Source: Coffea arabica | Taxonomy: Eukaryota; Streptophyta; Magnoliopsida; Gentianales; Rubiaceae | DNA: 64,000 nt | Reading direction: 5' to 3' | Assembly (NCBI RefSeq): GCF_036785885.1 | Contig: NC_092312.1 | Coordinates: forward strand, 18,990,001 to 19,054,000 | In this document: in pieces, positions 1 to 64,000 of the stretch | Position numbering within the stretch: position 1 is the stretch's first letter | Layout: each line of letters begins with the position of its first letter | Position numbers and translations under genes: made by a program | Notes under the pieces: generated by a model | Told to the model about the DNA's origin: nothing | Database searches by the model: none | Seen by the model: only the letters and a program-made list of their open reading frames with translations

Positions 1-452
1 CCCGGTTTAAGATTAAAAATTCAAGGCATAGTTTTAAATTTAGTTCCCTTTGCTTTTACAACGAAGCGGGAGGTACGCGAACTGCCAAATATACCACAAT
101 TATATCTAAAAAACAAAAGGCAAATGCATGTTATGAGTTAAATGCACTTATTATTCATCAGCAACAACAGGACATAGTTCAGCATTGTAAAATGTTATCA
201 AGCAGGTCCATTTTTGTCCTTTGCAAGTTATCTAGATGTTTCATTTCTTTGAAAATTGAGAACTCACTAGATTAAATGTTACTGAGTAATACGAACTACA
301 CCTTTAGGATCTGTCTAGTTTCAGAATACTAATCCATTCCGACAAATTGTGAAAAAACAGAAATATGTAATCATCATAACAATGACCAATCAATGTCATT
401 AATGGCAGTTAGCTGCCCTGTATTAAGATGAATTATCTGGGTAATGGATGTT
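1..452. other. AT-rich stretch, no gene seen
   Basis: No reading frame, splice-site pair or repeat end that I can support. The nearest coding signal is the candidate terminal exon that begins at 453 on the minus strand, so this stretch could hold its 3' UTR and downstream DNA. Low information. Confidence 0.4.
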
Positions 453-3400
453 CTACTGGAAGATGAAAGTCACAAAGTATGCTTGTTGGAGCATATCACA
501 GGCAATGTCACTTGCGCAGATGAAATTGTGCAGGAGCTCTTGCACTTGATATTTATCACATGACCGAATAGCTTCTTCCCTCAATAGATACTGTAAGTAC
601 ATAAATAATTTTTTGTTAGTCTCACTGCCAGTATGAACTTGAAGTTTGGTAACAGATTCAACAAGGAGTTGCCTACCTAAACCTACAAGTTATATAGCAT
701 GAACTTAGAGGTGTGACTGGAGGCGTTGGTATGCATAAATACAGAACTGACTGCTGTGGCTTAGAGGAGGAGAAGGAGCCAATTTGGAAGCTGATTCTGA
801 CTTGGGATGACCTGCAGAATGGAATTAATCATTATCTCGTAAGTAAATGCCTTTGGGGGTTGGCTTAAAAGTAGTAAAACGCTTTTGAAGGGATGATATG
901 TCAGGTACAAGGATCCAACTTTGACTGGAACATATCTGTGGAAAGAAGTTGGGTTGTGAATTTCTTCTAGACCATACAACATCTTGAATGTGGAATTAAG
1001 GATTCAGAATCTGGCAGACGAGGATTTTTACTTTTTAGGCATCTAAGCGATGCAATCACAGTCATGCTAGAGTTCTTTAACTGGATTTTGAAGTCGGCTT
1101 ATGCTAGCATATCTTGTGCACAAACATTGCCATATTCAGCGCAGCAAGTCTCACACTCATTCCTTTGCGGACACCTGCACATCTATTGTCAATCTTAAAA
1201 CAAAACTGAGCAACATTATCATGAGGACGACTGGTTTTCTCTGAGTTAAAAGGTCGAGGTTGGATCTATCCTGTTACTGGGACCAGCATCTGATAGAGAA
1301 CATTCGTAACATGCTTGTGGAATACATGATGGTTCTACCTGCTGTCACCCTTACGACTATCTGTAATGTAAAGGAGACTACTTACATATATAGGTTCAAC
1401 CGGTTCAACCTGCCGTACCAAACTCCGGCTCTCCCTTACAAACGGGTTCTACCTGCTGTCTACGTTATACTTACATTACCAAAATGTACCAAAATGAGCT
1501 GTGGGCATATAAATTCATATCTTCCTGTACCTTCTGGAGCAATGATTTTGGCTTTTGACTGAAAACAACTGGGAAATGGGTGAAGAAAAGGTAAAGGTTT
1601 GCTTGTCTAGAGAACGGGAAAACGACGTCTCAGTCGTTGGTTTGACTCCAGCATAGCTAACTAATTCAGATTTTGGAGTGATGGTACCTGTCCAATTCTG
1701 GAATTGAGTCTTAATCTTTCTAATTATTGGATTTCCTTAATGCAATTATTGCACTTTGCTTGATTTACGGCAAATACTGAATATATTGTACGTGCATTCT
1801 TGGCTCAGTTGAAAAATGCTGAGGAAGGTTTGAATACTGGCTCAAAATGCAGAATCCACACTGCGATTACCTTGTTCAAATTTCACGTCAAGTGCTGAGA
1901 GCTGAAGAATGGACAACTTTCCTCTTTACATATGGTGATCAGAAGTAGTAAAATGTGTTTATTGTCATGATACATACAAATGCTCCTCATGACGTAATCA
2001 AGTTTCAGATTAGTTCTGTGGTCACTGACCAGCTCTACTTTAAACAATTCTTCTCTTCTACCTGGTAAAAAATTTGGAAAAATCGAATACTGACCTTCAA
2101 TTGGAAGAAAAAAAAATTGTTTTTTTTTTTTTTCAATTAGAAGAGATTTGAGATTGGTACATTGATGGTCTGAATATGTACCTTATAGGCCCCTCTTTTT
2201 AAGTCGTGTATCCATTATGCTATGAATGAATGCTTTTCGAGACAAGCAGTTCTGCTGCATACGTAGGAACCTTGGTGTTTTAATTTGTGTCCTTCCCCAA
2301 AAAAAAAAAAAAAAAAATCTTGGTGTTCTGTGCGATGCACAATTAATTCTGTGTCTAGACCTCTGGCAAATTCAACTCCAGTTTTCTCTGATCACTTGCA
2401 ATCTATACGTCCCACTGCCCTTTTAGGCCAAATAGTTGTGATCTCACCAAGCAACTTGCAACGATCAAAATAATCTTGAAAAATCATCAAATTAAAATTT
2501 AAGCATAAATTCAAGCACTGTTACTATTTCTAGTTAAAATATCACCAAAAAGAAAAGAAATCGAACAAGCCCGAAAAATAGCTCGAGCTCGTTTGTCATA
2601 AACCTTTCAGGGCATTTTAACTGGTAAAAGCTGAACTGCTTGACTTTTATATTTGGAAATCCAATTAATTTGATGTAAAATAAATAAATAATTTTGTTAG
2701 TTAGTTCAAAAGCGTTTTGATTAAATTTTGGAAACATATAAACCATATTGGATTATTCAACATATTTTTTTTCCCAGTGGACCGACCGGAGGCACAAAGC
2801 CCACGAAACATTTTGTTTCAATACTATCTTTAAATTGTTTGTGCACTCTTTATGATCTGATGCACGTAAAAAAAAATAGCTGTATTTTGGTGTATTGCAT
2901 GTACAAAAGTAACTTAGAAATTTTTTAATTTGAGTTGCACCGAGATTTTATCCATTCTGCCAATCTCGATATTTTTCATTGCTTCGCCGTCCGTTGTTTT
3001 TTGTTATGCCAATTTTCCATTGACCAAAATCAAATGAAAAATTTCAAGCTGATATTTTTATTGCATCTGATTCTCAAGTCATGATGCTTCTTCCCAGAGA
3101 GGTGAGGTGTAAATGCAGGCGCACGTCGTTTCATTCTGGAATTCATTCCGTTTCATATCCCTAATGTCGAATGATCTTTAAAATTACAAATGACTTTCTG
3201 GAGCAGATCATTTGCTGCAGAAGTTAAGTGGCTTGATCCGCTGAATCATGTACTATCACTACATTAAGTTAATTAGTAATTTTCTAGTTTCGCAGGGTTG
3301 CCTAATCTGTCATTGTTTAGTCATTAGTCATTGCTACCGACACCATACGTACCTTGAGGGTTGTCTATCTCTATAATGGCCTCGTGAATTGGAGATTCCT

Positions 3401-3516
3401 TTGGTCCATGTTGTGGTTTACGTTTAAATTCTTCCGGCGTCACGTCACTCATCTGGGATCTGGAAACGTTGATGAACGAACTATCTTTCAACGGAGTTAA
3501 TGTTCGAACTTGAAGT

Positions 3517-3548
<32 letters not shown>

Positions 3549-3826
3549 CCTCTCTCTCTCTCTCTATCTTTTGAAGATGATCTCGCATGGCAACACCAAA
3601 AGTCCTGGCTTCTGCTCGTTCCTCTGCAAATGCAAAGATAATCATATTTAGGTATTCTCTTGCACAGGTGAACCAAATGTATATGTTAATATATACTGAT
3701 TAATACTCCACCTGTTATCCAGAAGCTCACAGCATTCTCCAGAACCCTCAGCTTGTTTGCTTCACCGCATACAAACTTCGCCAAGCCTATTGGAGAATCA
3801 CATGCTTGATGAGCCAAATATTCCAT
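453..3826 (-). CDS. Candidate multi-exon gene, product not recognised
   Basis: Four minus-strand segments read like plant coding exons but I cannot name the protein. (a) 3826-3712 begins MEYLAHQACDSPIGLAKFVC and ends at a GTGGAG donor in phase 1. (b) 3623 down to about 3560 follows a TTTGCAG acceptor, restores the frame and reads EERAEARTFGVAMRDHLQK; its 3' side runs into a (GA)n microsatellite, so its donor is unclear. (c) 3452-3353 reads MSDVTPEEFKRKPQHG onward to EIDNPQ, with donor GTACGT. (d) 590-453 follows CTTACAG, is phase 0 and reads YLLREEAIRSCDKYQ to a TAG stop, 45 codons. Other possible pieces lie near 1160-1080 (Cys-rich, RNECETCCAEYGNVC) and 810-700. Seen: open frames, plausible splice sites and a coding-like composition. 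Inferred: that they belong to one gene. They could be pseudogene pieces of one or two genes. Confidence 0.3.
3517..3565. repeat. (CT)n microsatellite
   Basis: About 49 bases of CT repeat with two CCCTCC interruptions. It sits just 3' (minus strand) of candidate exon b of the unrecognised gene and, read in frame, would encode an RE-repeat, so it blurs the exon edge. Confidence 0.9.
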
Positions 3827-4720
3827 CCTCTTTACTTACTGCTCTATGCCATAAATGCGGTTAGCATAGAGAGAGTGTTTCTACATTAGGTCCTGTACGT
3901 GAACAACACTCAGAATCTATGGGTTATAACTAAGGGCTTGCATGGTCTTCTTCTTAGGGCTTTACAGGACATGGAATTTTCATTCTTGGCTTCTTGTAAA
4001 GATAAAAAGCTAAGGATTTTAGATTGTTGTCTGTGTCAATTGAACTGCTTGGACACTGGCAGTTCTGTGTCGTTCACTTGTCAGTAAAAGTCACCATAAG
4101 ACTGATGAAGCTACTCATTTCTGTTAGGTATATAAAGTCATGGTGGTCGCTAGCTTCGAATTTACTTATTGACCTCCCACATCCAAATGGATCGAGCTAA
4201 CTCCTTAGAGGTGCCAGCCTCCCAGATTCTGGTCTTCAATAGCGAAGGAGTGCCCCACGCTATCGGCCTATTTGCTCCATGTAAACACTTCAAGAGGAAT
4301 TAATGCCTTTAGGTTCGTCCTACACTTGAGCCTCAGGTATCAACTAGATATTCCTAGAAAGAACTAATCCTCTATGTGGAAACCGAGCTTAAAACGTACT
4401 AATTAGCATCAAGAACTGAATCTTGCATGCCCTAATCCATTGAAGGGCAAACCCCGAATGGTCAAAGATCCAATTCCCCAGGACAGTATCCAAATGTCCG
4501 ATGATCTCATAACGTGGTGAACTACAAACAAATGCTCCTTTGTCCTCTATATTTGATTTCGTAAACACTTGCATCTGACTTTTGCAAGACGCATGCTACC
4601 CCAGGCTAAGCAATATGATAGAGAAATGCATGCCAGTTGAGATGAGATTATAAAGTCACTTGGGAAAAGGGATGAATCCTATGAAGGTGTCGAAGGAATA
4701 TATTGTCTCGTAACTTAATT
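3827..4720. other. Intergenic, one mixed-composition block
   Basis: The part from 4130 to 4580 is less AT-rich than its surroundings and has open frames on the minus strand (for example 4574-4389, KGAFVCSSPRYEIIGHLDTV). I recognise no family and no splice structure. It may be decayed coding or transposon sequence. Confidence 0.25.
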
Positions 4721-4861
4721 GTGCGTTTGATAAAATTGAAATCTGAAAATTGAAATTCGAAGTGTGAATCCATTTCAATTTTTCATTATTAAACGTATCT
4801 AAACATATTAGCATCTAAATCTATTAAATTTAAGTACTGAATCGATTTATCAAATAAGGCC
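4721..4861. mobile_element. Possible small MITE
   Basis: The left end reads GTGCGTTTGATAAA and the right end, reverse-complemented, reads GGCCTTATTTGATAAA, giving an imperfect terminal inverted repeat around about 140 bases of AT-rich sequence. I do not see a clean target duplication. Could be a decayed hAT or PIF/Harbinger MITE, or chance in AT-rich DNA. Confidence 0.3.
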
Positions 4862-6177
4862 TTAGTCTTATTTAGTAAACATACTTATTAACTACAATCT
4901 TAAAAAATTCTCGTAAACTTTTCAAATATTGAAGAGTACTCGTACATTTTAACAAAATTATAAAATATGAACACATAATAAACTTTTCCTTTATAATAGT
5001 TCACAAATACTACATCAATATATGACAAAATTACACAATTTCTATTTCTATAGAGATAAAAATGTGATTTAAGAGTTTCCTAAAACTAACAAATGTTTAT
5101 ATTGCACTTTTGCCATATATATATATATATATATGCATCCAATATCACTAATTTGCTAAAACTATAATTAATATAATACCTCATGCACAAGAATATGAGT
5201 CAAAAGTAATATTGATATAGCGTAACATTTAGGAATCATCGTAAATGAACCTGTACTTTTAGTTTTGTGGCTTTCATACAGATTTTTATTATTTCCTGCG
5301 ATGCTCCACACGTAATTTGCTGAACTCATATCTGCCTTTGTCATTTGATTAAAAAATTCGTATAGTATGTGCATGTGTAATATTTACCATATCTTGTTAG
5401 CCATGGTACGTATATATACACTTGAAGCTTTTAATAAGCAGGAAAATTGTCTACGCTGTTATTTCCCAAAAAAACTACATAACTGAAATAGTTTAGTGGT
5501 TATGTGGCCAACTAACCAATAGCAAGATATGTTATGTAGTACTTTTGATTAGTGGATCTTCTCTTTGCTTTTGACTTTTTTAAGTTGCTTCAGAAAAAAA
5601 TCACTTATAGCTTTAATCATGGACCTATGGAAATTAAGTTAATTAACGAATAGTTAACAGCCCAAAAAAATGTAAAAGATTCCCATTTTCAGTTGAAGCT
5701 GCCCTATTTTGTACAAAATCTCTTTAACATTAATTAGGCAACAAAAGCTACTATTTTAATATTAGGATTTTTCTAAATAGACACTCACTAGTACATTTAA
5801 ATCACACTTAACAACCATGTGAATGTAGTGTATACTAGTAATAATGATTATTCTTTCATGTATTTATATATTTTTTCTAATTAACTTTAATTTTAAAAAA
5901 TTAAACATCCAGAGTATATTTTAATGAGTGTCAAGTCCTTAAATAGATCCTTAATTAGTATTGATTCTATCAAGGAACAATCAGCTGCTTCAAATAAATC
6001 ACAATAAGCACAGAACTTAGATACTAAAATGCTATAGCTTTGTTAGCTATAATGACTTCCAAATTAGTTTATTGAGCTACAACAACTAAGCATAATGTAT
6101 ACTATGTACATACCTTCACTATTTATGCACTAGCTTATTGAATTAATCATAAACGAAGAATGTTTGGTAAAAGTTAC
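4862..6177. other. AT-rich DNA downstream of MADS exon 2
   Basis: Very AT-rich, with an (AT)n run at 5117-5134. This is where the K-box exons of the minus-strand MADS gene would be expected if intron 2 were short. I searched by eye for a K-domain reading (FWQxEAxxLRQQ, ENHR, LSVKDLQ) and found none. Confidence 0.4.
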
Positions 6178-9100
6178 CTTGATCTCAGAAGCAGGATTCA
6201 ACAGTCTGTGGTGCTCCTCTTTCATTCTGTTGTATCTTTCGATAATAGATTTCATGCTGCTGATGATGAAGGAAAACCAGAAAGAAAAAAAATTATAGAG
6301 ATGTTCCATAAACAAAGAGGGATATTGGGAGGGAAAAAAAAAAGAAAATCTAACGAGTTGAGCTGATACAGAAGCCCAATTTGGCAATTAAAATGTGGAA
6401 TTTTTTTATAGTTTTTTCTTCCAATACTTATTTTAGCGTCTCAGATTCTAATCTTTTCCCTCTTTTTTTTTTAAGACTCTAATCTAGTTTACCAAACAAG
6501 GAGAAAAAAAAAAACAAAGAAATAAACATTAGTATGTCACTATCACTTCTAGTTTGCTCCCCGTTTAGTTCCATGCATGAACCTGGAAAGTGTTGAGAAT
6601 TCTTGAGGGGTTGGAATTATCAGACAAAACCCTCGGGCTCTAAGCATGCATGTTTCTATCAAAGATGAGCATTTATCCGATCCAGGTCATTAAAATGGGA
6701 GCCCTATTTTCCTTCTTACTTTTGCCCTTGATTTTTGCCTCTCACCCATTCTTATCATAAGTACTCTGTTAAGATTAAGGATGGCTGCTAGGTAATAAAT
6801 ACTTAGTTTCAAGCTAATTTGGAGCATGAAAACTGGAAAATTAATCAGTCAAGCTACCGAAATAGTAGTGAACAAGTCGTGTTGTAAGAATTGATTTAAA
6901 TGAACTCACGTGAATTGCTACAAGTGTGAGGATTATTTAAAAAAATAAGGCTTGATAAGGGGCTCCATAGTGGAGATGAGTATCCAAAGCGGAAATTAAG
7001 AGGGATGTCGACTCCCTGCCATCTATGGCACTGAAGCAATGCTTTCAATTGAGCAGAAGCGATAATAGAAGGAGTTTCAGCAATTTTTTTTTTCTGGGTC
7101 TACAATTTCAGCATCAAGAGATGAAAAGGCATTGACAAAGCATTAACTATTTGGCTGTAAACATGTCCATACCTTTTTTCAAACACTTGACCAACAAAAA
7201 TGACACGTTAAGAATAAGGAAAAATGAATTCTCATCCCTCACTTCACTTGAGTGTACATGCATGAACATCAATAAAGATAGGAATTTATAGAAAAAAAAA
7301 AAGGGGAATTCTCATGCTACATGATCTTTTTTTTTTTGGGTGAGGAACGAAACATAGAAATTTATTAACAAAAAAAAAAAAGAAAGGAAAAAGAACATGG
7401 AATTTCTAAAGTATGATGTAAAAGATTTCAAGTTTCCAATCCATGACAAGATATAGTTTAAACAAAACCATGAAATACAGGATGGCTTTCCATAATGAAT
7501 CAGCTAGACTTTTTTATTTATCTTTTTTCTTTTCTCTTTGTTTCCTTTATTTCTTTTTCTCCTTCTTCTTTCTTCTCTTTTCTCTCTTCAATCCTTTCCA
7601 GTAGAAAACTTCATGTCAATAGAAAACTTTATCTGAAATTTGGAATTAAGTTTTGGATGAAATCTTAAAAGGCATCCAAAACTCATTTCAATCTTTGTGT
7701 AATGTCATGTATCATAAATTGTAATTAATTAATTTTAATTATTAAGTTACAAATTCATCTTGTGATTTTTTTTTTAGAATAAAATGAGGAACTAGAGTGG
7801 GAAGGAAAAAAGTAAAAGAATTCAAAGGTCAAAAAATGGTACTTTGGAGAAGGGGTTTGAATATTTTGTGATTATTTGAGAAAAAATAAATATCTACAAT
7901 TTCTCTTTTTTTTTTTAAACTGCAATTGCTAAGATGAAGTTTCTTTTAGAAAAGAGAAAGAAGTAAACAAAGAAGAAAGAGGAAAAAATAAAGGAGGGAT
8001 AAAGGGCAAAGAAAAAAAATACTAAAGAGAGAAAAAACAAACAATTAGAATTTTGGAATGATAGAGGAGTAATTTTGTCCAATAGAAGATAATGTAAGAC
8101 AAAAACAAAGTTAGGAAGTAAAACAAGAAATGGGGTATGCTTTAAGGGGAATAATTGTGATTAACCCTTTATAATTAAGTGAGGAGATGGTAAAAAAGGA
8201 GCAATTTTAAACTGAAAAATTCAAAGTGGCCCAAAATAGATTATAGCAATTGATTTGCTGAAAGAACTAGAGGTGCAAATTGGATTAGTTCATTATCATA
8301 TTCTCTAAACACTTGCTAGGGCAGCAAAATAGACCAGCCAGTTTTTCTTACAAATTTAAACACCTTACCCCTTGGCTGTCTCTCATGCATGTTAAGACTA
8401 TATCGTTCTCTTTTCAAACATCTAGTGAAGGGAGATAGAATAGGACCTATCCCACTGGAGTACAGCTAAATAGAAAAAGTTAAGAAGAAATGTACTTTTG
8501 ATACAAAATCTCTATACGTACAAGATAGATTACTGATGACTATTCCCAATAAAGTTTATTTATGCTATATATATATGTTTTAAGATGGCCTTGTTTTGGG
8601 AACAAATTGGTAAGGAAATCAAATTATTTGACACGAGAATTGAAAGGTAAAACAAAGGCTTTAGAACGATTTAGCTACTAGAGTTACAATTAACCTTAGA
8701 GTTAAAACTGAAAGCAGGAATGTCATCATGGATATATCCGGCGAGGCAGATGGCAAATTCCTTTATAATTGTCTATCTTCAGAAAGCATGGAAAAGTGTA
8801 AAGTGCTGTGAAAAGTCTGGCATTTGTGCTGGTTTATGGCCTTTAAGATTGCCACCAAAAAAAAAAAAAGAAGAAAAGAAAAAGGGAGCATGCGTAGGAC
8901 AAATTCGCATGATGTTTAACATTTTCGTACTGGGACGCGAGAAATTAAGTGTTCTTGAGAAGAGCAACGTATTTATGCAACCTGGGTTTTATTTTACTAT
9001 GATAATGATATTTTTGTTTGGCAGTGGTTGTTTTCTTTTTTACCATCACTGGTTTGAATGTTTACAGATCAGATGTTTACATGAAAAATTAATAACGGAA

Positions 9101-9866
9101 GATCGATGAACGCAACACAACTCTAGTTTAGGATCAAAGGGCTAAAATTCTTCTTCCTGCTTATTACCTCGTTTAAACAGCACACTGGTTAATAAAAGAG
9201 TGAATCCGTTGGTTATTTGAGACATGATTACAATATAAGTAGGGAAATGAAGCCTTAACTTCTATTTTGTATAGCTGTTGCCTCAAGACATACATTTCAT
9301 TGAATTCTTTAAAACCCAAAATTTTCCCAAACCCAGTCACAATTCGATGACTTGCATCTTTTAACAATTTAGTACTTCAGATGACAAATTTTACTTCCCT
9401 TACAGCATAGACTCCAAGAGATGATGAGATGAGGAGGACTCAGAGGCAGCTATTCTGATGAAGAAAAAAATCTTTTACGCCCACCTTGACTTTTTCTGGT
9501 GATCTTAAATCAAAACTTAAATAGATCCATTTCTAAATTAAACCGGCTGAAGGGGCAAAAAAATTCAATGACTAGACACTTGTAATAATTTCAAATTTAC
9601 TTGATAATGGTAAAGAGGAGAAAATGATAGGAGAAGATGCGAAATCAACAGAGGATGGGAGCAATGGTTATATGTCAAACTAACCTAGTGCTGGCATAAT
9701 CATAGAGCTTTCCAGTGCCAGAGAAGATAATAACTCCAACTTCAGCATCACAAAGAATTGCTAGCTCCTTGGCCTTCTTCAACAAACCATTTCTTCTCTT
9801 TGAAAAGGTGACTTGCCTACTTGTGGAATTGTCGATCCTACGGATCACAATCTTTCCTCTCCCCAT
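6178..9866 (-). CDS. AGL17-clade MADS-box transcription factor, 5' part (exons 1-2)
   Basis: Exon 1 (9866-9685, 182 nt) encodes a complete MADS domain starting [20 protein letters not shown] and containing [20 protein letters not shown] and [18 protein letters not shown]. Exon 2 (6259-6178, 82 nt) follows CATCATCAG and reads [20 protein letters not shown] to EIK before a GTAACT donor. The junction restores AST-S-SMKS, typical of type II MIKC genes. Known for the family: MADS domains bind CArG boxes as dimers and the I and K regions drive dimer choice. The AGL17 group (ANR1, AGL16, AGL21) acts in root nitrate response, stomata and flowering. The [20 protein letters not shown] and [11 protein letters not shown] signature fits that clade. 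Intron 1 is 3.4 kb. No K-box exon is visible between 6177 and 1, so the gene is either cut off by the window with an intron 2 over 6 kb, or truncated. Exact clade member uncertain. Confidence 0.85.
6260..9684 (-). other. Intron 1 of the MADS-box gene
   Basis: A 3.4-kb intron with GTTAGT donor and CATCAG acceptor. It contains strand-asymmetric pyrimidine/purine blocks (7500-7600 and 7960-8040) and many A or T runs. Large first introns in MIKC MADS genes often carry regulatory sequence. I see no defined element. An open frame at 8720-9109 (+) contains a K/E-rich run and matches nothing I know. Confidence 0.5.
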
Positions 9867-10246
9867 CTGATCTTCTTTTCTACGGTGTTAAATTACTAGT
9901 AAAACTTTCCTTGCCAGTCTGCTTTCCAAATGATTTGACGAAATGAGTTACTTTCAAAGATAAATAATTAGTAATAATGAAAAACAAAAATAGAAAGCTT
10001 GCAGCACGGTAAAGATCGAGCAATGGCACAATTTTAGCAGTCAACAAAAATGAAAAAGGGAAAAAAAAAAAAAAAAAAAAAGAGGACATGAAAGGAATAA
10101 AAGGGTGCTGATAGAAGGGGCTTACTACTTGAGAGAAAGAGCAAAAAAGGACTTGGTGTTCTCCTTTTTGGAGGAACTATTTTGGAAGCAATTTGTAGCC
10201 TTAGATGGAAAGGAGAAAATATTAGGGTAAAAACCGTACCTCGAAA
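9867..10246 (-). other. Upstream region/5' leader of the MADS gene
   Basis: Contains a poly-A/T tract at 10060-10081. No second open start in frame with exon 1. A GTACGG donor-like site at about 10240 (minus strand, after TTTCGAG) could end an upstream non-coding exon, but that is a guess. Confidence 0.3.
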
Positions 10247-10575
10247 TCAGGCTCCATCCACGCCACGAGCCAATACTGATAGCCACTGCAGGAATTTTTT
10301 AACCTTAACACCGAGTCGCACTCGCGGGAGTATGAGATGTCTTTCCACTCGCCTGCTTTGAGCAAACACTTGGGAGACTTGCGGCGTTGACCATCCAAAT
10401 CTGGTATATTCTAGGTAGTTGGATCTGTGCTGGATTGACACATGGATCGGGAGACAGGAGAGTAGGCACACCACATACTCAGAGCGAGTTGCTAGAATCG
10501 CTACCTCGGAGTCTGAAAGTGTTGTCTGATTGGAGGGAGGTTCAAACAGTAGTTGAAATGAGTTTAGAATTTTAA
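10247..10575. other. CG-richer block of unknown origin
   Basis: This 330-base block has many CpG dinucleotides and long open frames on both strands (117 codons minus, 62 codons plus), quite unlike its AT-rich neighbours. On the minus strand it reads SDSEVAILATRSEYVVCLL and later a GTACGG donor-like site. I recognise no domain. It could be a non-coding leader exon of the MADS gene, a transposon fragment or transferred DNA. Confidence 0.3.
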
Positions 10576-13500
10576 TGAAATTGTCCCACGTATAGATCAT
10601 CGACGCGTTGGGGAATTAGCTGCTGGATTTGGGCTTCTTTCGTACACTTTAGTGCATGATGTATACTATGCCCCACCAAGAAGCAAAGAGTATTGCGAGA
10701 GGATATGAAAAATTTTATGTTAGTCATGACTAATTACTTGTCATTGTCTAGTACTATTTGCTCCAATCTCAATTAGAGAATTTCCTGTAGACATGCAAAG
10801 ATTCCCCTCCATTCTATATGTATGTCAATGGATCTCACTTGGTTCCATAATTATTTAGGTAGGACGTGAATGGGAACCAAGTCGGTATTTACATATTCTC
10901 TCATTGATTTTGACTCAATTATTAGGCATGAAGTAGTTGGTCCTCCCCGACATAAAATCTCTTGCAAAAAAAAATTTTTTCTCCAATTTCTTTTATATAT
11001 ATATATATATATATATAAAGATGTTATTCTATGACTCTTGAGTGATTTTCATTTGACGTTTGTAGGGCGTTTTGGAAATGGTAATATAGTAACGACATTG
11101 ATTAAGCAAAGTGCACAAGTTTCTGCTACTTAATTTCACAGGGTTTACCTACTGTCCCCTTTGGTAGAAAACGAAATCAACTCCTCTCAAGTATGTTCAG
11201 CTAAATTGATTACGCAAATTAAATGCATTTAAGACAATATTAGTGCGCTCACGCTAAAGATTATGAATGTTTGAATTGTGACGATAGAAAGCTTCACCTT
11301 CTTTATTCTTAAAGCTCAAGAACCATTAATTCAACTCTTGCAACAAATGGCACTTATTTGAATCAGTAACTGAAGCACATTGATGAGGCCATTAAAGTGT
11401 GAGAGAGGAAGAATCATTTAAGGTGAAGGTTGACCTCTCATCTTCTTCAACATTTGCTCATCAATTTGTAAAGTATGTTACAATAATGGCTGTTAATAAG
11501 ATACAAAATTATGGATTCAAATGGCTCCATTGCACAGTATCAGAGTTCGGTTTGTAGAGATATGCTCAATTTTGCTCTTGCTTTCTGGTCTATGGGATGT
11601 ATAGCTTTATTCGACAATCAAAATCATGAATAAACCTTTGTGCTTGCTATTGTAGGCAGGTGAAGTGTGGAGAGATCTCGCTCTTAGATTGCATTTTGTT
11701 GCTAAGGTACATGATAACTCTATATTCCTACTTGATGCATGTCATTTGTTGATTAAATGTGATTACAATTGTACTTGATTCACTTGAATTGTGTGCTCAA
11801 ATGAACAACTGTGCGAATGATTGTTCCACTTTGAAAATTACATTGCAGTTGATGCAATTTATTGGTTCAATAGTTAAATGACTGAGATGTTGTGTATGGA
11901 TGGAAATTGCCATCTATTATTTTCGTATTGAATTTCGTAGACTTGATAATTGTTTGATACAAGTTAGTGTTTGTAACGAGGAAAATTGATTTCCCCATTT
12001 GTAGATGAATGTATTGATCAAAATAATGGTTTTCAGTTGTAGTAGTTAAACAAACAAATGTTATATCTAGATTTTCTATGTTTAAATTTAAGGCCTATGG
12101 GTTGAAATTTAAGATGGATCAAACAAACAATATCCATAAACTTAATGCTAAGAAGCAATTTCGAAATCAAAAAGCAAGAAAAAGATATGCATTATTATCA
12201 GTGAAAGGAAAAGATAAAGTATGATAGAAACAACGAAAAATAAAGAAAAAACATAGAAAATACAAATTCATTCTGTGGAAACAACTGACCAAAACAATGG
12301 TCGTGATTGAATAACCCAACTTTGTTTGAAAGATTAAATGTAGGGAAAAATGATACATATAATAACACCATTGGCTTCTATTTGTACTAGACATTGAAAA
12401 GGAAAATAGGGGACCATGCCAACAACCTCTGGTCATTATGTGATGCAAATTATGTGATACCAAGTTATTTAACCACGCTATAGGTATCAATACCTACGCT
12501 TTGTGTGGGACTTCCCACTAGTTTTTTTTTTTCTAAAAAAAAAAAAAACCAACTTGGTTAGTAAGAAATACCAATTTAGCTAGTTGGTGCTAACTTGGTT
12601 ATAACCGATATAAAATTTCGGGCAAAAAAATTTAAAAGTTCTTTCTCCAATTTAAAAACTACCAACTTTGCTAGTAAAAATATTAGTCAAGTGATTATAA
12701 AATCTCTAATTTAATTTTGAAACTCTCCCTCTCTCTCTTCTTACTTGCAGGGACTTAGAGTGTCCTCTTGGACTGAAAAAAAAAATCATTTGCTTGTGCC
12801 TTTGGGCCATACTCATTTTAAAAACATATTCATTTGCATAATACTTGTTAAGCCCCAACCTCTCACCGGAATCCAGATCATATGCAAATAAGCTCTAACA
12901 AAAAGATTTTAAAAAAAAGGGTACGAATTAGTTAATGCCATGCCATTCCCAATAGGTATTAACTCAATTTTCTGTAAACACAGCCTACTATTTTGGAAGA
13001 TATTTTGGAAAATCAATGATTGGCTATTGGGGTACTGTCTAGGACATGAGGCCACAGTCAATAATCACGTGGCATATGTTGTTTTGTCAGAATGAGAGAA
13101 ATAAGTATTTTTAAGGCGTTCCTTCAATACTTTTGTAAATTTCAAATAAAGAAAATAAGAGAAAATTTTTTGTACAGAGTTCATAAATGTCATCCTCTGA
13201 TTTGAAGATGGTAATTCGACCAAATAGACGTCTATAAATATCTATGAACAATTTCGGGTTTTTCTCCATATTTGGAGAGAAAAGTTCATGAGCTAATTAG
13301 TTTTTTTTTTTTTTTCTCTCCATTTGAACCTCCCAAGTGAAAGATACCTCAATTTTCTCATCTTTTCTCTCCAAACCACTCCATTCAAGTAAGGCTGAGG
13401 GAGGAGTTGTTTGGAGCCAATTCACGGTATCAAATTCAAGCATTATCTTGTTTTTCCATCTTTTGGCTGAAAAACATATTCAAATTCTCAATTACTCCTT

Positions 13501-14225
13501 CAGTCAATTTATACGTCCACTCATTCCTTTTTATTTTTATTTTTTGGGTTCTTTGGGACAGAATGGATCTGATCTAGAAAGATGAAGAATTAATGTTCGC
13601 ATGCATAGTTCTTATGCAAAGAGTCTCTTCTTATGTGCATGTTCCTTGAATGCCCGACTGCAATTAGATGGTTTCAGCAGAGCATTAAACTCGCAAACCT
13701 TCCAAGCTAGTGAGCAAAGTAAATGGGAAAGAAGAACAAGAATGGTGCCAAGAGATAACGCAGTAGTGAATGTTCAATTTTTTTTTTCTAGCAGTTCTTT
13801 TTTAGCTTCTTAATAAAAATTTAGGAGAACATCTAACAAGAATTATTCCTTTCACCGCAGATCTTGCTCTCATATCTGAAACATATTATTTGAGGAAAAA
13901 AGAAAAAGGCAATCCAAAGTGAGGAACCAAATTTGGCGCATGGAAAGTGAAGGAGAAAATATTTTAGAGCATTACCTTTATTCCTCAACAACCAATTCCA
14001 TGCATGAGGGAAAGCATTCGGACACATAATTTTTGGTACACTTATAAGCGAAGTCTAGAATAATATAAATAATGTTAGTTAGCAATAGTTTAATAAATAT
14101 AGGGTACGGATCCCACCAATTCTTTTTTTTTTTTTGTTTAATCTGCTTAACAAAGGGTCGCAATCAAAACGATTTGTGTGGTTGGGCAATGCGGAGATTT
14201 TTTTTAATCATTTTTTTATTAAAAA
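10576..14225. other. Gene-poor AT-rich DNA
   Basis: No supportable gene. Holds an (AT)n tract at 10993-11017, poly-A/T runs and short stop-bounded frames. Nothing resembles a transposon protein or an RNA gene. Confidence 0.4.
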
Positions 14226-14229
14226 GAAT

Positions 14230-14325
14230 CAATAATGATAGTTCCCATTCATCCCCGTAATGATTTGAACTCACGATCCGCTGATTACAGGTGAAACGCT
14301 TTGCCAACTTAAGCAACATAGAAAT
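14230..14325 (-). mobile_element. Probable tRNA-derived SINE head or tRNA pseudogene
   Basis: Read on the minus strand, this holds a tRNA-like order: GCTTAAGTTGGCAAAGCG (A-box-like), CACCTGTAATC (an anticodon-loop-like CTGTAAT) and GAGTTCAAATCAT (B-box-like, compare GGTTCGAATC). The acceptor stem and the T-arm do not pair properly, so it is not a working tRNA. A run of T follows downstream. Plant SINEs begin with just such a decayed tRNA head. Confidence 0.4.
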
Positions 14326-14984
14326 TTCACAATTTGATTAAGGCACCATATCATTTGTAAAAATATAACAGTTTAAACCAACAATATAGTACCTTAATTA
14401 ATGAAATTGCAAAATTTCTTTAACAACTAGTTTTGAAACATGCCCAAAAAAAAAACTAGTATTAAAACACACTCTATGTGTGAGCAAGTAATCAAAACTA
14501 TGATTATTTAAAAAAAAAACATTTTCCATGAAAATTGGTTTTTCACCATGAAATGTACGTATTCTGTAAAGAATATTTCTAATATTCTTTTTGTACGGTG
14601 TTTAGTTATTTGGTAATTAATTTTATTCATCACTAATTACCGGCACAGTTTACATTTTAATACTCAAGTACTTAAACGTAGGATAATTAACTCACAAAAC
14701 TACTCTTGAAACTATTAGTTATATATGCGAAGAAGAAGAAGAAGAAGAAGAAAAAAAGGCAAGTACTCTTAGTTAGTACGTACTAGTTAGCGTGCAAGAG
14801 TAAGTTCAAAAAACGATAACCTGTCCTCTAAACTCATACCTAAATGGCAACCCCTTCCTGCCAAAGATTGGAGGGTAGCTGCAACAATCGAGTATTATTG
14901 TTATTTGGATCAGATTCTTGATGTCGTGAACGAAAGAAAGCATCTCCACTGTCCGGCCTGTACTGCAAGACGAACAAATACAAT
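14326..14984. other. Gene-poor AT-rich DNA
   Basis: Contains a (GAA)n-type tract at about 14728-14755. Short frames only. Nothing else supportable. Confidence 0.4.
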
Positions 14985-14992
14985 ATGCATAC

Positions 14993-15037
<45 letters not shown>
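14985..15037. repeat. (ATAC)n/(AT)n microsatellite
   Basis: A compound repeat of about four CATA units followed by about 16 AT units. It produces an artificial YIYIYIY frame on the minus strand. Confidence 0.9.
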
Positions 15038-15041
<4 letters not shown>

Positions 15042-16069
15042 TTATGATTGCATGTACTTAATATAATTACGGTTGTCAAGCTGTAATTAATCTGTACGTC
15101 TTCCAGAAGACAGTGTCATGGGTTTCTCAGTTCAAGTGTGCACTTAACAGATTCTTGTAGGGGCATGGCATGTCCGGTGGATTCTTCCAACTTGAGCTAG
15201 CGCACTCCCACACACGCATGTTGCCTTAGGGTCCCCATAAAACATGTCTGAATTATGGCCGATTTGAAGAACGCCATTTTACCTCCTTTTCTTATTTCCC
15301 CCCTGCTTCTAGTGCGAGCACGTACAGCTCAAGGGAAAGATAGTCCTGCAGAGAAATTTCACAAAAGATGCTTATGCATGGAGTATTAATTAATGACGGA
15401 TCGAGTTAGGACCCTACGTACATAGGGAAGATGTGCTTTGGTGCATAAAAAATTATGAGCGAATTGAAGGAAAGAATTTTATTAATGTATGAAAAATGAC
15501 TACACGATGATGGATTGGATTGTATCGATCTTGCCAAAACTATAAAGAGTTTTGGAATAATAACAATAAACACTAATATGAAAATTAGTTTTTTTATCTA
15601 GTAAATAACTATAGTGAAATTAACAAAAAATTATACGTTCTTTTTTTTTTTTTTTTATGTACCAAAAGTTTTAAAATTCTTTCTTTTTCTTCAACTAGTG
15701 CTTGGCTTTCATTTTGCAAGTACCTTCACTATATATATATATATAATAGGCGATAATGTAAGCTATTAAGCAATAATAGTATAAACTTCAGAACCTTAGG
15801 CTTAATGTCAAGGGAAAAATTTTAAGAATTCAAAAGGGCACAAATTAGAGGATAAGATTAAAAATTTTCCTAATCAATTTTAAAAGTTCTTCAAAGCTTC
15901 TCACTTGAATGTGACTCCACCAGTGTGGACTGTGGTGGAGTAAGCACGTTACAGGAACCAACTTCCAAATGTTAAAAACACAGTCCTTTTCATTTTTATA
16001 TCGTTTTAGAAATTGGGAATGCATTTAATAGAGATCAGACAAACCAAAGAGACAATATAATGTGCATAT

Positions 16070-16107
<38 letters not shown>

Positions 16108-18806
16108 ACATGTATATGTTACACACATACATGTGCCATCACTCACGCGCACACATACATACATACATGTATATGATGTATAAAAAGATAATTAAATTAG
16201 GTATATATAACACATTAGAATTCATGCTAGTTTCTTACTCCTGCTCGTATGGCCAGCCAACCGTGGCCTGATTTGCTACATATTAACTGATGCATCATGT
16301 ACCGAGACAAAGTTAAAAGCTGCTGTCTTTTCTACCGCACTTTAAGCTTGATCAAGATAAAAATACATAGATAGGTTCCTTTTTTTTTTATACTTTTTGG
16401 ACCCTAAAGTACGTAAATAGATTTCTTATAAAGCAACATAAAAACTCTTGGAAAATCCTAAATATTAGAATACGTGAGTAAGAGACGGTTCTCAGTATGT
16501 ATTCCAGTTGGAGTGATTTGAATAGACAGTGATGTATATTTAATGTGACAAGCTGTGGGTTTTGCAATAAAATATGATTGTGTTATGATGTAAAGCACGG
16601 GCTGCAAAATTGCCCGCATCGATGGATTCTTCTTCTTCTTCTTCTTCTTTTTGCTCGATCCGTCCTAGATTAATTACACCACTCGAAAAACAAATAACTA
16701 ATTGAAACAGTAACATGCCCATTTCTTGCTTTCTGGAGCTGCATTTCCAGGTGTCAATGATCGAAACGAGGTGTATAAACATTGACTAATATATTGGGAA
16801 GAACAAAGACTGTCCAAATCTTTAGTACTCCCACCTAGTAGACCTGTCAAATTAAAAGAACCATATGTCTTAGTCCTAGCTCCATAGCCCATATATTTTT
16901 TTTTTTTTTTTTTAATATGCAATGCGGTTGAGATTTCAATTGCACCAGCTTTCCGCTCCAACCAATGAAGCTGACTTTAGGTTTAATCTTATCCTCAGAA
17001 TTGTGGTTATTTTATTTTTATTTTGTTTGAAGAACAAATCTAACTCTTGGTAATAATCTAATCAGTCACAACCCCTCGTAGCGAATCAATAGCAAGTGCT
17101 TGCTTGATGACAACGCCAAAAGATGGCATCATGGCACTAGGAGGTCGAGGGAGGACATTGGTTGGAAGCAGGGACAAATTAATTAAACCACTACCCCATG
17201 GTGGGTAGGTACACTTGAAGCCCTGTGGTGCTAATTAAGCATTAATTGTGGGAAAAAAAGTAACCTATATAGGAAGGACAAAGTTGAAGGGGCACGTACC
17301 GGTGCAGGTCTCCCTTGACAGCTAGAACTGAGGCTCCAGCACCCCCCCCCCCAGCATTCAGCCAGTGCACCTATTATTTAAGGTCATTTGGTAGAAATCT
17401 GATGGATTAAGAAGTTTGAACAGGAAACTCTTGTTGGATTGTTACAAAATTGAGTTCACTATTATCTTTTATTGATTGAAATCTTTTATTAATTGCCAAC
17501 ACAATACCAAACTAATTGTCCTTGGCACTACAACATTAATTGTCTCGCAAATGCATCGATGGTGGCAGCTAATGACTTCACTTTTTTTTTGTTTCTTATT
17601 TGCCTTGATATGTGTTGTATATTGTTGCTTGCCAATTACAAACGGACGGACGCCCAGAAATCATGCTTTGATTGTAGTACGAGGTACTAGGTAGACCATT
17701 AAGAAAATAAGCACTAGCTGCTGACCCACTGCGCGCAGCTGCCTGCTTAAAGTTGTTACTCTTGGCCAACATCCTTGATTATATTGCTAGCGAGCAATGG
17801 GATACAAACTCATTTTTCAACCAATGAATATTGCAAGTTTACGCTAATGAAATTTTTTATATGCATATTTGTGTAATTATAGGTGCATCGCTCGAAACAG
17901 AAGACAAGAAGAAGAAGAAGAAAAAAAAAGAGGAACAAGGTATGGTAGTATGGCCATATACATGCAATTGCATGTTTTCTGCTGGTAATTAAACTGTTCC
18001 ACGTTCGTGAGTGTCCGAGTCTTGTGTACCAAAAAGTTGTAACATTAAAGATTTCTAATATTAAATATCGAAGCACAATTAGGAGGAAGAGCGGATCTAT
18101 AAAGCGAAACATGATCAGCTGACCACTAGCGATGAACATGATTATCAATTAAGCAATATGATTAAATAAATTATCTTTTTAACTGAGAGAATAAATTAAA
18201 TATGGTGCCGTTTATTTTATGGAGAAACAGTACAAAAGAACCTCGTCTTCATTGCTGTTTCTGGCAACTGCTACCCATATTAGCGACTAATCAAACAATA
18301 ATGCATGTGTATGCTGGTCATCACCTCACTAATATGGCTTTGGCTTCATTTCCTTCGCTTGCCACGAAAAACAACATGACACCTGCCGCATGGCCCGTTG
18401 TTGCTTGGGAACAAAAATTCCAAGAAAAAGATTCCAAACACTACTATTGCTCTAGATTAGGGGAGGACTTGATCAGTAGCCAATGGGGCTGGATGGAGGG
18501 AGATACAAAGGTTAACAATTGTCAGAATAATTTTGTTTTATGCTTTGCTTTGTGGCCGATTTGTTTTAGGCGAACTCGTTTAATTGATTTCTCTTCTTTG
18601 GTATCAATTTCAAACTCCTTTTTGGGTATTATTAACTCGCCTTTAAATAAGATAAAATGGATTGAAGAGTTTAGAATTGAGGGGCTAAACTTTAATTTCT
18701 TCCGTACGTAAGCAAGTATTTCAAACTTCAACCCAAAAAGCAAAAAAAAAAAAAAAATGACATATTTAAATTGCCTAATTTGCATTCTTTTTCTCATCAT
18801 CAAAAG
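15038..18806. other. Gene-poor AT-rich DNA with microsatellites
   Basis: Contains (TA)n and (CATA)n tracts at 16070-16170, a (CTT)n tract at 16627-16650, a poly-T run at 16895-16914, a C-run at 17341-17352 and a (GAA)n tract at 17908-17925. The longest frame (18202-18711, +, 169 codons) has no recognisable domain, no splice context and an ordinary non-coding composition, so I do not call it a gene. Confidence 0.4.
16074..16170. repeat. (TA)n/(CATA)n microsatellite cluster
   Basis: Two blocks of TA and CATA/ACAT repeats separated by a short unique piece. Confidence 0.85.
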
Positions 18807-18987
18807 GGCTCCAAATCCTCGTCACGGATGTAAATTAAAAGACCCTTCCATGTTAAATTCACTACTCTCGTCATGTGACAATTTTTTTTATTTTACATGC
18901 GAATTGAGTTAGTGAAATCCACGTGACAGTAGCTTATATAGACGACCGAATTGGGACCTAAAACTTCCGGGACGAGGATTTGAAGCC
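18807..18987. mobile_element. MITE with long terminal inverted repeat
   Basis: The left end reads GGCTCCAAATCCTCGTCACG and the right end, reverse-complemented, reads GGCTTCAAATCCTCGTCCCG; 18 of these 20 positions agree. The element is 181 bases with no coding capacity. The flanks both carry AAAA, but in such AT-rich DNA this is not a convincing target duplication, so the superfamily is open. Confidence 0.65.
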
Positions 18988-21900
18988 AAAACTAAAGTGC
19001 CTAATATTTCAATGAGAGAGATGCTAATTTCGGAATGTTGCGTTTCATGAGCAAATTTTAGAAAACTCCTGTTTACCCAAAATCAGAGCCCTTTATGGTA
19101 TTCTTGATTGCTTCCTCGGAAGGCAGAGTGCAAGTGCTTAAAGTTTTAATTATTTGGATTGCAAAAGGCCCGCTCCAACCTTTCATAAATCACTCGGTTT
19201 CGATCTCTTTAACACACCCAAAGCCCTGACAACGGCCAGATGACAGATCCAGCAAGCTACGAGTCCCAAACACCGCTTTTATTAATTGGGTTGCCCACAA
19301 CTTGAAAGTCGGCACTTGCAAAATAAAACATGTTTTTGAAAGTTTACAGAAATGCATGATGAAATTGTAAACAAAAATAAAGATTAACCGGCGAATACTT
19401 GTGTTCAGTTGAGCCCCAAGGCACTGGTAGTGTACTAGTTTTGTTTTAACAGCATGCTAAAATCTTTACAAAGATAATGCATACCGGTGACAGTGAAATA
19501 TTCCTTGATTCTGAAGTCAGTTTTCAGATTACAGATTTCTTGATCTAGATGTGGTTTTATTCATCTCCTTTCCAAAAGACTTTTAGCTTTTGAAATGCAA
19601 GATGCTGCTATATTTGAAGAATATGGTGGCAGAAAAGTAGTCAACCTTTTTCAAGACATTTGCTTGCTTCCTCTTACTAGGGAGGTATGTGATGGCAGAG
19701 ATGTATTCAACTTCTCTCTTAGTGATGGCTTTGAACATAATGCAATCGTTGCACTTGAAAAAGAGCCAATGCCATTTTTTCCCGTCTTTCTGAATGAAAG
19801 TTGAAACTACAAATTAGAAATATCAAATGATTCACGGTCATTTTCTATAATGGTCAATTCGAACATGCCGAATTATGGCTGTTTGTACGGGTAAACATTC
19901 ATTTACAAATGGAGAAAGCAGTGGTGAGTTCTTTTTATGACCAAACCAGCAGCCACTGAAGCAGATAAGATCCAAGTAGACCAGGGACATAACATGAACA
20001 ACTCAGCTGGAGAATATCTACAGCTTATTAAGCTCTTTGTTTGCTACGTGCTCATTTTGTTCGCCAACTAATGAAAATAATGAAATAGGATCAGAATGAT
20101 TAGCAATTATGCTTTTGCCATACTTTATGACGAGGAATGGTTGAATTCTCAGTGTCATAATACACTTTTTTGAATTCACATCCCATCGTTTCTGTGTGGG
20201 GAGAGGGAGCCAATGAATTAGCTCGGTTTGCTGCAACTGAAAATGTTAAATTTTCTTCATTTGGAAGGAGAGGATTCTGAGCATGAAATATTTGGGTTGG
20301 GGCTGGTTTTAGGCAATATATGTTTAATTTGGTTTCTCGAAAGGAAAAAACAATTAAGAGGTTTTGTGAACTTAGTTTTATCATTATCATTCCTTATACC
20401 TAGCAATTGAGCAGGTTGGACGGGTTTTGGATGAGTTGATATTGGGTTTTCATTTGAATGAATTATACTCAATCCGCCCAACTTTAGATTAGGTTGATTG
20501 GGTTCATCTCAAATTCATGACCCAATATATTAATTAATACATTGTGATACATAAACTCTCTCTTATATATTTACATACACAAAAAGATTTTTTTCACATA
20601 CATAAACGTATTTTCACATAAATAAAGATTTTTTCACACATGAACACACTTTCACACGCACTCACTTTTTAAATTCCTTGGAAAAACATCATAAATAGAA
20701 TAATATTTTATATTGCTTGTATTGCGAATTTTAGATAATAAATTGTACACTTAAATAGATTAACCAAAAAAAATGTTTACTTTATACTTTTTAATACTAC
20801 TAATTGATTGCAACTTATTTTTGTCAGAACTTATTTAACACTTACTATTCATATCTACTTTATTGTAAGTTGTAATATTCTATGTATTTAAATTATTGAA
20901 TGCTATATTATATCATGCTTGAAAATATAATTAAGAGACATATAATTTATTGTATTATAATATTGATGAGGAGTTATGAACAATGAAATAAAACAACTTA
21001 GAGAAAAGTAAAACAATGGAATTAGTACAAATTTAAAACTCTATTCTAGGTACGCAAAATATTAACAAATAGAAACAAGTAACAACCGGAGAACAACAAC
21101 AACAAAAAAAGACAAAAAAGGGAGGAAAATAATATGCTCTTAAAAGACATAATAAATTATTATAGATGTTGAACAAGTTTAACTATTGTTGTAAAAGTAA
21201 AATAAGCATGAGTTTTTATTTCAAGTTTTTTTTCTTTTAAATAAAAATTTTAAAAATTAATTGAAAACATATATATGAGAATTTTGAATACAAATTGGTC
21301 AATGAATTGTTAACACGTGCCCAAATATATATGTAAAATGCACAATAAACTTTTAATTCTTGTGTATATAAAAAAGGTTTTGTACAACTAGCAATTACTT
21401 AATTTTGTTTATTATATGGTTTCTTAGTCAATATTATACCAACAATTTAGTTTAAATATGATAATCTTCCATTTTCAAAATTTTTATAACCGTAGAATAC
21501 ACATTGAATCTTTAATTGCTTTGCATACAATAAAAATATGATACCCTTTTCTATTCTCAAAGTTTTTATAACAGTAGAATCCACAATAAACTTTTAATGC
21601 TTTGCATACAATAAACGTTTTATACAGCTACTAGTCACTCTTAACTTTATTCATTATAGGGTTTCTTAGTTTATATTTATGCCAATAATCAAAGTTTTAC
21701 ACAGAAATTTTTATTAGTAGTATACTGAAGGTTTTGTATCTTAGAAAAACGTATTCACGTGCTTTGAACGTGAGCTATATATCACTAGCTATATCAAACG
21801 TTTTAATCGCCTTGGTTCAATTTAATAATAACCCAACCCAAGTAAAGGGGAAATAAAAGGAGGAATACAAACCAAAACTATGCCGAGATGATTGATTGCG

Positions 21901-21992
21901 CTAATGTACGAGGATTTCAGAGTTCTGATTAAGTTATCTGGTCTAGAGGATAATCCACCAAAAAACAAGAGTGAAGAGTGACGACTCTTCTC
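18988..21992. other. Gene-poor AT-rich DNA
   Basis: Contains a short frame at 19595-19804 (+) without a recognisable domain. At 20410-20530 the motifs GGACGGGTTTTGGATG and TCAATCCGCCCAAC recall the ends of GGGCGGG-type hAT repeats such as the one at 59.8 kb. From 20550 to 21700 it is very AT-rich, with several repeats of CACATAAATAAA-type and CAATAAACTTTTAAT-type phrases (21340, 21580). No gene supported. Confidence 0.4.
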
Positions 21993-22020
21993 CCCCCACC
22001 ACCACCACCACCACCACCAC
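21993..22020. repeat. (CCA)n microsatellite
   Basis: About nine CCA units after a short C-run. Read on the minus strand it gives the W-run or V-run of two artificial frames. Confidence 0.9.
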
Positions 22021-22969
22021 GCACCCAACAAAAAAAAGTGAAGACAGAAGAAAGAAGACTTCATTGACATGAATTTGCGGGAGAGAAAAGGGGAAGCAAA
22101 TTAGTTTTGTTGGGGCATATGTGTCCGGGGATCCATTAGCCAGACAAACGAGGAAAGATATTCCCGTCATTCCTTTTCATGTTCTCTCCCCTCCAATCAC
22201 TTGGGGCCCCAACAGATGACCTTTCCCACAACAACACCACCTCACATTGATCAAACCTATAGACATTTCTCTCTTTGGTGGGAATCATGTTTGTGGGTCT
22301 TGTCCTAATGTGTCAAAAGAACATCCTAATCGTTCTTCTTTTCAACAAAAGAGAATAAAGTGACAAACTTCATGCCAAATTGACAAACTATATATATTGT
22401 CCAGCCTCCGGAGAACTCCACTGAGGCTTACTTAGTGCGCATACCCCAAAGAAAAAAACAAAGAAAGAAAGAACAAAAAAAAAAAAAAAAGGGCAACACC
22501 AGGCCCCAAGCAGCCACCATGGAACAAAAAGGGGAAAGCTCTAGAAAAACATATTATTGAACAAGCAGGTGTAAGTTGAGTTGCGTGCTGTAAAAGATGC
22601 ATTTGGTTTTTCTTTCTAAAATGTGGGAACCACGCATCCCAAACAGTGTTTTAAAAAAAAAATGTACATTGCATACAACAAGAAACGCTGATTTATTATA
22701 TCCCAAAAACTGCAAAAAAAAAAAAAAAAAAATTAGGAAAACAAAAAGAATGTAACAAGAATCCCTACCCTTATCCCTTCTTAGAAAAAAAATAGTTATT
22801 GCAGGAAAAGTAGAAACGGGAGTATCTAATATCTATACTTTGATTCTAATGAAAATCCAAAAGGTGACTTCGCATATGTATATCAGGCATTTCAGCATTT
22901 GCTTGCTGCAATTTATACAGACTTTCAGTATCCTCCTAGCTCAGGTTGCATGAAGATGAAAGAGATTTA
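22021..22969. other. Region downstream of the kinase-like gene
   Basis: Poly-A runs at 22474-22490 and 22714-22731. The part next to 22969 is probably the 3' UTR of the minus-strand kinase-like gene. No other gene seen. Confidence 0.4.
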
Positions 22970-25900
22970 TCACCTAGCGACGTCATGGCAACTGTTAATA
23001 GGAGGACGTCTCAATGTTGATAGAATGTCTGAGAACTGAGGACGCTTTTCCGGACAGTTATTCCAGCACTTCATCATCAGAGCCCTAAGTATTTGGGGGC
23101 AGTCCTTCGGGATATCAGGTCTAAGCCCACATGCAGCTATTCCAACGGCGGCTTGCACGGGCGAATAAGCAGAATAGGCAATCTCACCGGTAACCATTTC
23201 CCATAATACCATCCCAAAGCTATACACGTTACTCATTGATGTCTCTGTGACACCCTCTGGATCACCTGAAATGATCTGTGATGTCGAATTGCAAATTAAG
23301 TAACATCATCAACATGACTTCCATTATAATATTGACAAGAAACGAGTGCAACTCCATTCTCTTCTTGGTTTTCTTTTCTCTATAGGTCCCCATTCAATTT
23401 TCTTTGGGAAATTTCATGTCAAGAAAGATGCCTTTAGAAAAGCTTACTTTTAGATTAAATTAGTCAGGTGATCTCGAGGATCTAAAGCCCAAGCTGTTGA
23501 GTAGGAAGCTATGTTTAATTCAGCAGTTATACATGTAGGCAGCAAATCGATTCAAAAGTGTTTTTCTAGAAACTCTTAGCTTGACTAAGATTGGAAGAAG
23601 AAGAGTTTTGTCCCCAACAAACCAATCACCTTCCTCTTTCCCAGGCCCAAGAGCAATGAAACGTTAACAAGTATCGGGAAACAAATTCTACTTTGCAAAC
23701 ATTTTGTTCAAGGATATGAACTGCAGGTTCATGAAATTTAGTTAATCATTTATTTCAGTTTAATGAGGCGAGGATGTCAAAGGCCTAAAATCAAAAGTTT
23801 CAGGGTCCAAAGTAGGTTACCAGCATGGTAGGATGGAATCTAATAAACACTAGGGGAGATTATTGCCCAACACTCCCAGCCTCCACCAATGATGAGAGAG
23901 AGTAAAGCTAGATTAAAGCTACTTTACTTCTGCTTAGCTAAAGTCTTAAAGGCAAACAACCTCTTAACGTGGAAAGCAAAATTATCATGAAAACATGTTA
24001 CGCATGCACAAAACAATAATGAAGGGATAATTGACATAAAGTTCTCATTAAGTGGACAGAACCGCAAAAGCCTAACATACACTGAGTATAACTATATTCT
24101 TGAAAGAGCAACACTTGAGAACAAAAAGTTTCCATGGTAGAAATCCTTCCTTTACATGAAGAATTTTGGTTGCTGCAAGTTTTCCAAGGTAATGTTCAGC
24201 TTTAGGTACTATGAAGGGCAAGATTTTCTGTAAAGAAAGCATACTTCATTTTGTAGGCTAGTTTGTGCTTTCACTAATAAACTAACATTTTCAAACGGTC
24301 AATCAAATAGTGAAGTAAGCTACATATCAATAAATTAGAGAAGATCAGCTAATCTGGCACCACTAAGTCACAGTTCAACAACAGTTCGGCATAGGATCAA
24401 AAGGAAAGTTTGGTCCTCATCCTTACTTGAAACTACTTATTTGCTTTAGAATTTCTGCACTATCGTACTTGAACCAGAAACTGAATACCTAATCAAACCA
24501 TCAAATAAGTAGCTGGCCTTTTGAGGATACCCAACAATCAATGGAATTCTCTTGCTTCAGGAGAACAAATAATGAAAAGTATCTACAGTATACAGTGGGT
24601 TATAAGGGTCTGCAAATATGCATAAAGTCCTTTGTGGTTACTAACAAAAACATTATTTTACTTTTTCATATTTATGTTTCTGTTTTACCATTTCTCTTAT
24701 AACACGACAGTTGGACAATCTAGATTTGTAGGATGATTCCCATCTTCCACAAATTTCTCAAGACCTGTTAATAATTTGATTACAACATGAATCAACAATT
24801 AACTTGTCTATTTATATGCATGTGTTGGAGAAAAGAAAAAATAGAAAAAAAGAAAGTTAATACCATACAAACCTCAGGAGCTAGCCACCTGTAACCATCA
24901 GTTTCATACTCCATAGCCTCACCAGTACTTTTGCAAGCTGCCACTATTCCCATATCCCCCAAACAAGAATTTCCATGTTTGTCTAACAAAATCCGCTGGG
25001 TATTGAGGTCCCTATATGCTACACCATGATCATTCATGAACTTGATTCCCTCTGCTACATCAGCAGCGATCCTCATAATTTCTCTAGTATGAAGCTTCTT
25101 GTTCTTTGACATCAAATCCTGAACTGATCCGCCTTCCATCAACTTAGTCACAACACATAACCCGTGATTTTCATCAATACAAACACCATAAAAATGCAAA
25201 ATGTTCTTGTGCCCACAAGTCATTAACTCCAATATATCCTCTCGAAGCTCGAAGTCATATGCATTCCCCTTATCACATCCCTTGAGCGTCTCAATCCCAA
25301 CTCTTTTGCCCTTATAAACCCCCTTAAATGTAGTAGCCCCAATCTGATCAATAAACTCAAGATTATCAGTACTTAGTAACCACTTCCTGATCTCATTGCC
25401 TCCTGATTGCACTGTCTGCCATTCATCAACCGAAACTACAATGGAAGTAGTTGGTAAAGGCACTCGTAACTGAACCTTAGGACTGCCATTCTCAATCCCA
25501 TTTCTATAACTCTGCTCCACACAATCTTCATCCGGCTCTCCAAACTCTCTACCCCTTGCATTATCCTCCTGACAGCCGCAAAGCCCAAAGGACAGCTTCA
25601 TGGAGGTACTTTTTGGCTTCTTCAGAGCTACTTTAAGTGCACTTTCAATCTGGGTTTTGAACAATTTTTCTTGCCCAGATTGAACCAATAGCATGACAAT
25701 TCCCAATGTCAATCCCTTCCTCTCAAAGATCTGAACTTTCTTGCAACAAATGGAAGCACTATCAAGCGCACCCGACATTGCTGGCCATGAAAGTGAAGAG
25801 TTACATGCAAATGTCAGCTTGACTACTGACCCATTAGCCTCATCATCAGACACCTCTTGTGTCATTAAAGCTGGCTGGTCCTCCGTTATTGATTGCTCTA

Positions 25901-26439
25901 CCAATTTCATATGCAGAAACACATCCTTCATTTCAAATCCAGCTTGTGCATAGCTATTAAAATTGCATAAGAAACATAATTGTCAAAACAAAAGAAATGT
26001 AAACATAGGAGCAGGATATTTAACTTTAGGTTCTGAACCTGTCTGGTAGAGAATCATAATGCTTGCGAATGTTGGAAACAAGCTTTTCAGGGAGTTGACT
26101 ACCAGGATAAAGCTGAGTTAAGCTCCGTACAACAGTGGCCCAAACGTGCTTTCGGCCATTTTCACCACGACTAATCTGTGTCGACGAGGGCAGATCACGG
26201 ACCAAGTCAAGGTTAAGGGAGTTCTTGAAAGAGGCAATAGCCTCAGACACATTGCGGCTCAGCCTCTGCAGTCGCTTCTGCATTGTGGAAGAGTCTCTAA
26301 AAGCTCCTCCACTGGAGGTTGCAGGATTGGAGTTTCCTGGAGGAGCTTCGGATCTGTCCTGGGTTCTCATCAAAACTTGCTCCACCATGTCCTCATCTGC
26401 ACTAGCTCGACTAGTCCAGCATTCTAAAGCTGCAGCCAT
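22970..26439 (-). CDS. Tyrosine-kinase-like (TKL) family protein, probable pseudokinase
   Basis: Three exons: 26439-26039, 25953-24873 and 23275-22970; phases 2 and 0; 1788 nt, 595 residues. The start MAAALECWTSRASADEDMVE is the only ATG in a good context. Residues 1-330 are a conserved plant N-terminal region without a domain I can name. Residues about 331-590 are a TKL kinase fold (IGATTFKGVYKG, VTKLMEGGSVQDLM, GYRWLAPEIISGDPEG, VYSFGMVLWEMVTGE, KCWNNCPEKRPQFSDIL). Key residues are missing: the VAIK lysine is Glu355 (VGIE), HRD is YRD (447-449), the catalytic-loop Asn at D+5 is Arg454, and DFG is DMG (467-469). From memory it resembles the Arabidopsis At5g07140/At5g58520 kinase-like pair and, more distantly, plant MLKL-like proteins; that is not checked. 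A scaffold or regulatory role is inferred from the lost residues. No signal peptide or membrane segment. Confidence 0.88.
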
Positions 26440-28947
26440 GGCTTTTGGACAAGCTACCGGATCAGGGGTCAGTCAGTCCAGCCAGTAGAACTGGAACTAA
26501 AAGCCTGATGGCATCAGTATCATGGCGTAAGCATAGACATGTAAGAATTTAAAAGAAAAATTTTAGAACACGCACAGAAAAATAATAAGAACAGAATTTT
26601 TTCAGTAAAAAAATTGAATGGACATTTGGAAATACTTTTTCTGTCTTTTTGTTTTCACACTTTCTGCAAATTAGACCCCTAAAAATGATGAGCCGAAGAA
26701 TATAAAAAACAAACTCACTTTCTGTTCTACTTGCAAACCAACATAAAATTTAAATTTTAAAGGTAACAGCTCTTCTTACATGTGTATCTCAAATCTAATC
26801 AAGTCTAAAATAAGCTATTCAATAGTTGCATCAAATCAATTTGAGACATAAAAAAAAAAGATACATTCTTCAAAAATAATCGAGAATTTTTAAGAGATAC
26901 AAAAAAAAAAAAAAGCAAAACTTAGAAATCAGAAATCAAGCTCACTCACATTTACTCACTTTTCTTGAAAACATAAAGCAAAAAAGGTACCCCCACAAGT
27001 AGCTAAAACCCATGCCTTCTTTCTAATTATTTCCAAGGCAAGCAATGGAAATATATTCTCAGAAAGCTTCCAGCACAGTAAACGTGATTCAGAAAGCTTC
27101 CCACAAAGAAAATGCCAGTAACAAACAGATACAGCAGTAAAGGAAATGTGAGGATAGGGGTGGTCGACTGGTGGGCTAGAGACCGTAATACCTTTCTGCA
27201 TGTGCTTTTTTAGTGAATTAAAGCTTGAAAAAATTGACAATCCAGTGGGCTTGAGTCATTAAAGCAGCTCCTGGGATCCTTTACTCCGTCACCTAATGGG
27301 GAGGGGTGGAGGTGGTTGAGCATTGACTGAACGGACGTGGGATTGTGGGTGTACGGACCGAGATTTGAAGGAGAGTTGGGACTTGGGAGATCTGTGTGGC
27401 GAAGTTCTTGGTTTTCCTGGGAAGAGTTAACAATGGCCCAAAAACAGAGAGAGAGAGAGAGGGAAAAAGGCCAAAAAAGAAAAAGATTTGAGGGTACTTC
27501 AACAACGTCGTTTTCAGTCCAAAAGAAAGAAACAAAACATGAAATGGTTTTTGTTCAATTTTTTAAATTACTTTTTCTGGGAATTTCCAGGTGACGGGCC
27601 TGTCCTAATTATTCGATAAAGCTCTCCATTGGCCGGTTTTAAGAGGATATTAAATTCGGGTTTACATGCTGTTTTAAACTGAGCATAATAACTACAATGT
27701 CTACTAAAAAAATTCGCAATACATGCATTTTATGTTGTAGTTATGAACGCGTCTTAGATTGTGATCAAAATTGAAATTGAAGTTACTTGTCTGAATTCTT
27801 GAGGTCGGTCATCTGGATAAAATGTTTTGAGCTCAATCTTCCAAAGAAATGGCGATTGTTCATAACCGTAGGGCGATTATCTTCTCCTGGTGAAGGCTGC
27901 ATGTGATCCTTCTTGAAGAAGGTTTCAAGTTAGCATATTAGCATTAGATATTGAAACTCGTATGTCTGTTAAACCCCTTTTTCCTCTTTTTTTTTCGTGG
28001 GTAAATGTGAATGGCTGAAACCACATTGTCATTGTTTTTTATTTTTTTTCCCTTCTTTTTGGTGGGTTTTTTTTTTGGGGGAGAGGGGGGGGGGGGGATA
28101 TATATATATATATATATATGAAAATAGTTATTTTAATTAGAGTTGTCTCTTACTCATATATGACATGTCTAATTGAAGAAAATTAATGGGTAATGGGTCA
28201 TTTGGATTTTACCCATATTGAATATTATATTGTATGTTTAAAAATTATCTCTAATTTTAAAATAATTTTAAAAAATAACTAATCTTATCTTAATGATATC
28301 CAAAATAACTTTAAAAAATAACTAATCTTATGTTAATAATATATGTTTTCTATCAAATTATTACATTGAACTATACTAAAACCTTTTTCAAATCACAATT
28401 ATTAAAATCTTACATATTCCATAAATTACTTACTTTTACCACCATATCATTGATTGGTGTTCAAATTGTTCATCATATCTTCTCTTAATTTTGAATTAAC
28501 TTAGTAAAAAAAAATTAACTGTTACATCGACAGATTTACCAATATTGTTGATTTATTGATGAAAAAAGCATATTACTGGATCTTTTCTATTTAATTAAAT
28601 ATGAATATATGCTTCTAGGCTTATGGTCATTATAAAAATTTAAATTATCTAAAAGAATATTTATAAAAAATAATATCTATCAAGTTTTTGATACGAAATA
28701 CATTCTTTGATGTATAAATATAATATTATATTATAGTGAAAGTATGTAAGCAAATTATTTAAAATTAGTAAATAATTGAGCATTTAGAATACATTAATTT
28801 TTTAAAGTTAATATGAATGAACATGTAGGATTGTTGTTAATTTTAGTATTTAAATTATTCATATTTGTATAAATTCACAATAAATAAATAAAAAAAGACC
28901 ATGCTAAGGCATAGGTAAAATTCTAGTAATTGCTTACGTTAATTAAT
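26440..28947. other. Promoter side of the kinase-like gene and AT-rich DNA
   Basis: The first 100 bases should be the kinase-like gene's 5' leader. The part 27290-27430 is GC-richer, as expected near a transcription start, and a (GA)n tract sits at 27447-27463. A G-run plus (TA)n tract is at 28084-28121. From 28200 to 28900 the DNA is extremely AT-rich. No gene supported. Confidence 0.35.
28080..28121. repeat. G-run plus (TA)n tract
   Basis: A run of G residues directly followed by about ten TA units. This kind of tract is easily misread in sequencing and assembly. Confidence 0.85.
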
Positions 28948-29809
28948 GGGATAATTTCAAATACCTCAGTTCCCCTAAGATTTTTGACTGTTTAAAACCT
29001 CTTTCGAAACCAATTTTCTTGTAACAATTTAGTCCAATTAAAAAAAGCTAACAATAAAAAAAATTTAGATGTGAAAAGATTTGTTTATGTCAAAAGTGCC
29101 CCTCAACTATTATATTAGTTAGATTAAATATTTGATCTAACTAGTTAATTTACTTATGGGGCCATTACCATACGTGGTGAATAAAAAATGTCCATTATCC
29201 ATAACAAAAAATAACAACTTCCAAAATTTAACAAAACATTTTTTTCCCATACCTTAAGATTCTTGCTATCACCATAATTATAAGAAAAATTAACTCAATT
29301 GAAATCTCTTTATTTTTGTATTCCTTTTATTTATCCAGTGCATAAATTGGAAAAAAGAGGATGCCTAATATTGGATTCTCTTTTAGATGCCAAATTAGAT
29401 TTTTTTTTAAAATTTCAAATTATGGTCAATTTAGTTTGTACACTGTATAATTGTTTCTCATGACTAAATCATTTAATTTATCAACTGCATTACATCTGAT
29501 TTTTTTTATTTGTCAAGTATATAAAAATTAAAAAATTTACACCTAATATTGACTCTACGTTTAGATGGCAAATTAATTAACTTTTTACAATCCAAATTAT
29601 GGTTAATGTAGTTAGCAAAATTTTAACTCTTTTCCTTCACATATAGTATGTGTAATTATCCTAAATGATAAGGGCAATAAAGTCATTTAGCCATTAGTGA
29701 TGTAAGCATTGGGTTTTGACTGACAAGGGATGTAAGTAAAATTTTTAAAACCTCAGGCGAGGGTAGTGAAATTGTCAAAAACCTCAAGGAAGGTTTCTAA
29801 AATTATCCC
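28948..29809. mobile_element. MULE-like MITE with perfect 9-bp target duplication
   Basis: The left end reads GGGATAATTTCAAA and the right end reads TCTAAAATTATCCC (reverse complement GGGATAATTTTAGA). The flanks TTAATTAAT (28939-28947) and TTAATTAAT (29810-29818) are identical 9-mers. A 9-bp duplication is typical of Mutator-like elements. The internal 862 bases are AT-rich without a transposase frame, so the element is non-autonomous. Related ends occur at 45502 and 62283, so this is a dispersed family. Confidence 0.7.
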
Positions 29810-29925
29810 TTAATTAATCCCATCCACTTTTAACTTTAGGAAGATTAATGTCCGTCGTCCGCTAGTGTGAATTCATGGCCAATGGCGGCTTGGGCTTGGA
29901 CTCCCATCTTTTCAAAGGAGAAAAG

Positions 29926-29948
29926 GTTTTTTTTTTTTTTTTTTTTTG
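29926..29948. repeat. Poly-T tract
   Basis: About 21 consecutive T between two copies of the phrase GGAGAAAAG(G/C)TT, which recur on both sides (29920 and 29960). Confidence 0.7.
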
Positions 29949-30018
29949 AGGAGCAAAGGAGAAAAGCTTACTAACACGGAATATAAGTTACAGTAGTATT
30001 AATCAAGACTTAGCCTCA

Positions 30019-30549
30019 ATTTTGTGTATTACTCAATTAATGGTTATTGGATCATAAGGAAATAAAAAGGAATTAAAACATGATGTTTGTGAAGGAAAAA
30101 TAGCAATATAATAAAAAGTGGGACGGAGAGTGGCACAGAGTGTGGGACAGAAGCGCAACGGATCTTCTGTCCCACACTCTGTACCACTCTCTGTCCCATT
30201 TTTTATTATATTGCTATTTCTCTTTCACAAACATCATGTTTTAATTCCTTTTTATTTCCTTATGATCCAATAACTATTAATTGAGTAAAAAATAAATACA
30301 ACAGTTTCAAAAAGTTAATATATAATAGAAAATTAAAAAATACAGCAGAAAATTCATAAAAAATCTCATTTTTTATGCATTTTGATTTTTTGAGTTTGTT
30401 AAATTTTGTGTATTACTCAATTAATGGTTATTGGATCATAAGGAAATAAAAAGGAATTAAAACATGATGTTTGTGAAGGAAAAATAGCAATATAATAAAA
30501 AGTGGGACGGAGAGTGGCACAGAGTGTGGGACAGAAGATCCGTTGCGCT
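30019..30549. mobile_element. Three-armed fold-back (long-TIR) element
   Basis: A full element spans about 30152-30549. Its left arm (30152 to about 30290) and right arm (about 30403-30549) are near-perfect reverse complements of about 140 bases, ending AGCGCAACGG and CCGTTGCGCT, around a 110-base AT-rich middle. Immediately upstream, 30019-30152 is a third arm in the orientation of the right arm, lacking the last 13 bases. Arms 1 and 2 therefore form a giant hairpin with an 11-base loop. There is no coding capacity. No target duplication is visible at 30152/30549. Long arms suit a MULE or fold-back MITE; nested insertion or gap-repair duplication could explain the third arm. Confidence 0.8.
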
Positions 30550-31205
30550 CAAAAAGTCTGGTAATATTTTGCTAGATTCCTGTTTCAGAGCAAAACATGA
30601 GGACTTTGGCTTTGGCAAGTCTTGTTAGCTATGAAAAGAAATCCCAAACAACAGTTGACGCTGCTAGTATGGGCTACATGGTTCCTGAACGTGCCATCAC
30701 AGGCAAATCCGGTAGAGAAACTGATGATCCAGAGCATTGGAGTTGTATGTAGCATTGGAAAGTGCTTGGGGAAATGACAAAGGAACGAAAGTCAAGAAAA
30801 CATGGTTGAACGGGTTTTGGCCCTTGTGGAATGGCAAATCCTGTTGCATCTGCGGCACCAGAAACTCCATTTAGAATTCACTGGGGAGGAAATGGAACAC
30901 TTGATGTATGATTGTTGGCCTTTGATGTGTGCTCATAATATCCGGCCTTGAGTTATCAAATTGACTCTGTGCTTCATTTTGAAGCTCCACTGCCAATTCT
31001 TCCATCTGGTGTCCCTGTCCCAAGTCCCAACACAGTGCACCCCATCTCATTGCCAAGAACACCACAATATATCCGCAGCATGCAGATATTTCTGACAGCA
31101 GCCAAATCCAATTGTCATCCTATACCTCATTACGCCAACTCTTCACAGTTGACTTCAAGTGTCGAACCATATTCACCTCAGGCATCAATTTTTATTACTG
31201 GTTAG
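30550..31205 (+). pseudogene. L-type lectin receptor kinase, truncated kinase-domain pseudogene
   Basis: Starts abruptly at the fold-back element with KSGNILLDSCF (compare KSSNVMLDSSF in the next copy), followed by DFGFGK, then TTVDAASMGYMVPERAITGK, a region with EEMEHLM and CAHNIRP, and finally an intact-looking tail: IDSVLHFEAPLPILPSGVPV. Several stops and frameshifts interrupt it, and the lectin domain, membrane segment and first half of the kinase are missing. The order and wording match the C-terminal half of legume-type lectin receptor kinases (subfamily IX-like tail). It lies head-to-tail with the fuller copy at 31.7 kb, so it is one unit of a tandem array that has decayed. Confidence 0.8.
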
Positions 31206-31672
31206 ACTGGTTTGCAGTTGCGTAAAACCGTGTTCAAGGACCTGCAAATCACTCGTATTTTTTTCAATTTTATCGTAGTGTGACAGCGATAATAATTTCC
31301 CAGGACCAAATCATTTTAGAAACAGTACAGTGATCGAACAGCATAAGCATTGCAGAGGAGTTGGACAGGCTAAGACCTTCCACGTTCATGAAGAAAAAGA
31401 GATGTTGGAACTCTGTTGCAGCCACAGCATTGACCCTGATCACCAGTAGAAATAGAAGAACCTTTGCATAGATTTAGAAGTTAGCCATTCGTAACTAGAA
31501 AATTATAGCTTTGAACAATACAAAGGTTATCAATTCAAGAAAGACCAATTATTTTGTTGAAAAGTCTTGGAGGACTACTTGAACACACGAAGTATATGAC
31601 CTACTAAGATTGTTTCTCAGGTATATATTTACAGTTTAATTAGACAGAGCAACCCCCAGACTTGACCAACCC
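31206..31672. other. Spacer between lectin kinase copies
   Basis: About 470 bases, presumably the promoter and leader of the second copy. No other element seen. Confidence 0.4.
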
Positions 31673-34007
31673 ATGGCTGTGGTCATTCTTCTGAAGATCT
31701 TTTTCTTCTTTCTTCTCAGATTTCGTGATGCATTTGCATTGTACTTCAACCTTTTTGCAATCAGTCAATATCATACAAATCGCTTCATAAATGCTACAGG
31801 AGATGCTTATATCTCAAACCAAGGCATCCAAGTCACTCCATGACGTGTTGGGCAATAAATCAGGAAGAGCCACCTATGTTAAGCCTCCGCATTTGTGGGA
31901 CAAGGCTTCAGGAATTTTAACAGATTTCATCACTTATTTCACCTTTACCATCGACTCAGAAGGTAGCAGCAGCTATGCTGATGGACTTGCCTTCTTCTTG
32001 GCTCCTGTTAATTCCAGCTGTAGCTACAGAAGGTAGTGGCCTGGGCTTAGAGCTGGTGGTAAATGGTAATATGGCGGAAAATAACACTGCTGACCCGTTC
32101 GTTGCTGTGGAATTCGATACTTTTCCAAATTATTGGGACCGTTCCATCACCCATGTAGGCAATTGGTTCAAAGACTCCGACTCGGCCGAGTCCGAGACGA
32201 GACTGCGACGAAACATTTTCGAGATACGTGACAGGGCGAGACGTCACCATGAGGGTTGAAACGGCCGAATCACACCGAGTCACTCTAAGTCCTCCCGAGT
32301 CAACTTGAATTTTTATTATTTTTACTAATTTTTTTATTATTTTTGTTTATCATATTTTTTACAATTTTTAAAATATTAAATATTTCACAAATTCGCGTCT
32401 CGCCGAGACCGATATGTTAAAACCGATGTGGAACGGTCCAAGCCACGACCGCAATCGTGACCGCAACTTTGAACCATGGAAGGCATGAACATCAACTCCA
32501 TGAAATCTGTTAATACTACCATATGGTGGAACAACATAACGTTAGGAGCGGTAAATGATGCATGGATTAGTCAGAATGCCACTTCCAGGAATCTTGCAGT
32601 TACTTTCACTGGTTTATATGATAATAAAATCACACAAGACAGCCCAAACTATGTGGTTGATTTGAGGGTTTACTTGCCAGAATTGGCTACTTTTGGCTTC
32701 AATTCTCAGCAGCCACAGGAGCTTTGTTTGAGAAGAACAATGTCAAGTTTTGGGAATTCATTTCCAGTTTGCGAGTTGGCATGTATCGTTAAGAGCCAAC
32801 TCCAATCGCCAGTCAAATTCCAAATACAGTATTCACTCGGAAAAAGAAAAGCAAGGCAGCACTTGTCATTGGATTGAGTGTTCGTTCGCCTGTTCTAATT
32901 CTTGGATTGACTCTATTTAGTTGTGTTGGGTGGAAGAAAAGCAAGAAGAAACAGGATCATTCCCATGACCTGTTCATGGATAACGAATTCGAAAAGGGCA
33001 GCAGGCCTAAGAAGTTCACATACAATGAATTGGCACGTGCAACAAACAACTTTGACGAAGGGGAGAAGCTAGGAGAAGGGCGGTTTACAGAGGTTTCTTG
33101 GGAGATGAAAATTCGTATGAAGCAGTCAAAAAAGTCTCCAGAGGATCTAAACAAGGGCTAAAGGAGTATGCCTCAGAAGTGAAGATCATCAGTCAATTAA
33201 GGCATAGAAACTTGGTGCAACTAACTGGTTGGTGCCATGACAAGGAACAGCTACTACTAGTTTACGAGTACATGCCAAATGGCAGCTTGGATTCCCCTCT
33301 TTTCAAAGAAACTTTACAATTGAAGTGGAAATTGCGCAAGGTATGGCGTCAGTTTTGCTATACTTGCACAAAGAATGGGGACAGTGCGTGGTGCATAGGG
33401 ACATAAAATCAAGTAACGTCATGCTGGATTCCAGTTTCAATCCAAAACTTGGCGATTTCGGGTTAGCTAGACTTGTTGATCATGGAAAAGGATCGCAGAC
33501 AACAGTTTTGGCAGGAAGAATGGGGCACATGGCTCCTGAATGTGTCATCAAAGGGAAGGCTGGTAAGGAATCAGACGTTTTTAGCTTTGGAATGATAGCA
33601 CTGAAAATAGCATGCCGTAGAAGGCCGATCAATGCCAGAATACAGGAAGATCAAGTAAGAACGGTGGAGTGGGTTGGCCTGGGACCTCTATGGAAGGGGA
33701 ATGTTATTTGAAGCAATAGATCCGAAACTAAGCAGAGATTTTGATGAACAAGAAATGGAGAGATTGATGGTTGTTGCACTCTGGTGTGCTCATTCCTAAC
33801 AGTATCTGGAGGCCTTCAATTAGGCAAGCTATTCATGTACTAAACTTTGAAGCTGAAGAGCCAATTCTCCCATCGAAGATGCCAGTTCCAACATATCTTG
33901 CTCCAACCATCAATAATATAATATATTCACCGTACAGGGCCAGCAGCAATCATCTTCGAGCTACAGTTTCAATATTAATTGGAAATTCGTATGTGAAAAC
34001 ATGTTAG
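31673..34007 (+). pseudogene. L-type lectin receptor-like kinase pseudogene, full-length layout
   Basis: Starts with a signal peptide (MAVVILLKIFFFFLLRFRDA) and keeps the whole family order: legume-lectin domain (GDAYISNQGIQVTP, ATYVKPPHLWDKASG, YADGLAFFLAPVNSS, VAVEFDTFPNYWD, NINSMKSVNTTIWWNNITLG, VTFTGLYDNKITQD), membrane helix (VLILGLTLFSCVGW) and kinase (FTYNELARATNNFDEGEKLG, QLRHRNLVQLTGWCHD, VVHRDIKSSNVMLD, LGDFGLARLVDHG, MAPECVIKGKAGKESDV). It is broken by frameshifts near 31842, 32025, 32710-32790, 33090, 33345, 33690 and 33790, and a 316-base MITE sits in the lectin domain. The catalytic motifs are otherwise intact, so the decay is recent. In life these proteins are plasma-membrane receptors with an extracellular lectin domain. 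The subfamily IX-like call rests on the GWCHD and MPVPTY tail wording. Confidence 0.9.
32162..32477. mobile_element. MITE inserted in the lectin domain
   Basis: Ends ATTGGTTCAAAG and CTTTGAACCAT are inverted repeats. The flanks TGTAGGCA (32154-32161) and GGAAGGCA (32478-32485) match at 6 of 8 positions, pointing to an 8-bp (hAT-type) duplication that has diverged. Removing the element joins HVG to MNINSM, the expected lectin sequence. Inside are CG-rich ends (the 14-base palindrome GACTCGGCCGAGTC) around an AT-rich middle and no coding capacity. Confidence 0.75.
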
Positions 34008-34374
34008 TGAATGTGGAAAAACTCAACATTTAACAAAAATACGATCCTAAAAGGACGCATTACCTCATGCAAGCATTCTCTGTGACTAAGCAAGGAAACT
34101 TGGTAACTTATAGCGAATGCTGATATGAATTATGTATAGCTGCTTTCACAGCCAAATGTTCATCCTGGATGCAGAACAAAATGGCAGAGGACAGAGTCAA
34201 CCTTAAAACTGAAGCCAAAAAAGAGCCTCGGAAGAAAGATAAAGAATACTTGATATCAAAACTCTCATCAGAGAGCACTAAAGATGGCAATATGCGCTTG
34301 TGCCCTAGGAAATGACACGCAAGAGAAAGTTTCAATCTAAGCAGCCTGGAAAAGCATGTCAAGCACACAGCCGA
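34008..34374. other. Spacer between lectin kinase pseudogene and CACTA element
   Basis: No gene. Probably the former 3' flank of the receptor kinase. Confidence 0.4.
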
Positions 34375-34551
34375 CACTACAGGAAAATAGGCTTTTTGTG
34401 ACGTTTTCGCTGTGGCACAAGAAGAAAATGCAGCAAATAAAGAGCACATTTCAAATTGTGTGGCAAGGTTGATAAGGGGCATAATTTTTGTGGCAAAATG
34501 ACGTAGTTTTAATAAATCCAAAGTAAAGAAAAAGGGAAAAGAAAGGGAAAA

Positions 34552-34960
34552 ACGCCTTTCACTTCCAATGTCTCCTTCATTCTCCGCTAATTTCAAAACC
34601 CCCCACTTCTTTCTTCTAAACTCTAAATTCTGATTCCAAATTCCCAATGAACTTGTCTCGCTTTCTGTCTCTCTCTCTCTCAAATGGTCAAATCTAAATC
34701 CACCTCCTCCATTTTCCACCCAATACGGCCAACGAATATGCGGCAACCACCTTCATCTTTGAGATACAGAGGAAATCTGGAAGAGTAGATAGATTGATTG
34801 CTAATTGGTTTTGACGCCTGAAGCTAGGGTTTTAACGCGAGGAAGATGGACCTCTTCCATTTAAATTCTCAGCAGTTGAAGTCGATTCCCAATTGCAGTG
34901 TTTCTTCCTTGTTGTTGTATCTCTCTTTGTTGCTCTTCTTCTTTGTCTCTTTCCAATTCT
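34552..34960 (+). other. Captured 5' UTR-like and first-exon-like segment inside the CACTA element
   Basis: A CT-rich leader is followed by AGCTAGGGTTTTAA (a phrase common in plant 5' leaders) and an ATG at about 34846 reading MDLFHLNSQQLKSIPNCS before the frame becomes hydrophobic and stops. It looks like the 5' end of a host gene carried by the transposon. Source unknown. Confidence 0.35.
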
Positions 34961-35439
34961 AAAGACTCGATCACATTCTCAAAGGAATATGGTGAGATTT
35001 ATAGCTAACGATAGTATTATCTCAATTTTGTGTTTGTTCTTAGGTTTAATGACTTCTGGCATGATTTTGAGAAGTTAAACAGTTTCAGGTCACTTTGCCA
35101 AAAGTGAATAAATTGGTTTTCACTGGCTGGATTTGCTTCTCCATGTAATTTTTATCATCGGTGAACTAATTTTAGCTTTGAGAGAACTTACCCAACAATT
35201 TTGCTAGCTATTCTGGTTCAAAAGCAAGGTAATTAAGCTCAATTCCTTTGCGAATTTTTTCACTTTATTCATTTATTTTATGGTATAATCAAGAGAATTT
35301 ATTACATGACCTTAGTGCTCAGGAGTTTATAGACTTTTGTGGTTATTTTTTATGTATTTTTTGTAATTCTTTAAAATATTTTTAATGCGACCTAAGGGGA
35401 GATAATAGGAGTTTACTCTCGTTTTAAAGAGTCCAGCCC

Positions 35440-35527
35440 ATATTGCAGATGGACAATGGAATCGCCTGAGAAACTCAATACAGTCGTTGTCTTGAAACAA
35501 CGAGATAGCAGCCGTTGGCAGAAGGTA
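35440..35527 (+). other. Exon-like segment inside the CACTA element
   Basis: Preceded by an ATTGCAG acceptor-like site and ended by GTACAT, it reads MESPEKLNTVVVLKQRDSSR then WQK. A further exon-like piece at about 36378-36437 reads KGTTTNGRKVVLNKLGLSRC before GTAATT. I do not recognise either. They may be captured exons of the same host gene. Confidence 0.3.
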
Positions 35528-37046
35528 CATTTGAAGCTTTAGTGCACTCCATCCTCTAGTTTATATATTTGTCCGATTATCATGCTACTGATATTAGGTG
35601 TTATTTGTAATTCTGTCATAAATGCCTGTAAACAACTCTCCCTGTTCTTGGAGACTGGGGACACACAAATAGTTTAGGAGAAATCCCAACTTTGGAGCAT
35701 AATCATTTCAAGAAAGTGGAAAATGGCAATCAAGTATTGCTGTTTTAGACCAAGTAATTCCTGATTTAATCCTTAAAAATGGTTACAAGGCATACAAACT
35801 ACTTAAAAATGCACTTGCTTATGGTAGCAAGAATTTTTGCGTCACACTATGATATGGTATGATAATATTGTAACACAAAATTGTTAAGCATGATTGCCTC
35901 TACGGGTATAATATTAGGCCCACCTTCTCTCATTATTAACTTGGTGTTACTACTTGTAGCAACTTTGGTTAATTCTTTTACGAGTTCCAGTTTCTTATAT
36001 GTGTGTGTTATTCTGCCCAGATTAATACATGCAATGGCTTCTAGTTGGCTATATCCCAAATAAGCTTATAAACCCAGGATGCAGACTGAAGGCTGGACTG
36101 GCTGGTAAATTATTGCTTATTTTTTCATAGATGGTTTGACAAAATTTTTGAAGTTTTATAACAGGAAATTCACTGTCTTATGTCTTCATTTGCATGCTAC
36201 TTCCCAAATAAGCTTATAAACTCAAAATTTTTGAAGTTTTTATGCAAAATGGTCTGTTTTCTTACGAGAAAGTTTAGGGATCTATTTAGTAGAAGACAAG
36301 TGCTAAACTTCTCCTTCAATTATGTCCCTTTAACCCTGTGATCTATATCAATTCATGCGCTCAATATATCTATAAGGGTACCACTACTAATGGTAGGAAG
36401 GTTGTGCTCAATAAGCTTGGGTTGTCCAGATGCAAGGTAATTAAGCTTATATGATCTGCAATTCATTTTTATTTATATGCACCTTTTATCATATTTATGG
36501 AGAATGATTAAAAGTTGTTCAATGTTGGCAGTTGATAGGTTCTAAATGTGGAATTTTATGGTGTTTTTGCCTTCTGTTGTTTTGGAATTTAAAGTGATTA
36601 AGGTGAAATAATGGGGATCTAGCATCAAATTTTGAATAGCATTCAACTTTAATTCCAAAGTTTCTGATTTCGACTAATTTTCTAATTCCCAGCAATAGTG
36701 TACTTCATATCATTAGCTTTTGACGATGCATTTATTATCGCATGGATTTTGGCTTCATTTTTTTGCTATTTATACTTTATTTTGAATGAAATTTTTCAGA
36801 AAAAAAGATTTTTTTGATTTAAATAATGGCTACTCTGCCATTCATTGTCATAGACCCATTGTCATGCCTACTCTGCCATTCATGGTCACAGAGTTACTTC
36901 CCAAAGCAGCTCAAATTCCGTTAGTCCATTGGTCATGCTCCCATATCCTGAACCGCTAATGCCAGTGTGTGTTGGTTACCCCATCTCCAACGATGCAGTT
37001 ATTACTAGTTAGACCCATATTATTGCTTGTTGATATTAATTTCATG

Positions 37047-37521
37047 TCATTCGCCATTATTGATGCGCATGATACCACCACCAAGCTGATTTGACATCAT
37101 CGTTTCATGTATGATTTTTTGAACAGAACTCTGGGAATCATTTGCATCTGTGTCACTAGAAAGTGCTGCCTGCTGCATTGCAATGTTCGGTGAACTAGCA
37201 GAATTCGTGTGCATTCTGGTCGGTAAGCCACCAAGTGAAGTCTGTGGAGGATCGTTAGATGATGAAGCTGTTGGAGACTGGAAAGGAGAAGGATTGAGTT
37301 GCGGTTGTAGCAAGGTACTCAAGGAACACTAGGAGATGGCATCTGAACACCATTTCCTCCGTAAGGACCATTTGCGCTACTCTTCGGGTTTTTGCTGTCT
37401 CGAGTTCATTGAGTTTTGATGACGCAGCCCAGTTATATATGGCACTAGTAGAGGAAGTTGTAGGAGCCGAATTCAGTGGATTATTTACATTTGCCATGCC
37501 ATTTCTGGAAGGAAGTTGCAA
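37047..37521 (-). pseudogene. Captured fragment of a SEUSS-like transcriptional co-regulator gene
   Basis: Minus-strand frames read NGMANVNNPLNSAPTTSST, then (after a frame change) NGPYGGNGVQMPSPSVP, then LNPSPFQSPTASSSNDPPQT and DANDSQSSVQKIIHETMMSN. This is the low-complexity C-terminal part of SEUSS proteins, with the conserved SQSSVQKIIHE block. SEUSS works with LEUNIG as an adaptor for co-repression in flower and leaf development. Here only this part is present, the frame is broken by at least one stop and shift, and it lies wholly inside the CACTA element, so it is a transduplicated pseudogene fragment. An intact parent should exist elsewhere in the genome. Confidence 0.8.
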
Positions 37522-38047
37522 TTATTACGAAAAATGTTTCAATGTGGCCTAGCCATATTGAAACGTGATGACTTTTGCAAAATTGGTTGAAATTAGGAAC
37601 TACTTGTGACTTTTAGAATTAGGTTATGATGATGAATTTGGAAATTTGCAGTGATTGTTTCCATTTAGATAGTGAATTGAATTACTTACTTGAAAGGGAA
37701 ATGTACTACAAGCATGAAAAATAATTCATAAAATATGCAAAAAGTGTAAATCACTGCAGTGCATCTGTTTATTGAAGGAGACTATTTAATATTTGTGACG
37801 CAATTTTTGTGCCGCATGATTATTTGCGGCACAGCTTGCATATTTTGTGGCACTAATATGTGTCACTAATTGAGCCGCAAATGCTTGCGACACATTTAAA
37901 CGAAGTGTCGTTTTCTTTTGTAACGGCTACTTTTGAGGCACAAAGGACTTGTGCCACAAAAGCGCCGCAAATGCTTTTTTGCGGCGCTTTTTGGGCTTTT
38001 TGTGGCACATTCTTGGCGTCGCAACAAGCCATATTTCTTGTAGTCGA

Positions 38048-39110
38048 AAGCCACAGTTAAAATAGTTACAGCCAAAAGAAAATTGAGACATCTATTTGTT
38101 CAAACGAGACAGTAAATCCATGTCGGAAACAAAATTACTACTGGACTTGACAAGCCAGGGGAACAAAAGAGCCACGGAAAAGTTAATAAAAAAGGATAAG
38201 TGCTCAAATTATCTACTTCAACATTACATTCATCTACAACCAGCGGATGCAATCTCCAGGCTGTATTTCCAGGTCTGATTTATCAAATCTCCTGATCTTG
38301 TATGGCTCTTTCATCGTCTGCATTACATCTGCGTACAAGATAAGCACAAATCAGAAGCAAACAGTTAACCGAAGTTGGAGCTTCCTCATAGTTGACACCT
38401 AGATAAGGCAAACTATACGAGTTCTGTGATGTCGCCAATTTTGTAATTTAGGTAAAGAATCCTTAACGCAGTAGCTAATACATACCAAGGAAATGAGAGT
38501 TCAAATCTAAACAGCCAAAGTAGTTCACTGGCTTTGGGCTCCCAATCAGAATAACACGCTCAAATACCAACTAAATTCTGGTAGATCAAAATTAACTTGA
38601 CTAAACAGAGGCAATGACGGCCACCTAGCTTAGTCAATTTGAATCATAAGACATTTAATTTCAATGCTCTTTTTCTTTCCACTATAACGGAGTATAGATT
38701 AAGGCCGTCCGTATAACCAAATGATACGGAATGCATGAATGTAAATATTTTTGATGTAGAATTCCCATCAAGAAAACTGAAGAAATCCAGGCCTTTTCCC
38801 TTAATTAGAGCACAGTTGTCTAAACAGAAAGCTGGGGTATCTATATTAGCATTTACTTTTGTTGTATGCATGATCTAAGTTTCTATATGTAAGTTACGAC
38901 AATTTTCTGTTCAAGCACTTTGTTTCATCATGGAAAAGTTCTATCGTTTTTTTTTTTTTTTATTTAGTTCTTATCTTCTTGATTCCACCTTTTCATTTCT
39001 GATGATAAGACAGTTCTAATTTCCTCACGAAATTTTTAGATTTTGTGAAGAGGTGGTTTTTCCGTAATACCTGATGTTTTCTCATTTGGCACTCTACTCC
39101 TGAGTTTAAT
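38048..39110. other. Intergenic
   Basis: No gene supported. A poly-T tract at 38949-38962. Confidence 0.4.
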
Positions 39111-39129
39111 TGCCAAAAAAGTTTCCGAT

Positions 39130-39351
39130 ATTTCTGACGAGGATAGATCTGTAGTATTGTGGGCCAAGGATGGCTGCAAATGGGAAATGTCATGGCATCA
39201 AATAGAAAGATCTCTTAAACATGTGCACAAAATCTTCAAGGAAGATCCAGATTACGTGTTTATGATCGATGCTTACAGAATTTTGAGGTTAGGAATGCAT
39301 TGCATCGAGTTTTGTCCTCCAACAATGAAGGAAGCTCTTGAGTCCTTGCAG
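39130..39351 (+). pseudogene. Possible receptor-kinase C-terminal remnant
   Basis: The frame reads KDGCKWEMSWHQIERSLKHV, then DAYRILRLGMHCIEFCPPTM and KEALESLQ before a GTTTGTG donor-like site. The second half resembles the end of receptor-like kinases (VLRLGLxCxExxPxxRPTMKEVLxxL) with a few residues lost. It is open, but no upstream kinase motifs are visible, so it is at best a remnant. Weak. Confidence 0.3.
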
Positions 39352-39396
39352 GTTTGTGAGTGTAAAGGTAAGGAACTGCAGAAGGGCATTTTGTAA

Positions 39397-41651
39397 CCGG
39401 TACTTGCTTAGATTGGTCTTCAAAATGTGGTGGTTTTGTTCACCATATGTCAAAATAGGACTGTGAATTCTTTTTGCTGCAAATAAAACGTCCTGCAGAT
39501 TGAACTCGTGAACCTTGAGCCCTCCCTGGGGGTTGGGGAAAGTGTGGAAGATGTTATATGTTACTAATTGTGTTCTGTGTAGCCATATGTCACTCATCTC
39601 TTTTGGTCAGGGACATAGACATCTTCATATATAGATTGGGTATGTCAGAAACTCTGGTTGCACCTCCATTAATGATTAATATGCCGTGTAGAAAAGTTCG
39701 ACACTAACTAAAAAGTGTTGGATCCTTGTCATAAAAGCCCAAAAACAATTCCTGTTGTTATTCAGTTTACCATTTTGTTGTGTTTCATCAGCTATCTTCA
39801 GCTGCTGCTGCTGCTGCTTGCGGCCGGCAAAACAACTTTGAACAACTTTTGTGTTTAGTTCTTTTCCACTTTTTATTTAATGGTACAGGAATTGTGGACT
39901 GTCTGAAGTGGTTGAGTTTTTGCCTAAGGATTTGGGGGAACGCATCGATGCATTTTACGCGATTTCACAATTCACAGCAGCAGCTTAGCTTGTTTTAAAG
40001 AATGAATTAGTTTTTAGCCTTTGGGTGAAAGGTAAGGGCAGGGATCTAACCTAAAAAGAATCTCTTTCTCGTGTTCTATAGGGCACTGAATTTCTTGCTT
40101 CAAGCATTCCAATCGGCTACGCAGTCACAACTTTCTTTGAAGAAAAACAATAATAGTGCCAATGCAGTAAACAAAACTTTTACTCCAATTGTCACCAACT
40201 TTCACGTCAAGCTCATATATACGTCTATTTTTTTCCCATCCCATCTGATCTGATCTGGGCGGTAAACAATAGCATTACTTCAAAACCAAACGGAAGCAAA
40301 TAAGATTTTAAAATGTGTGTGTGTATATATATATATATCTTCTCCGCCTAAAATCGGCCCCATCAAAAGGAAAAAAAAAAGGCGAAGAAGAAGATGAAGA
40401 AAAAGAGCTTCATGCTCTCATGTTTTGAAATTTTGCTCCATAACATTCGGACAGGACTTTAATTACATGCATGCATTCGTCCAAAGTATATTTTCTCTTA
40501 ATTTGTTGTTTCAGCCTCTTTATTTCTATCAGTTTCTCCTTTTTTTTTTTCCTCTGATATAATTATGAGAAAATTCTTCTTCCTTCTCCACATATACTAT
40601 CTTGTCTTGTCTTCTACATATTCTTTTGCTCCTTACAAATAGATAGTCAGTCCCCTGCAAGGCTACAAGACAATTTGTAAGGTCAAATCAAACCGGGAAT
40701 TGCATTTAGGCTTTTGTTGAAGCTGGCTTCAACTGCCAAAGCTTGCTTCATATGCGACCAATCCGTGTAAATTTTAGTCATTTACACCGTTACAGACTTT
40801 TGTTTAGCTTAAGGAGTCAACATCATTGGGTCTTCAGCAAATAAAACGTCTTTGAACCAATCGAGGCCGGCCCAGCAATTTTGACTAAACGACAGCCTCT
40901 AATCAAGCCTGCTTTGGTAAATTAAAAACCTTCCTCAATTAATTCACCATATCTCACTATTGTGCTGAAATCTATTTTATTTCACCACATATTACATACT
41001 CTGTTTTTTATTTTTTTTTCTGTTTTTAATTTTTTTTTTAAAGGTTAACTTACATTGTGCAAATGCACTCCACAGTCCATCCTTCTTCGGTTACTACTAA
41101 AATAGTAACTTTTTGTATTCCCTAACATCATTACTGTATCAATCTTCAAGGTATCTAAGTACAATGTGCCATTATTTAGTGTTAAATCCTAGATAATTAG
41201 CCTTGGCAACATGAAATTGGTACTCTCAATATTCCTAATTTGCCCATGATGCTTCGGCCGCCAATGCCACATATGCCCCTGATCCATATCGAACGGCACT
41301 TTCAGCAGAGCAACCAAGAAACAAAATAACGTTTGAGTTCGTGCACTCCTCTGATAACTACCCTTTCTCCTAGATCGTTGTGCCCTCTTCTCATGTTCCC
41401 ATCCCCCAGACAGACGCACACTCCCCATTTCTCCTACCACGCAGCCCGCTCTCAGTTTTTGCGTAGCTCAATCTGTTTTCTAAAGCAATTGAAGCTTTGT
41501 TAAGCACATGTTACAAATTCCATTTGAATTAATTTAAGAATCCCACAACACCTATATGCAGATTCTTAGTCACCTCTGCTTCTTACTAGCTTTCTGCTCT
41601 GTTCTTGAATTACGTAAGAGGGTTTTGCAGTATTTTCTGGGGTTTGTTTTG
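39397..41651. other. Intergenic, upstream of the zein-binding protein gene
   Basis: Contains a (CTG)n tract at 39797-39815 and GT/AT repeats at 40315-40338. The final 150 bases are presumably promoter and leader; a small GTAAGAGG...TTTTGCAG stretch at 41612-41630 would be a very short intron and is probably just leader. No gene supported in between. Confidence 0.35.
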
Positions 41652-42536
41652 ATGGATTCTCTTACTTGTCTTAGCTCGTACTTGAAGCAATTGAGTTGTA
41701 ATTCAGAGTTTGGATGTGGGTTTTTGATCTTTTGGAGTTATAAGCAGATTTTAAAAGTATTAGGACTGTTTCTATTATTGGGTTTTGGGCTGAAATTAAT
41801 AAAGTTCAGATTTTTATGCGATTCTGGTGGAAAGTCAGGTTCTTTGAGGAAGGGGATTTGTGAAACTCATGGTTTCGATGTGAAATGCAGTTCAAAAATT
41901 TCATCTTGCAAATTTAAGCCACTGAAGCATGTGCATGATTCAGGTTCCCCTGTAATAGACAAATTGGAAAAAACCAAGCTTTTGAATTGTGACGCTGATG
42001 GTCAGTATGAGGCCACCAATGTTTGTAGTGAAGAGTGTAATAAAGGTAATGATGATGGCGATGATGATGAAAACGAGCATTGTGATGAAGATAAGGAAGT
42101 TGATGTATTGGCACTGAGAAGATTGATCAAGGCTGAAAGGCGCAGAGCAAATTCGGCTCTGTTGGAACTTGAGAAGGAGAGAATGTCATCTGCCACAGCT
42201 GTTGAGGAATCAATGGCAATGATTTTGCGCCTGCAAAATGAGAAGAGTTTAATTGAAATGGAATCTAGGCAGTACAGAAGATTGGCTGAGGAGAAGCTGC
42301 TTTATGATGACAACGTTATTAGCTCATTGCAGTGGCTTGTAGAGAGGCATGAATCAGAAAGGGCTGTGTTGGAAGACCAGTTGAGATTATGTGAACAAAA
42401 ATTAAGGCTTTTCATGAAGAGTAATGAAATGGACGAATTCGAAGAGGTTGAGGAATCTGTAAGCTCTTCCAGCGACATTTATGAAGATGCTCTTGATTTG
42501 TTTAGTTCTATTGACATGGATTCATCGCGAGAGTAA
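41652..42536 (+). CDS. Zein-binding (DUF593/GTD-binding) membrane protein, FLOURY1/MyoB-like
   Basis: A single exon of 294 residues starting MDSLTCLSSYLKQLSCNS. An upstream in-frame ATG at 41556 would add 32 hydrophobic residues, but the chosen start gives the usual short lumenal/N-terminal piece before a membrane segment (ILKVLGLFLLLGFGLKLIKF, about residues 35-55). An acidic linker (DDGDDDENEHCDEDKEVD) precedes the zein-binding coiled coil at about 150-250, with the family signatures ALRRLIKAERRRANSALLEL, ESMAMILRLQNEKSLIEMES and RQYRRLAEEKLLYDD. Family knowledge: maize FLOURY1 sits in the ER membrane around protein bodies and binds zein, while MyoB members are myosin XI receptors on vesicles. 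The short length and N-terminal membrane helix favour the FLOURY1-like branch. The frame is intact and the gene is likely functional. Confidence 0.9.
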   Translation: MDSLTCLSSYLKQLSCNSEFGCGFLIFWSYKQILKVLGLFLLLGFGLKLIKFRFLCDSGGKSGSLRKGICETHGFDVKCSSKISSCKFKPLKHVHDSGSPVIDKLEKTKLLNCDADGQYEATNVCSEECNKGNDDGDDDENEHCDEDKEVDVLALRRLIKAERRRANSALLELEKERMSSATAVEESMAMILRLQNEKSLIEMESRQYRRLAEEKLLYDDNVISSLQWLVERHESERAVLEDQLRLCEQKLRLFMKSNEMDEFEEVEESVSSSSDIYEDALDLFSSIDMDSSRE

Positions 42537-45501
42537 GCTTTTCAACAGACATTGAAGCCTTGCCTGTTCTGGGTGGGTTCTAACAGCAACTTCAAGAACA
42601 AAGTGGACATGCTGGCAGTTTAAAATTGTGGAACCTCTTATAATGTAATCCATGATGCTATTGTATATGCAATTTGGTAAAGACATTTGACACTTAAATA
42701 CATTTGCATGTTTTAGATTCGGCTTGCTCTTCGTCATCTCTGTTCTATTTTCCCCTTTTTTCTCTTTGGGATTTGGAAGCAACTGTGTGTGTCAGCAGAT
42801 GGAAACAAAATGAAAATGCTTTAATGTCAGCATATTGATTGATGGACAATTATTGGACCAACGAGCCCGTTAAATGCTTGCCATCCATCCTGTCATGAAT
42901 GGGGAGAAATTGTTGTGGTCGGTGGTCCTAACATGTGTTCAGGCACCCTTGGTTTCACATTTTATGACTTATTAAAGGTTGCAGTTGCACTCTAGCTGCA
43001 CGAGGCACAAAAAATACTTCTCTCCTTTCCTCTCCATTTTCTGATTTTGAAGTTTCAGATCTTGTTTTATAACATTTCCTTTTCCAACACCCCGCAAGGC
43101 CCCCCCCCCCCCCCCCAAAAAGGCCCCAACCCCGCCAAAAACAACCGGGGTGTAGTTCCTTTTGCGTGTCCCTGCATTTGGCTTTCCAGCTGCAGTTGTA
43201 GTCAGATAATTGGAAGATTGATTTTATTTTGTGATTTTGTAATCTTTCTTTTATGATGATATTGAGGCAGATGAGGGCATTTATTGGAAGGCATGTTTAT
43301 GGGCTTTTCTTGCACAGACGGAAAATTGCCTCCCATATCATGCTTTATTGTTGTAGAGCTCAGGTTTATGCAGAACAATAAACTCTGCTAAACAAAAGGA
43401 AGATTGTGTTTCATTCTAGCATTGGGCAGACCTCTCCTCATAATCATTGGTAAAAAAAAAACTACATTATGATAGAAACTCATGTCGTATTTTTCCCAAC
43501 TGGATGGAATCCAGATGTTATTCTTCTCTGGCTACTGAATGGAACAGTTGAAGCTGAAGACGCAACTGCCGCTTCAAAGGATCACGGGATTTCTCTATAT
43601 GTATAATAATGTATCTCCTCCCTGAGGCTAGCTAATAGATTCCCCAACTTAAAAATGTTCATGTTCATGCGTGTTCATGTTCATGCGCCTATCAGCATTT
43701 CTACCTGCCATGCCTCTTTTTTTTCCCTTTTGTTTTTTGTGGGGGGGTTTGGTAGAGAGCATAAATTAAAGGAGAAGAAAACAAAGGAAAAGCAAGTTCC
43801 CTTTCTGTAACATTTCTTGGCTGATACTCTCACTAGCAGACTCAGTTAATACCAACCATGCTGCAAATTAATGCCAAAGGAATGGCCACTGCTAACAATC
43901 ATTCAAGGATGTTAAGCTGAAATAGGACATGATATTGTGGTGTTTTGAACTGAAAACTCAGGACGGACGCTACTGAATTCTGGAAAGTTGAGCTGAATAG
44001 CAATACTAGTACTAGTACACTATCATGGTTCTAGATGATCTTGAGTGAAAAAGAATGAATTGCTTTTGCAATTCATTTGTTACAGATTGATTATATAGTT
44101 TCTCTTTTGAACTGATGCACTGGCACATTCCTTTCTGTGGGGTGGGTTCTGTCATCTCAAACGCCTTTTTTTATCATGATTTTTCCTGTCTGCCTGCCTG
44201 AAATTATTGCAAGCAACGTGTCACCTGCAACTGTACACGCCCCTTGGTACTCTCTCTCTCTGATTCATTTCTTTTTCTTTTTCTTTTTTTTTTCAAAACA
44301 TTCTTTGTTGTGCTCTGTTTTAAAGCTACACTTATATATTCTAGTATTTTTCAGAAGCTGAAAATAACACACACACACACACTCAATCAAAACAAACACA
44401 GAAATTAACGGATAAAGCAATCTAAGTAAACCCACAAAGAACCCACCTATTGATTATATATTCTCGTAAATTTCTCAAATTTGGACTAAAACACAAACAC
44501 CTGTCTGTCACACTACTGTTGGTCCGACGTGCTGTAATGTAACGTCAGACATGATGTGAAGGCTAGACCGAGACGAGAGGCTCTAAGAGTGAGGCCACGA
44601 GGCCGAGGGGGCTATGTTTCGGAATATTCTCTCTTCTTTTTCCGATTCAAGTATTTTGGCACCTTGTCCTGAGACCACTGAAAATGGAAGAAGAAAACGA
44701 CGGGCATTATCGCTATGCTCTATCTGCTTGCTATAGCTAACAAACAATCACCACTTTAAACTTTAAACTAATAATAATAAGTTTCTAAAGCGATGTTCAA
44801 ATTCTGAAGTCCGCAAGAACACCCCCAACTTATCACGATTTTCCGTTTTAGAAAATTTTTGTGGCTCCGCAATGGTGGTGACAATACATGTTGGTAATTT
44901 CTTGGAAAAAATTGACTGTAAATCATCATACTCATAGTTCCAATTCCTTTATGAAATGAAATCAGACTTAAATGTCATGTCATAAGGCTGAGGGCTCTCC
45001 TACTGAAATGAAATCAGACTTAGAAAGGTCATGTCATTTTTTAAAAAAAAAAAAAATGTCATCCACCTATTATGTATCAATTATACTTTTATGTTGTGCT
45101 AGAAGTCTGCATTTGGGTTGCTATTTTCAGAAATTTTTGTACAAAAACGTGCTGTAGTAATTTGATATATGTGAGGTAAAAATGTATTAATTGGAAATTA
45201 TGTTCGCGAAAAATGTATAAAATTTTGGAGGAAAAATGACAATCCAAACAAGGTCTAAAACTTTTGTCTCTTTTGTTGAATCGTGGGAAACATATCAAGG
45301 TTAATGTGATTGGTGAGAATTCTAAAACGACTACAAATATGAAATAAGCACTTTTATATTGGTAGACATAAAAGAGATTAAATTCTTAATTAAGGTGAGG
45401 GAGGAATGAAAAAAAAAAAAAAGAGGAAGAAGAGAGAGAGAGAGTGATTGAGTTTGGGATTTGCGCGCAACCAGCAAATACTTCAGTTGGTTAAATTTTA
45501 G
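42537..45501. other. Intergenic
   Basis: Contains the 3' UTR of the zein-binding gene, a C-run at 43101-43116, a 16-base tandem duplication TGTTCATGTTCATGCG at about 43658-43686, an (AC)n tract at about 44369-44383 and a (GA)n tract at about 45420-45443. No gene supported. Confidence 0.4.
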
Positions 45502-45620
45502 GGATAATTGCAGAAACCTCCCCTGAGGTTACTAATCCTTTGCAAATTTAGTCCAAACGATTAAAATATTATTTTAGGGAGCAAAATTAGAATTTTGTAC
45601 CAGATTTGCCATTTGTGCTA
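45502..45620. mobile_element. End fragment of the GGGATAATT repeat family
   Basis: Begins GGGATAATTGCAGAAACC and continues CTCCCCTGAGG, matching the end of the element at 28948-29809 (whose right end reversed reads GGGATAATTTTAGAAACC). I cannot place the other end. Confidence 0.45.
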
Positions 45621-45684
45621 CATATCCAATGAACGACAAAGTACTATAAATTAATTAACAATTAATAAACTTTAAAGAGTATAA

Positions 45685-46285
45685 TTTATGGGCAAACATG
45701 CATTACTCATTTAAAGTGCCGGCTCTTTACGGGTATTTTACTTTCAAATATTTAATTTATGATAAATATATCAATATTTGTAAGTAAAATTTAAAAATTA
45801 TTATAGCAATATTCTTGCAAAAAGAAAATTGATAGGTTATTTATTTAATATAAATTAAATATTTTTAAAAAAATGGCTCATAAAGTATTAATTTTTTATG
45901 ATTTTCATCCATTACACAAGTAAAGTATTAGCTCTTTATGTGCATTTTATTCTAAATCATTTAATTTATGTTAAATACATAAATGTTTATAACTAAAATT
46001 GAAAAAGTGTTATATTAATATTTTTACGAAAGAGAGATTGGTAGGTTTTGTATTTAACAAAAATTAAATATTTAAAAGTAAATACAAATCTGTATTTGAG
46101 TGTAAATATTTGTATTAAATTAAATGTTTGAAAGTAAAATATACTTAAAGAACCGGTACTTTAAATATTTACCGGCTCTTTATAGGCAAATACGCATTAT
46201 TCATTTAAAGTATCAATTTTTTACGGATATTTTACTTTCAAACATTTAATTTATGATAAATATATCAATATTTGTACGTAAAATT
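45685..46285. repeat. Degenerate AT-rich repeat cluster
   Basis: A unit of about 100 bases built around GCTCTTTA(C/T)GGG, ATTTTACTTTCAAA and ATTTAATTTATGATAAATA occurs in direct orientation at about 45690-45790, about 45905-45995 and 46180-46285, with a partial inverted copy near 46090-46165. The first and last copies are the closest. No coding capacity. Confidence 0.6.
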
Positions 46286-46470
46286 CACGGCTGCGGACAG
46301 GACTTTGTTACTTTCAAACCTTGAGCACGGCTGCGGACAGGACTTTGTTACTTTTTGACCTTGCTGACTTTTTCAAAAAAAAATTTTAATTTATAATGCG
46401 GCCGTGCGGATTTTTGTTTTTGTTTTTACGTATAATCTAAGAAATTAGCCACATTTGGAAGTTCTAATAG
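46286..46470. repeat. 40-bp tandem duplication and diverged copy of the GCGGCCGTGC repeat
   Basis: ACGGCTGCGGACAGGACTTT occurs at 46287 and again at 46327, a period of 40. After it comes AATGCGGCCGTGC, then ACGTATAAT and AAATTAGCC, in the order also found in the right-hand repeat at 61.83-61.95 kb. So it looks like an internally deleted relative of that repeat. Confidence 0.55.
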
Positions 46471-47200
46471 GAAAGAAATGAAGGGATTGACACCCTTTCA
46501 ACATTCGAAAATCAGTTAGCCCGGAAAGCGTGAGAGAGGAAAGTAAGTAAATATTTTAATATATCAATTTTATCCTTATAAAGATTGTAATATAATATTA
46601 ATATTTTCTTACATTATGTGAATTTCAAACTTTAAGGGTACTTATGTAAAATAGAATCGACCCTTGTTTGGAAGTCAAGTTTTTGATCAAATTTGTCTGT
46701 TATAAGTTTTTTAAGAACTTTAGTTACAGATTAATAACTTCAAAAAAATTTTCAAAATTTTTAAACTATACACTTTAAAATATTAAAAAAATACACTTCA
46801 AAATTTTTTTAAAAAACTTTTACAGTAAATTACAGTAAAATTTTAGATAAACATTCAAAAAACTCACATTTTAAATGGGGCAAAATTATTATTCTTTTCC
46901 TCTGACTTCTCTTTACTCCCAAATAAAAGAAAATTTTCTCTCCAAAAACCCCCAAACGACAACGTGAAGAGATATTTCTTTTCTTTTCTTTTCCATCCCA
47001 AACTTGCTATTAGTGTGCTTTTAAGTTTTAACGGCGCTGGTCTCAAATCTCAATTCTGTCGTTTTTGTACAACGCGCGATATCACCTCATTACACATTTT
47101 TTTGGCTTTCATACAGGCACAATTTAGACATCGCGCTCCGCGACACAAAATCGAAAACGGGAAAAAAGAAGATACAAATAAAAGCGGCACTCTGATTTAT
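46471..47200. other. Probable promoter region of the FAR1-ALDH6 gene
   Basis: AT-rich up to about 46930, then more mixed. An open frame at 46964-47296 matches no family. No TATA box can be assigned with confidence. Confidence 0.3.
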
Positions 47201-48961
47201 TCCAATACTCGAACAATTGAAGCAGAGGAACAGAAATGCATATACATTCATTCATTCCCATTACAGCCACCACTAGGCAGTAGCAAATACAATTAAACAG
47301 ACTTAAAGCCGTCAGTCGTCACCGTCTCATCACGGCCGTGTTGCCGTCGCCGGTAAAGTGCAGTACCCTATCTTTTAAACTGATTTTTCGAAGTTGTTTA
47401 ATGATCAAAGGAAATTTTATTTGGAAAATTTAATTGAAATGTGGTGAATTTTTTTTTCCCTGTAAAGCCTTGAATTTTCCGCCAAAATTTCTGCACTTTT
47501 GAGTTTAAAGTTGCGGTTGTGCAATTTCGAATATAGATAGTACTGGCTTTTTCAGGTTTGAGAAAATCGAAGTTTTTTGTGAAAAGAAATTTTATGTTTT
47601 TACATTTTTTAGGGTTCTGATGTTGTTTTTGCAGATACTTTCTGGGCGAAGTTCGTTTTGCTTTTGGGCTTATTATTTATTTATCTGCTTACTGTTATAC
47701 TTTTAGCATTATCAGCTTCTCTTAGGTTTCATTTTAGTTATGGAGCTCCCAGTAGTTTCATTGACACTGTAACAGGAACTTAGGCTGTTTTTTGGTTCGT
47801 TTAGAGAATTGGAATTGTTATCCCATATATATTAAAAAAAATATTTCTCTCTTAATGAAAATGTTGACATTTGGCGGCAGATAGGAGTGTGGTCTCTGGC
47901 TTAGGTAGGACGGATTGCATGAAGTGTGCGTTTGTTCCATGCCTGTCTGTTTTTCTTATTCTTTCCATTTTAAATAGGCAGAAAAATATGTTCATTACAG
48001 GAAAAGTAATCAATTGTGCATGGTAGACGTGGTTCAGGAATGAGACAAAAGGGGAAAATGCATATACTTCTCTTCCAAGTAAATTGACGCATAAGGTTAA
48101 AGTGTATGCTTAAATCTCTGCCAGGGTCGTAGTAACTGCAAACAGCTCATATGGATTGCTTTTGTTTTTTTTTTCCCCTCCTTTATATTCATCCCTGTTG
48201 TCAGATTAACAGAAAATGGGGGTTTTAATTGGAAAGATAATTTACTCGGACAAATTATTATCTTTTTTTTCCCTTTCATTTTCCTTTCTTTTTCTCCAAT
48301 CAAGGAGTGACCTTTGAAGTTAGTGCTATGCTTGATTGATTCCAGACTTTGTTTCTTTGATAGTGATGGCAGCCTGTAAAGCTCAAATTGGTTTGAAGAA
48401 ATAATGGAGAAGATTCATAAGTTATAACTGGCTTTAAGCTGATAGAAGTTTGAGGCTGTATCAGGTAACTTGACGAATGAATCCTTGAGCTTCTTGGAGT
48501 CTGCTGATCTAATTTTTTTTTAAAATTTTTATTATCTAACCATGGGTATGAGATAAAAGAACAGTGAGAGGAATAAAGAACCAAAGTTTGACTCTTATTT
48601 GAAGATGCCATTCACATCGAACAAGGGGAAACTTGGGCTCTCTCCAGCACTTCCACTGCATTAACCCATCTTTCCCTGCTCTTGGTTCACCAGCTGGATG
48701 TCTTCTGACTAATTAGTTGCTCTGTACCTTTTACTGTTTATATAAAAATTGGGGAAGGGGCAAGCAATAATTCTGGTTTCAGCTAGTCAGAATATTACAT
48801 TGGAGAATGGTGTGTATTGTCTTCATTTCCAAATTCTGAGTATTTGTTACCTTGTTATACTTTACAGGGATTAGGCAGAGCATTATAATATTCAGATGCT
48901 GAAGTTTGCTGGATGACTTGTCTCAGTTTTACTTACAACTTGTTTTTGTTTTCAATGATAG
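47201..48961 (+). other. 5' leader and 5' UTR intron of the FAR1-ALDH6 gene (predicted)
   Basis: A GC-richer segment ends at CGTCGCCG|GTAAAG (donor at 47353) and the next good acceptor in front of the start codon is ATGATAG at 48961. That gives an untranslated first exon ending at 47352 and a 1.6-kb leader intron. The first-exon start is a guess. An alternative upstream coding exon cannot be excluded. Confidence 0.35.
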
Positions 48962-48964
48962 GTC

Positions 48965-49513
48965 ATGACTAGTTACATGGAGTTAAATGATACCCTCCAG
49001 ATGCTTCCACCTCCACCCGGGAGCTTCATTGATCGTGAAGAACTTATTCAACATGTTGGGGAGTTTGCTTTGTCCCAGGGATATGTTGTTACTATTAAAC
49101 AGTCTAAGAAGGACAAAGTGGTAGTGCTTGGATGTGACAGAGGAGGTGTTTATAGAAACAGACGTAAACCTGTTGATGAGTCCTCTGGTGAACTTGCTCG
49201 CAAAAGAAAAACTGGTTCACGGCTCACAAACTGTCCTTTTGAACTTGTGGGTAAGAAAGAAGATGGCTTATGGGTACTCACTGTTAAGAATGGTTCTCAC
49301 AACCATGAAGCCCTCAAGGACATATCTGAGCATCCCTCTGCTCGTCGCTTCACAGAAAAAGAAGTCATGCTAATTAAGGAGATGACAGAAGCTGGTCTGA
49401 AACCACGCCAAATTTTAAAGAGACTAAGACAAAGCAATCCAGAGCTTTTGTCAACACCAAAGCATGTTTACAATGTCAAAGCCAAGCTGCGACAAGGAAA
49501 TCTTACAGGTTGA
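48965..49513 (+). other. FAR1 DNA-binding exon (also a 182-residue open frame if unspliced)
   Basis: The domain is the WRKY-GCM1-like zinc finger shared by FAR1/FHY3 proteins and Mutator transposases: [18 protein letters not shown] gives the first Cys, [14 protein letters not shown] the second, and NGSHNHE the two His. [20 protein letters not shown] and [15 protein letters not shown] match the stretch before the transposase domain in MULE proteins. That transposase domain is missing here. Spliced, the exon ends at 49508 (phase 1) and continues into the presequence-like exon. Unspliced it stops two codons later (LTG-stop), so a short FAR1-only protein is possible. It is a domesticated transposase head by family logic; its binding site is unknown. 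Confidence 0.85.
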
Positions 49514-52500
49514 GCCTCCTGTCATACCCTTTTGCGATTTCTCACGTTTAGGACTCTTTTATTTTCTTTTTCATTCTGGATGTTGTACTGATCATTACAC
49601 CGAGTGCTCCTCTCTCTCTCTCCGCCCCTCGCATTTTTGTTACATGGTAATTTTCTTACCTGTATACTTGTTGCTTACAGTAGAAATTAGTTTGATATCT
49701 CTCTGGTTAAACTGCTACATGTCTTGTTTACTCGAAAGTTTATTTGGGTGGGAAAAGCAAAGAGTATCATATGTATATGTGTGTAGTAATCATCGAGTCA
49801 ACAACCTAGAGTTATAGGGTGTAGACTGAAGATGTATGTCCAGGGAGTTATCTTCTCAAATCAATGATGCTGTGTATTGCCGAATTACTTCTGCATAGTT
49901 AAAGTTATCTACTTTGTGCTTTAATCATGCTGCATACCTTTCAGTTTGGAGCCTCATGAGCTCAAGTGAACAGAATGAACTACAGCTCTTCAGATTGCTT
50001 GATCCTTTAAAATTCATAATGATAATTACGTACACTATACCTGCCCATTTGAATGTTAAGTTCTACTTGAGCACATTTGTTTGTCTTGATCTGCAAAGCT
50101 CCTTTGCGAGATCCTGAGCTCTGCAATTGTAGAATTTTGTTGAGAATATCAAACCTTTCTTGGTTAGTTGCCCTTGTTTTATTGCAAGATGTGGCTGACA
50201 TGTGGAGTAATCTAGTTGAGTTAGATCTGCCTAGTTAACTTGGGTTTATTTATCTTCATACTGCAGTGAGGAGATTAAAAACATTAAGACCTCAAGCATC
50301 TGTTGAGGGTAACTCTCAGCCTTCAACAACTAATGAGCCATCATGGAGGAAACGATATCCTCCGGTAAGCTTTGCACTAGTCAATCAACAATGTTGTACA
50401 ACAACCTTGAGATTTTCCTTTTTGGATGCATGAGAAATGTGTCAATTGTTATAGTTTTAGCTTATGACTGTTCTGTTGTCAAGGTTGGTTACAATGAGTT
50501 AACTGGGGCCTAAATGAGTTGATAGTTTGTTTAGTTCTGATTCATTTGTTCCATTGGATTGCATGCTTGTCTAGAATGGTATAAAAAGTTGCTTCTGTAG
50601 CTTATGCTAAATACAGGATCTTGTCTAGTCCAATTTAACATTTTGTCAAGAATCATAGTCTCACAGCGTTTTTTGCAATATTAACATGAACATATTTGCT
50701 GGTCACACAAGAATAATGTACTTAGGCAATCAATTGCAAATTTAGACTCCAAAAATTATGCAGGAATGACATTAGAAGTCCAGATTTTCTGTTCCGATGT
50801 TCCCATATCCCGTTTGTGAGTGTTTTTAACTTGTATGTCTTGGAACTATATTGTTTCATGCATATTTGTTAATGCTATAGTTTTTGAACATCATGACTTT
50901 TGTAAGTGTATATTTCATTGTGAAAGATTTGAAATTGATAACCGCTTATGTTCAAAGTACGATCGTAGGGCAATTCATTCCACAACCCACCATAATTTTC
51001 TAACTGTATATGTAGGAATAAACGTCATGAAGTTTACAACACATTCTGAATACACTGTCCAACTCAACCTCCAAATTTGATTGTTAAATAATAAGCAGCT
51101 ATATAGTTGTATATGGTAGTTCATTTACTCTGACTAATTTTTCCATTGATGCTTTGTGATTGCTCTAACATTTTGTTTCTTTTTGCCATCTCTTTTTTGT
51201 ATGATGAAGGACTTCAAAAGCCTAAAAAATTATTACACAAAAATCAACACCTGCACGAGTATTTGTTTCATGTGGAGTGATATGGTGTACTGACTTTGGG
51301 TTTTGGGCTATGCAAGCACTTATTTCTCCCCTACTTTGTTTTCTGAGTGAGTCAGCTTGGACTCGTGATTAAGCTTCACTAGTCAATTGGACGCTCTCAG
51401 ATGCCATAATGAAGCAATTTGTAGATACAAAATATGACTAACTATCAAATTGATTGTTCCGTTTAACTGTAGTCATGGTATATTGTCGTATGGATCTTTT
51501 AAGATGAACCTTTCCTACAGAAGGAAGATGATCTCTTGCTCCATCAGTTCTGCAGCCTCCTTACTTTCACTCTCTGAAAATGTTATATTTCCTGATTCCA
51601 AGTCCAAAAAAATAATATACTTCTTTTCTTGGTTCGTTCATTCTTTGTGTCTCAATTATCGAATTGCAAGTGTTCTTTCTTTGCCTGTCAATTGTCGAAG
51701 TGCAAGTGGATGTTTATAAGTTGTGCGATGTAATATACTTTACTTTGAAAAAGTAGAGGATGATGTGGGGTTAAAATATATGTTGTGATGGATTGCTTGT
51801 TTCTTGGTATGTTCTGCAGAGGGTACCTAATCTGATTGGTGGTAGGTTTGTTGACTCTCAATCATCAATATCCATTGACGTTATAAACCCTGTAAGTTCA
51901 GATAGCTCTAATCTCTCTCTCTCTCTCTCAGATTAATCAATGAATTCATCAAGAAAAGTACTTGTCTTGGGGAAAAAGGATTAGAAATTGTCTTACTAAG
52001 ATACACAGTTAATGCAGATTGCTGATGTTGTCCATTTGGCCCAATAAATTTATAGCCTCAAATTGAATTTTACCTATCATATTTACCAAGTTAGTTTGTT
52101 GCCTTTCTTATTTTTTATAGTGTTATTTATCTATGAAGTGTTGACAGGCAACACAGCAAGTGGTATCACAAGTCCCTTTGACAACTGCTGAGGAATTTAA
52201 GGCTGCTGTTTTCGCAGCAAAAAGAGCTTTTCCCTCGTGGCGGAACACACCTGTCACAACACGTCAACGCATTATGTTCAAGCTTCAAGAACTCATCCGA
52301 AGAGATGTCGTATGTTTGCTTGATTCTTTTGGATACTATCAGTTACATCATAATTTTTCGCTAACTGAGGAACGTATGTCCTTTAGGAGAAGATTGCCCT
52401 TAATATTACGACCGAGCAGGGAAAGGCGTTGAAGGATGCATATAATGATGTGGATCGTGGGCTTGGTAAGTGCATTTTCTGTCCTTGGTTCTTCATTTAG

Positions 52501-55500
52501 ATCTTGACTCAGGAGACTGTTGGACTTGAGTGGAATTTGCAGTTCCGTTGTTTAGGGTAATAAATTTTGAGGAAAGTTGGGTTTAGTAGACCTTGAATTT
52601 CTACCATTGAGATCACTCCAAAGATGGTTGGATTTCTTTGCAGTATATCTAATATTTAAGATATTGTTTTATCTTTTGGCTTCATTAACTTTTCTCAAAA
52701 GAAAATAGAAAATAATTGATTCCATTCACCTTTTGTGATATATACCAGGTGTTAAAGTGGAACGGGTAGAAAGTTTTTATTTACTTTTATTTGCTGGATT
52801 TCTTTAGCTGAAAGGTTTTTCTTCAGATTGGTGTTCAGATAAACAATATTCTTATTTGAACAGTGAGCTGTTTGCACCATAAAGTTTGAATTTTCTTCTG
52901 TAGAGGTGGTGGAACATGCTTGTGGAATGGCAACTCTGCAGATGGGCGACTTTGCATCTAATATATCTAACGGGATTGATTCTTACAGTATTAGAGAGCC
53001 TCTGGGTGTTTGTGCTGGGATTTCGCCTCACAACTTTCCCGCAATGATTCCATTATGGGTAAGCTTTTCATGTCTCTTGAATTTTGCCTGTGTAACCTAC
53101 ATCTTCTTGCTTACACTGTTCAATTGTTTGTGAACTATGGATTTATGACTGTTTCTGTTGTTTACTGTTGACTATATCCTGCAAAAATGTGAGAAAGCCT
53201 ATTTGAGATGGACAGTGTTTCCTATGTTTGTATGTTGGTTGACTGCTTCAACTATTGTTTTCAGTGTATTGCAATTCCATTGTTAATCCATGATTTTGTA
53301 TTATCTGTCTTTTACAGTGATTCTGTTCTTGTGGTTTTCAAACTTGCTGCAGATGATTCCAATTGCAGTTACATGTGGCAACACCTTCATATTGAAACCA
53401 TCAGAGAAAGCTCCAGGTAATTATGTTTTATTGCATAAACATCATAGCTGCAGCAATATAGAGGAAACCTTTTATAACTAACAACTTAAAGCTTTAAGTG
53501 GAAATGCTGGATCCATTTGTTAAAGACCTCCCTATATGATATTAGCTACCACTTTCCAGTTTCAAGCTGATTCTGAAGTGTTTGTCCCAATACTCATTGA
53601 TTGCATTTGCATTGTTTTCACATCTGTTTTCTGATTTCCCTTTCCTGTTTGAATGCATTATTGATTTTTTCTAGCTGTGCTTGGTCATAAAATTTACATT
53701 TTCTCATTTTTCAATACTGCAGGGGCTTGTATGCTACTTTCCGAACTAGCAATGGAAGCTGGTTTGCCTAATGGTGTCCTCAATATGGTTCATGGCACAA
53801 ATGTAAGATTGACTATTTTGTTAGCAGGCTGTGTTGGTTGTTTCTTGGTTTCATCAAAATCTAAAAAGAGTGAAAAAAGATTATTTGCTTCTATTTTACA
53901 CAGCAGTGGAGATATTCTGTTTTGTATTCTAATTCCACTTGTTTTATCTAAGATGCTTTTGTTTACAGCTACTACAAGTGAATTATTGTGGTTATGCCAT
54001 TTTCCTTTTCTGCAATCCCCATAACTTTATTTACATTGCCCCATTTGCTTATGTCCAGGTTGATAGTTTCTGTAGTCATGATTCATGACCATTATGTTTC
54101 TGCAATACATCATACTTCTCTTTCTGTGCAGGATATTGTCAATGCCATCTGTGATGACGAGAATATAAAAGCTGTATCTTTTGTTGGTTCAGATGCCGTG
54201 AGTTTCCTCCCAGTACTTCTTAGATGGCTACCTCCATATTCGATGTAAAAATGTTGCACTAAGTTCTTTAGCTTCAGATTTTATTCAAAAATTCTTCCCG
54301 TTTTACATATTCTAATCTGCTACAACTATGGCTGCATTCCTGTTACATGACATTGGTTTGCTTTTACCAATGTTTTCCTCACCTTCAGCTGCTTAGTGAA
54401 TTATTTGCCTAGTTATGGCCATTTTCTATGAATGTGGCTGTGAGGTTTTAAATTATTACCCTGATCTATCTGTTGTATCTGTATTTCAAGGCTGGGAGGT
54501 ACGTTCATGAAAGAGCATCAGCTAGTGGTAAACGCATTCAAGTAAGTGGGTCTTTTTTTATGCCAGTGACTGTTTTACTCCAGTCGCGGAAAAGTGTTGA
54601 AGTTGTAATCCTTTGGTTAGTCGATAATTCTTTATAGGCCAACATTGGAGCCAAGAATTTTGCAGTTGTCATGCCTGATGCAAATGTGGATGCTACTCTG
54701 AATGCTTTAGTTGCTGCTGGTTTTGGAGCTGCTGGACAAAGGTGTACGGCAGTTAGCACGGTGATTTTTGTTGGAAGGTCAAAGTTATGGTATTATTGGC
54801 TCTTGCTTTCTTCCCTTCTATGTTCATTTTTATGTTTACATGATTCATCCTCATTGCCGTCTGATCTAAATAATTGGCTTTGCATCTTATTTGGAGTTCA
54901 TCATAAATCCACTCTCATAACCACTAGGGCTAGCCCAGTAACTGCTGGTAGAATGTTAGAAGGCTGACAGGCTTGTGTATAGGGGTTTCAAATGCCTCCT
55001 CCCTCCAGTTGCCTACGTGTACCAAAGAAAAATATTCTTGCTCTTATCCAGCCTCCCGTTTTACCGAATTATGCAGGTATAGAGGGTTTTGGTCCGACTC
55101 AATCTGTAAAAGAATGGCAGAATGCTTTCCTGTCTCATATCTTTTCTATTCGAGGATCATAAGCTGAACCTAAGTTAGAATTGCAGAGCTGTCAATTCAT
55201 TTGGAGGGTCAAATAAGATACAATAACAACCTTAATTCTTGTACTTAAGACTGACACTTGTCATGACAAGTCTGAAAGTTGAGTAGAACCATATTTTTGG
55301 GAAATTGTTCATGTAAGTCCCCTTGAAGTGACCTTGAATCAGCCCCACCCCCCCCCCTTTCTTTGACCATGAATGGATGACTGTACGCTGTGAGGTATGG
55401 CTATCAGGTCACTATCACTAGCTTTTAGTTGGGCAATGCATCTAGCTTATGCAGACAATGAAGGTAAAGACTTAAAAAAGATAATATCTAAGTGCATCAC

Positions 55501-58500
55501 AAGTCATGAATCCTCCTTTATGTAGGTCCAACCGTGCAGCATACAGTGCTCAAGATGTATAAAATACTTAGTTCTATTACATTTGGCTGGTTTGATAAGA
55601 TGAAGGCAAATTACTTGGTTTGTGTTTAAGTTCTTCTATTGCCCAAAAACTATCTACATATTTGATCTGGGTAACAACTTTGGCCTGAACTGAAATGTGG
55701 AAAACCAATGGAATAGCCTACAATTAGTATTTGCACTTCGAAAGGTGTTCTTTTTTGAACTTAAAATCAAATGTCTGGTGAAGAGTAATGGACTAAAACC
55801 TTTAGGCCATGTACTTGTAGAAGATACAGTTGATGTATCGTTTATTCTTGAAAGAGCTATATCCCAGGAGATGCCACTGTTCTTGTTCTTTTGTTTTTAT
55901 TTTATATTGCTGCTTAAATTTTTTAGAACTTGTACATGTTATCATTGTTCTCCTAAAGTAAAGATCTTTGTTCTGCCGTTGCTTAAAATTTAAAGCCTAT
56001 TGAACTTAGAGAATTTTGTTTGCTCTTGCTTTTCGTGTTTTCCACCTGAGGGGACCCGCTGTAGTTGGCTGAATTTTCAGTGGATAAAACTTGGCTTACA
56101 TGTATAGTATATGTAATTTAGGTACTCCATAGCACAAACTCTTTCCATGGCTATTGAAATTTCTTTGGACTTCTAATGCTTCTAAAGTTGAATATATCAA
56201 CTTCATGGCTGTGGAAGGATCTTCATGGTGGATATTGGTGCATAATTATGATGGACAATGTGATGGCACTTCTCAGGGAAGACAAACTGGTGGAGAGGGC
56301 CAAAGCACTTAAAGTAAATGCAGGAACTGAACCTGATGCAGATGTTGGCCCAGTGATTTGCAAGCCGGTGAGCTCATATGTTGTCCATTGCATAATTTCC
56401 TCCTCCATGAATTTTGAAGAAAATAGAAATTGGGTTAAATTGAAGACTTGGAATTGACTTATGGCTTTCTTTTCCTTCACATTGATGTGCTGTTTTCCTG
56501 GCACAAGCAAGTTTTCTGTAATCCATTTATGTGGGCTTTGAGCTATCTTATTACTACTCTTTTTGACTGAGTTGTGCTTATTTGCAAGAACTGCCAAATA
56601 TCTATAGGTCAAGGAACGGATATGCAAATTGATCCAAGCTGGTGTTGATGATGGAGCCAGATTAGTTCTTGATGGGAGACAAATTGTGGTACGTGTGTAT
56701 CATTTGCTTATGTACTTGATTAGCACCAGAATGTTTGCACAACAATGTACTGTGCATATGCTGAAGGCTGAAAACAGTCTCCAATTGAAAATCTGAATTA
56801 GAAAATGAACAGAACATCTGCTTATCAAGGATCTTTGAACCTTGAGGATAGGTGGCTCATCTGGTGTCTCTCGAGCATAGAAATTTACCTTTTTGTATCA
56901 TGTTTTTCTTCTACAAGTTTCTGGAATCTGCATTTTAGAAATCCAGTGTCAATTAGGAGAATAAATCCTTGCCGAATGGAACACGGGTATTAACTTTTGG
57001 AAGCACAGTAGCTTTCTTTTTCTTAATTTCAAGGAACCAATATGAAAAGAGTAAGAGGGCATCTGAGTAATATAGTGCTCGATAATGCTTCTATTGTTTC
57101 CTTTTATTCTTCAAAAAGGCAAACTAATGACATGAAATTTTGCCCAGAGATGTAGGAATGCAGATCGTCATAGAGAGTCTCAGTTGTACCTTTGTCTGTA
57201 ATTTCAAAGAACCAATATGAAAGAGCAAGATCCGAGTAGCATAGTGTTCAGTAATTCTTCAATAGTTTCTATCAAATTATCAAGAGCAAACTGATTACAT
57301 GAAGTTTTGCAGGGTGTGTGTGTGTGTTCTGAATATGAAGAAAGTTAAAACATCTGAGCTTATAAGAACAGGCATGATTGTTAGATATGTAGAAGCATAC
57401 AAATTGGGGCTAGCATTCCTCGAGACAATATTATTGTTGTTATTGCCTCAATTTGATAGGTAATTGGGGGAAAATATTTGTTTTAGCAAGCCAACTTTTT
57501 ATGTGTTAAGACATTTTATTGTGCAGTTCTTTTCTTCCCCTCTATTTTCAGATCTATGTTGGTTTACTTATGTTTACCTTTTCCATGGATGACAAACAGG
57601 TTCCACAATTTGAGCTGGGCAATTTTATTGGTCCATCAGTCTTGTTTGATGTCACAGAGGACATGGAAATCTATAAGGTGTAATATTGCATGATTCCACC
57701 ACTTTAATTGGTCCATCAGTCTTTGTTTGTTTTTAGTGTAAAGAAAAAGAAAGAAAAAATAAGCTAATAATTTATCTTGGCCTATGCAGGAGGGAGTGTC
57801 TGGTCCAGTTCTCCTGTGTATGCAGGTTCGTCTATCATTGCTCTTATACTCCTATTTGAAGTTTTTATTTTTGTTTTTGTGGCTAAAGTTTCATTAAAAA
57901 AATGCAATTCTGTTAACATTTGTATCCCTCCCTTGGCTTTTTTCTGCAGGCCAATAGCTTAGACGAGGCCATTAACATTATCAACAGAAATAAGTAATTT
58001 TTTTTTAATAGTTTCTCTTTTTCGACTAATAGTTTCAATTCTTCAGGTCTTGCTACGAATATGTCTATTGCGTTCCTTAGTGCATTCTTCCTGTCTTATT
58101 TGAGACTCTTTATTGGAGCAGATATGGCGTTGGAGCTTCTATATTTACTGCATCTGGTGCAGCTGCAAGGAAATTCCAGGCTGAAATCGAGTCTGGGCAG
58201 GTACATGTGTTTGCCTTTTTAGATGTTGACTCTTGGGACTCTGGGAGCTTGAAAATATAAGTAGAATTTGAGGCCTGAGGAAGCTCCAAATTTGTGAAGA
58301 TAGTTTGCTCTTTCATTACAATCTCAAGTGGAAATTTATCTTCAATTTGCAAAACATTTGACTCTCAATTAACTGAAGTCAAGTCAAATTATTGAAGTAG
58401 TTGTGAAATTTTAACACTAAAAGCATATCCCTGGCCATCAGTGAAATTTCCTTTCCCTTAAAGTTTACATATACCATCACTTGACTCAGGTAGGAAATTT

Positions 58501-59091
58501 CTTTGTGTTGATTTTAAGTTATCATCAATTGACTCAGGTTGGCATAAATGTTGCGGTTCCTGCTCCATTGCCATTTGTTTCGTTCACTGGGTCCAAGGGT
58601 TCTTTTGCCGGAGATCTGAATTTCTATGGTAAACCATCATATCTTCTTTTACAGTTTGATATAATAGCTTTTACATGCTAGGTTGGAGGGTCTTGGTTCT
58701 GGGCCACCGGTAAAGAAAGCCTTTTCAACTTACAGGCAAAGCAGGAGTTCACTTCTACACACAGATCAAAACTGTGACTCAGCAGTGGAAGGATTTTCTT
58801 AATGGCGATGGGGCATCTGCAGAATTTCCGTCACAGGATCTCCTAGGGTTGACACCAACAATGCAACCACCAGATTTTCCAAGTAATGACACAGTATCTT
58901 TGGGATTAAATTCAAGGGATTTCTCAAATGGTGATGGAGCATCTCTGGGGTTGAATGACGGAGAATTTTCGAGTAGTGATGGGGAATCACTGCCAGAAAA
59001 ACATTCAAAGGATGTTATACCCAACAGTGGTGACGGAATTTCCCCAACAGTGTCACCATCGAATGGACTAAACTGGACTCTCAATTTTTAG
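48965..59091 (+). CDS. FAR1-domain / methylmalonate-semialdehyde dehydrogenase (ALDH6) fusion
   Basis: Nineteen exons, all frame-consistent: 48965-49508, 50267-50364, 51820-51891, 52148-52309, 52387-52465, 52904-53058, 53353-53416, 53723-53802, 54132-54197, 54491-54541, 54638-54789, 56277-56367, 56608-56688, 57600-57677, 57790-57825, 57950-57993, 58122-58200, 58538-58628, 58736-59091; 2379 nt, 792 residues. Residues 1-181 are a FAR1-type zinc-finger DNA-binding domain. 182-214 resemble an ALDH6 mitochondrial presequence. 215 to about 694 are ALDH6, which normally makes propionyl- or acetyl-CoA in valine and pyrimidine catabolism. Kept: [16 protein letters not shown] and the nucleophile Cys493 (GQRCTAVST). 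Altered: EEIFGPV is EGVSGPV (592-598), removing the NAD-ribose-binding Glu and Phe; GAKNH is GAKNF. The last 98 residues form a new tail with three 15-residue repeats. Exon 2 has no ATG and an in-frame stop lies upstream of it, so the ALDH part needs an upstream exon. The FAR1 exon could also be used alone by reading into its intron. Confidence 0.8.
57000..57315. repeat. Imperfect direct duplication in intron 13 of the fusion gene
   Basis: About 57027-57160 and about 57200-57312 share phrases in the same order: TTTCAA(G/A)GAACCAATATGAAA, GAGTA(A/G)(T/C)ATAGTG, CTATTGTTTC / AATAGTTTC, GCAAACT(A/G)AT and ACATGAA(A/G)TTTTGC. This is a local tandem duplication of about 170 bases that has diverged. 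Confidence 0.6.
58873..59007 (+). repeat. Three in-frame 45-bp repeats in the last coding exon
   Basis: 58873-58917, 58918-58962 and 58963-59007 encode [30 protein letters not shown] and [16 protein letters not shown] partial unit ([17 protein letters not shown]) precedes them. The repeats are acidic and rich in Ser, Gly and Asp, so they look disordered. Confidence 0.75.
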
Positions 59092-59344
59092 CACCGTCAT
59101 TGTTCTTCATTTCTAATTCTGAGCGTGTACTTCATTTTCATAGTTGTGGAAGTATATTTTCTGCTAAATTTAGGTCCTTTTCTTGATTTAAAATAAAAGG
59201 AAAGAAATAAAAACTGAGGTACTGTTGACTTTTATCTTTAGTTCCAACTTCAAAATTTGAACTTAAGTCTGGGCAGGACACTTTCCAAGTCGGATAAGTA
59301 ACTTGTTGCCTGAGATTTTTACGTTGTCTGAAACAGTTCCGTGC
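59092..59344 (+). other. 3' UTR of the FAR1-ALDH6 gene
   Basis: AT-rich downstream sequence with an AATAAAAGG polyadenylation-like signal near 59191 followed by AAATAAAAAC. The transcript probably ends about 59210-59230. Confidence 0.5.
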
Positions 59345-59610
59345 TGCAATGCTCCACTGGTGTCAAAATGGAGGCTAATTCCTTAAAATATATGTAAAAA
59401 AAAAAAACAATCCGCCAAATGGACCTCTGACACGGGATGTTTTTCATTTTATACGTGCCGTGCTGATTCAGCACGACCGCATAATTAAAATCCCTCACCC
59501 GGCCAACCACACTGGCAAATGTCTGCAAAAAAAGACAGATGTCTGCAGAAAGAGCTCAGTCGTAGCCGTGTTGACTGGGCAGGGCTGCCGCTGGCACAAA
59601 GCCTGTTGGA
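59345..59610. repeat. Left member of an inverted repeat pair
   Basis: This segment matches the reverse complement of 61665-61960: GCTAATTCCTTAAAATATAT plus a poly-A tract plus CAAT(C)CGCCAAATG, TCATTTTATACGTG, GTGCTGATTCAGCACG, GCATAATTAAAATCCC, CGGCCAACCACACT and AGTCGTAGCCGTGTTGACTG. The two copies point towards each other and enclose 2 kb containing a hAT element. GTGCTGATTCAGCAC is itself a near-perfect palindrome. Confidence 0.7.
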
Positions 59611-59841
59611 AAAGAATCCCTCGCAATAAGTTGAATTGGGGTTGCCATCCCACATCGGTTCGGGCGGGATTGGGTTTGGGTTTATAAGTTCCTGGGAGGA
59701 TCTCAAAAGTTGTGAGCTTTTGAGGTTTCTTCTAGAATCTAAGTTTATAAAAGTCGAATTTCTAACTTTTGTTAGAAAAGGTCAAGAGGCACTAAGTTGA
59801 ATTGGCAACTGGTTTCGGACTTATATCGCTTTAGTTGGTAA

Positions 59842-60749
59842 TAGAGGTGGCAAAATGGGCGGGATGGGCGGGATTTGCTTGGGTTTGAGATGGAACCGAG
59901 TCATATGGGTTTGGGCCAAACCTTACCCATATGTGTTTTGGGACTAACTTGGGCGGGATCATTTTGGGATGGGTTTAGATTGATCCCGCCCAATACCCAA
60001 ATCCATTTCCTACATATTTTTTTTCCTTTAATTCATTTTTTATTTTTTATATAATTTTAATATTTTTGATTTATTAAATTTTTTTTAGTTTCATTAAATA
60101 AATATGCAAGTGCTTTATACTCAAGATTCCCACCAAAAATTAGATTAACAAATAAAAGAAAAGATAGATATACAGCTATATTCTAACATATATCAAGATG
60201 ACCAAGGTCCTTAGGATGTTGAATATTTATCCTGATCATTGTCCAAGGATGACAGATCTAAACTGACTGAAATGCTAGAAATTCTTGTAGATAATGACTA
60301 GGAAGACTACTAGATTATATTCGCTGGTATGACTATAAAAATTGTTAAAGATGATTTTTGAATCTAAGACTCCGTTTGGATTGACTATTTTTCCAAAAAA
60401 TAAGTTTTTCAAATACAATGTTACAGTAATATACAATAACTCAAGAAACATCCCATCCATATTAGTATATCAAATATTTCAAAAAAAAATTTATAGTAAA
60501 TATTTTTCATATACACTGTTACAATAAAATATTTCAAAAATACCCCCTAAAAACAGCTAATCCAAACGGAGCCCTTGCTATTTGAACCCAATGGGTACCC
60601 AAGTATTTCCCACCCTTTCCCATTCATTAATGGGTATAGTTGGGATGTGTCCCAACTTAAACCCAATATCAAGTTATAATACCCATCCCGCCCAAAGTTC
60701 CTTTGGGCATGGGTAGCCCATTGGGACTTGGGACAAATTGCCAGCTCTA
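59842..60749. mobile_element. hAT-type non-autonomous element with perfect 8-bp duplication
   Basis: Ends TAGAGGTGGCAAAATGGG and, reversed from the right, TAGAGCTGGCAATTTGTCCC. Flanks are GTTGGTAA (59834-59841) and GTTGGTAA (60750-60757), identical. Sub-terminal GGGCGGGA and CCCGCCCA phrases recur in both orientations. At 908 bases it has no transposase. A second MITE is nested inside at about 60368-60573. Confidence 0.85.
60368..60573. mobile_element. Nested MITE (CTCCGTTTGGATT ends)
   Basis: The left end GACTCCGTTTGGATT and the right end AATCCAAACGGAGCC are inverted repeats around about 200 AT-rich bases. No clean target duplication is visible. From memory this repeat type is common in coffee genomic sequence; not checked. 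Confidence 0.65.
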
Positions 60750-60757
60750 GTTGGTAA

Positions 60758-61664
60758 CTGTTCTTTTGTGTCCTGTACATTGGTAGGGATACACCAGTGT
60801 AATTGGAATGTTAAATTCCTGCTGTATAAAAAATAATAAAAATAATAAAGAGCCTCTGTTATTGGTGAAGGGCCATTGTATTCTCTTATTGGCAGATAGT
60901 CATTTAAACCACTTGTTTAGCAGTGAGGTCTATGATTGGTGTTATTCGATAAAAGAAAATTTAATTTTTTATTCAGCAGGTCAACATCCATTTACCGTCC
61001 AAATTTTTATTTGGTAATTGAATATTGGCAATTGGAGTTTTCTAATATATATTAGTTAAGTATATGTAATATGTAATTAATAATATAGAAGTTATTAATG
61101 TGTTAATATGTCACTAACTAACATCATATACATTTGTCCATTCGCATAAATTATAACTTATAAATTATTTAATTAAAATATCAAATTTGGTAATTCGATC
61201 GGTAATTGGAAATCAAATTTCAATATCCATTTCCAAACTTACCAAATTTTAAAATTGAATTTCTGAATTCAGTTTTATAGATATTGACTTCCGAACTAAA
61301 TTGGATCAAAGTGTGAGCATTCCGGTCTTTAGCACCTTGTACTTTTGGCGTATGCTATCTAGTACAAATGAAAATTATGAAGAAACTCCTGCAGTTGAAG
61401 TATTTCAATAAACAGTAATGGAAAGCTTGTATAAGGTTATATACAAGAATTGTAGGAAAGGGAAATCTACACAAGAAATTAAAGTCTTAATGTTCATTGA
61501 TTTCACAATCAACAGATTATGATGGTTCATGTTCCAAAATTATTCTAGAAAAATGATATACCTGTATTTTCGATTAAAATTTTCTTCTCTTTTATTTTTC
61601 CATTTTCCTTTGTTTCTTTGGGAACACGCACTTCAATTTTCTTATGCCATGTTTCCACCCTGGC
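60758..61664. other. AT-rich DNA between the inverted repeats
   Basis: No gene supported. (AAT)n-like phrases around 60828-60850. Confidence 0.4.
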
Positions 61665-61960
61665 GACGGGTAGGAGGTCAGTCGCAGCCACGCCGACTGG
61701 GCACGGCTGCGGCAGACATGAATAGGCTTTGTGTCAGCTGCAGCTGTGCCCAGTCAGCACGGCTGCGACTGACCTTCTACTCACTGAAAATTTTGCAGAC
61801 GTCTGTTAGTGTGGTTGGCCGGGAGAAGGGATTTTAATTATGCGGCCGTGCTGATTCAGCACGTCACGTATAAAATGAGAAACCTTCCTTGTCAAATGTG
61901 CATTTGGCAGATTGTTTTTTTTTTTTTTACATATATTTTAAGGAATTAGCCCAAAATGGA
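61665..61960. repeat. Right member of the inverted repeat pair, with its own hairpin
   Basis: Reverse complement of the 59.35-59.6 kb copy. In addition, GGTCAGTCGCAGCCACGCCG (61676 on) and CAGCACGGCTGCGACTGACC (ending at 61773) pair with each other around about 20 bases, making a stem of about 40 bp. Confidence 0.7.
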
Positions 61961-63016
61961 GAGGTTTTGAGACAACTTTTGAGTTCTTTTCCTGCCATCA
62001 TTTTCAGAAGAGAAAAATATTATTTTATTTGAAAAAAAAAATGACTAACGTCCGAATTAGGGGAAATCCAAGCCTAATGAATTGCAGTATACATCAGTTA
62101 GCCCTAGATCCGTACGTTCCACGGTGCTTAGTCTCCTAATCTACAAGATGATATATTAAATCATCATATAGGAAATTTCTATAATTCCTCTTGAAAATCA
62201 TTCTTTGAACTTGTATTTCTCATAATAATAGCAGTTTGCATTTTAAATTTTGAAATTGATACAATTACTAATAATTAAAAGAGATAATTTCAGAAACCTC
62301 CTTTGAGGCTTTTTATAATATCACTTAGTTCCCCTGAGGTTTGATAAAAAACAAATTGATATCTAATAATGGTCCATATTTCTCTATATCGAGATCGTGG
62401 TGGGACAATAAAGACTGTGGATAAATTAAATCTAATCAAAGTTAACTACTTAAAAGGATTTTGGTGAATAATTGAGGTTTTGAAAAATTTTGTGGACAGT
62501 TATAAGGAAGTCAAGAAATATTTTTAGGAAATTTTCTCTGAAAAAAAAAAAAGAAAACTTGAATCCGCTCTGACGTGGCTCATCATTATCGAAACCGAAC
62601 AAGATCAATTTATTTAAGAGTTTTGACTCAAACTACCTACTGGAGAAATATTCTGCTACATCGTCTTGCAACTTTGAAACTACCGGTCTCCATCCAACGG
62701 TTGGCAATAAACGCAACTGGCGGTAGTAGTATAAATTTGCTTAGTGAAGTGAGTGCTGAACTCACTGACTCTTTTGTTTGATTGGGGAGAGAGTTGGAGA
62801 CGACTTGCTCAAATCAGACTTAAAATTCTAGTCATGTTGCAGTTTTCACTTCACCGAGGTGATTTTAATTTTTTGGTTTTTGACGATGATGATTGCATTT
62901 TGATGATAGTACGAAGCAATCATAGCGTTTTATTTTAAGTTATGACTGATTGAGTTGCAGAAAATAACCTAGTTCATGCGAATTGGATTGTGTATTGGTG
63001 TTTTGCAGGGAGGAAC
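61961..63016 (+). other. Upstream region and predicted leader of the second ALDH6 gene
   Basis: Another GATAATTTCAGAAACCTC repeat end at about 62283. The part 62570-62860 is mixed in composition and probably holds the leader exon; CTTCACCGAG|GTGATT at about 62860 could be its donor, with TTTTGCAG at 63008 as acceptor. No other gene seen. Confidence 0.4.
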
Positions 63017-64000
63017 ATGAGGTTGTTGAGTTTCCGGATACTCGGTATTGCGAGTTCTCACTTCTCCACCGCCGCCGAGCCATCTTGGAGGCATCGGACT
63101 TCGCTTGTGAGATTTCACAGATACTAAGGACTATTATATATTAGTATTTCTGCACAATTATCTCTTTGTTTTTTTTTTTTTTGGATTAAAAGTAGCTCAC
63201 TGGTAATATTAGTTAAATTTTGAGTAGTTCTAATTCCTGAAATGATTGGGAATCAGCTCCGTGATCGTTAAAATATGACTAAGATAACTTCTTCTACATA
63301 TATCGTGTTTAACGAGTTTGCATACTTCTAAAAAAATATTCTGGTCTGTTGTAATAGCTTTCTTGGAGTAAATAATAAACCTGTAGCTCAACATTGGAGC
63401 ATCTTTTTTTATCATCTCTGTTATTATTCATTTTAGCCTGTAGCAAAATTTGGTTTTAAAGAAACTTGAATCGAACATTAAGGAGTGGAAGTTTGAGTTT
63501 CATTTTTCTTTTTCTTTTAACCATGTTCCTTATTATCTCTCGTAAGTCACTTTCTTCTTCTGCACTTAAGTTTATGTCTTTGTTTTCTGCGCGAAAGTAG
63601 ATGTAGATTTGCATGCGTGCAATAAATTGTGCTCATTGTGAATAAACTTGTTTTGAGTGTACCAGAGGATTCCGAACTTGATTGGTGGCAGTTTTGTAGA
63701 TTCACAAGCGTCAGAATCAGTTGATGTCATGAACCCCGTGAGTCCTTGGAACAGCAGTTTCATTTCTTCTTTTAAATATATGGGGCAGTCATTTATTTTC
63801 TCTGTGCTGTCGTCATAGGCAACCCAAGAAGTGGTTTCTCAAATACCATTAACTACAAGAGAGGAGTTTAAATCAGCTGTAGCAGCAGCCAAAGAGACCT
63901 TTCCTTCATGGCGTAATACCCCAATTACAACTCGACAACGGATTATGTTCAAACTTCAAGATCTTATCCGAAAAAATATGGCAAGATTTGTAAATTCTTC
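63017..64000 (+). CDS. Methylmalonate-semialdehyde dehydrogenase (ALDH6), 5' part, mitochondrial
   Basis: Three exons before the window ends: 63017-63106, 63666-63737 and 63819-63980 (90, 72 and 162 nt, all phase 0). The first encodes a typical mitochondrial presequence (MRLLSFRILGIASSHFSTAA then EPSWRHRTSL: basic, Ser-rich, with an HFSTAA cleavage-type site). Then RIPNLIGGSFVDSQ, ATQEVVSQIPLTTREEF and [20 protein letters not shown] follow the ALDH6 N-terminus closely. Exons 2 and 3 have exactly the lengths and phases of exons 3 and 4 in the upstream fusion gene, so this is its tandem paralogue and the likely housekeeping copy for valine and pyrimidine breakdown in the mitochondrial matrix. 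After ATG at 63980 the intron begins GCAAGA, a GC donor rather than GT. The rest of the gene is outside the window. Confidence 0.88.

Follow-up and report, generated by a model that had tools for sequence, protein, structure and literature searches.

A FAR1-like exon joined in frame to an ALDH6 domain in Coffea arabica and its candidate role as a nuclear regulator

The bacterial protein PutA combines a DNA-binding part, an aldehyde dehydrogenase (ALDH) part and a proline dehydrogenase in one polypeptide. The fusion gene described here, which lies in a 64,000-nt stretch of Coffea arabica DNA (the window; NC_092312.1, positions 18,990,001-19,054,000), also places DNA-binding and ALDH parts in a single polypeptide, although PutA uses an unrelated DNA-binding fold, carries the additional proline dehydrogenase and is bacterial. 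FAR1/FRS proteins contain MULE transposase and SWIM domains, though not in every member. The fusion has in common with FAR1/FHY3/FRS proteins and FAR1-type Mutator-like elements the Cys-Cys-His-X-His domain and the ensuing basic stretch, but its FAR1 match is below the cut-off, and neither a MULE transposase nor a SWIM domain was matched in the fusion protein (Pfam, up to E 0.1). A documented plant precedent for a metabolic enzyme turned DNA-binding regulator is BZR1-BAM (Arabidopsis BAM7 and BAM8). These proteins are reported to occur in most flowering plants, to have an inactive enzyme part and to be nuclear; their nuclear location and regulation are described as demonstrated, and a role as metabolite sensor was suggested (PMC6394054). 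In both BZR1-BAM and the fusion, a plant DNA-binding domain stands N-terminal to a metabolic-enzyme domain in one frame. The former joins a BZR1 domain to beta-amylase, whereas the latter, known from its sequence, joins a FAR1-like domain to Aldedh.

Gene structure of the window fusion gene

Our own spliced aligner placed a stop-free frame of 2379 nt in 19 exons at positions 48965-59091, encoding 792 amino acids, with a score of 3845 compared with 44, 44 and 56 for three control sequences. The initial annotation had counted the same 19 in-frame exons over 2379 nt, which is hereby reproduced. The frame is uninterrupted on both haplotypes. The exons and the neighbouring ordinary ALDH6 gene are located as follows.

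48965-49508, + strand: exon 1, 544 nt; start codon, FAR1-like domain at about residues 20-118, then the stretch 119-181; ends in phase 1
49509-50266, + strand: intron 1, 758 nt
50267-50364, + strand: exon 2; linker whose homologue in the ordinary ALDH6 gene is the transit-peptide exon
51820-58628, + strand: exons 3-18; ALDH6 (MMSDH-type) domain
51820-51891, 52148-52309, 52387-52465, 52904-53058, 53353-53416, 53723-53802, + strand: exons 3-8
54132-54197, 54491-54541, 54638-54789, 56277-56367, 56608-56688, + strand: exons 9-13
57600-57677, 57790-57825, 57950-57993, 58122-58200, 58538-58628, + strand: exons 14-18
58736-59091, + strand: exon 19; rest of the ALDH domain, 99-residue tail and stop codon
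63017-63106, 63666-63737, 63819-63980, + strand: first three coding exons of the ordinary ALDH6 gene, which extends past the window end

Splice reading confirmed that exon 1 ends in phase 1 at 49508, at the donor AG/GTTGAG, and that exon 2 restores the frame from 50267. The initial annotation had also stated that the ALDH side has no start of its own, and this is borne out: read backwards from exon 2, the frame reaches a TAA at 50236 before any ATG. Intron 1 contains 16 ATGs, eight of them in frame with exon 2, and each of the eight runs into a stop. Past the junction, no Met occurs before residue 281, which lies within the ALDH domain, and no complete ALDH frame lacking exon 1 was found at the window locus. 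Retention of intron 1 would terminate the frame after 182 amino acids, and neither AATAAA nor ATTAAA occurs within the intron (49509-50266). At the level of the gene model, the FAR1-ALDH6 fusion is thus confirmed as an in-frame chimera of a FAR1-like exon and an ALDH6 domain. It is very probable that the fused protein is made from this gene, through a transcript predicted from the splice structure.

By eye, an AG resembling a splice acceptor is seen shortly 5′ of the exon 1 start, which suggests a 5′ UTR intron in the window fusion gene.

A second fusion gene and the two joined domains

Another FAR1+ALDH6 gene (fusion 2) is present in the same genome on a different chromosome pair (the C13/C14 locus). 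Its junction is also in phase 1, its exon plan is equal to that of the window gene, and exons 4-18 of the two genes are of equal length in 15 of 15 cases. In fusion 2, the aligner gives exon 2 a length of 104 nt and manual reading 83 nt, and the frame is kept either way. The existence of a second gene of the same build indicates that the fusion is not a one-off in this genome and that the joining is old and retained. Two trivial origins were rejected: a chance open frame, because the paralogous gene retains the junction phase and exon plan, and a retro-copied ALDH, because exons 4-18 retain their lengths and introns.

The two genes are 68% identical in the FAR1 exon and 69% in the ALDH domain. 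The dN/dS ratio between them is 0.18 for the FAR1 exon (176 codons) and 0.16 for the ALDH part (480 codons), with dS near saturation, whereas the ratios of 0.52 for the linker and 0.74 for the tail indicate weak constraint. All 19 exons are open in all four allele copies of the two fusions; in one allele of fusion 2, a stop deletes the last 93 residues of the tail. Between alleles, the window gene shows five nonsynonymous and four synonymous differences in its ALDH part, and the ordinary ALDH6 gene zero and eight, respectively. The branches in the ALDH tree are 0.26 and 0.34 for the fusions versus 0.045 for the ordinary gene. The tree has support of 95/79, but two alternative groupings stay unrejected (AU p 0.198 and 0.192), so the ALDH tree alone leaves a single fusion event unsettled. 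The one neighbour tried for synteny (ORF 41538-42536) gave 0 of 17 matches near the C13/C14 locus.

The Pfam FAR1 scores are 17.6 bits for the window gene and 22.0 bits for fusion 2, both under the cut-off of 28.1. The FAR1 assignment is backed by one profile comparison (E 2.9e-5, probability 73.6), in which the profile was made of 12 rows, two of them 6-residue misreadings of minus-strand loci. The Cys-Cys-His-X-His pattern and the basic clusters are retained in both fusions, whereas the ordinary ALDH6 gene has no such cluster. Aldedh, FAR1 and AFT were the only Pfam matches in the fusion proteins up to E 0.1. The closest other relative in the genome, a decayed copy, has a transposase-like stretch after it. 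PDB sequences gave no match to the FAR1 exon up to E 1, and none of 94 pattern matches between viral contigs and the two FAR1 exons was confirmed.

Exon 2 of the fusion can be aligned with the exon at 63017-63106 of the neighbouring ordinary ALDH6 gene, which encodes a transit-peptide-like start. Such a start is absent in the window gene, where the homologous exon has no start codon and is placed after the FAR1-like exon; this homology indicates that the FAR1 exon replaced the start codon and transit peptide. The fusion is similar to ALDH6/MMSDH proteins (TIGR01722; e.g. plant ALDH6B2) in profile score, exon plan and catalytic Cys: the window gene scores 664.5 bits and the ordinary gene 749.9 against a cut-off of 448.5. 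It is unlike ordinary ALDH6 in its FAR1-like exon, lack of a transit-peptide start, longer tail and altered EIFGPV and PFNFP motifs. The EIFGPV stretch of the NAD site, of which we take the Glu and Phe to hold NAD in ALDHs, reads KEGVSGPV in the window gene (E593G, F595S), and fusion 2 retains EMFGPV. The first Phe of PFNFP, a pocket-like position, is altered in both fusions. Of 206 columns that are otherwise conserved, 8 are altered in both fusions (expected 3.5, P 0.012), and among 224 conserved columns 35 and 45 are altered in the fusions and 18 in the ordinary gene, with the catalytic Cys retained. The term metabolic ALDH used in the initial annotation suits the ordinary neighbour better, since the fusion half is a duplicate with no transit-peptide start and with altered NAD/substrate-site positions.

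Long ALDH6 proteins in other eudicots

Unusually long ALDH6 proteins of 705-1134 amino acids are tabulated for grape, poplar, cotton and melon (PMC3280228, PMC4409362, PMC5425181, PMC11510909), namely ALDH6B5/6B7 of grape and poplar, ALDH6B2/6B3 of cotton and ALDH6B1 of melon. The grape tandem gene VvALDH6B5 is however tabulated at 571 amino acids (PMC3280228), too short for a FAR1 part, unlike the fusions. In poplar and cotton, a long ALDH6 adjoins an ordinary ALDH6 (PMC4409362, PMC5425181). A nuclear location is predicted in all four published entries that give one for the long type (PMC4409362, PMC11510909, PMC5425181) and in one of three for the shorter tandem type, which is nuclear in poplar, mitochondrial in cotton A and cytoplasmic in cotton D (PMC4409362, PMC5425181). 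For poplar PtALDH6B5/6B7, Ka/Ks is 0.116 at Ks 1.627 (PMC4409362). These long proteins, which have extra length in common with the fusions and were compared by published length and position rather than sequence, are probably the same two genes as the coffee fusions, the orthology being drawn from length and position alone. The initial annotation had left it undecided whether the fusion is described or shared elsewhere. A partial answer comes from fusion 2, which shows that the gene is not a one-off, and from the unusual lengths published for four other eudicots, which may point to sharing. FAR1 is not mentioned in the available parts of the ALDH surveys, and no description of the FAR1 part was found in this literature.

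Proposed origin and function

A mitochondrial methylmalonate-semialdehyde dehydrogenase gene (ALDH6) may have been duplicated in tandem, after which a FAR1-like exon of the Mutator-like-element kind would have become spliced to the first-coding-exon acceptor of the duplicate, replacing its start and transit peptide. The fused gene would then have been duplicated to a second chromosome, with both copies retained. In the product, the FAR1-like domain would bind DNA in the nucleus, and the ALDH6 fold, in which the catalytic Cys is retained and the NAD/substrate pocket altered, would serve for ligand sensing (NAD(H), CoA, semialdehyde) and/or oligomer formation. On balance, the best explanation is a nuclear DNA-binding regulator with a modified ALDH6 fold as ligand sensor or oligomer scaffold, acting in the manner of the BZR1-BAM beta-amylase regulators, a reading that we favour slightly. 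A role of the product as DNA-binding regulator in the nucleus is rather probable, and its ALDH part could act as a ligand sensor, to which we give a little less than an even chance.

The regulator reading starts from what is directly observed (gene structure, common junction, constraint on both domains, lost transit-peptide start, pocket changes). It draws on the intact frames, the junction and exon plan of fusion 2, the low dN/dS of both domains, the lack of an ALDH frame without exon 1, the exon 2 homology, the Cys-Cys-His-X-His pattern and basic clusters, the 8 altered columns, the nuclear predictions and the BZR1-BAM precedent. Counted against it are the sub-cut-off FAR1 scores, the single nuclear prediction among three for the tandem type, the retained GQRC and RGLEV residues, the weak constraint on linker and tail, the 5:4 allele differences and the unrejected tree alternatives.

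The retained residues speak for a DNA-tethered active enzyme, which would make propionyl-/acetyl-CoA and NADH near chromatin to feed histone acylation. Both fusions keep the catalytic Cys of GQRC and the Arg of RGLEV, and the window ALDH part exceeds the MMSDH cut-off. However, the window gene has lost the presumed NAD-holding Glu and Phe of EIFGPV, and pocket-like positions are altered in both fusions, so that this alternative is unlikely. It is likewise improbable that the ALDH fold is only an oligomer platform giving multivalent DNA binding without sensing. ALDHs are dimers or tetramers, and the fold is well retained (Pfam Aldedh E 4e-134) while active-site positions drift, but a scaffold would need neither the catalytic Cys nor its adjoining residues, which are retained.

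Two transcription units, namely a 182-residue FAR1-only protein made by retention of intron 1 and an ALDH transcript with an internal start that is never joined to it, would fit the clean stop in the intron, the short VvALDH6B5 (PMC3280228) and the in-frame Met codons in exon 2 of fusion 2. This arrangement is very unlikely in view of the position of Met 281 inside the ALDH domain, the junction phase retained in both fusions, the lack of AATAAA and ATTAAA in intron 1, and the published lengths of 705-1134 amino acids, which exceed an ALDH with a short tail, although long tails could explain part of the excess. A functionless, decaying pseudogene pair, to which the long branches, the tail stop in one fusion 2 allele and the surplus of nonsynonymous changes between alleles in the window ALDH part could point, is highly improbable given the 19 open exons in every allele copy, the dN/dS of 0.16-0.18 and the low poplar Ka/Ks.

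If the regulator reading holds, a type of gene regulator derived from a metabolic enzyme may have gone unnoticed here. With BZR1-BAM as the precedent, it would be an independent second case with a different enzyme and a transposon-type DNA-binding domain, suggesting that metabolite-sensing transcription factors can arise repeatedly in this way. Some of the genes published as 'stress-responsive ALDH6' could then encode regulators and not enzymes of detoxification. More tentatively, core eudicots could possess an old two-member family of transcription regulators that join a Mutator-type FAR1 domain to ALDH6, listed as plain MMSDH in surveys, whose pocket would read a valine/pyrimidine-breakdown product (semialdehyde, CoA, NADH) and couple mitochondrial amino-acid breakdown to transcription; we consider this possible but doubtful. 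The fusion gives a direct test of a possible nuclear reading of branched-chain amino-acid breakdown.

The long tail of the fusion protein may contact partners. In the window gene, its 99 residues encoded by exon 19 comprise 21% Ser+Thr, 15% Asp+Glu and 3% Lys+Arg, and no lag exceeded the 95th percentile of shuffles. The tail of fusion 2 showed a borderline 17-residue period (best lags 17, 34 and 51; -0.338 versus a 95th percentile of -0.336 in 300 shuffles).

Structure of the fusion gene

The gene on C3 (fusion 1; allele on C4) is read over 48965-59091 as 19 exons, and the spliced alignment score was 3845 at this locus versus 44, 44, and 56 on three controls. Its parts are as follows.

Exon 1, 48965-49508: FAR1-like domain, ending in phase 1
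Exon 2, 50267-50364: linker that brings the frame back after exon 1
Exons 3-18 and the beginning of exon 19: ALDH6 domain
Remainder of exon 19: tail of 99 residues

The in-frame FAR1-to-ALDH6 fusion proposed in the initial annotation was confirmed, with a phase-1 junction and a frame of 2379 nt encoding 792 aa; the C4 allele also has a stop-free frame of 792 aa. The claim that the ALDH side has no start of its own held as well: upstream of exon 2 the ALDH frame is closed by a TAA at 50236, each of the eight in-frame ATGs in intron 1 is followed by a stop, and the first Met beyond the junction, residue 281, already lies within the ALDH domain. Intron 9 carries a Copia-like retrotransposon of ~5.04 kb (locus L037 ~5840 to locus L038 ~877) whose 249-bp ends are identical and which is flanked by a 6-bp target duplication. 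Since it is present on the C4 haplotype only, the insertion is recent.

The window corresponds to C3:18990001-19054000, and the genome searched comprised 1.198 Gb in 131 contigs. Matches to the fusion gene occur as near-identical pairs on C3/C4 and C13/C14, and the assembly was therefore taken as two phased haplotypes. The search with exons 1-2 gave eight matches among the best candidates scored: exon 1 and exon 2, each as two alleles, a C13/C14 pair matching exon 1 strongly (71% identity), and a weakly matching C5/C6 pair (39%). The latter pair is decayed and, among the matches listed, is the closest relative of the FAR1 exon outside the two fusion loci; the stretch following it was judged by eye to be a MULE transposase. 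In a list of 150 FAR1 matches, about 30 fall within open frames of 733 aa that score almost equally on many contigs, a pattern suggesting a Mutator-like family of FAR1 type with recent activity.

A second fusion and the origin of the junction

On C13 and C14 the ALDH6 exons come after the exon 1 match in unchanged order. After splicing, this second gene (fusion 2) gives a FAR1+ALDH6 protein of 1052 aa on C13 (locus L047) and 959 aa on C14 (locus L046), where a stop codon in the last exon removes 93 tail residues. The junction is likewise in phase 1.

Directly downstream of fusion 1 lies an ordinary mitochondrial ALDH6 gene of 527 aa (first coding exon 63017-63106), open on both haplotypes. The lengths of exons 4-18 are equal in both fusions and this gene (15 of 15). 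Its first exon resembles a transit peptide (MRLLSFRILGIASSHFSTAAEPSWRHRTSL), and by eye a likely splice acceptor lies 8 nt upstream of its ATG. Exon 2 of fusion 1 can be aligned with this transit-peptide-like exon, indicating that the FAR1 exon was joined at the place of the former start codon.

The shared exon and junction suggest a single fusion event followed by duplication, and argue for it more strongly than the ALDH tree, which was built from 14 of the 80 bacterial relatives, the human protein, and the three plant genes. This tree makes the two fusions sister genes (support 95/79). Their branch lengths are 0.26 and 0.34, versus 0.045 for the ordinary gene, and the AU test did not reject the two other groupings (p 0.198 and 0.192). 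A comparison based on a single neighbour gene revealed no synteny of the fusion loci. Other frames in the window, at 24792-26472 (-), 32473-33711 (+), and 41538-42536 (+), were read by eye as kinases, one of them preceded by a lectin-like part, and as a GTD-binding-type protein with a coiled coil.

The fusion is old and kept, and is no local accident. Between the two fusions, for which dS is near saturation, dN/dS was 0.18 in the FAR1 exon (176 comparable codons, dN 0.238, dS 1.293), 0.16 in the ALDH part (480 codons), 0.52 in the linker, and 0.74 in the tail. In both genes the alleles share the same amino acids throughout the FAR1 domain proper (residues 20-118), where they differ by four and one synonymous changes. 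Nonsynonymous and synonymous changes between alleles numbered five and one in the entire FAR1 exon of fusion 2, five and four in the ALDH part of fusion 1, and zero and eight in the ordinary gene.

Long ALDH6 genes in other plants

Published ALDH6 lengths (aa), from the accessible parts of the surveys
Grape: 539, 571, 1031 (PMC3280228)
Poplar: 542, 542, 713, 958 (PMC4409362)
Upland cotton: 539, 825, 1072, 539, 705, 1134 (PMC5425181)
Melon: 1043, 537 (PMC11510909)
Liquorice: 510, 483 (PMC11900305)

At least one ALDH6 over 700 aa is thus given in four of the five species. In the accessible parts of the poplar and cotton surveys, the gene of 705-825 aa carries a locus number next to the ordinary gene, as in the window (PMC4409362, PMC5425181). 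From their length and position, the published long genes are probably orthologues of the two fusions. Nuclear localization is predicted there for all four entries of the ~1000-aa type having a prediction (PMC4409362, PMC11510909, PMC5425181) and for one of three of the tandem type (PMC4409362, PMC5425181). For poplar 6B5/6B7, Ka/Ks is given as 0.116 and Ks as 1.627 (PMC4409362). Grape ALDH6 genes are described as varying in their first and last exons (PMC3280228), the positions that the FAR1 exon and tail occupy in fusion 1. The second member of the grape tandem pair is given as 571 aa (PMC3280228). The pair, GSVIVG01000336001/GSVIVG01000338001, leaves out one locus number (PMC3280228 Table 1); as a guess, the model with the skipped number might represent a FAR1 exon annotated on its own. 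In the accessible parts of two further surveys, the longest soybean ALDH is an ALDH18 of 756 aa (PMC5501352), so that no ALDH6 of ~1000 aa is listed, and one ALDH6 is listed in tomato (PMC5068750).

FAR1 is not named in the main text, as far as accessible, of the ALDH surveys PMC3280228, PMC4409362, PMC8440639, PMC5501352, PMC11901046, PMC5068750, PMC13273040, PMC11510909, PMC11900305, and PMC5425181. No description of a FAR1+ALDH fusion was found among the papers listed in searches of the openly accessible literature, PMC11471491 and PMC9818467 included. Both parts are of known kinds, and as far as searched their combination is apparently undescribed.

Conservation of the two parts and putative role

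The Pfam FAR1 match was weak (17.6 and 22.0 bits, cut-off 28.1). A FAR1 profile built from this genome with 10 good rows and 2 misread ones gave an E value of 2.9e-5 and a probability of 73.6 against the fusion exon pair in a single comparison, and Cys, Cys, and His-X-His are retained. The ALDH part of fusion 1 scored 664.5 bits with the MMSDH profile, above the cut-off of 448.5 (ordinary gene, 749.9). Conservation in human and in at least 95% of 80 bacterial relatives was required of the columns compared. These relatives, mainly Pseudomonadota, are the best kept among 593 confirmed candidates. In the resulting 224 columns there were 18 changes in the ordinary gene, 35 in fusion 1, and 45 in fusion 2. 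When agreement of the ordinary gene was also required, 206 columns were left, with 22 and 33 changes in fusions 1 and 2, and eight positions were changed in both versus 3.5 expected (P 0.012).

In BZR1-BAM proteins, according to the accessible part of PMC6394054, a DNA-binding domain is N-terminal to a non-enzymatic beta-amylase domain, a proposed metabolite sensor, and the proteins are nuclear regulators. The fusions have a similar layout, with the putative DNA-binding part before the enzyme-derived part. By this analogy, the fusion product may work on the same principle with FAR1-like and ALDH6 parts instead, as a putative nuclear DNA-binding regulator with a candidate sensor fold. The GQRC stretch of the catalytic Cys is retained in both fusions, and Glu and Phe of EIFGPV are lost in fusion 1 but retained in fusion 2. 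A DNA-tethered enzyme that is still active is a less likely account of the product than the putative regulator. An ALDH fold serving as a plain oligomer scaffold has the same low probability. As to the putative nuclear regulator, basic clusters of the nuclear-signal kind are found in both fusions and are absent from the ordinary gene. The chimera of FAR1-like and ALDH6 parts stands, and the initial interpretation, which had made it perhaps nuclear, is as a whole partly supported.

The tails of the fusions have 99 and 366 residues versus 18 in the ordinary gene. A partial 3' copy of fusion 2, its tail interrupted by stops, lies on C13 near 10.122 Mb (locus L048 ~6370-8300) and was seen on C13 alone in the genome search.
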